A DNA stretch of 34,219 bases. Origin: Pseudomonadota bacterium (GTDB lineage Bacteria > Pseudomonadota > Gammaproteobacteria > Steroidobacterales > Woeseiaceae). The notes under the pieces are model-generated. The model did not search any database and was not told the origin of the DNA. It saw only the letters and a program-made list of their open reading frames with translations. A program made the position numbers and the translations under genes. The stretch is taken from assembly GCA_022573655.1 (NCBI GenBank), contig JACZTO010000006.1:34396-68614 (forward strand), read 5' to 3'. Positions 1 to 34,219 of the stretch are shown in pieces; position 1 is the stretch's first letter; the number at the start of each line of letters is the position of its first letter.

Positions 1-1
1 G

Positions 2-1294
2 CACACGGCAAGTCTGCGCTCGCCCAGCGATTCCGACATGTCGAGCAGCGCAGCCAGTTACGCAAGAATTCTCGGAGCCAACGACCGCATTAATGTTGTC
101 GTCATGGGCGTAGGAGGCCGCGGGTCGGTCCTGACGCAGGATTTCGCAAACGCGAGCGGTGTCGTCGTTACGGATCTTTGCGATCCGGATTACCGAAGAT
201 GCGACGAGGCCAACGCGGCACTTGCGGAGAACGGCTTTGCGAAAGCACGTGTGCATTCGGATATTCGCAAGGCTCTCGAATCGTCAGATACTGACTTGAT
301 GGTCGTCGCGGCGCCCGATCACTGGCACACGCCCGGTGCGATACTGGGCCTGCAGGCCGGCAAACATGTGTATGTCGAGAAACCGGTCAGCCACAACCCC
401 GCCGAAGGCGAACTCCTGGTCAAGGCGCAAGAGCACCATGGCAAAGTCGTCCAGGTAGGGAATCAACAGCGCTCGGCGCCGGAGTCAATCGAACTGATCG
501 ACAAGATCAGGCAGGGGGAACTGGGCGATATCTACAAGGTTTACACGTGGTATGCGAACCGCCGCGACACCATAGGCAACGGTAAGGTCGTGCCTGCGCC
601 GGACTGGCTGGACTGGGAGCTCTGGCAGGGGCCCGCACCTCGCAGCGATTACCAGGATAACGTCGTGCACTACAACTGGCACTGGTTCTGGGGCACCGGC
701 GAGACCTGCAATAACGCCATGCACGAACTCGATATCGCCCGCTGGGCCATCGGCGCCGACTACCCGGACAAAGTTGAAGTCCGCGGCGCAAGGCGTTTCC
801 ACACGGACGATGACTGGGAGATGTATGACACCATTGAGGCAACCTACAGTTTTGCCGATGTCACGGTCATTTGGGAAGGTCACAGCTGCAACCGGGTCAA
901 CAAACACGGCCGGGGAAGGGGAACACTGATTTACGGTACGAAGGGATGGGCCATCGTCGATCGCAACGGTTATGAGATCTATGACCTGAGAGGCAAATTG
1001 CAGCACGAGGTCAAGGTCGAGGTCGCCAGCGCCACGACCGACACGCGTGGCGGGGGTCCGCTTAACATCCTGCACGTCAACAACTTCCTCGGTGTCATTC
1101 GCGGCACGATCACTGATCTTCATTCGCCGGTGGACGTAGGTCACAAGAGTACGCTGATGTGCCACCTAGCCAACATCGCCTACCGCACCGGCGAGACGCT
1201 CGAATGCGACCCGTCGAATGGACGGCCGGTCAACGAGGCGGCGGACAAGCTTTGGAGTCGCGAATACGAGCCCGGCTGGGAACCGACTGTATAG
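2..1294 (+). CDS. Gfo/Idh/MocA family oxidoreductase, 5'-partial
   Basis: This is an NAD(P)-dependent sugar or cyclitol oxidoreductase of the Gfo/Idh/MocA family. Counting from the ATG at 38, a Rossmann GxGGxG motif lies at residues 24-29 and the catalytic EKP motif at 114-116 (VYVEKPVSHN). A GFOR-type C-terminal domain follows, with the segment HWFWGTGETCNNAMHELDIAR. The frame is open from base 2 with no stop. The ATG at 38 has no Shine-Dalgarno sequence in front of it. The segment ASYARILGANDRI normally follows a Tat signal in this family, so the real start and the export signal probably lie left of the window. The gene ends 16 bp from the convergent end of the molybdenum hydroxylase gene. 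Substrate is unknown. The nearby DUF1080 protein and second Gfo/Idh protein suggest a role in C3 oxidation of glycosides (inference). Family call is secure; partial status is likely. Confidence 0.9.
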   Translation, partial: HTASLRSPSDSDMSSSAASYARILGANDRINVVVMGVGGRGSVLTQDFANASGVVVTDLCDPDYRRCDEANAALAENGFAKARVHSDIRKALESSDTDLMVVAAPDHWHTPGAILGLQAGKHVYVEKPVSHNPAEGELLVKAQEHHGKVVQVGNQQRSAPESIELIDKIRQGELGDIYKVYTWYANRRDTIGNGKVVPAPDWLDWELWQGPAPRSDYQDNVVHYNWHWFWGTGETCNNAMHELDIARWAIGADYPDKVEVRGARRFHTDDDWEMYDTIEATYSFADVTVIWEGHSCNRVNKHGRGRGTLIYGTKGWAIVDRNGYEIYDLRGKLQHEVKVEVASATTDTRGGGPLNILHVNNFLGVIRGTITDLHSPVDVGHKSTLMCHLANIAYRTGETLECDPSNGRPVNEAADKLWSREYEPGWEPTV

Positions 1295-1310
1295 CGGAAT
1301 TGCAGGGACT

Positions 1311-3482
1311 TTACAGGATAAAACCCGAGCGCCTGAACGGCAGTTCGCGAATTCGTGTCCCGGATGCCGCAAATATCGCATTGGCGATCGCCGGTGCCAC
1401 CGGGGCGAACGGCGGTTCGCCGAGACCCGTAGGCGAATTGTCGCTCTGGATGAAATGACACTCGACTTCCGGTGCCTTGTCGATGCGCAGCATCGGGTGA
1501 GCATGGAAGTTGGTCTGTTGCGCTGAACCTCCGGCGATCGTTGTCTCCAGCTGCGTTGTGCTGAGCCCATCCATCACGGCGCCTTCCACCTGGTTCTTGG
1601 CACCACTCAGGTTCAGGATCGGACCCACGTCCACGGCGGAATACACCTTGTCCAGTGTGAAACGATCTCCGTCTATCGAAACTTCAGCAACGTGAGCAGC
1701 GTATCCCCGGTGATCGAAGTGAAACGCTATGCCCAGACCGCGATTGTTCTCCATCTCGCGTCCCCAGCCCGCCTTCTCTGCGGCCACTCGCAGGGTGCCT
1801 GAGCCGCGCTCGGTATCCAGTTGCGGCTTGCCGAAGGACTGCGATAACAGGTCGAGGCGAAACTCGAGCGGGTCGCGCCCGGCCGCCAGCGCGACTTCGT
1901 CGAAGAAGCTCTGGTAGGCGAAGCAATACGCCGAGTGCCCGGGCGAGCGCCACGGTCCTGTCGGCACATGGGTTTCAATGATGGACTGCCGAAGCCGGAA
2001 GTTGGGCACAAGTCCCGCTGGGTAATGATTGGCGGACAACCTGGCTCCCGAAACTGTTTTGCCGCCCATGCCCAAGGTAATGAAATGGTGATCGAAGGCG
2101 ATCATGCGGCCTTCATCACTCAGGCCGGCTTTGAAGTGGTGCCAGCCCGCGGGGCGGTAAAAATCGTGGGCCATATCATCTTCGCGAGTCCAGAGCAATT
2201 GCACCGGCCGGCCGGTTTCTCGCGCGATCCACGCGGCTTCGACCGCAAAGTCGAGCCGTGATCGACGACCGAACGCCCCACCGATACGCACCTGGTTGAC
2301 GTGGATCCGGCCTTCGGGAATGCCCAACGTTTGCGAGATCAGCTTCCTTTGTGTCTGCGGGTTTTGCGAGGGCGCCCACAGCTCCAGCTTGCCGGACTCG
2401 TGCAGCAGGGCGGTGCAGTTCATCGGTTCCATGGTCGCATGCGCAACGAAAGGGTAGTGGTAGCTGGCTTCGACGATTGTCACAGACCTGTCGAATGTGG
2501 CGTCCACGTCGCCATCATGGCGCAGTGTCTCACCGGGTTCCGCCGCCAGCGTTTTTGCCTGCTCTGCGTACCCTTCGGAAGAATCAGCATGTGTGGTTTC
2601 CCAGTCCACCTCCAAAGCTTCACGGGCGCTATTGGCCTCCCAGAAAGTCTCGGCAACAATGGCGACACCGGGCTGCAGGCCGCTGTATTCATCGGTGCCG
2701 GGCACGATAAAGGCGTGCGTTACGCCAGGTAGCGAGCGAACATGTTCGAGGTTTGCACTGCGTGCTTTGCCACCGAAGACCGGGCATTTCTGGTAGACCG
2801 CGTACAACATACCGTCGAGCCGGATATCGCTGCCGTATATCGGCTGCCCCGTGAGTATCTTCGGATTGTCGACGCCGGGCACGAAAGTACCCAGCAGCTT
2901 GAATTCGGAGGGGCGACTCTTCAACTTGAGTTCGGAGACCTCGGGCGCCGGAAGCGTCGCCGCAGTTTCCAGCAGGCTCGCGTAGGCTTTGGTCCGACCG
3001 CTTGGCTCGTGCGTGATGACGCCGCTTGCAGCGGAACACTCGGATGTCGGTACGCCCCATTCCTTTGCGGCGGCTCCCATCAACAAGTACAAGGCGCCAG
3101 TGCCGGCGATGCGTAGATCGTCCCAGCCGTCGGGTGTGCCGCGGCTGCCGCCCAGGGCCTGGCGGCCATATCGGTCGTCTGCCGGTGCCTGCTCGACGTG
3201 CACGTCTTTCCAGTCAACCTCGAGGCATTCCGCGACCACCATCGGGAAGGCGGTCTTCACGCCCTGTCCCGCGTCCGGGTTCTTGCTAACGATGGTGATT
3301 GTTCCGTCGGGGTCGATGCGCACGTACAGGTTGGGATTCCAGGTTTCCCGCCCGGTCTTACCGGCATTCGGGTTGCCGCAGGATCCAACGCCGATTAACA
3401 GGGCACCGGAGGCCAGCAACGTGGTTTTCAGGAATGCGCGGCGGTCCATGTTGCCGCGATCATCACGTCGTTGGGCATTCAT
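1311..3482 (-). CDS. Molybdopterin-binding large subunit of a xanthine dehydrogenase-family oxidoreductase (IorB-like), Tat-exported
   Basis: This is the large Mo-pterin subunit of a two-subunit hydroxylase/aldehyde oxidase resembling isoquinoline 1-oxidoreductase beta. A twin-arginine signal ([14 protein letters not shown], Arg 14-15) ends near a cysteine in GVGSCGN, so it is probably exported and possibly lipidated. Typical segments are [22 protein letters not shown] and, near the C-terminus, [19 protein letters not shown], which carries the presumed catalytic Glu. Its 723 residues fit the family. The start at 3482 is preceded by an AAGGAGGTGACGT ribosome site and overlaps the IorA-like stop codon by 4 bp (ATGA), implying coupled translation. 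No c-type cytochrome partner is seen. It is the last gene of a seven-gene leftward operon devoted to uronates, so an aldose or uronate aldehyde is a plausible substrate, but this is not shown by the sequence. Confidence 0.9.
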
Positions 3483-3958
3483 ACGTCACCTCCTTCCTCA
3501 GCCGCGTATTGCGCAGCGCGCTTGATCGCCTTGCGAATGCGAATATAGGTCCCGCAGCGGCACAAGTTGCCTGACATGGCTCGGTCAATATCCGCGTCGT
3601 CCGGTTTCGGATTCTGCTCCAGTAACGCCGCGGCGGCCAGGATCTGACCGCCCTGGCAGTAGCCACATTGCGGGACGTCCTCATCGTTCCAGGCTTTCTG
3701 GACCGGGTGGTTGCCATCGGCGGACAGCCCTTCGATCGTGGTGATTTCCCGGTCGGCCATCGTTGTGGCGGGCATCAGGCAGGATCGCGTCGGTGCGCCA
3801 TCAACCAGTACCGTGCACGCGCCGCAAACGCCAATGCCACAACTGTACTTGGTACCGGTCAAGTTCAGTTTATCTCGCAAGGCCCAGAGCAGCGGCATGT
3901 TGGGAGCAACATCTAGCGTGTGCTCTGTTCCATTGATCTTCAGAGTGACCTGGGGCAT
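3479..3958 (-). CDS. (2Fe-2S)-binding small subunit of the molybdenum hydroxylase (IorA-like)
   Basis: This is the iron-sulfur electron-transfer subunit that partners the adjacent Mo-pterin subunit. Its 159 residues carry two [2Fe-2S] motifs. The plant-ferredoxin type uses Cys40, Cys45, Cys48 and Cys60 ([12 protein letters not shown]). The helical type uses Cys98, Cys101, Cys133 and Cys135 (CGYCQGG and NLCRCGTY). The start at 3958 was chosen because GGAG sits just upstream and [15 protein letters not shown] is the family N-terminus. A longer open frame reaches 4171, but it runs through the GH115 gene. There is no signal of its own; in this family it is carried out as a folded complex on the Tat signal of the large subunit. 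It starts 13 bp after the GH115 stop and overlaps the next gene by 4 bp. Very secure. Confidence 0.95.
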
Positions 3959-3971
3959 GTCAATTCTCCAT

Positions 3972-6080
3972 TTATCCGTCAGCGGCCCGGATGTTGTCGC
4001 GGGCTTGATGAATACGTTCTTTGAGGCCGTCCATCTTGAATTTAGTGTCGCCGTCGTACCACCGGGTGAACCTACCGTGTTCGGCTTGGTCGAGAGCATG
4101 TCGTGTGGCGTCGAGACTGTTTGCAGCCGTATCAAGCAGATCAACAGTACTCTCCCCGGCCCCGGATTCAAGCGTCATGAATGCACGGGTCACCGCGTTG
4201 AGCGTCTCGTTGAGGTGCAGCATGAACCTGGCGTGTATGAGCAGGTTGTCGTTGAAAAAAACACGTTTGGACGGAGGCAAGGCTTCGAACAACTGCTCAC
4301 CTCTTGCGACGACCTGTTTTAGTTTGGCAATTGACCCTTCAGTACCTTTTACAATCGCCTCGAGTTGATCGCCTGTTCCGGTGTCTTGCGGCACGATGCG
4401 AAAATACTCACCGGGCGTCGAGAACCCTTGGTCGCGGAGGGGGTTGGGCGCATAGCCTGTCGCAAAGTGGGCGGTGAGCTGTTCGATGGCGCGCGCGTAG
4501 CGCATGTCCTGAAATATGTACTGCCGCGGGAATCCGTTCAGGTCGGGGCGTTTCTGTTGCCAGTACGAATCGAAATAGTCGCGGTACAGGTTGGCGATAT
4601 CGCTAGCGTGTTCAGCGCCGAAATACTGCGTACAGAACGCCTGCATGAAGCTGTCGGTATCGTATCCCTGGAAATCCCAGAGGAGTGCGGCGTTCGCGCT
4701 CATCGTCATTACGAACTCGCGTATGTTGCCGGCATTGACGACGGAGAATTCGAGAGGCCGCGCGTTCTTGCCGTCAACGTAGCGGAAGTTTCGTTCCATT
4801 TTCCATGGCCCTTCTCCTTGTGCCAGATGGGACCCGCTCGATGTGAACTGGAAGTTCATGTAATAGCCGATTGGTCGATCCTCCGGCACCTCCATATTTC
4901 TCAGATCGGCGGCGGGAAAATGGTCGCGTCGGGCTGCAACGAAATTCCAGATGAGCGTCGGGTCCGATGGCGGACGCAAATGACCTGCGGCAAAGAGCAA
5001 GGATTTTTCGCTGTAGAGCGTAGTCCGCATCGGTGGAGAGGCGTCTTCCGTAACCTCTTTCAGAAGTTTGACCTGTTCGTTCATCATCTGCTCGATGACG
5101 GCGCCGCGTTCGGCATCGGATTCAGGGGAGTCTTCGTAGAAAGCCCAGAACGGAATGTCGCGATGGCCGCGAAAGCCGATGAGCCAGATGATGTCCATAC
5201 GTTCTTTGATGTTCGTTTCGATGTGGTAACGCCAGAAACTTCGCAGAGCGTCAACATTCTTGATCGAGGTGCGCGGCGGTTCCTGGTTGCGGATCTTCTG
5301 CCCGTAGTTGTCCCAATCGCGCATCGATGAACCGAACGTAAAGACGTGATGGCCGGTGATGACGAGACCCCGATCCCGAGCGGCCCGCGCTTCGCGACCG
5401 GCGGTGAACGCTTGATTGAAGGCGTCACTGTCCATGAGCCGTCCTTCGAGTGTGTTCATTTTCAGACGCAACATGGTTTCGAGAAACGCTTCGTAGTTTT
5501 CGGGCGCGCGTTCTTGCCAGGGTGAAAAGAGGTCGCGGTCGTTCGGGAACCAGGCGCGCCATTTCACGTACGGTTCGTCGAAAACGATTCTTGTATCAAC
5601 AGGAACGTCAACAGAGCTCAAACGATCGTGCTCCCACGAGGCCCAGAACCACAGGGGCGGAATGTTCAGGAATTCTTTGGAGAACTCATAGATGGCGTAG
5701 ATCGTCCCGCGCATGTCGGTGCCCTGCAGGACGATGTGGGGCACACCGTTTTTTTCTTTCACGGTTACCCGGTATGCCTCGGAGCCGCGCAAGGACGCGT
5801 CGCGAAACTCCGCCGTCAGACTGCCGGTACCACTGACGACGATTACGCTCTGGCCTGCCGTGTCTGGCAGGGAATTCACAATCGGTGACGGGACACCCAG
5901 CACGAGTTCGAGATCCCGTTGCAGGTCTCTGACAGCGCGGTGGACCGGGTCTGGCGCGGCAGGGTCGACGAGAATGGGCACACCGGGTTCGAGAGCTACA
6001 ATTTCATCCGTTGTAGCGGTGCAACCCCATCCGGTGATCGCAAACATCATCGCGGCGCATACGAGCAAACTGCGTGTCAC
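3972..6080 (-). CDS. GH115-like alpha-glucuronidase, exported
   Basis: This is a probable glycoside hydrolase of family GH115, which removes alpha-1,2-linked (4-O-methyl)glucuronic acid from xylan or other polysaccharides. Supporting segments are [14 protein letters not shown], then [15 protein letters not shown] (equivalent to the family's INDEDW..PW), the (beta/alpha)8 barrel with [26 protein letters not shown], and the helical part with [28 protein letters not shown] prefer the GTG at 6080 (702 aa), since GGAG lies 6 bases upstream; a GTG at 6092 would add four residues. The N-terminus is hydrophobic and ends in GWGC (Cys20), a weak lipobox, so it is either a lipoprotein or a periplasmic protein. 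At about 700 residues it is shorter than usual for GH115 (850-1000), apparently lacking the C-terminal beta domain. It sits between uxuB and the molybdenum hydroxylase genes, supplying glucuronate to the operon. Confidence 0.82.
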
Positions 6081-6149
6081 GCGGTTCTCCACTTACGATA
6101 GTCCCAGGTACCTGATCTGCTCCGGAGTTGCACCGGGGAAGACCGGCCG

Positions 6150-7637
6150 CTATCGCCTGACCGCACCACTGGCACCATGGCACACGATTGCATCGAGCGA
6201 CGCAACCAGATTGTTCCGAAAGACAGAACTACTTGCCGCCCTCGATTCGAAAATATCAGCAAGGCCGAGCGCCGCATCGACCACATCATTGGCGTTGTTC
6301 GTGGTCGATGACGGCAGATTGGCCAACTGATAAGCAAGCGGATCGTCCAGCACACGCCGTCGACCGTGTTCATCTTCTCCACTGACATAATGAATCCATG
6401 CGGCGATCACCAAAGAAATGTCACTAACAGACTGACCGACATCCATTCGATCTATGGCGGAGGCAATCAATCGCGGCGGCAGTTTCTGAGATCCGTCCAT
6501 GGCAACTTGTGCCGTGCGGTAGGGCAATGACGAATTCTTGAGTCTTCCGAGAATGCTCTCTATGTACTGGGCGACATCGAAACCGTCGGGCATGTGCAAC
6601 GTTGACTGGATTTCCTTTTCCATAAGGTGTCTGACGAAAGCCGCAATGCTGTCATCGCTCATCACTTCATGAATAAATTCATAGCCCTCAATACATCCGA
6701 GGTAGGCCAAAGCGGAGTGACTACCATTCATAAGGCGCAGTTTTGCAGTTTCATAGGGAGCCACGTCTGCGACCATCTCGGCGCCAACATCTTCCCACTG
6801 CGGTCTGCTGTTACAGAACCGATCCTCGATGACCCATTGACTGAATGGTTCGGTAACGACCAGGCCCTGGTCGTCCAGTCCGAGCACGATAGCGGCTGCC
6901 TCTCGATCAGCTGCTGTGGTTGCTGGACAGATTCGGTCGACCATTGACGATGGAAACGTCACGTTGCGTTCAATCCATCGAGATAAATCGGCGTCCAGTA
7001 GCTCTGAATATTCGACAACCACCTGGCGGGTGGCTGCTCCATTGTTGCGAAGATTGTCGCAGCTTAAAACGGTAAACCCTGTGAGGCCGCGTTCACGACG
7101 CCGTTTTAGAGCTTCAACAATATAGCCCACAGCCGTTCGAGGACATTGCGGATCATTCAAATCTGCGACGACGTCCGGGTGTTCAGTCGCGAGAGCACCC
7201 GTCGACGCATCGCGGTAATACCCTTTTTCGGTTATCGTCAATGAGACAATTTTTGTGTCCGGAGCCGCCATTTGTTCAATCGCCTCATGCGGATCCGTTG
7301 CGGCTGCAATCACCCGTTCGATGGCAGCGATAACACGATACTCACAGGAGTCTTCACCTTTACTCGCAACGGTGTACAACCCGCCTTGAGGATTAAGCTG
7401 CTCGGCGACCGTCGGGCTGCGAAGTGAAACACCGACAATTCGCCAATCGCCCCCATGCAGAGCGAGCACACTGTCCGTGTAAACAGCCTGATGACCGCGA
7501 TGAAAGGCACCGACGCCGAGGTGCACGATGCCGACGCCATGATGCGACGGCTCGTAGCCAGGCTGAACGACACCCTCATCGAGCTGAGTCAATGTTGATG
7601 GCGAAAGGCGCGCCGGAACTGTGTCGATCTTCGTCAT
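6150..7637 (-). CDS. uxuB: Fructuronate reductase (mannitol dehydrogenase family)
   Basis: This polyol-dehydrogenase-family enzyme most likely interconverts D-fructuronate and D-mannonate with NAD(H). The N-terminal Rossmann part begins at VGIVHLGVGAFHRGHQAVY. The catalytic motif KLRLMNGSHS places Lys299, Asn304 and His307. TEPFSQWVIEDRF and VLSCDNLRNNG are further family signatures. The start at 7637 is chosen because GGGAG precedes it and the ATG overlaps the uxuA stop codon (ATGA), the usual sign of coupled translation; an upstream ATG at 7655 is less likely. Length (495 aa) is normal. An alternative reading as mannitol 2-dehydrogenase or altronate oxidoreductase is made unlikely by direct coupling to uxuA and the presence of uxaC in the same island. 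Confidence 0.92.
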   Translation of the reverse strand: MTKIDTVPARLSPSTLTQLDEGVVQPGYEPSHHGVGIVHLGVGAFHRGHQAVYTDSVLALHGGDWRIVGVSLRSPTVAEQLNPQGGLYTVASKGEDSCEYRVIAAIERVIAAATDPHEAIEQMAAPDTKIVSLTITEKGYYRDASTGALATEHPDVVADLNDPQCPRTAVGYIVEALKRRRERGLTGFTVLSCDNLRNNGAATRQVVVEYSELLDADLSRWIERNVTFPSSMVDRICPATTAADREAAAIVLGLDDQGLVVTEPFSQWVIEDRFCNSRPQWEDVGAEMVADVAPYETAKLRLMNGSHSALAYLGCIEGYEFIHEVMSDDSIAAFVRHLMEKEIQSTLHMPDGFDVAQYIESILGRLKNSSLPYRTAQVAMDGSQKLPPRLIASAIDRMDVGQSVSDISLVIAAWIHYVSGEDEHGRRRVLDDPLAYQLANLPSSTTNNANDVVDAALGLADIFESRAASSSVFRNNLVASLDAIVCHGASGAVRR

Positions 7638-8821
7638 TGCAAACTCCCTTGCCATTCGAGGGTCCGTATGACACCGCGCAGCTCAGCAAGACCTTTGAGC
7701 CTGCCGACATAGGAGTAGCCCGGGTTGACACCACTTTGCTCCAGCTCGTCGCCCATCGTGTGGCCGTGATCCGGCCGCATCGGAATCTCTGACATTGCCC
7801 CGCCCGACTCACTGCGCGCGGATTCCTGTTGCAGCAATGCCGATAGCAGGCTGATCAGGTCATTGTCACCGTCGAGGTGATCGGACTCGTAAAACGAACC
7901 GTCCTGCTCGCGCGTGACATTGCGAAGATGAACGAAGTGAATGCGCTCACCGAATTCTTCGGCCATTTGAGTCAGGTCGTTGTCGGCCCTGGCACCAAAT
8001 GATCCGGCGCACAGGGTCAGACCATTGGCGGCGTTGTCCTGCAGCGCAAATATTTTTCGTACGTCATCGGCGGTCGAGACGATGCGAGGAATGCCGAACA
8101 ACGAAAACGGTGGATCGTCCGGGTGAATCGCCATCGCAATGCCATGCTCTACCGCAACGGGTACAACCTCGGACAGAAAAACCTCAAGGTTTTCCCGTAG
8201 CCCCCGCTCACCCAGTGACCGAAAGAATTCGATCTCAGCGCGCAGTCCTTCACGATCGTAGGAACCCTCTCCCCCGGGGAGCCCGGCGATAATGCTTTTC
8301 TCGAGCGTCACGCGTTCGTCTTCGCTCAGCGAAGCATAGAACGACTCCGCACGAGCTAGCAGGTCATCATCATAATCGAGCGCTGCATCGCGACGCTTGA
8401 GCATATACACGTCGTACGCTGCAAACTGTGCAGCATCGAAACGCAGGGCCCGTGCACCGTTTTGCAGTTCAAAATCCAGCTCGGTCCGTGTCCAGTCAAC
8501 GATCGGCATGAAGTTGTAGCAAATAACGCCGACGCCTACTTCGGCCAGATTCCGGATCGTCTGTTTATAGGCTTCGGTTTTTTCGTCGCGACCCGCATTG
8601 CCTTTCTGAATGTCCGCATGGAGTGGTACGGACTCTACGACCGACCATTTGAGACCTGCGTCTTCAATTTCAGAATTGCGGTCTTCAATGTCACCTACAG
8701 GCCAGACTTCGCCCGTTGGTATTTCATGCAATGCGGTCACGATGCCCGTGGCCCCCGCCTGCGCGATCTTCTGCAGTGAAATCGGGTCATTCGGACCGAA
8801 CCATCGCCAGCACTTCTTCAT
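7634..8821 (-). CDS. uxuA: Mannonate dehydratase
   Basis: UxuA dehydrates D-mannonate to 2-keto-3-deoxy-D-gluconate in the cytoplasm, using a divalent metal in a TIM-barrel fold. The protein starts MKKCWRWFGPNDPISL and contains the segments AGATGIVTALHEIP, HPDDPPFSLFGIPRI and FVHLRNV, all typical of UxuA. The start at 8821 is supported by a strong GAGGAGG ribosome site and gives 395 residues, the usual family size; the open frame upstream to 8899 overlaps the previous gene and is not coding. It starts 10 bp after the Gfo/Idh stop and overlaps uxuB by 4 bp. Identification is secure. Confidence 0.96.
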   Translation of the reverse strand: MKKCWRWFGPNDPISLQKIAQAGATGIVTALHEIPTGEVWPVGDIEDRNSEIEDAGLKWSVVESVPLHADIQKGNAGRDEKTEAYKQTIRNLAEVGVGVICYNFMPIVDWTRTELDFELQNGARALRFDAAQFAAYDVYMLKRRDAALDYDDDLLARAESFYASLSEDERVTLEKSIIAGLPGGEGSYDREGLRAEIEFFRSLGERGLRENLEVFLSEVVPVAVEHGIAMAIHPDDPPFSLFGIPRIVSTADDVRKIFALQDNAANGLTLCAGSFGARADNDLTQMAEEFGERIHFVHLRNVTREQDGSFYESDHLDGDNDLISLLSALLQQESARSESGGAMSEIPMRPDHGHTMGDELEQSGVNPGYSYVGRLKGLAELRGVIRTLEWQGSLQ

Positions 8822-8831
8822 TAGAGCCTCC

Positions 8832-10049
8832 TCATGACTCCATTTGATAATTGTGTTCGGCGCTCCACGGAATGACTTTCTTGCCGTCCATGGCGTCAAT
8901 CGCCAACTGCACCATTACAGAAAGCTTCGCTCCGCTGCCCGCATTCGCGACGGGCTGCCGCTTGTCTCGTATTGCCTCGCCGAATTTTTGCAGGGCAACT
9001 GGCGTAGGATCATCGGCCGGCGCGTCAATACGCATCGCGGATCCTTCGTTCGCTGTTTTATACGCATTCTCCGGCCCTACATCGACGGATGCACCCGATA
9101 CCAGATCGACACCGGCGGACGCCGCGATCGCATCGCCTTCCGGTACCAACCAGCCGCGGCGTGTTGTCAGAATCACCGTCCCTTTTTTACCCAGTACGGA
9201 TATTCGAAAACCGTCGAGGCTGTTCGTGGTTAGACTGGTATACGTTGCGGTTACACCTGACTTGTAGCGAGTGACAACGTGCACGTTGTCGTAGGTTTCT
9301 CTGCCATCGACCCAGTAGTCAATGCCTCCAACACCCTGGATGTGCTCTAACTCGCTGCCGATCACCCAGTCGCAAAAGCCCATCTGATGCGAGCACAGTT
9401 CGGCAACCAGGCCACTGGAATATTCGCGATACATACGCCAATTGACCTGTCGCTCCCATTTGGGATCCGGCACCCGGCGGCGCCAATTACCATTGCGGTT
9501 CCACTGGCAGTTAACCGCGGTGATCTGCCCAATATCGCCGTTCGCGATCAACCTGGCTGCTGCTTCGTACAACGGCGAAGTTCGGTATTGAAAGCCTGTC
9601 TGAAAAATCTGGCTCGGACGTTTCTGCGTCGCGTCAAATACTTCCCGGGTTTCGGCGATGCCTTTGATCATCGTCTTTTCGCAATAGACATGCTTACCCG
9701 CGTCCAGCGCAGCCAACACGACAGGATGGTGCTCACTGAAGTGCGTCGACACGATTACCGCATCCACGTCTTTGTCGTCGAGCAAGCGACGGTAGTCTGA
9801 ATAGGACCGCGCGCCAGGTTCTGCAGCTCTAGCCTCCTCAAGTCGAAATGGCAACACGTCGCAATAGGCGACGAGCTTTAGCATCGGAACGTCCTGCAGG
9901 AACTTGAAATGCTGCTTGCCCCGCGAGCCGACACCGATGATGCCAATTCCGATTCGATCAGTTGCAGAACGGGTGCTCGCAAGCGCCGGACCAAGTCCAA
10001 CGCTCGCCGCTATCGCCCCACCTGTAATTAGGAAGTCTCGTCGTTTCAT
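8832..10049 (-). CDS. Gfo/Idh/MocA family oxidoreductase with Tat signal
   Basis: This is a nucleotide-dependent sugar oxidoreductase predicted to be exported by the Tat system. The signal is MKRRDFLITGGAIAASVG (Arg 3-4), with a likely cleavage after the ALA near residue 24. The dinucleotide motif GVGSRG is at residues 39-44. The usual EKP motif reads EKT at 124-126 (HVYCEKTMIKG), which keeps the catalytic lysine. The segment WRRRVPDPKWERQVNWRMY and the C-terminal substrate domain fit glycoside-acting members. It lies between the DUF1080 gene (10 bp upstream) and uxuA (10 bp downstream) in operon A. Tat export suggests the nucleotide is carried out tightly bound, as in glucose-fructose oxidoreductase. 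Together with DUF1080 it may form a 3-keto-glycoside cleavage pair (inference). The family is certain; the substrate is unknown. Confidence 0.92.
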   Translation of the reverse strand: MKRRDFLITGGAIAASVGLGPALASTRSATDRIGIGIIGVGSRGKQHFKFLQDVPMLKLVAYCDVLPFRLEEARAAEPGARSYSDYRRLLDDKDVDAVIVSTHFSEHHPVVLAALDAGKHVYCEKTMIKGIAETREVFDATQKRPSQIFQTGFQYRTSPLYEAAARLIANGDIGQITAVNCQWNRNGNWRRRVPDPKWERQVNWRMYREYSSGLVAELCSHQMGFCDWVIGSELEHIQGVGGIDYWVDGRETYDNVHVVTRYKSGVTATYTSLTTNSLDGFRISVLGKKGTVILTTRRGWLVPEGDAIAASAGVDLVSGASVDVGPENAYKTANEGSAMRIDAPADDPTPVALQKFGEAIRDKRQPVANAGSGAKLSVMVQLAIDAMDGKKVIPWSAEHNYQMES

Positions 10050-10059
10050 TTTTGTGTAC

Positions 10060-11433
10060 TCACCACTCTCGGACTTTGATGCTGCGGAAGCTCACGGCGT
10101 TGCCATGGTCCTGCAACAGGATGCGACCGTCCGGCCACTGGCAGAAGCCGTCCCAGTCCTTGTACTTGCTGTAGGCGACCAGCGCACGAAACGTTTGGCT
10201 GCTTCGATCGAACTCGACGACTTTCTCGTTGTTCAGCCAATGCTCGACGTGCCCGTTGTCCGAGACGACCCGGCCCTGGTTCCACTGCCCGATGCCCTTG
10301 AACTGCTTGGCGCGCCCCTCGGTCTGGAGATTTTCCGCCGTGATCAGGTCATACAACGAACCCAGCGTCCGATTGCCGTTCACGCCTAGCTTGGCATCCG
10401 GGTGCACCGCGTCGTCAAGAATCTGGAATTCACAGCCGATTGCGGAACCCGGTCCCGTGTTCAGGTCCGGATCGACGAAGTATTTCACGCCGCTGTTCGC
10501 ACCCTCGGAAATGAGGAATTCGAATTGCAATTCGAAATTGTTGAAGCTGTCCAGGGTCACAATATCGCCCGGGCCCGTGGATTCGCGACCATCGGTCTCA
10601 TCGACCGACAGGACACCGTCTTCCATGTTCCAGCCCTCGGGGGGGAAATGATCCAGATTGGCACCACGCCAACCTGCGGATGTCTTGCCGTCCCACAACA
10701 GCCGCCAGCCGTGCCGTTTCTCGAGGTCCGTCAAGCGGTTCTGGAGATAACTGATTGGCACGACTTCCGGGTCGCGAGGCATGCGGTTGGCCTCAAGATC
10801 GTCGGTCAGGATTCGCAGATTGCGCCAGCGCACGCTGCGGCCGGCCAATTCGGGGTCCTTGATACTGTGCACCTGTAGACCGATGAAGCCTTTGGCCGTC
10901 ATATTGTCGATCATGTCCGCCGTCTGTATGCCGTTCACCCAGACCCGGAACGAGTCGCCGATGGCCTCGACACGGAACCGGTTCCAGTCACCGTTCCTGA
11001 ATGCATCACGGCCCTTCTCGTTGCGTGACAAGGGATACATCCATTTGCGGCGCTTCTCGTCATAGAGACCGCCGCTGAAGCGGCGATGCGTCGGATCGAC
11101 CTCTACTTGATATCCCTGCACAATCCCTTTGACCCCGATGTTACTGCGGATCTGCACGCCCGAGTTCATCGGCGCGTCCAGGCGCGTTTCGTATTCCAGG
11201 ATGAAATCGGAGTACTGCTTCTTTGTCACCAGAAAGGTGTTGGGCGAATCCGCGACGGTGTAGCCAACGATCTCGCCGCCGTGAACTTCGTATCGGGCAG
11301 TGCCTCCGACTTGTTCCCAGCCAGCCAGGTCAGAACCGCTGATCAGGGTCTGCCACTCTGCAGCCTGTATTGGTCCTGCCAGCAGACCGGCCATACAAAT
11401 GGTGACGAACTGAATTTGAGCATTGTTTTTCAT
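10060..11433 (-). CDS. Exported protein with two DUF1080 (3-keto-disaccharide hydrolase-type) domains
   Basis: DUF1080 domains have a concanavalin-like beta-sandwich fold, and some members hydrolyse 3-keto-glycosides made by Gfo/Idh/MocA enzymes. Two copies are visible. The first runs from about WQTLISGSDLAGWEQVGG to LRILTDD, and the second from WRLLWDGKTSAGWRG to the conserved ending QDHGNAVSFRSIKVREW. Both contain the NSGVQIRS / NSGVKYFV type segment and the strand around YQVEVD or CEFQILDD. The start at 11433 (ATG, MKNNAQIQFVTICMAG) gives a Sec signal peptide cleaved near IQA|AEW; a GTG at 11454 is possible but has no ribosome site. It is the first gene of operon A, 154 bp from the palindromic operator. 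Family is secure; catalytic role is inferred from context. Confidence 0.9.
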   Translation of the reverse strand: MKNNAQIQFVTICMAGLLAGPIQAAEWQTLISGSDLAGWEQVGGTARYEVHGGEIVGYTVADSPNTFLVTKKQYSDFILEYETRLDAPMNSGVQIRSNIGVKGIVQGYQVEVDPTHRRFSGGLYDEKRRKWMYPLSRNEKGRDAFRNGDWNRFRVEAIGDSFRVWVNGIQTADMIDNMTAKGFIGLQVHSIKDPELAGRSVRWRNLRILTDDLEANRMPRDPEVVPISYLQNRLTDLEKRHGWRLLWDGKTSAGWRGANLDHFPPEGWNMEDGVLSVDETDGRESTGPGDIVTLDSFNNFELQFEFLISEGANSGVKYFVDPDLNTGPGSAIGCEFQILDDAVHPDAKLGVNGNRTLGSLYDLITAENLQTEGRAKQFKGIGQWNQGRVVSDNGHVEHWLNNEKVVEFDRSSQTFRALVAYSKYKDWDGFCQWPDGRILLQDHGNAVSFRSIKVREW

Positions 11434-11559
11434 GAATTGGGTTCGCGGCAACACGCCGTGGCCTCCAGGTCAGGGGATGAAATTATTTCGATCGGGCTCA
11501 ATGTGTCGCGTCACAGCATGATTTGAACAGGGCTTGAACCGCATCGAAACCAGAAAAAG

Positions 11560-11588
11560 TTGTCGCCAATGGCTTTAATCAATATAAT
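11560..11588 (+). promoter_or_regulatory. Sigma70-like promoter for operon B (SDR, sulfatase, CE15)
   Basis: A -35 box TTGTCG (4 of 6 consensus bases) at 11560-11565, a 17-bp spacer, and a perfect -10 box TATAAT at 11583-11588. The predicted start point near 11595 falls within the palindromic operator. The leader to the TTG start codon at 11697 would be about 100 bases. Confidence 0.65.
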
Positions 11589-11602
11589 GCTACCGGTAGC
11601 AT
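11587..11602. promoter_or_regulatory. Perfect 16-bp palindromic LacI-family operator
   Basis: The sequence ATGCTACCGGTAGCAT is a perfect inverted repeat with a central CG. It fits the LacI-family pattern TGNTANCGNTANCA at every defined position and resembles the E. coli gluconate/idonate operator type. It sits between operon A and operon B, just downstream of the -10 boxes of both candidate promoters and over both predicted start points. The regulator encoded at 20668-21756 is the obvious candidate to bind it. Confidence 0.8.
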
Positions 11603-11603
11603 C

Positions 11604-11632
11604 ATAATAGCAAAATGCATCCCCGATGCCAA
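11604..11632 (-). promoter_or_regulatory. Sigma70-like promoter for operon A (DUF1080 to IorB)
   Basis: Read on the minus strand there is a -35 box TTGGCA (5 of 6) at 11632-11627, a 17-bp spacer, and a -10 box TATTAT (5 of 6) at 11609-11604. The predicted start near 11597 is again inside the 16-bp operator. The leader to the DUF1080 start codon at 11433 would be about 165 bases. Confidence 0.65.
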
Positions 11633-11696
11633 CAAATTGCTATGAAAGACTCGAAAGGAACATTTCATTTTTGAATCATCCAGTGGAGTTAGCAAA

Positions 11697-12668
11697 TTGA
11701 TCCGATTTCTGATGCTCGCCTTTGTAACAGTTGTCTGTGCTCCGACATTTTTCCCACTTGTAGTGCTCGCTGACGATGGCGCCGCGCAGAAAGCGGTATT
11801 GGTCACCGGCGCGAGTTCTGGAATAGGGCTCAAAATCACCGAGAAATTGGCCAGCAACGGTTTTCACGTTTACGCAGGCGCGAGAAAAGCCGCTGATCTG
11901 GAGCGCTTGGACGCGATGGAAAATGTCAGTTCGATCCGGCTGGACGTAACCGTGCAGGAAGAAATCGATGCGGCGGTTGAATTCGTCAAGGATCAGGGCC
12001 GAGGACTTTTCGGTGTCGTGAACAATGCAGGCGTCGGTTCGATTTCCTCCCTGGCTACGGGTCCGGAATCGGACATGGATTTCATATTCGGGGTAAACGT
12101 GTACGGCCCGTACAGGATCAACAAGGCGTTCCTGCCTTTTCTCGACGAAAGTGATGGGCGTACAACGACTATAGGATCCGTTTCAGGATTCATTGCCAGA
12201 AAGGCCGGTATCTACAGCATGAGTAAGTTTGCGGTCGAGGCCTACACCGACTCGCTGGCTCTCGAAATTGACGGGAACGGAGTCCACGTCAGCATCGTTG
12301 AACCCGGCACTTTCAAGTCCGGTTTTGCCGTCAGCCAGGCGGCGCGTGCTCTCGCCGCGGCTGATAAAGGCGATATCGAATTAACGGCTGAAGAAAGGAC
12401 GCGATACGAGGGTGTCAGAGTCAGGAACGCCACTCGCAAGGAACCCGACGAGGTTGCCGATGCGGTTCTTGATCTGATGACTGCTGAGAATCCCAAACGC
12501 CGTTACATGGTCACGCCCAACGAACGGCAGGCGCAGGCAGCGATAACGGCTGCGATGCGCCGGCTTGTGCAACTCAACCACGATCAACCCTACAATTATG
12601 ATCGTGAAGGTCTGATTGCTGTACTTGATGAATTACTGGCAGAGATCAGCAACGATACAGGCGATTGA
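11697..12668 (+). CDS. SDR-family NAD(P)-dependent oxidoreductase with N-terminal signal sequence
   Basis: This is a classical short-chain dehydrogenase/reductase. The cofactor motif TGASSGIG starts at residue 37, followed by NNAG, a catalytic serine in TTIGSVSG, and YSMSK with Tyr173 and Lys177. Translation starts at a TTG with GGAG 8 bases upstream; no in-frame ATG offers a better site. The first 25 residues (MIRFLMLAFVTVVCAPTFFP then LVVLA|DD) form a convincing Sec signal or membrane anchor, which is unusual because SDRs normally use cytoplasmic nucleotide. It is the first gene of operon B, 95 bp from the operator. The reaction could be oxidation or reduction of a sugar or an aglycone; the sequence does not decide. 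Its stop is only 3 bases from the next start codon. Confidence 0.88.
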   Translation: MIRFLMLAFVTVVCAPTFFPLVVLADDGAAQKAVLVTGASSGIGLKITEKLASNGFHVYAGARKAADLERLDAMENVSSIRLDVTVQEEIDAAVEFVKDQGRGLFGVVNNAGVGSISSLATGPESDMDFIFGVNVYGPYRINKAFLPFLDESDGRTTTIGSVSGFIARKAGIYSMSKFAVEAYTDSLALEIDGNGVHVSIVEPGTFKSGFAVSQAARALAAADKGDIELTAEERTRYEGVRVRNATRKEPDEVADAVLDLMTAENPKRRYMVTPNERQAQAAITAAMRRLVQLNHDQPYNYDREGLIAVLDELLAEISNDTGD

Positions 12669-12671
12669 TTT

Positions 12672-14137
12672 ATGGTTTTAAATATAGCCATCAAACTTTT
12701 TTTTCTTTACCTGGTTTTTAGCGGCTCGGCTCACTGTGCAGAAAAACCCAATATCGTTTTTATTTTTGCGGATGATCAGTCATGGCCACATGCCAATGCT
12801 TATGGGGACGTATCTGTTAAGACACCGTCTTTTGACAAGATTGCCGAAAAAGGGGTCCTCTTTAACCATGCCTTTGTGGGTGCACCCAGTTGTTCACCCT
12901 CTCGGGCTGTGGTACTCACGGGGCGAAATCATTGGGAATTGGAATCGGCTTCTAATCTTTTCGGGGTCTTTCCTGACAGTCTGCTGACTTATACCCGGCT
13001 TTTGCTCGAAAACGGTTACCAGCTTGGTAACAGCGGCAAGGGTTATAAACCTGGGCGTTCTGATGTTACCTGGGCCGACAGCCCCGTGGGCAATGGAGGC
13101 GGGGATTTCCCCTCGTTTTTTAAGAGTCGCGACAAAAAAAACCATTTGCCTACTGGATGGGCAGCAGCAACCCCCACCGTCCTTATGAGAAAGGTTCAGG
13201 TGAGCAAGCAGGAATTGATCCTTCCAAAATAGAACTGCCACCTTACTTGCCCGATTCACCGGAAGTGCGCAGTGATGTTGCTGACTATTACCTGGAGATA
13301 CAGAATTTCGACGACGAGGTCAGAGAAATCTATGAAACACTTGAAAGCGGGGGCGTACTTGATAACACCCTGATCGTTGTTACCAGTGATAACGGGATGC
13401 CCTTTCCCCGGGCCAAGACAAATCTATATGACGGCGGTGTCCATGTACCCATGGTTATCATGTGGCCCGCAAAAATCCCCCCAAGAAGAGTGCTGGATGA
13501 TTTTGTGAACACCGCCGATCTTGCTCCCACCTTTTTGGAAGCAGCCGGGATAGCTATACCTGGCAGCATGACAGGCAAAAGTCTGCTTACAATTCTCAAG
13601 TCCAGTGAACAAGGGCTGGTAAACCCGGCTTTCACCCGGGTGTACCTGGGTCGTGAACGTCACACCGGCGCCCGGGATGAAAACTACGGCTACCCCATAC
13701 GGGCACTGCGCAACAAGAACTACCTATATCTATGGAACATTTATCCTGACCGATGGCCCGCAGGCAACCCCAATGGATATGCAGATATTGATGGCGGCCC
13801 TACAAAAACCTGGCTGCTTGCCAACCCAAGCCCCACAGACAAAGATTATTTTCAACTGTCAATGGGAATCCGCCCGGAACACGAACTTTACGACCTGCGC
13901 AGAGACCCGGGCCAGGTAAAAAATGCAGCCTACAACCCAAGCTATGAATCCATTCGTAACAACATGCGACAGGAACTTGAGAAATACCTCACTGAAACCG
14001 GTGACCTGCACATGAGCGGCAACGGGATGGCCTACGAAGCCTTTCCTACTTCCCTGGATTTAGATGACGGCATTTCTTACACCAAGCCAACAGAGGCTTA
14101 TATTGATGAGCTGCCGGGTGGTCCCATTAGCCATTAG
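12672..14137 (+). pseudogene. Sulfatase (S1 family, Cys-type), split by a -1 shift in an A8 run
   Basis: This gene for an exported sulfatase would remove sulfate esters from sugars. Frame 1 (12672-13232) holds the signal peptide (ending near SAHC|AE), the metal-binding Asp34-Asp35 (FADDQ), and the formylglycine motif CSPSR with Cys74 and Arg78. Frame 2 (open from before 13157 to 14137) holds PFAYWMGSSNPHRPY, VTSDNGMPF and the C-terminal domain. The frames join at the A run 13134-13141. One missing A, or a ribosomal slip at A AAA AAC (13136-13142), gives continuous ...DKK-K-PFAYW... of about 488 residues, a normal size. The fold resembles heparan N-sulfatase-like members. The start has no clear ribosome site and lies 3 bases after the SDR stop. 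The region is AT-richer than its surroundings. It could be a true pseudogene, a sequencing error, or recoded. Confidence 0.85.
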
Positions 14138-14153
14138 CTTAGCTAAAAGGATT

Positions 14154-15497
14154 ATGACGATGTTCTCAAACAATAAAATTCTATTTTTAATTGTAATTGC
14201 CCTGTGGAGCACCACCATAACGGCTCAAGGCCCAGCGTATGATTTCCCTTCCTTCGACGATCTAATTGCCAAAAGGGGTTTGAATGATCCTTTCATGATG
14301 GTTGATGGACGCAGAGTGAAAACCCTGGAGGACTGGGAAAAACAACGAATGTATATCAAGGATATGCTGCTTTATTATCAGTACGGTTATTATCCCCCGG
14401 CCCCCAAAAACCTAAAAGTTGAGATAAAAAGTTCAAAGACAATACTCAACGGAAGGGCTACGGAAACACAGCTGGTTCTTTCTATGGGACCAAATCACTC
14501 AATAACCATGAGGGTAGATTTATCTGTCCCGCTCAAAGGGAGTGGACCTTTTCCGGTTGTGATAACCGGTGACAGGGGATGGGGCCGGACCGAGGGCCTG
14601 GAAGTGGCCACTGACAGGGGATACATAGTTGCTGATTTTTACCGAACCGATTTGGATCCGGATAATGACGACCGGACAAACGGCGTGCATCCCCACTATC
14701 CGGAATATGACTGGGCCACATTATCTGTCTGGGCCTGGGGGTATTACAGAGTCGTGGATTATCTCATGACTTTGGGAGATGTGGACAAGGATAAAATTGT
14801 GGTTACCGGCCATTCCCGCGGAGGCAAAACTGCATTGCTGGCCGGTGCCATGGATCGTCGGATTGCCATAACTGTACCCGCTGGATCCGGTGCGGGAGGA
14901 TGCGGATCCCTAAAATACTTGGAGGGTGGCGCTCAGAAATTGATGCATATAATGCGGGACGATAAATACGATTACTGGTTCCAACCCAAATTTGACGATT
15001 TTGCAAGGAGAGTGAACCGGCTGCCATTTGACCAGCATTTTCTTAAGGCCTTGGTAGCTCCCCGTCCTTTGCTTTGTACGGATGGTCTGCAGGATGAGTG
15101 GGCCAATCCCTGGGGGGCTCAGCAAACTACAGAAGCTGCGCGGGAGGTATATAAATTTTTTGGAGTCCCGGACAAGATAGGTAATTTCTACCAACAGGGA
15201 GGCCATCATCATAATGTAGAGAGTTGGGAGGCATTGCTGGATTTCTCGGATCACAATTTTTTTGGAAAGGCATTGCCGAGTGATTTCTACAAAGAAAATT
15301 TTGACAGAGTAGACAGCCTGATTAACGGGATGTCGCCGGTTCCGCTTGTTTGGGGATGTATGGATTCAACCTATAAGGAATTTAATCCGCTAGTCACTGC
15401 GAACCTTCCGGGTTCCTGCGTAGTGTCCTGTCCGACCGACCTATCCGGGGAAGAACACTCGAGCGCTCGGAGTGACAAGAATTGCTACAGTAATTAA
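14154..15497 (+). CDS. CE15-like glucuronoyl methylesterase, exported
   Basis: This alpha/beta-hydrolase is of the carbohydrate esterase 15 type, which cleaves esters of (4-O-methyl)glucuronic acid side chains. The nucleophile motif GHSRGGKTAL places Ser221. RTNGVHPHYPEYDWATLSVWAWG, VAPRPLLCTDGLQDEWANP and GGHHHNVESW (likely catalytic His) match the family. The start at 14154 follows AAAAGG; an ATG at 14160 is an alternative. The signal peptide ends near ITAQ|GP. The coding region is AT-rich: the 60 bases from 14161 contain only 19 G or C. The last 35-40 residues, after SPVPLVWG, are rich in Cys and Ser and do not look like a CE15 ending, suggesting the ORF runs into unrelated DNA at a junction. 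It follows the split sulfatase by 16 bp and should be co-transcribed. Confidence 0.85.
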   Translation: MTMFSNNKILFLIVIALWSTTITAQGPAYDFPSFDDLIAKRGLNDPFMMVDGRRVKTLEDWEKQRMYIKDMLLYYQYGYYPPAPKNLKVEIKSSKTILNGRATETQLVLSMGPNHSITMRVDLSVPLKGSGPFPVVITGDRGWGRTEGLEVATDRGYIVADFYRTDLDPDNDDRTNGVHPHYPEYDWATLSVWAWGYYRVVDYLMTLGDVDKDKIVVTGHSRGGKTALLAGAMDRRIAITVPAGSGAGGCGSLKYLEGGAQKLMHIMRDDKYDYWFQPKFDDFARRVNRLPFDQHFLKALVAPRPLLCTDGLQDEWANPWGAQQTTEAAREVYKFFGVPDKIGNFYQQGGHHHNVESWEALLDFSDHNFFGKALPSDFYKENFDRVDSLINGMSPVPLVWGCMDSTYKEFNPLVTANLPGSCVVSCPTDLSGEEHSSARSDKNCYSN

Positions 15498-15538
15498 AGT
15501 AAATTTTGATAAAAGACTTCTCTTAAAATTCTACAAAT

Positions 15539-17227
15539 TCAATTAGCCATCGAGAGGTATTTGGAATCGGGCTGCTCTTTGGCCAGCCAGTCTTCGATCT
15601 TGGTCACAATGTGCGGATAGTCTTCGGTGACACTCGTCTCTTCATTGTGCTGATTTTGAAAGGCCAGATTGAACAACAGCATGGGTGAACCGTCAGCCGG
15701 GACGACCGCTTTGAAATTGTGGTAGCGAACGAAATACTCCCACTGTGGTTCTTTCGGTAAGTACTGGTGTAGTTGCTCCTGTACCTCGGCGTACTTTTGA
15801 TCATTGGCCAAATTGACGAACTCGTCCGGATCTCGCTGAAGATCGTATAACTCTGCGCCTCCATCGAAATAGTGAATGTACTGCCAGCGAGGCGTGCTAA
15901 TAGTGTGATTTCCTCGGCCAAAAGTTGTGTGTGTATAAGTCTGCCATTCCTGATCGGGATTTCTTATCAAAGGCAAAAGGCTGTTTCCCTCCCACTCTTT
16001 TTTGATCGGTATCTTCGTCATGTCCGCGATGGTCGGGGCGAGATCCAGCAGATTGACCATGCGAGCGCTCGTACTATGCGGTTCAAAACCCTCAGGCAAT
16101 TGATTCTTAGGCGGAACAATGACCATCGGTATTCGAGTCGACCTGTACCAGCCGGTCGCTTTGCCCCAATGTTCTTTTTCCCCCAGGTGCCAACCGTGAT
16201 CCGACCACAATACGACCAGCGTATTGTCGGCGTAGTCGCTCATTTTCAGCGCCGTCATGATATTGCCGACCAGTTCATCCACATAAGAAATGGCCGCGAG
16301 ATAGGAAGAAACGGCATTTTCCCATTCCCCGTATTGTTCGACACTCTTATGCAAGCCAGAAGTAACGGCGACTTTCGTATATTCCTTGCCTGCACGTGGC
16401 AAATCGCTCAGATCGTCCGGAAGCGTTTGTGGCAGGACGACCGATTCCGGGGGGTACAGATCGTGAAAGCGTTTCGGGTTGAATAAAGGTTGATGAGGGC
16501 GGTGAAAACCAACGGCCAGGAAAAAAGGCTTTTCCTGTTCTTGCTGAAGCTTATCGATCGCCCAATTGGCCGTTTTGGTATCGGAAAACATCTCATCGGG
16601 AAGGTCCACTGGCCCCCAATCGAACGTATTGGTGCTTCTCCAATGCCGGTCGGCGGGAAAACCATTGAGGGGAAGCCGGAACTCTTTTCCATTCTTGACC
16701 ACCAGGTTGAACGGCTTTTGCGCCTCAATATCCAACTCTTCTCTTGTAAACGGTGCTGAGGAACTGCCTGCCTCCCCATACTCGTCGAAAGCATCTATGG
16801 GAATTCTTGATGCCCCAGCATGAAATATTTTCCCAGCGCCCATGACGTGATAACCGTTTTGGCGAAAATATTCCGGCATGCTAATCAGATGAGGCACATC
16901 TTCTCGGTAGTTAATGGCATTGGTGTAAATACCGTTGGACGTTGGCCAAAGTCCACTCATGATCGCGGTACGGGAAGGGCCGCAGATAGGGGCCGGAGCG
17001 TGAGCGTTGGTAAAAGACACGCCCTCTGCAGCCAAGGCGTCCATATGAGGTGTTTGAACCTGCGGATGGGTGTTCAAAAACCCGGCCCAGTCGTTCATAT
17101 CGTCGATAGCGATGAACAATACATTGGGGTGCGTATCATTAGCTGGCGCCGATTGTGCATTGGCCCAGGTGGGAAGAATGGCAATCAGCACGAACGAGAA
17201 TATAACGAACAGTAATTTCTTTGACAT
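15539..17227 (-). CDS. Sulfatase, iduronate-2-sulfatase-like (S1 family, Cys-type), exported
   Basis: This intact 562-residue sulfatase has a Sec signal (cleavage near ANAQ). The metal-binding pair is Asp42-Asp43 (FIAIDDMNDW), and the formylglycine motif CGPSRTAIMSG has Cys82 and Arg86. It also has GAGKIFH, VGFHRPHQP and VVLWSDHGWHLGEKEHWGK, the pattern of S1_7 / iduronate-2-sulfatase-like enzymes. It probably desulfates a uronate or other sugar of the target polymer. The Cys needs conversion to formylglycine, but no maturing enzyme is encoded in the window. The start codon at 17227 has only a weak upstream AGG. It is the last gene of operon C and the only one of the three sulfatases with an undamaged frame. 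It faces the CE15 gene tail to tail, 41 bp apart. Confidence 0.93.
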   Translation of the reverse strand: MSKKLLFVIFSFVLIAILPTWANAQSAPANDTHPNVLFIAIDDMNDWAGFLNTHPQVQTPHMDALAAEGVSFTNAHAPAPICGPSRTAIMSGLWPTSNGIYTNAINYREDVPHLISMPEYFRQNGYHVMGAGKIFHAGASRIPIDAFDEYGEAGSSSAPFTREELDIEAQKPFNLVVKNGKEFRLPLNGFPADRHWRSTNTFDWGPVDLPDEMFSDTKTANWAIDKLQQEQEKPFFLAVGFHRPHQPLFNPKRFHDLYPPESVVLPQTLPDDLSDLPRAGKEYTKVAVTSGLHKSVEQYGEWENAVSSYLAAISYVDELVGNIMTALKMSDYADNTLVVLWSDHGWHLGEKEHWGKATGWYRSTRIPMVIVPPKNQLPEGFEPHSTSARMVNLLDLAPTIADMTKIPIKKEWEGNSLLPLIRNPDQEWQTYTHTTFGRGNHTISTPRWQYIHYFDGGAELYDLQRDPDEFVNLANDQKYAEVQEQLHQYLPKEPQWEYFVRYHNFKAVVPADGSPMLLFNLAFQNQHNEETSVTEDYPHIVTKIEDWLAKEQPDSKYLSMAN

Positions 17228-17275
17228 ATCAACAAATGACCTGCTTCATGTCCCCTAAGGTAGTTCCTGCCCAGC

Positions 17276-18307
17276 CTACATACGATTGCCGAACAGGACC
17301 AGAGCTCGCTTATCTTCTGCGAAACTGTATTCTTTCGCTGCCCTCGCCTGAGGATAGCGTATTACTGTAATAACTGTATTTGTTCCGGGAATTACGGCGT
17401 TGATTTTAGATTCCCTACCTGACATCACGTAACCGCCGTCGTTTTCAAAGAGCCACCACATCAATCCATAGCGCCCACCGTCGGACTCCCGCATTCCGTG
17501 GTATGTCCAGACTTCTTGCCTCAGCTCCGTGGAAAACACCGATTCCGGATTCAGCCAAAACTGTCCGAAGGTGTTGAGATCGCGGGCGGTGGTGTAAAGT
17601 CCCGCGCTTGCTCTTCTCCCGCTCTGTGAATAGTGGAAAAGATCTTTCTTCAGTGGCAACACCTGCTCCGTGGCCGATCCGGGATAAACATAGCCTGTTG
17701 ATTCCAGGCCCAGTGGTTCGATGATTTTTTCATTCAAAAGGGTATCCAGATCCTTGCCGCTCGCGGCTTCAAGCGTTCGCTCAAGGATCAGCATCCCGAG
17801 GCTCGAATATTTGAAACCGGTGCCGGGTGCCGTGATTATCTGGATAATGTCAAAGCTCGGCGGCAGGGATTCCGGCGTTTTGTTGCCTTCAACAGCCGTC
17901 CCTGAAGTGTGAGACAACAGATGCCGAATCGTAACGGCCCGTCGATCGAACGGTCCATCACCGTGCTCGCGGAAAGCGGGCAGGTATTTGCTGACCGAGT
18001 CATCCAGCGAAAGAAGGTCGTCTTCGCATAAGCTCAGAACCAGTGCCGAAACAAAGCTCTTGGCAATGGAGAAGACCTGCCAGCGGGAATGCTCATTCAC
18101 CACCGTGTCTAAAACGCCTTGTCCATCATAATAACGCTCGTAAATGATCTCCCCGTTCTTGCTGACCACCGCGGCAAAGGGGCTGTCTCCCAGTTGGCTG
18201 GCCGTTGTGTCCAGGTAAGTGTCGAGCTCCCTCAGTGTCTCGGCAGTGTCCGCTGTGCCCAGGGCTGGGAAAACCATCAATGAATAAAGGGCGATGAATT
18301 GTTTCAT
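17276..18307 (-). CDS. Serine hydrolase of the beta-lactamase class C / penicillin-binding-protein-like family
   Basis: This is a secreted serine hydrolase. The active-site SxxK motif is Ser80-Ile-Ala-Lys83 (QVFSIAKSFVSAL). The second motif is probably YSS in TGFKYSSLGMLILE, where the family often has YxN. RHLLSHTSG is the typical segment between them. A signal peptide covers about the first 19 residues (MKQFIALYSLMVFPALGTA). Length (343) is normal. Such proteins in carbohydrate gene clusters often turn out to be esterases rather than true beta-lactamases, so deacylation of a sugar ester is a reasonable guess. It lies 56 bp from the CE6 gene and 48 bp from the downstream sulfatase in operon C. 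No strong ribosome site is visible at 18307. Confidence 0.88.
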   Translation of the reverse strand: MKQFIALYSLMVFPALGTADTAETLRELDTYLDTTASQLGDSPFAAVVSKNGEIIYERYYDGQGVLDTVVNEHSRWQVFSIAKSFVSALVLSLCEDDLLSLDDSVSKYLPAFREHGDGPFDRRAVTIRHLLSHTSGTAVEGNKTPESLPPSFDIIQIITAPGTGFKYSSLGMLILERTLEAASGKDLDTLLNEKIIEPLGLESTGYVYPGSATEQVLPLKKDLFHYSQSGRRASAGLYTTARDLNTFGQFWLNPESVFSTELRQEVWTYHGMRESDGGRYGLMWWLFENDGGYVMSGRESKINAVIPGTNTVITVIRYPQARAAKEYSFAEDKRALVLFGNRM

Positions 18308-18363
18308 ATTCGGCGTTTGTTTCTAGCCAGTGCTTATCGTGTGTTTGAAGGTGGCCGGTCCTC

Positions 18364-19194
18364 CTACGGAGGCGTCGTCAGCAGAATATCGGCATAGGCG
18401 TCTGCATATCGACGGCCAAGCTCCCGCGCCGACCGTGCATCAAAGTGAGTGCCATCACCAATATCTGTCAGGCCATCCGAAGAGACAAACCTCGTGTGCT
18501 CGATTTGTGCCGGTACGTTTTCATGCACAGCATTAACGAGCTGCCTGCCGTCCGACCATTCTTTGAATTGGCCGAGTTGACCGATGATGAACGGCAGCTG
18601 TTCGTCACTGGCAATGTTGCGAAAACGGCGGATCAGGTCATGCAATCTCTTTTCATACTGGGGTGCCCGCTCCGGCCTTGAGTCCGATTCGCCCTGGTGC
18701 CAAAGAATTGCCTTAAGCTCGCCTGACTGCATGGCCACGCGCAGTCGACGAACAGCATCGTCCCAGGGGTAGAGGCCGGTTTTTTCGTGGTAGCCGCCCG
18801 GTGCCCAGGTCTCAATACCCGAGCCACCGACTGCGGTCGGAACGAGCCATATTCTGATTTCAGGATTCTGTTTAGCGATCTCTTTCGCAAATGCCAGCCC
18901 CGGTCCTGTTCCTCTTACTTCTGGTTTGTCGAAATGCAGCGGCTCGGTCGCGATCACCCACTTGTCATTCTTGTCTAAAACAAATACTCGCGGATGAGGG
19001 GTGCGGTCTATTTCCGACAGCTCTCCTCTTCCGGCCATGTTTGACTGGCCGGCCAGCAAGAAAATGTGCATTGGCGGTAAGGCACTGGATCCTGTCGGTC
19101 CGGAGCAGCCGCTGGTGCAAAAAGTAGCCAGAGCGATGAGCGCGATTACGCGAATTGATCGCTGTATGTCTCTATTGGTCTTCCTGTTCATCAT
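18364..19194 (-). CDS. SASA / CE6-type carbohydrate acetylesterase, lipoprotein
   Basis: This is a probable acetyl esterase of the sialate O-acetylesterase / CE6 group, which includes acetyl-xylan esterases. The SGNH-like motifs are visible: the nucleophile Ser51 in LLAGQSNMAGRG, the oxyanion/Gly-rich segment AVGGSGIETWAPGG, WHQGESD, and the Asp/His motif DGTHFD near the C-terminus. An N-terminal hydrophobic stretch ends in CTSGC, with Cys30 as the lipidation site, so it is likely anchored in the envelope. The start overlaps the end of the interrupted sulfatase gene by 23 bp; an ATG one codon later is possible. It probably removes acetyl groups so that the glucuronidases and sulfatases can act. 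Family call is strong; substrate is inferred. Confidence 0.9.
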   Translation of the reverse strand: MMNRKTNRDIQRSIRVIALIALATFCTSGCSGPTGSSALPPMHIFLLAGQSNMAGRGELSEIDRTPHPRVFVLDKNDKWVIATEPLHFDKPEVRGTGPGLAFAKEIAKQNPEIRIWLVPTAVGGSGIETWAPGGYHEKTGLYPWDDAVRRLRVAMQSGELKAILWHQGESDSRPERAPQYEKRLHDLIRRFRNIASDEQLPFIIGQLGQFKEWSDGRQLVNAVHENVPAQIEHTRFVSSDGLTDIGDGTHFDARSARELGRRYADAYADILLTTPP

Positions 19195-20656
19195 CCATCA
19201 ATTCGAAAAAATCGGCCGGTAGCTGATTTTTGAGACTGTCCATCAGCTCGCGGTGCTGCGTTGCAGATTCCGGATCAGCCGCCAGGTTGGTCCACTCGTT
19301 GGGATCGTCCTCGTGATTGTAGAGTTCTTCACTGCCATCGGCATACAGGCTGTAGCGCCAGGGGCCGGACTGAATTGCTTGCCCAAACCTCACGACATCA
19401 TCGTCGCCGGTGCGTCGATACTGGGTAATTGCCGGGTAGTCCCAGGACGCGTCCGCGTCGCCCAGCAAGGGCACCAGGCTATGGCCCTGGTTGACCGGAT
19501 TCGCGGGCAGGTTGGCCAGGTCCAGCAGGGTGGGGTAGATGTCAATCAGGCCGACCGTTTGGGCACGACTTTCACCTTGCGGCAGGTTCGGTCCGGCGAT
19601 GATCAGCGGAACCTTATTGGCACGCTCCCACAAGGCGTGTTTCTGGAACGTATTCTTCTCGCCAATGAAATATCCATGGTCTGAAAACAGCACAATGATG
19701 GTATTTTCCGCTTAGGGGCTGCTTTCCAGTGCATCGAGCACCTGTCCGACATAGTAGTCAGCAAAATTCACGCTCGCCAGGTATGAGTGAATGATGTCCT
19801 GGTAGACGCCTGTTTCCTTCGCCCATTCGGTTCTCGGCATGTGATTTACGAAATTGAGGCCGATCGCGTAATTCGGAACGTCGTCAAGATCGTCTTTTTT
19901 GTAGGGTGGCGGGGTGACCAACTCGGAATTGCCAATCGCATCGAAATAGCGTTGCGGCACGTACCACGGCACGTGCGGACGCAGGAACCCGACCATCAGC
20001 ATAAACGGGCGATCGTGCTCTTCCTGCAAACGCTCGACGGCCCAGGCGGCAGCCGTCGCATCGGACATTTCCTGCTCGGGAGCCGGATATACGGCCCAGT
20101 CCGTCAGCGTATCTTCCGAAAAGTAGTTGACTTCCTTGCCGTCAGGCATGGTGTCCCAGTCGCCTCGATCGCCGGACATATCAACGCTGCCTTCGGGAAG
20201 ATGCCGATGCAGCAATTTACCGACCGCCATCGTTTTGTAACCATGCTGCGCGAAGTAACTGTGCAGTAATGCCGTATTGTGTTTCTCTGCAGCCTCGACG
20301 ACTAGCGAGTCCGGCTTGGGCTGTTGCAACAATCCCAGTGTGCCCGGCAACAATCCGGAAAACAGGCTGGCACGCGACGGCCCGCAAAGTGGAAACTGGC
20401 TGAAAGCCTGGGTGAACACCGTACCGCGCCCGGCCAGGGCATCGATATGCGGTGTACGCGTATCCGGGTGCGGCCCCGTGTAGCCGACCCAGTCATTCAG
20501 ATCGTCGACAGCGATAAACAGTACATTGGGCGGTTCGGTGACAACAGGTTCATCTTCCTCCGATGTTTGCGGAGCGCAGCCGTTGACAAAAAGCATCAGG
20601 CAGCCGACTGCAAGCAGCCGAAGATAACTGTTCCAGCGACGAAGAGCGTACTGCAT
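19172..20656 (-). pseudogene. Sulfatase lipoprotein (S1 family, Cys-type) interrupted by an in-frame TAA
   Basis: One continuous sulfatase reading frame is broken by a single TAA at 19714-19712. The part before it ends QVLDALESSP, and the part after resumes in the same frame as AENTIIVLFSDHGYFIGEKN, a core sulfatase segment, continuing to 19172. The N-terminal part has a lipobox VNGC (Cys27 counted from the ATG at 20656), the metal-binding Asp pair in FIAVDDLNDW, and the formylglycine motif CGPSRASLFSG (Cys91). I prefer the ATG at 20656, with GAGG 9 bases upstream, over the TTG at 20671. Without the stop the protein would be about 494 residues, resembling iduronate-2-sulfatase-like enzymes. 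The truncated product lacks the second metal-binding half and should be inactive unless the stop is read through. It follows the LacI gene in operon C. Confidence 0.88.
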
Positions 20657-20667
20657 AGAATCTGACC

Positions 20668-21756
20668 TCAATGTTTAGCAGTAGGGCATGTACCGCTTGA
20701 TTGCCGTACTTTCAGTTCGTAATCGAGTAAGACGTTGGATTGCACCGTCTCGTTCGACTCGTCATTGATCTGTCGAATGTAGCTTTCCAGAAGCTCAACG
20801 GATTTTTCACCCATGGCCCTCAAAGGCTGGCGGATCGTTGTCAGCTTCGGCCAAACCGACCGCGCAATTGGCGCGTCATCGAATCCTGCAACGCTGAGCT
20901 CTTCCGGGACGCGTATTCTTGATTCCTGAGCAGCGGACAAGACGCCAGCAGCCATCTCATCATTGCTCGCAAAAATGGCTGTCGGGCGATCCTTCAGGCG
21001 CAATAACTCACGGGCACATTCATTGCCGGATTGGACGTCAAAATTACCGGTCTGGATATTGGAGGGTGAAATTTTCAAGCCATGATCGCGGATCGACGCC
21101 GAAAAACCTTCAAACCTTAGCGCGGAGGCCACGTAATCACCGGGACCTTTGATGATTGCGAGGTTCTTATGCCCTTCCGAAATAAAATAGTTGGCGAGCT
21201 CATAGGCCGCCGCGAAATTATCGATGCTGACGCGCAACTGGATATCCTGCGTAGGCGTACCGGCGATCCGAACACATGGGACAGCCTTTTCTCGGACAAT
21301 TTCCAGGAGTCGCCTGTCGAAGCAGATCGGAGGTGGCAGGATTACTCCGTCTATGCGGGAAGGATCCAGCAGTTTGGCGATTTCCTCGTAATCGATGGGT
21401 AACCCGATCGTGTCACCCTCATAATCCCCGACACCCTCGATCAGAAGGTGATAGCCAATGTTCCGGCACGCATGCATCATGCCGATCAGCAATTTTGCGG
21501 TCCAGGTAACGTTTGGATTGTTGAAGATCATCAGTATCTGATACGTTCTTCCACCCGACAGGCGTCTTGCGCCAATATTCGGCCGATAATCGACTTTCGC
21601 TATCGCCCTTTGGATTCTCTCAGCCGTAGCTTGTTTGACGTTGCCTTTCATATTGACTACACGGCTAACCGTCATCGGCGACACGCCCGCCTCCAAAGCA
21701 ACATCTTTGATCGTTGCTTCACGTTTCCTTGTCGTATGCCGTTTATCGTTGCTCAT
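20668..21756 (-). CDS. LacI-family transcriptional regulator
   Basis: This is a DNA-binding repressor with a periplasmic-binding-protein-like sensor domain. The helix-turn-helix is at residues 14-35 (ATIKDVALEAGVSPMTVSRVVN), followed by the hinge PNIGARRLSGGRT and a sensor domain of the usual length (362 aa in total). AIFASNDEMAAGVLSAA and LSVAGFDDAPIARSVWPKLTTIRQP are family signatures. The ATG overlaps the stop of the beta-helix gene by 4 bp (ATGA). It is embedded in operon C, downstream of an operator at 23352-23365, so autoregulation is likely. The three operator-like sites in the window all fit the LacI pattern, making this the probable regulator of the entire island. The effector may be a uronate or pathway intermediate such as KDG or fructuronate (inference). 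Confidence 0.95.
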   Translation of the reverse strand: MSNDKRHTTRKREATIKDVALEAGVSPMTVSRVVNMKGNVKQATAERIQRAIAKVDYRPNIGARRLSGGRTYQILMIFNNPNVTWTAKLLIGMMHACRNIGYHLLIEGVGDYEGDTIGLPIDYEEIAKLLDPSRIDGVILPPPICFDRRLLEIVREKAVPCVRIAGTPTQDIQLRVSIDNFAAAYELANYFISEGHKNLAIIKGPGDYVASALRFEGFSASIRDHGLKISPSNIQTGNFDVQSGNECARELLRLKDRPTAIFASNDEMAAGVLSAAQESRIRVPEELSVAGFDDAPIARSVWPKLTTIRQPLRAMGEKSVELLESYIRQINDESNETVQSNVLLDYELKVRQSSGTCPTAKH

Positions 21757-23312
21757 TCGCAGTCAACACCATCTCCGCCATAGGCGCCAATGTTCACACT
21801 CTTGATCTCGTTACGCCAGAAATCGGCAAGGGCTGCGTTATCGTCGCCCTTTCCGGCGCGGATAGCCGGCGAGCCAAGACACAACTTGTAGCCACTGAGC
21901 CGCCCTGGATCGTTCATGTCAATTCCCGTGCCGCCAGTGCCAGGCGCGGCCAGGCGCGGATCATCGGTCAGGTCGATGTAGTTGGGGTCATCAAGACCGA
22001 TAACGATATTGTTCTCGAAGATGTTGCCACGCTCCGCGGTGGGCACGGACCCCCAACTTGCACCGCTTCCGGCAAACACGAAAATATTGTCGATAAACGC
22101 CGTGTCGATGGGGTCACGTTGCGGCCCGAAGTTCATAAACATCATCATGTTCGGATGCGTGGAATAGAACGTATTATTGCTGATCACCACGTCGCTAATT
22201 TCATGGTCATCATAGAAACCGTAGTGAAGAAAGCCATAACGATCGTTGACGCTGATATTGTGGTGGATGTATATGCCATCGCCATACTTGCGCATGATTG
22301 CGAAGGCGAAATTATTATCATGCGAATAGTTGTACCGGAACTCGGTGTTCCGGCTATTGTAGTCGGCATCGAATCCACCGCGATCCTTGTCGGCGGCAGG
22401 ACCATGGTTTCCGAAAGCTTCGTTATACTGAATCAGTGCCGAGTCGGTCGCGTAGTTGTAGAGCGTATTCCCCGTAGTCTCGGTCGCAATATTCGGGCCC
22501 ATGACGTTGTATTCGGCCAACGGAGCGTCTGCACTGCCGATAATGATGGCGTTCCGCGTAACGTTGCTGACGCGATTACCGCGAACAACGACATTGAGGT
22601 GAGCGTGCCGGCCAATTGGATTGCCCACGTTTCGCGGATCGTCAGGGTCGGCTTCCCACGTTGATTTGGTTCTGATGCCTACACCACTGATATTCCGAAT
22701 CTCATTGTTTTCGATCAACACGCCATCGAATTTCGTGGGCACCGCGGTACCGCGAACGCGAAACACGATGCCGCCATTGTTAAAGTCGTCGTGCACCCCG
22801 GTTACATCGTGGACCAGGCAGTTTCGAACGACGAAATTCTTGTGTGTGCCGCTGTCTGAAGCCGTAACGAATATGCCGTGGCGTTCGGAGCGAACCGCGG
22901 ATTGGTTGATGACCTCGATATTCTCGATGACCCAGCCCCCGGAATCACGGATATCGATAGTTCCCATGCCCTCAGCGTTGGCTCGGATTACTGGGCGCGG
23001 TGCCTCGGATGATCCGAAATCCGCGACCCTGATGACCGAGCCCGGCTGCACATCGCTGCGCTGAAGTGACAGAACACCCTCAAAGCTGCGGCCTCGCTCT
23101 AAAAGGATCTGGTCGCCACCATTGAAAATGAGTGGTTTGAGTGCTTCAAAGTCTGACTGAGTAGAAATGCGGTAGGTCGTGGCAGCCGCACGCGGCGGCG
23201 AAACACCCGTCGTGCCGGAATCAGCGCAGTTGCTCAGACACAGGGCGATCAGAGCCACAAGCGCGACACGGCGAATCCGGGATCGCGCGACGTACAGCAT
23301 TCCATCATTCAT
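21753..23312 (-). CDS. Right-handed parallel beta-helix lipoprotein (possible polysaccharide lyase or hydrolase)
   Basis: This exported 519-residue protein has a lipobox LSNC (Cys29) after a hydrophobic stretch. The body is made of repeating short strands such as IENIEVINQS, VLIENNEIRNISGVGI, VVVRGNRVSNVTRNAI, EFRYNYSHDNNF and VVISNNTFYSTH, the pattern of a parallel beta-helix as in pectate-lyase and alginate-lyase-like folds. It ends with the common LGSPAIRAG and NIGAYGG motifs of this group. No specific lyase family can be assigned from what I can see. The start at 23312 has a good AAGGGG ribosome site. It is the first gene of operon C, 40 bp from a LacI-type operator, and is likely to act on the uronate-containing polymer in the cell envelope. 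Confidence 0.85.
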   Translation of the reverse strand: MNDGMLYVARSRIRRVALVALIALCLSNCADSGTTGVSPPRAAATTYRISTQSDFEALKPLIFNGGDQILLERGRSFEGVLSLQRSDVQPGSVIRVADFGSSEAPRPVIRANAEGMGTIDIRDSGGWVIENIEVINQSAVRSERHGIFVTASDSGTHKNFVVRNCLVHDVTGVHDDFNNGGIVFRVRGTAVPTKFDGVLIENNEIRNISGVGIRTKSTWEADPDDPRNVGNPIGRHAHLNVVVRGNRVSNVTRNAIIIGSADAPLAEYNVMGPNIATETTGNTLYNYATDSALIQYNEAFGNHGPAADKDRGGFDADYNSRNTEFRYNYSHDNNFAFAIMRKYGDGIYIHHNISVNDRYGFLHYGFYDDHEISDVVISNNTFYSTHPNMMMFMNFGPQRDPIDTAFIDNIFVFAGSGASWGSVPTAERGNIFENNIVIGLDDPNYIDLTDDPRLAAPGTGGTGIDMNDPGRLSGYKLCLGSPAIRAGKGDDNAALADFWRNEIKSVNIGAYGGDGVDCE

Positions 23313-23351
23313 CGTTGCCCCTTCAGTGTGGGTAAGGTTATTTCTTTATAA

Positions 23352-23365
23352 AGGTAACGTTATCA
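23352..23365 (-). promoter_or_regulatory. LacI-family operator in front of operon C
   Basis: On the minus strand the site reads TGATAACGTTACCT, which fits TGNTANCGNTANCA with one mismatch at the last base. It lies about 40 bp upstream of the beta-helix start codon and overlaps a possible -10 box TATGAT, although I see no convincing -35 box at the right distance. The likely ligand is the LacI-type protein encoded in the same operon. Confidence 0.6.
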
Positions 23366-23447
23366 TAATTATTTGGCGACAGTGACTCTGCTCGGATATA
23401 GCAAGTATACTAAGCTAATACTCGATCAGCACGTGTACACCGCACTA

Positions 23448-23476
23448 TTGCAATGGCTGGTGACTCGTGATAAAAA
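23448..23476 (+). promoter_or_regulatory. Candidate promoter for operon D
   Basis: A -35-like TTGCAA at 23448-23453 (4 of 6), a 17-bp spacer, and a -10-like TAAAAA at 23471-23476 (4 of 6). The match is modest. Its position just upstream of the operator at 23486-23499 is what makes it plausible. Confidence 0.35.
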
Positions 23477-23485
23477 TACTCAAAA

Positions 23486-23499
23486 TGATAACGATAACA
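23486..23499 (+). promoter_or_regulatory. LacI-family operator in front of operon D
   Basis: The site TGATAACGATAACA fits TGNTANCGNTANCA at every defined base. It lies 64 bp upstream of the GH2 start codon and about 120 bp from the operator of operon C. The remaining bases of the 250-bp intergenic region (23313-23562) show no gene or RNA that I can recognise. Confidence 0.7.
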
Positions 23500-23562
23500 C
23501 GGCACCACTGTCCCGGGTGTTGGCTGCCGCTACCTTTAAGATCTCGGAGGAGGCAATCTGCA

Positions 23563-25401
23563 ATGATGTTGCTGAGTCGTACGATGTGTTGCGCTCTCCT
23601 GGCCGTCGTTTTGGCCGGTGCCGAGGTGGGCGCCGCGCCCTATCCGACCGCGCTGATCAACATCGATGCTCGCGATGCGACAGATCTGTCGGGTAAATGG
23701 CATTACATCGTTGACCCGCTGAAGATGGGGGTGACGCGAGCGAACTCGCGCCGGTATGCGGTATTTCAGGATGTAGCCGGGCCCGAAAATCAGGCTGACT
23801 TTCTCGAATACAACTTCGACGCCTCACCGCGAATGTTGATTCCCGGCGACTGGAACGGACAGGATGTTTCACTAACGTGGTACGACGGTCTCGTGTGGTT
23901 TCGGCGGACCATAGAAATCGATGAGTTGCGGGCGGGTAGACAATTCCTGCACTTCGGAGCGGCAAATTACAAGGCGCTTGTCTACATCAATGGTGAGAAA
24001 GTGGGAGAACATGAAGGTGGCTTTACGCCGTTCGCCTTCGACGTTACAGAAAACCTCGTAGTTGGGCAGAATTCGATCGTCGTCGGGGTCGATTCGGAGC
24101 ACAATAGTTCGTCAATACCTTCGCCCGTCGTCGACTGGAAGAATTACGGTGGTATTACGCGGCCAGTTCATCTTGTCAGCGTTGCGGAAAGCTACGTTCA
24201 CGATTATTTTGTACGCCTTGATTCTGACGGCCGAATGAGAGCTGACGTCCGCCTCGGTGGTGGCAAGGTCGGAAATCGTACTGTTCGGGTCGACATCCCG
24301 GATCTTGGTATCAAGCTTCGCGGCAAGAGCGATCAATCCGGCAGCGTGACGTTTGCTGTGGATGCGCCGGATAAGCTGCAACGGTGGAGCCCCGCAACTC
24401 CGAAACTGTATGACGTGATTGTCAGTGCTGCAGGGGATCAGGTCTCCGACAAAATCGGTTTCCGCACGCTCGCGATTGATGGGAGCAACATACTTCTCAA
24501 TGGCGAGCCGATTTTTTTGCGCGGTATCTCCATTCACGAGGAGACCATTGGCGCAATTCCCAGCCGAGCCATGAACGAAGCGCGTGCACGTGAGTTGCTG
24601 AGCATCGCCAAACAGGATCTCAACGCCAACTTCGTGCGCCTGGCACATTATCCTCACGCGGCGATTATGACGCGGATTGCGGATGAGTTGGGCCTGATGG
24701 TCTGGAGCGAGATTCCCGTCTATTGGGATATCGACTTCGAGAATCCCGACACGCTCGCAACGGCGAAACAGATGCAGCAGGAAAACATTATCCGCGACAG
24801 AAACCGCGCCTCAATTGTCTTCTGGAGCGTCGGCAACGAGACACCGCAAACGGATGTGCGATTGGCTTTTCTCGAAGAATTGATCAGCGATGTTCGCCAA
24901 CTGGATGCGACGAGACTTGTGACTGCGGCATTGCACCGGGTCAGGAACGAAGGCAGGGCCAATGTCGTTGACGATCCGCTTGGCAAGCTTATCGATGTGG
25001 TGTCCGTCAACACCTACCAGGGCTGGTACGGCAACATGTCATTGGACAGGGTGCCGGGCGTCGAGTGGAGAAACCCGAGCGGAAAACCGTTCCTGTTTTC
25101 GGAATTTGGCGCGGGTGCGCTGTACGGGTTCCACGATGCGGATATGGAGAAGTTCTCGGAGGAATTCCAGGCGGAGTATTACAGGGTTACGCTGGAGATG
25201 GCGAGTAAGGTGCCGGGCCTAAGCGGACTATCACCCTGGATACTGAAGGATTTTCAGTCGCCTCGGCGCATGCACGGCAGATTTCAGGAGTACTGGAACC
25301 GAAAGGGTATAATTTCACCGCAGGGCCATAAGAAAGCAGCATTCTTTGTACTGGGTGACTGGTACAAGGAATTAGCATCTAGGGGAGGAATCAGTGAGTA
25401 A
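23563..25401 (+). CDS. GH2 beta-glucuronidase, exported
   Basis: This glycoside hydrolase family 2 enzyme has the features of a beta-glucuronidase. The N-terminal sugar-binding jelly roll (DLSGKWHYIVDP, WYDGLVWFRRTIEI, YINGEKVGEHEGGFTPFAFDV) is followed by an immunoglobulin-like domain and a TIM barrel. The acid/base is Glu426 in FWSVGNE and the nucleophile Glu514 in FLFSEFGAGA. The Asn579-x-Lys581 pair in EYWNRKG is the known recognition motif for the glucuronate carboxylate. The open frame extends upstream to 23467, but that part covers the LacI operator. The ATG at 23563 has GGAGGAGG in front and is followed by a signal peptide (LLSRTMCCALLAVVLAGAEV, cut near GAA|PY). It should release glucuronic acid in the periplasm for the TRAP system encoded downstream. 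It overlaps uxaC by 8 bp. Confidence 0.93.
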   Translation: MMLLSRTMCCALLAVVLAGAEVGAAPYPTALINIDARDATDLSGKWHYIVDPLKMGVTRANSRRYAVFQDVAGPENQADFLEYNFDASPRMLIPGDWNGQDVSLTWYDGLVWFRRTIEIDELRAGRQFLHFGAANYKALVYINGEKVGEHEGGFTPFAFDVTENLVVGQNSIVVGVDSEHNSSSIPSPVVDWKNYGGITRPVHLVSVAESYVHDYFVRLDSDGRMRADVRLGGGKVGNRTVRVDIPDLGIKLRGKSDQSGSVTFAVDAPDKLQRWSPATPKLYDVIVSAAGDQVSDKIGFRTLAIDGSNILLNGEPIFLRGISIHEETIGAIPSRAMNEARARELLSIAKQDLNANFVRLAHYPHAAIMTRIADELGLMVWSEIPVYWDIDFENPDTLATAKQMQQENIIRDRNRASIVFWSVGNETPQTDVRLAFLEELISDVRQLDATRLVTAALHRVRNEGRANVVDDPLGKLIDVVSVNTYQGWYGNMSLDRVPGVEWRNPSGKPFLFSEFGAGALYGFHDADMEKFSEEFQAEYYRVTLEMASKVPGLSGLSPWILKDFQSPRRMHGRFQEYWNRKGIISPQGHKKAAFFVLGDWYKELASRGGISE

Positions 25402-26836
25402 GTCGGCTATAAATGTCATAACGGCGTCTGGCGGTGATGAGAGCGACTATCTCTTTCCGGCAGAGGCGGGCCCGCGGAAATTAGCGCGCGAGCTTTACGA
25501 GAGCATCCGTCAATTGCCGATCATCAGTCCTCACGGTCACTGTGACCCGCAATGGTTTGCAACCAACGAAGCGTTCGCCGATCCGACATCCCTGTTACTG
25601 ACGCCAGATCACTATTTGTTGCGAATGCTGCACAGCCATGGCGTGAGCCTGGAAACACTGGGCGTGGGCGTTGCGAAGGGCGATAGCGCATTTGACGCGC
25701 GCAAGGCATGGCGAATCTTCGCGGAGAATTATTACCTGTTCCGAGGCACGCCCTCTGAACTTTGGATCAATCAAGTCCTCAGGACGGTTTTTGGTATCCA
25801 CGAATCGTTTTCCGGTACTACTGCCGACGCGATTTATGACGTAATCGCGGATGCGCTGAAACAGCCGGAATTCAGGCCAAGGGCTTTGTTCGAGAGTTTC
25901 AACATTGAGTTCCTGGCGACCACGGAGTCCGCGACTGATGATTTGGCCTATCACAAGAAGTTGTTGGCCGACCCCTGGCCGGGGAGAATCGTCACGACGT
26001 ATCGGCCGGATAATGTCACGAATCCGCAGTTTGAAGATTTCAAAGAGAACATTGTGAAATTCGGCGAGATCACTGGTCAGGATGCTTTGTCCTGGAGCGG
26101 CTACCTGGAGGCGCATCGCTTACGGCGTCAGGACTTCATACAGCATGGCGCGACTGCAACCGATCATGGCCATCCCACAGCGCAGACTGAAAACCTTTCT
26201 GCCGAGCAAGCTGAAGCTCTATTTCAGAAGGTGCTCAGCGGCAAACAGTCGGCAGAAGATGAAGAACAGTTTCGGGCGCAGACATTGACGGAAATGGCTC
26301 GAATGAGCCTTGACGATGGCCTCGTCATGCAAATTCACCCCGGATCGTATCGTGATCACTCACCGGAGATGTTCGCCAAATACGGTCGCGACATTGGTTT
26401 CGATATTCCCCAGGCGACAGATTACGTGCACGCACTGAAGCCATTGTTGGATCAATTCGGCAATGACCCCAGTTTATCGCTGATTCTGTTCACGCTCGAT
26501 GAGACAGCTTACAGCAGGGAACTCGCGCCACTCGCCGGCGTGTACCCGGCACTGAAACTCGGGCCGCCGTGGTGGTTCTACGATAGTCCAGCAGGAATGA
26601 TGCGATTCCGGGAACGAGTGACCGAGACGGCAGGCTTTTATAACACCGTCGGTTTCAATGACGACACTCGCGCCTTCCTGTCGATTCCCGTACGGCATGA
26701 CGTGGCCCGACGCGTCGATTGCGCATACCTGGCGGGCTTAGTCCTCGAGCAACGCTTGAGTATGGATGATGCATTTGAGGTCGCGCGTGACCTGACGTAC
26801 GAGCTGCCCAAGAAAGCTTATCGAGTTGATGGATAG
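25394..26836 (+). CDS. uxaC: Glucuronate isomerase
   Basis: UxaC isomerises D-glucuronate to D-fructuronate (and galacturonate to tagaturonate), the first cytoplasmic step of hexuronate breakdown. The metal-binding motif is His47-Gly-His49 in ISPHGHCDPQW. Further signatures are DHYLLRMLHSHGV, MQIHPGSYRDHS, KLGPPWWFYDSPAGM and GFNDDTRAFLSIPVRHD. Its 480 residues are close to the usual size. Translation starts at a GTG with GGGGAGG upstream, inside the end of the GH2 gene. A TRAP transporter gene follows with overlap. Very secure. Confidence 0.97.
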   Translation: MSKSAINVITASGGDESDYLFPAEAGPRKLARELYESIRQLPIISPHGHCDPQWFATNEAFADPTSLLLTPDHYLLRMLHSHGVSLETLGVGVAKGDSAFDARKAWRIFAENYYLFRGTPSELWINQVLRTVFGIHESFSGTTADAIYDVIADALKQPEFRPRALFESFNIEFLATTESATDDLAYHKKLLADPWPGRIVTTYRPDNVTNPQFEDFKENIVKFGEITGQDALSWSGYLEAHRLRRQDFIQHGATATDHGHPTAQTENLSAEQAEALFQKVLSGKQSAEDEEQFRAQTLTEMARMSLDDGLVMQIHPGSYRDHSPEMFAKYGRDIGFDIPQATDYVHALKPLLDQFGNDPSLSLILFTLDETAYSRELAPLAGVYPALKLGPPWWFYDSPAGMMRFRERVTETAGFYNTVGFNDDTRAFLSIPVRHDVARRVDCAYLAGLVLEQRLSMDDAFEVARDLTYELPKKAYRVDG

Positions 26837-27839
26837 TACCCCGATGCGAATTTTCAACCGACCCGAAATCTACAGTCTGCTAACTGGCTTGTGTTTATCT
26901 GGACTGAGTGTGTCCGCGATGGCCGAAGACACAATCAACCTCCGGGCTGCCGATATTCACGATGCGGATTATCCAACGGTGCGCGGCATGGCATCGATGG
27001 CAGAGCAGCTTTCGGAAGAGACGAATGGCCGCATCAATCTGAAAATTTACTCGGGCGGTCAGCTGGGCGATGAAAAGGACACGCTCGAGATTGCGATTTT
27101 CGGCGGCATCGATATTACTCGAACGAGTCTGGCCCCGCTCAATTCGATCGTGCCGGAAACCGGGGTTTTTTCGCTACCGTTTCTGTTTCGTTCCACCGAA
27201 CATATGCGCAAAGTGCTTGACGGCCCAATTGGCGACGAAATTCTCGCGAGTCTGGAACCGCACGGACTCATCGGTCTTGCTTTCTATGATGCCGGCGCGA
27301 GAAGTATGTACAACACAAAGCATCCCATTCACACGCCTGCCGATATGGAAGGGATGAAAATTCGTGTCATGAACTCGAATATTTTCGTCGACATGATCGC
27401 AGCGCTGGGCGGCAATGCCACACCGATGGGATTCGGGCAAGTCTATGAATCACTGGCGCTGGGTACGATCGACGGTGCTGAAAATAACTGGCCATCGTTT
27501 GAATATTCCAGGCATTTTGAAGTGGCGCCATTTTATAGCGTCACACAGCATGTCATGGTGCCCGAGGGTCTGGTCATGTCCCGCTACCGTTGGGAGCAAT
27601 TGTCTGACGAGGACCAGCAACTTATTCGCAAGGCTGCGAAGGACTCGGTACCCGTGATGCGACGACTATGGGACGCACGAGTGGAGGCATCTCGTGAAGC
27701 CATAATTGCTGCCGGCGTCAATATCGTCGATGACATCGACAAGCAGCCCTTCATTGATGCAATGGCGCCACTGTACGAGGAATATTTGCAGGATCCGGCG
27801 CTACGAAATCTGGTGGAGAGAATTCGTGCCGTCCAATAG
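26829..27839 (+). CDS. dctP: TRAP transporter substrate-binding protein (DctP family)
   Basis: This periplasmic solute receptor belongs to a tripartite ATP-independent transporter. Its signal peptide is RIFNRPEIYSLLTGLCLSG..., cut near SAMA|ED. The mature protein shows IKIYSGGQLGDEKD-like family sequence (NLKIYSGGQLGDEKD), the conserved Arg in GMKIRVMNS that usually binds the substrate carboxylate, and TPMGFGQVYESLALGTIDGAENN. The ATG at 26829 overlaps the uxaC end; an ATG at 26844 is equally possible because neither has a strong ribosome site. Position between uxaC and eda indicates a uronate substrate such as D-glucuronate. It overlaps dctQ by 14 bp. Confidence 0.93.
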   Translation: MDSTPMRIFNRPEIYSLLTGLCLSGLSVSAMAEDTINLRAADIHDADYPTVRGMASMAEQLSEETNGRINLKIYSGGQLGDEKDTLEIAIFGGIDITRTSLAPLNSIVPETGVFSLPFLFRSTEHMRKVLDGPIGDEILASLEPHGLIGLAFYDAGARSMYNTKHPIHTPADMEGMKIRVMNSNIFVDMIAALGGNATPMGFGQVYESLALGTIDGAENNWPSFEYSRHFEVAPFYSVTQHVMVPEGLVMSRYRWEQLSDEDQQLIRKAAKDSVPVMRRLWDARVEASREAIIAAGVNIVDDIDKQPFIDAMAPLYEEYLQDPALRNLVERIRAVQ

Positions 27840-28332
27840 CCAGGGAATCGATCGTGCCGCTGAAAGACTTGCCAATACCGTTTCGAAGATTGCGGCGGCA
27901 GGGCTGGTATTGATGACCCTTGTCATCGCCTGGCAGGTATTCGGCCGTTACGTTTTGAACGACAGCCCGGCATGGTCTGAGTCGGCCGCGCTGGTCATCA
28001 TGTTGTATTTCGTATTGCTGGGGGCGGCCGTTGGTGTTTACGAACAGTTTCACCTCGGCCTCAGGCTGTTTGTGTCAAGGCTGCCGGCCGGATGGAAGCG
28101 ACCGGTATTCGTGATAGCTCAACTCCTGGTCATGACTTTTGGTGCAGCAATGGCCTGGAACGGAATGCGACTCATTGATTACACGAGTTCACACATTATC
28201 CCGACACTCGGCATATCGCGATCGGTGGCCTATTGGCCGTTCGTTATGTGCGGTGGATTGATCGTCTTGTTTGCACTCGTTCGGTGCGCTGTTGTGGTTC
28301 GCGACAAAGGAGCGACTGACCCATGGAACTAG
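27826..28332 (+). CDS. dctQ: TRAP transporter small permease (DctQ family)
   Basis: This is the small membrane subunit of the TRAP transporter, 168 residues with four hydrophobic segments. The first is around AAAGLVLMTLVIAWQVFGRY, and the last around WPFVMCGGLIVLFALVRCAV. The family motif FGRYVLNDSPAWSESAALV is clear. The GTG at 27826 is chosen because GGAG lies 7 bases before it; the longer frame from 27706 is merely the out-of-frame reading of dctP. It overlaps dctP at the start and dctM at the end, so the three are translated as a coupled set. Confidence 0.92.
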   Translation: MPSNSQGIDRAAERLANTVSKIAAAGLVLMTLVIAWQVFGRYVLNDSPAWSESAALVIMLYFVLLGAAVGVYEQFHLGLRLFVSRLPAGWKRPVFVIAQLLVMTFGAAMAWNGMRLIDYTSSHIIPTLGISRSVAYWPFVMCGGLIVLFALVRCAVVVRDKGATDPWN

Positions 28333-29603
28333 CGGTACTGTTTGGGACCTTTGTAATCTTGCTGGTTATCGGCGTCCCCGTTGCGTTCTGTCTCGGCCTG
28401 GCGTCGTTGGCAACGCTCTTGTATCTCGATATTCCAATGGTCGTTGCGTTCCAACGCATGGCCGCGGGCATCGATGTGTTTGCCTTGCTCGCGATTCCGT
28501 TTTTCATCTATGCCGGCGAGCTGATGAACCAATCGGGAATTGCCGTAAAACTGGTACGCCTCGCGGAATCACTGCTGGGACGATTGAAGGGCGGGCTAGG
28601 ACATGTCAGCGTCTTTTCCTGCATGCTGTTCGGTGCCGTGTCCGGGTCTGCCGTCGCCAGTGTCTCGGCGATGGGTTCAGCACTGATACCGATCATGCGC
28701 GAGAAAGGTTATGACGACGACTTCGCGGTTAACGTCACCGTGACTGCGTCAACCACCGGGCTGCTGATTCCGCCGTCGCACAACATGATCATCTACTCGA
28801 TCGCTGCCGGCGGTAGCGTCTCGATCATATCGCTGTTTCTCGCCGGCATTGTGCCAGGCATCTTGCTGGGTCTTGCACTCATGGTGGTCACGTACCTGAT
28901 TGCTGCCAAGCGCGGCTATCCGCGTGGTGAATTTCCGGGCTGGCGACTGGTCGGTATGGCGTTCATTACGGCGTTACCCGGCCTCCTGTCAGCCGTCATA
29001 ATTGTCGGCGGAATATTGTCGGGCGTCTTTACCGCGACCGAGTCATCGGCGATCTCCGTCGTCTACACGGTCTTCATCGCGGTGTTCGTATATCGCAGTC
29101 TCGATTGGCCGGCGTTCGTGACTGCCACACGTAATGCCGTCAAAACGACCGCGATCGTGATGTTGATCATTGCCTCCGCATCGGCGTTCGGTTGGTTGAT
29201 GGCCGTCGCGGAAGTACCGCTGCGCATGTCCGAGGCTTTGCTGAGCATCAGTGATAATCCGCTGGTACTGATGCTGTTGATCAACCTGATGTTGTTAGCG
29301 CTAGGCACGTTCATGGACATGTCGCCGCTGATTATCATAACGACGCCGATTTTCCTGCCCGTCGTTACTGCGCTCGGCATGGACCCGGTGCAGTTTGGCG
29401 CGGTCCTGATACTGAACCTGGGTATTGGTCTGGTGACACCGCCGGTCGGGTCGGTGCTGTTCGTTGGTTGTGCCGTTGCCGGCATCCCGATCGAAAAAAG
29501 CGTGCGGTCCATTTGGCCGTTCTACCTGGCGATGATTGGCGTGCTGTTGCTGATCACCGCATTCCCGTCAATCTCGCTGACCTTGCCAGGGCTGTTTGAA
29601 TAA
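28323..29603 (+). CDS. dctM: TRAP transporter large permease (DctM family)
   Basis: This is the sodium-coupled channel-forming subunit of the TRAP uptake system, 426 residues with about 12 hydrophobic segments. Family features are GVPVAFCLGLASL, AIPFFIYAGELMNQSGIA, GAVSGSAVASVSAMGSALIP, the SHNMIIYSIAAGGSVS region, and the closing TPPVGSVLFVGCAVAGIPIEKSVRSIWPFY. The ATG at 28323 follows AAGGAG and lies 10 bp inside dctQ. The stop codon TAA shares its last base with the ATG of eda (TAATG). With DctP and DctQ it would import glucuronate released by the exported glucuronidases. Confidence 0.96.
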   Translation: MELAVLFGTFVILLVIGVPVAFCLGLASLATLLYLDIPMVVAFQRMAAGIDVFALLAIPFFIYAGELMNQSGIAVKLVRLAESLLGRLKGGLGHVSVFSCMLFGAVSGSAVASVSAMGSALIPIMREKGYDDDFAVNVTVTASTTGLLIPPSHNMIIYSIAAGGSVSIISLFLAGIVPGILLGLALMVVTYLIAAKRGYPRGEFPGWRLVGMAFITALPGLLSAVIIVGGILSGVFTATESSAISVVYTVFIAVFVYRSLDWPAFVTATRNAVKTTAIVMLIIASASAFGWLMAVAEVPLRMSEALLSISDNPLVLMLLINLMLLALGTFMDMSPLIIITTPIFLPVVTALGMDPVQFGAVLILNLGIGLVTPPVGSVLFVGCAVAGIPIEKSVRSIWPFYLAMIGVLLLITAFPSISLTLPGLFE

Positions 29604-30244
29604 TGGCGAAGTTGACGCTCGACACTGCCCTGCAAACGGTGCCAGTCATACCCGTCATTGTGCTCGATCGTGCCACCGATGCCGTGCCCGTGGCCGAGGC
29701 CCTTATCGCGGGTGGTATTCCTGTCTTCGAGATAACACTGCGAACGGAGGCAGCCCTGTCGGCGATCGGGGAAATTGCGAAACGGTTTCCAGATGCCCTG
29801 ACAGGCGCGGGCACGGTTCTGAGCAAGTCGCAAGCCACACAGGCGATCGATGCCGGTGCACAGTTTATTGTGTCGCCGGGCTGGGACGACGATGTCGTCG
29901 ACACCGCGATAGCGGCCGAGATTCCTATAGTGCCGGGCGTTGTAACGCCCAGCGAAGTGCAACGCGCACGACGCCATGGGCTACGTTTGCTGAAGTTCTT
30001 TCCGGCGAGTTTGGCCGGGGGCGTGCCGATGCTGAAGGCGTTATCAGCCGTATATTCGGACGTCAGGTTCGTGCCAACGGGCGGAGTGAACGCGAAAAAT
30101 CTCACCGACTATTTGTCTGTGCCCAATGTTGTGGCGTGTGGTGGAAGCTGGTTGACACCGGCCGGGCCAATTGCCGAAGGCCGGTTTGCCGAAATTACGC
30201 GGCTCGCGAAAGAAGCGCGGCAGATCGCAGATGATGTCGGCTAA
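29603..30244 (+). CDS. eda: 2-keto-3-deoxy-6-phosphogluconate aldolase
   Basis: Eda cleaves KDPG into pyruvate and glyceraldehyde-3-phosphate, the last step of the hexuronate route. The Schiff-base lysine is Lys131 (LLKFFPA), and the catalytic glutamate is Glu43 (FEITLRT). ALTGAGTVL, SPGWDD and PTGGVNAKNL complete the class I fold. Its 213 residues are the usual length. It starts by sharing one base with the dctM stop codon. The kinase that should make its substrate (KdgK) is absent from the window, so that step must be encoded elsewhere. Confidence 0.96.
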   Translation: MAKLTLDTALQTVPVIPVIVLDRATDAVPVAEALIAGGIPVFEITLRTEAALSAIGEIAKRFPDALTGAGTVLSKSQATQAIDAGAQFIVSPGWDDDVVDTAIAAEIPIVPGVVTPSEVQRARRHGLRLLKFFPASLAGGVPMLKALSAVYSDVRFVPTGGVNAKNLTDYLSVPNVVACGGSWLTPAGPIAEGRFAEITRLAKEARQIADDVG

Positions 30245-30259
30245 ATCATCCAGAATCTG

Positions 30260-31237
30260 ATGAGCAAGGTTCTTCTGACGACCACCAGTTACCAGGACAC
30301 GCCTGGCGCGCACCATGCGTTGCTTGAAAGCAGCGGTTTCGAGGTCGTGCGCGCCCGCGGCCCGTTGACCGAGCAGGAATTGCTCGAGTTGATCAGTGCA
30401 GACGGCCCGTTCGACGGATTCCTGCACGGCGACGATCACATCACGGCGCAGGTGATTGACGCTGCTCTGCCCAAGCTGAGGGTTCTGGCCAAGTACGGCA
30501 TCGGTCTGGATGCGATCGACGTAGCCCATGCCACTGAGAAAAATCTGCCCGTGCTTTATACCCCTGGGGTCAACCACACGACGGTAGCGGAACACGCCAT
30601 CGGGCTCATGATTGCGCTGTCCAAACACTTCTGGCCGCACATGCGCGCCGTCAAAACCGGCGAGTGGAAGCGCATAACCGGCAACGAATTGATGGGGAAA
30701 AGTTTGGCCGTCCTGGGCATGGGACGCATCGGCAAGGAATTGATTATCCGGGCGCGGGTGTTTGGCATGGACTGCGTTGCTTATGACCCGTTTTGGGATG
30801 AAGCGTTTGCCACGGAACACGGGGTTACGCGTTGCGACACTGCGATGGATGCGATGCAGGATGCCGACGTCATCTCGCTGCACCTGCCACTGACCGACGA
30901 GAGCCGAAACCTGTTGAACAAGGACAGCCTTGCCAATTTGAAACAAGGTGCCCTGGTTATCAACACGGCCCGCGGCGGGCTGGTTGTGGAAGAGGACATG
31001 GCCGAGGCATGCCGCAGCGGCCACCTCGGCGGCTACGGCGGTGACGTGCTTTGTACGGAGCCCATGCAGCCTGGCCATCCGTTCCAGGACATAGACAACA
31101 TCATCATCACGCCGCACATTGGAAGCAGGACGTTCGAGTCGGTGGAACGCCAGGCCATGCGTGCTACCACCAACCTGATCGAGTACCTGACCGGTGGCAG
31201 CGACTACATCCAGGCCAACGAGACAAAGGCGTCATGA
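30260..31237 (+). CDS. D-2-hydroxyacid dehydrogenase, phosphoglycerate-dehydrogenase-like
   Basis: This NAD-dependent D-isomer-specific 2-hydroxyacid dehydrogenase has the nucleotide motif GMGRIG starting at Gly153. The catalytic residues are Arg238 (NTARGGLV), Glu267 (CTEP) and His286 (TPHIGS). Its 325 residues lack the extra regulatory domains of biosynthetic SerA. It follows eda by 15 bp and overlaps gnd by 4 bp, so a catabolic role in the uronate operon is more likely than serine synthesis. It may act on a 2-keto acid formed from the sugar or on pyruvate-level intermediates. The exact substrate cannot be read from the sequence. There is no strong ribosome site at 30260. Confidence 0.9.
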
Positions 31238-32751
31238 GCAAAGAAGCAAGCTCCGATATCGGCTTGATCGGCCTTGCGGTCATGGGCCAGAACCTGGTTC
31301 TCAACATGGCCGACCACGGCTATCACGTGTCGGTGTACAACCGCACCACCACCAGGATGACCGCCTTTGTCGACCGTGTGCAGAATGAGGAACCCTGTAG
31401 CGAGCGGGTGCACGGTTATGAGAGCCTCGAGGAATTCGTGGCCTCCATCAAACGGCCACGCAAAGTGATCTTGCTGGTTAAGACCGGACGCGGCACCGAC
31501 GCGGCCATCGACAGCCTGCTCCCGCACATGGAAGAGGGCGATATCGTCATCGATGGCGGCAACGCGCACTGGATGGACACGATCCGCCGCGAAAAGGACA
31601 TCCGGGCCCGAGGGCTGCATTTCATGGGCAGTGGTGTCAGCGGCGGCGAACTGGGTGCACGTTTCGGTCCTGCCCTGATGCCGGGTGGCTCGGACGAGGC
31701 CTGGACGTCGTTGCAGCCGATCTGGGAGGCCATTGCCGCCAAGGTCGATCCCGATACGGGCAAGCCTTACGAGGATTACGCGGCGGGCAAACCGATTACG
31801 GAAGGCACGCCGTGCACCGCGTACCTGGGTCCCGACGGGGCCGGGCATTACGTGAAGATGGTGCACAACGGCATCGAATACGTCGACATGCAGCTGATCT
31901 GCGAGTCCTACTTCCTCATGAAGGAATTGCTCAGCATGCAGCCCGATGAAATCGCTGCAGTTTTCCATGACTGGAACCAGGGCGTGCTCGATTCCTACCT
32001 GATTGAAATCACCGCGGATATTCTCGCCCAGCGCGACCCGCGCGATGCCAGCCGTTTCCTCGTGGACCAGGTGCTGGATACTGCAGGCCAGAAAGGCACG
32101 GGCAAGTGGACCAGCATCAGTACCCTGGATCTCGGCATTCCCGCCAATGCGATGGCGGAGGCCGTCTTTGCCCGTTTCCTGTCTGCCCTAAAGGTGGAGC
32201 GGGTAGCTGCAAGCCAGGTGCTCAAGGGTCCCGGAGTCGAGTTCAGCGGCGACCAGCAGGAGTTCATCGATCTGATTCGGCAGGCACTATACAGCAGCAA
32301 GATCTGTGCCTACGCGCAGGGATTCTCGCTGATGACCGAAGCTCAGCAGGAATTTAACTGGCAGCTCGACTTCGGCACGATCGCCAAGGTATGGCGCGGC
32401 GGCTGCATCATTCGTGCCCGCTTCCTGCAGAAGATCACCGACGCTTACGACAACGATCCCGAACTGGCCAACCTGATGCTGGATCCCTATTTCAGGGATG
32501 CCCTGCACGACGGCCAGTCAGCCTGGCGCAAGGTCGTGGCGGCTGCCGCCGAAAGCGGCATTGCAGTCCCCGCTTTCATGTCGGCACTGGCTTATTTTGA
32601 CGGTTATCGCAGCGCCGTGCTGCCCGCCAACCTGTTACAGGCGCAACGCGACTATTTTGGAGCACACACCTACGAGCGCACCGACGAGGAGCGTGGCCGC
32701 TTCTTTCACGTTGACTGGCCGGTGGATGGCCGTCCGGAAATCGAGGTCTAG
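31234..32751 (+). CDS. gnd: 6-phosphogluconate dehydrogenase, decarboxylating
   Basis: Gnd oxidises 6-phosphogluconate to ribulose-5-phosphate with CO2 release. Signatures are [18 protein letters not shown] (nucleotide fold), [23 protein letters not shown], the catalytic lysine/asparagine segment [18 protein letters not shown], and [17 protein letters not shown]. The ATG at 31234 overlaps the upstream stop (ATGA) and follows AAAGG; an open frame from 31051 is just the other-frame reading of the dehydrogenase before it. Its 505 residues fit the longer Gnd type. It is unusual to find gnd within a hexuronate operon. Here it may supply NADPH or handle gluconate-type products (inference). Secure family call. 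Confidence 0.96.
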
Positions 32752-32753
32752 GA

Positions 32754-34175
32754 ATGCTCATGGACGTCGAGTTCATCATGCCCTTGGACGTGCACAAGCA
32801 GATTGTGCAGGCGGCCTTTGAAAAACGCGGATTCACCGAAAAAGAATCCTCGCAGGCTGCGGATTTTTCCGAGCAGGCCAGCTGGCATGGGATCAAAACC
32901 CACAACGCCCTGAAGGCCTTGCATCTTGACCACCTGTTCGGTTCGGTCGTGGGCGGTTGCGTTCCCGGCGCTGAGGTCGAAGTGTTGTCTACATCCTTTG
33001 ATGCCGTGCAGGCATGGAACGGCCACAAAAAGCTGGGCCAGGCCCTGGCCTATGACGCGATGGACGCGTGTATGGAGATGGCCGACCGGCACGGTTCGGG
33101 CATCGTCATGATAGACGAGGCGTTCCACTATCTGTGGGGTGGCGGATACGTCATTGATGTCGCAAAGAAGGGCTACATTGCGTACACGCAATGCACCGCG
33201 GCGCTCGCTGAGGTCGTTCCATTCATGGGCAAGTTCCCGACACTCGGTACCAATCCCCATTCCTGGGCGTTCCCGACGCAGGATTTGCTGGGCTACCCCA
33301 TTTGTGTCGATTGGGCCACGAGCACTGTGGCCATGGGTCGCGTGCAACAGATTCTGCGTGAGGGTGGGAAACTTCCTCCTGCGACAGCCGTGGACAAAGA
33401 GGGTAATGAAACCCGCAACCCGGCCGATGTTGCCTCGTTATTACCGTTCGGCGCCCACAAGGGGTATGGGCTCGGCTTGATCAATGAGCTAGTTGGCGCT
33501 TACGGAGGTGGCGGATTGCCCACGCTTCGAAATCGCCCGGCCAAGGCTCCCGAGGGTGCCAAGCTGTCCTGCAATTTCTTTTTCCAGGTAATTCATCCTG
33601 ACGCCCTTGCTGTAGGCTTCGAAGGTAACCGTAGTCAAAAACAAAACGTCCAGCGGGTCATCGAAGACGTGTTGGGTCACGGTAATGAAAATTGCCTGCT
33701 TCCCGGCCAGATCGAAGCGAACAACGCGATAGGGGCGCGAGGCGATGAGCGCGGCGCGGTTCTGATCACAGGGCTGATCCTGCTTATGGTACTCACGGTA
33801 CTGGGCATCTCCGGCATGAATACCGCGACGCTGGAACTCGTCATGGCCGGTAATAATCAGTATCACCAGCTAGCGTTCCAGGCGGCAGAAACCGGCATCG
33901 ATATTTCTATCGCGCAGCGTAACTACAACACGCTCGTTCCCGCCGTACTACCGGAGACGCCAGTGGGCGGCAACGGTTCCTATGGCGGCAGCGCCTCAGC
34001 AGAGTCCAACTTCATGGAGAACACGCCGGTCCCAGACACCGCCTTTAGCATGGGCGTGAATACCGGCTCCGTGCAGGCCTTTCATTTCGATGTCGTGGCG
34101 GTAGGCATGGGGCCCGGTAACGCGGCCTCCACCCACAACCAGAGTTTCTACGTCGTAGGACCCGGCGGCCCTTAG
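32754..34175 (+). CDS. Ldh-family (malate/L-lactate/ureidoglycolate-type) dehydrogenase fused in frame to a PilX-like minor pilin
   Basis: This single open frame joins two unrelated proteins. Residues 1 to about 325 are a Ldh_2-family NAD(P)-dependent dehydrogenase, with SWHGIKTHNALKAL, GTNPHSWAFPTQD, LPFGAHKGYGLGLINELVGAYGGG and VIEDVLGHGNENCLLPGQIEAN; its normal last 25-30 residues are missing. From about residue 327 (GARGDERGAVLITGLILLMV) the sequence is a type IV pilus PilX protein: a transmembrane helix, then AGNNQYHQLAFQAAETGID, and the closing VAVGMGPGNAASTHNQSFYVVGP. No ATG, GTG or TTG lies in frame between the two parts before the middle of the membrane helix. The start has GAGG 7 bases upstream and lies 2 bases after gnd. 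It could be a real fusion at an insertion point or an assembly chimera. Confidence 0.85.
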   Translation: MLMDVEFIMPLDVHKQIVQAAFEKRGFTEKESSQAADFSEQASWHGIKTHNALKALHLDHLFGSVVGGCVPGAEVEVLSTSFDAVQAWNGHKKLGQALAYDAMDACMEMADRHGSGIVMIDEAFHYLWGGGYVIDVAKKGYIAYTQCTAALAEVVPFMGKFPTLGTNPHSWAFPTQDLLGYPICVDWATSTVAMGRVQQILREGGKLPPATAVDKEGNETRNPADVASLLPFGAHKGYGLGLINELVGAYGGGGLPTLRNRPAKAPEGAKLSCNFFFQVIHPDALAVGFEGNRSQKQNVQRVIEDVLGHGNENCLLPGQIEANNAIGARGDERGAVLITGLILLMVLTVLGISGMNTATLELVMAGNNQYHQLAFQAAETGIDISIAQRNYNTLVPAVLPETPVGGNGSYGGSASAESNFMENTPVPDTAFSMGVNTGSVQAFHFDVVAVGMGPGNAASTHNQSFYVVGPGGP

Positions 34176-34203
34176 GCGCCTTCCGAGCGTCGGGAGACAC
34201 ATT

Positions 34204-34219
34204 ATGAGCCGCGCAATTG
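34204..34219 (+). CDS. Start of the next pilus gene, 3'-partial (pilY1 position)
   Basis: An ATG at 34204 with GGGAG 10 bases upstream opens a frame reading MSRAI up to the window edge. In type IV minor-pilin operons the gene after pilX is usually pilY1, so that is the best guess. Only five codons are visible, so the identity is inferred from position alone. Confidence 0.45.

Follow-up and report, generated by a model that had tools for sequence, protein, structure and literature searches.

The window, by which we mean the whole stretch of 34,219 nucleotides analysed here, contains two divergent operons separated by a gap of 263 bp. The left operon lies on the minus strand and begins with a 3-keto-disaccharide hydrolase (KDH, PF06439; 10060–11433, in an ORF of 10060–11454 whose likely start is the ATG at 11433). 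Past KDH it spans 1311–10049, encoding a GFO/IDH/MocA-type oxidoreductase (8832–10049), UxuA (7634–8899), a fructuronate-reductase-like protein (UxuB; 6150–7655) that scores under the curated cut-off, GH115 (3972–6092), a 2Fe-2S protein (3479–4171) and a molybdopterin-binding protein (1311–3482). The right operon (11697–15497, plus strand) consists of an SDR (11697–12668), starting at a TTG at 11697 preceded by GGAG, a sulfatase in two overlapping ORFs (12672–13232 and 13157–14137) and a glucuronyl-esterase-like protein (PF22244; 14064–15497). Two sulfatase-like genes of the window are each split into two ORFs (12672–14137, and 19172–20671, the latter named by eye), reflecting either assembly error or decay. 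Near the right end, an Ldh_2 dehydrogenase ORF (32754–34175) runs into a PilX_N pilus domain (residues 333–382), which suggests the junction of a fusion or rearrangement near 33.7 kb.

Opposed promoter-like elements were found in the gap. A candidate rightward promoter (11560–11588, plus strand) has TTGTCG (11560–11565) and TATAAT (11583–11588) at a spacing of 17 bp, scores 10/12 and has a predicted start at about 11595, toward the SDR operon. It is the only 10/12 plus-strand promoter within the gap. Facing it, candidate leftward promoter A (11604–11632, minus strand) has TTGGCA (11632–11627) and a TG-extended TATTAT (11609–11604), also 17 bp apart, again scores 10/12 and has a predicted start at about 11597, toward the KDH operon. 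Between them lies a perfect even palindrome with a central CG, ATGCTACCGGTAGCAT (11587–11602). The first-pass annotation had reported these hexamers, both 17-bp spacings and the palindrome, and all are present; the genes are divergent as it described, KDH on the minus strand and SDR on the plus, with the opposed facing hexamers between them, and both predicted starts fall inside 11587–11602. It had set the palindrome between the two −10 boxes; the palindrome does end one base before the minus −10, but it covers the last two bases of the plus −10. An alternative leftward promoter B (11584–11613, minus strand; TTGCTA at 11613–11608, an 18-bp spacer containing the operator, then CATTAT) scores 8/12, with a predicted start at about 11577. 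Its −10 overlaps that of the plus promoter, the shared TATAATG reading TATAAT on one strand and CATTAT on the other.

Among 5000 shuffles of the 263-bp gap, 0.16% had promoters of at least 10/12 on both strands, and only one (0.02%) had a facing pair of this quality with 10–20 bp between the −10 boxes, the 10/12 and 10–20 bp thresholds having been set after the site was seen. A looser scan at 9/12 over 1.2 kb found 3, against a shuffle mean of 1.2 (sd 1.2), a small excess. Chance alone is unlikely to have produced two opposed sigma70-like promoters of this quality about a single perfect 16-bp palindrome. The opposed cores overlap one operator in the sequence; the starts are predictions from the hexamers.

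The palindrome by itself is weak evidence, because the window contains three perfect 16-bp palindromes where 0.575 are expected from 40 dinucleotide shuffles (a proportionate expectation of about 0.004 for the 263-bp gap). According to a survey of the LacI family (PMC4052901), operators of this family are mostly even palindromes of 16–22 nt with a central CG, and more than 75% of sites fall 30–140 bp from the gene start. ATGCTACCGGTAGCAT has this form, being even, CG-centred and within the size range. Its centre lies 102 bp from the SDR start, inside the distance range, and about 160 bp from the KDH start, outside it. The palindrome at 11587–11602 is probably a LacI-type operator. A full-text search, with most subscription journals outside it, found the operator letters in no gene-regulation paper (the one match was on myosin kinase); a search of the same kind gave no paper joining Woeseia, LacI and uronate among the matches listed.

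The only LacI gene identified inside the window is LacI-1 (20668–21756, minus strand). A second, LacI-2 (13235–14269 of locus L008), lies on the same contig about 130 bp left of the window. In the window's own genome (G000, a 2.27-Mb assembly, 80% complete), the palindrome with at most one mismatch occurs at two sites only, 11587–11602 and C30:33113–33128. The second, a one-mismatch copy, is found 1.27 kb to the left of the window in the gap separating LacI-2 from a divergent ROK-family gene. There, the interval from the end of TTGCTACCGGTAGCAT to the LacI-2 ORF is about 105 bp, placing an operator copy upstream of the regulator's own gene; over three-fourths of local LacI-family regulators are autoregulated (PMC4052901). 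A two-mismatch match in the same genome (C1:8220) falls inside an ORF, and at up to three mismatches the pattern occurs at 7 places versus 9 for its reversed control, a control total that is not split by mismatch. To the left of LacI-2 by about 5.5 kb, a transposase ORF (DUF772, DDE; L008 6576–7682) lies between two ORFs that by eye resemble parts of one repeat-rich protein, which suggests an insertion.

LacI-1 is associated with a separate motif. Its probable operator, GGTAACGTTATCAT (23353–23366), lies in the gap between the minus-strand gene at 23312, beside LacI-1, and the plus-strand beta-glucuronidase operon, with a one-mismatch match at 23485–23498. These two places, by the beta-glucuronidase start, are the only occurrences of GKTAACGTTATCAT with at most one mismatch in the genome (reversed control, 1 match). 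TAACGTTATCAT is found near LacI-1 in the window and also upstream of its orthologue in L068 (64% identity). The TACCGGTA motif, on the other hand, accompanies LacI-2 and its relatives across genomes. The recognition helix is HKRTVTR for both LacI-2 and the L067 orthologue, SKRTVSR for L068 and L069, SPMTVSR in LacI-1 and SAMTVSR in the LacI-1 orthologue; among the relatives where the helix was read (78 of 80), HKRTVTR was seen in L067 alone. The operator motif linked to LacI-2, together with the separate TAACGTTATCAT/GKTAACGTTATCAT motif at LacI-1, makes LacI-2 the better candidate, and 11587–11602 is very probably an operator to which LacI-2 is predicted to bind. The first-pass annotation had named the LacI protein for footprinting of the site. 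Regulation by the LacI of the window is not supported, LacI-1 having another motif while the operator motif goes with the gene to the left of the window; the operator itself is probably real, with its regulator reassigned to LacI-2.

The two sites at 23353–23366 and 23485–23498 are probable LacI-1 operators at a beta-glucuronidase/UxaC/TRAP operon. Because UxaC and DctP of L067 carry the LacI-2 operator, control of the uxaC-dct genes may have shifted from LacI-2 to LacI-1.

When species genomes were scanned with LacI-2, 80 loci were retained of 359 relatives. These include two close orthologues, L067 (65%) and L068 (62%); both carry the motif, as does the 43% relative L069. L067 has UxaC, DctP, DctM, LacI-2, a GFO-type gene, UxuB, KDPG aldolase, UxuA, a second GFO-type gene and KDH, named by match to the window proteins; its UxaC–DctP interval contains TTGCTACCGGTAGCAT, and ATGCTACCGGTAGCAT precedes the KDH-GFO-UxuA genes. 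L068 has TTGCTACCGGTGGCAT ahead of DctP, and a second site in that genome, TTGCCACCGGTGGCAT, precedes an ORF followed by UxaC. Five TGCYACCGGTRGCA sites, two of them 30 bp apart, are found in 20.8 kb of L069, in the same stretch as UxaC, DctP and DctM. In G666, of the same family, a site lies between divergent DctP and UxaC; an operator shared by divergent UxaC and DctP recurs in L067 and L170; and G648, of the window's family and another genus, has sites and KDH positioned as in L067. Across the loci examined, TGCYACCGGTRGCA occurs at 13 distinct places in all, one of which (G104) has no uronate genes nearby.

The sequence next to the operator also recurs. Read towards KDH, LacI-2 or dctP, five of the six operators in G000 and the L067 and L068 genomes are followed by CATWAT; at the L160 site the hexamer is CATTTA. 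Because it recurs in this way, CATWAT may be an operator flank. The longer flank GCATWAT is likewise found at five of the six, a count from which L170 was left out, since the pattern that retrieved it (matching 3 of 396 genomes) had WAT built in. At the four operators away from KDH (LacI-2 in G000, dctP in L067, dctP in L068, and L160), TTGCYA forms a possible −35 inside the operator, with −10-like hexamers 17 bp from it (TAAACT, TAACGT, read by eye, TAAAGT and TATCCT). Because all four have this arrangement, covering the core promoter may be the general mode of repression in this regulon, the five L069 sites lying outside the set. No general code from recognition helix to palindrome was derived, 64 of the 80 loci having no CG-centred palindrome (at most one mismatch) in the 400 bp upstream. 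Six loci with SKKTVSR-helix LacI relatives (L070, L071, L072, L074, L080 and L085) have a ATTGTCCCGCGACAAT or AATGTCCCGCGACATT palindrome about 104–126 bp upstream, possibly a different class of LacI operator.

The KDH leader (11434–11586, minus strand), between operator and start codon, is not specially conserved, because its identity to L067 (113 of 150 aligned bases) is like that of the KDH coding DNA (1042 of 1371). A conserved regulatory RNA in the 164-nt leader was considered and rejected: the fold was no better than shuffles (z −0.18; L067, z −0.98), and the leader gave no Rfam match at gathering scores and no tRNA. With the fold, Rfam, tRNA and identity results all null, this reading was dropped. 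Leader DNA matched in 3 of 369 class genomes, its own, G142 (32 bp) and G298, and no operator was found in the roughly 210 bp around the G298 match. KDH relatives matched in 21 of 119 genomes, many weakly, and in 6 of 107 family genomes at 1e-60. The operator was absent upstream of KDH in four relatives (G005, G006, G022 and G094), and in G057 this region is cut by the contig end. Three loci of the same genus (L038, L039 and L040) have KDH without the LacI-2 operator, preceded by elements like AATTGGCAAGACCAA and AATCGGTCAGTCCAGT; we take these to resemble, perhaps, the sites of GntR-type regulators.

To account for these observations we propose that LacI-2 would be a local regulator of uronate catabolism with a small uronate regulon. 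It would repress its own gene through the second operator copy. A LacI-2 dimer at 11587–11602 would cover the promoter of the KDH-GFO-UxuA-UxuB-GH115 operon, blocking polymerase, and in this genome the same dimer would also cover the rightward promoter of the SDR-sulfatase-esterase operon. LacI-2 would be released by an inducer, most likely either a uronate or the keto-sugar formed from it, and because one bound dimer would cover both promoters, this release would open both operons. That LacI-2 binds and represses, what induces it, and that the rightward promoter is used are what we infer from sequence. Control of the KDH operon by the LacI-2 operator is likely. The same control of the SDR operon has an even chance of being correct, and whether one LacI-2 dimer controls both operons is, in our judgement, equally balanced. 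The first-pass annotation had suggested that a single repressor dimer could silence both; a probable LacI-type operator placed over promoter-like elements of both strands fits that architecture, but the repressor is probably LacI-2. Some observations count against our proposal. The distance from the operator centre to the KDH start exceeds the usual LacI-family range, and the 14-base core of the operator is present in G104, where no query gene matched within 16 kb, this core being found in 2 of 119 genomes versus 7 of 119 for the reversed control. The readings weighed here and below overlap one another, and their probabilities need not sum to unity.

L067 is the only relative found in which the operator is kept upstream of KDH. 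The operator there (14219–14234) is identical to ATGCTACCGGTAGCAT and precedes the KDH orthologue. To the right of the operator, homology is visible for about 14 bp; the 100-base stretch on that side, which includes these 14, matches at 41 of 96, as for shuffles (mean 0.47). The plus −35 TTGTCG is TAACCG in L067 and the plus −10 TATAAT is TATTAT. Of the minus-strand elements, the region of TTGGCA is not alignable, and the −10 TATTAT is TATAGA with its TG extension kept. Both positions have weaker 8/12 candidates, ATAACC-18-TATTAT in the rightward direction and TCGACC-15-TATAGA in the leftward. No plus-strand ORF of at least 120 aa begins right of the L067 operator, the next ORF of this size being on the minus strand (14322–15470). 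Where operator and KDH are kept, in this one relative, the facing layout is not: it has neither −35 hexamer and no rightward ORF of 120 aa. Conservation of the layout is a yardstick of our own and does not belong to the definition of the class in the literature. The first-pass annotation had named loss of the hexamers with retention of only the palindrome as evidence against its facing pair, and this is largely the pattern in L067, one relative, where the palindrome is kept and both −35 hexamers are lost.

Because the plus −35 and the rightward gene are absent from L067, the case for the rightward promoter comes from a single genome, where it scores 10/12. It is possible, though less likely than not, that the operator serves the KDH operon alone, the rightward hexamers being chance or flank and the SDR having another promoter. 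This would fit the retention of operator and KDH in L067, and also the coincidence of TATAAT with the recurrent operator flank: the plus TATAAT is the complement of GCATWAT, so its retention says little about rightward transcription. It would fit, too, the upstream regions of the SDR in seven relatives, none convincingly homologous to the window gap (best E 0.011), and the SDRs of the L067 and L068 genomes, which among the matches listed are distant (21–52% identity, E 7e-18 at best). Set against it, TTGTCG-17-TATAAT is the sole 10/12 plus promoter in the gap, such pairs are rare in shuffles, and the operator centre is within the usual LacI range of the SDR start. Given the break in homology next to the operator and the lack of any but distant SDRs in the L067 and L068 genomes, the SDR operon probably arrived beside the operator later.

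A second alternative, possible but doubtful, is that a single −10, TATAATG read on either strand, serves a bidirectional promoter, with the KDH start at about 11577 from the −35 TTGCTA, the SDR start at about 11595 and the operator overlapping the shared −10. Apart from the palindrome, L067 retains TTTGCTAT to one side of it and CATWAT to the other, jointly a leftward TTGCTA-18-CATWAT with the operator in its spacer. Promoter B has the same spacing there (TTGCTA-18-CATAAT, 9/12), and the homologous block ends just beyond TTTGCTAT. The predicted divergent starts, 11577 and 11595 from the hexamers alone, are 18 bp apart, the commonest bidirectional geometry according to PMC12825309 and PMC10268837. 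In the window, however, promoter B scores 8/12 against 10/12 for promoter A, and CATWAT also follows the dctP and LacI-2 operators, where another −10-like hexamer exists, so that it may be flank. The −10 also satisfies the reciprocal −11A/−7T rule, but this match is uninformative because every −10 whose second base is A and sixth base is T passes, and the comparison is of two sequences.

Convergent face-to-face promoters exactly as drawn, starting at 11595 and 11597 with mutually exclusive polymerases, are unlikely. Both score 10/12 with 17-bp spacing, the minus −10 is TG-extended, a facing pair arose in 1 of 5000 shuffles, and L067 keeps a TG-extended TATAGA in the leftward position, preceded at 15 bp by TCGACC (8/12); but neither −35 hexamer is kept in L067, and the minus −10 has there become TATAGA. 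Facing promoters in this genome are plausible, and L067, the sole comparison, gives no support to them. More improbable is that operator capture is caught mid-way, a rearrangement having set an unrelated SDR-sulfatase-esterase operon beside an existing LacI-2 operator, where a new −35 lying 17 bp from the reverse-read old flank or −10 would convert a repressed promoter working one way into a LacI-controlled bidirectional promoter with one shared −10. Binding of 11587–11602 by LacI-1, a protein of the same family and from the window's only identified LacI gene, is very improbable, since LacI-1 and its orthologue adjoin TAACGTTATCAT sites, GKTAACGTTATCAT is confined to the beta-glucuronidase start and the TACCGGTA motif tracks LacI-2.

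With the regulator reassigned, a TGCYACCGGTRGCA uronate regulon can be outlined in Woeseiaceae and some other Gammaproteobacteria. A compact region in which one LacI operator spans opposed promoter cores, paired with a relative that shares the operator and lacks the rightward gene, would allow the acquisition of two-way control to be tested.

One site shared by opposed promoters is a known design. In E. coli argECBH, facing promoters have an internal operator and the regulator is ArgR. The window resembles this system in its candidate facing promoters and probable operator, and differs in having a predicted LacI-family regulator in place of ArgR. In the E. coli bio operon a single BirA operator covers both promoters. 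This operon (bioA/bioBFCD), with BirA as repressor, is a known system of opposed promoters (PMC3494674). Here, by comparison, the repressor would be of the LacI family, the genes are for sugar acids, the promoters are predicted and the facing layout is not kept in L067. PMC3584212 attributes the face-to-face class to Beck and Warren (1988). Bidirectional promoters, as described by Warman, Grainger and colleagues, are ubiquitous, and PMC12825309 states that their control was unknown before that work. Their rule is that divergent starts lie 7–25 bp apart on opposite strands, with −11A and −7T reciprocal (PMC10268837). The word LacI is absent from PMC12825309. The window shares with these promoters the overlapping opposed −10 elements and, under promoter B, predicted starts 18 bp apart. 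There is a likeness in form, too, to the local sugar regulons of the LacI family (PMC4052901), which share with this site an even, 16-bp, CG-centred palindrome with copies at the regulator gene and at catabolic operons.
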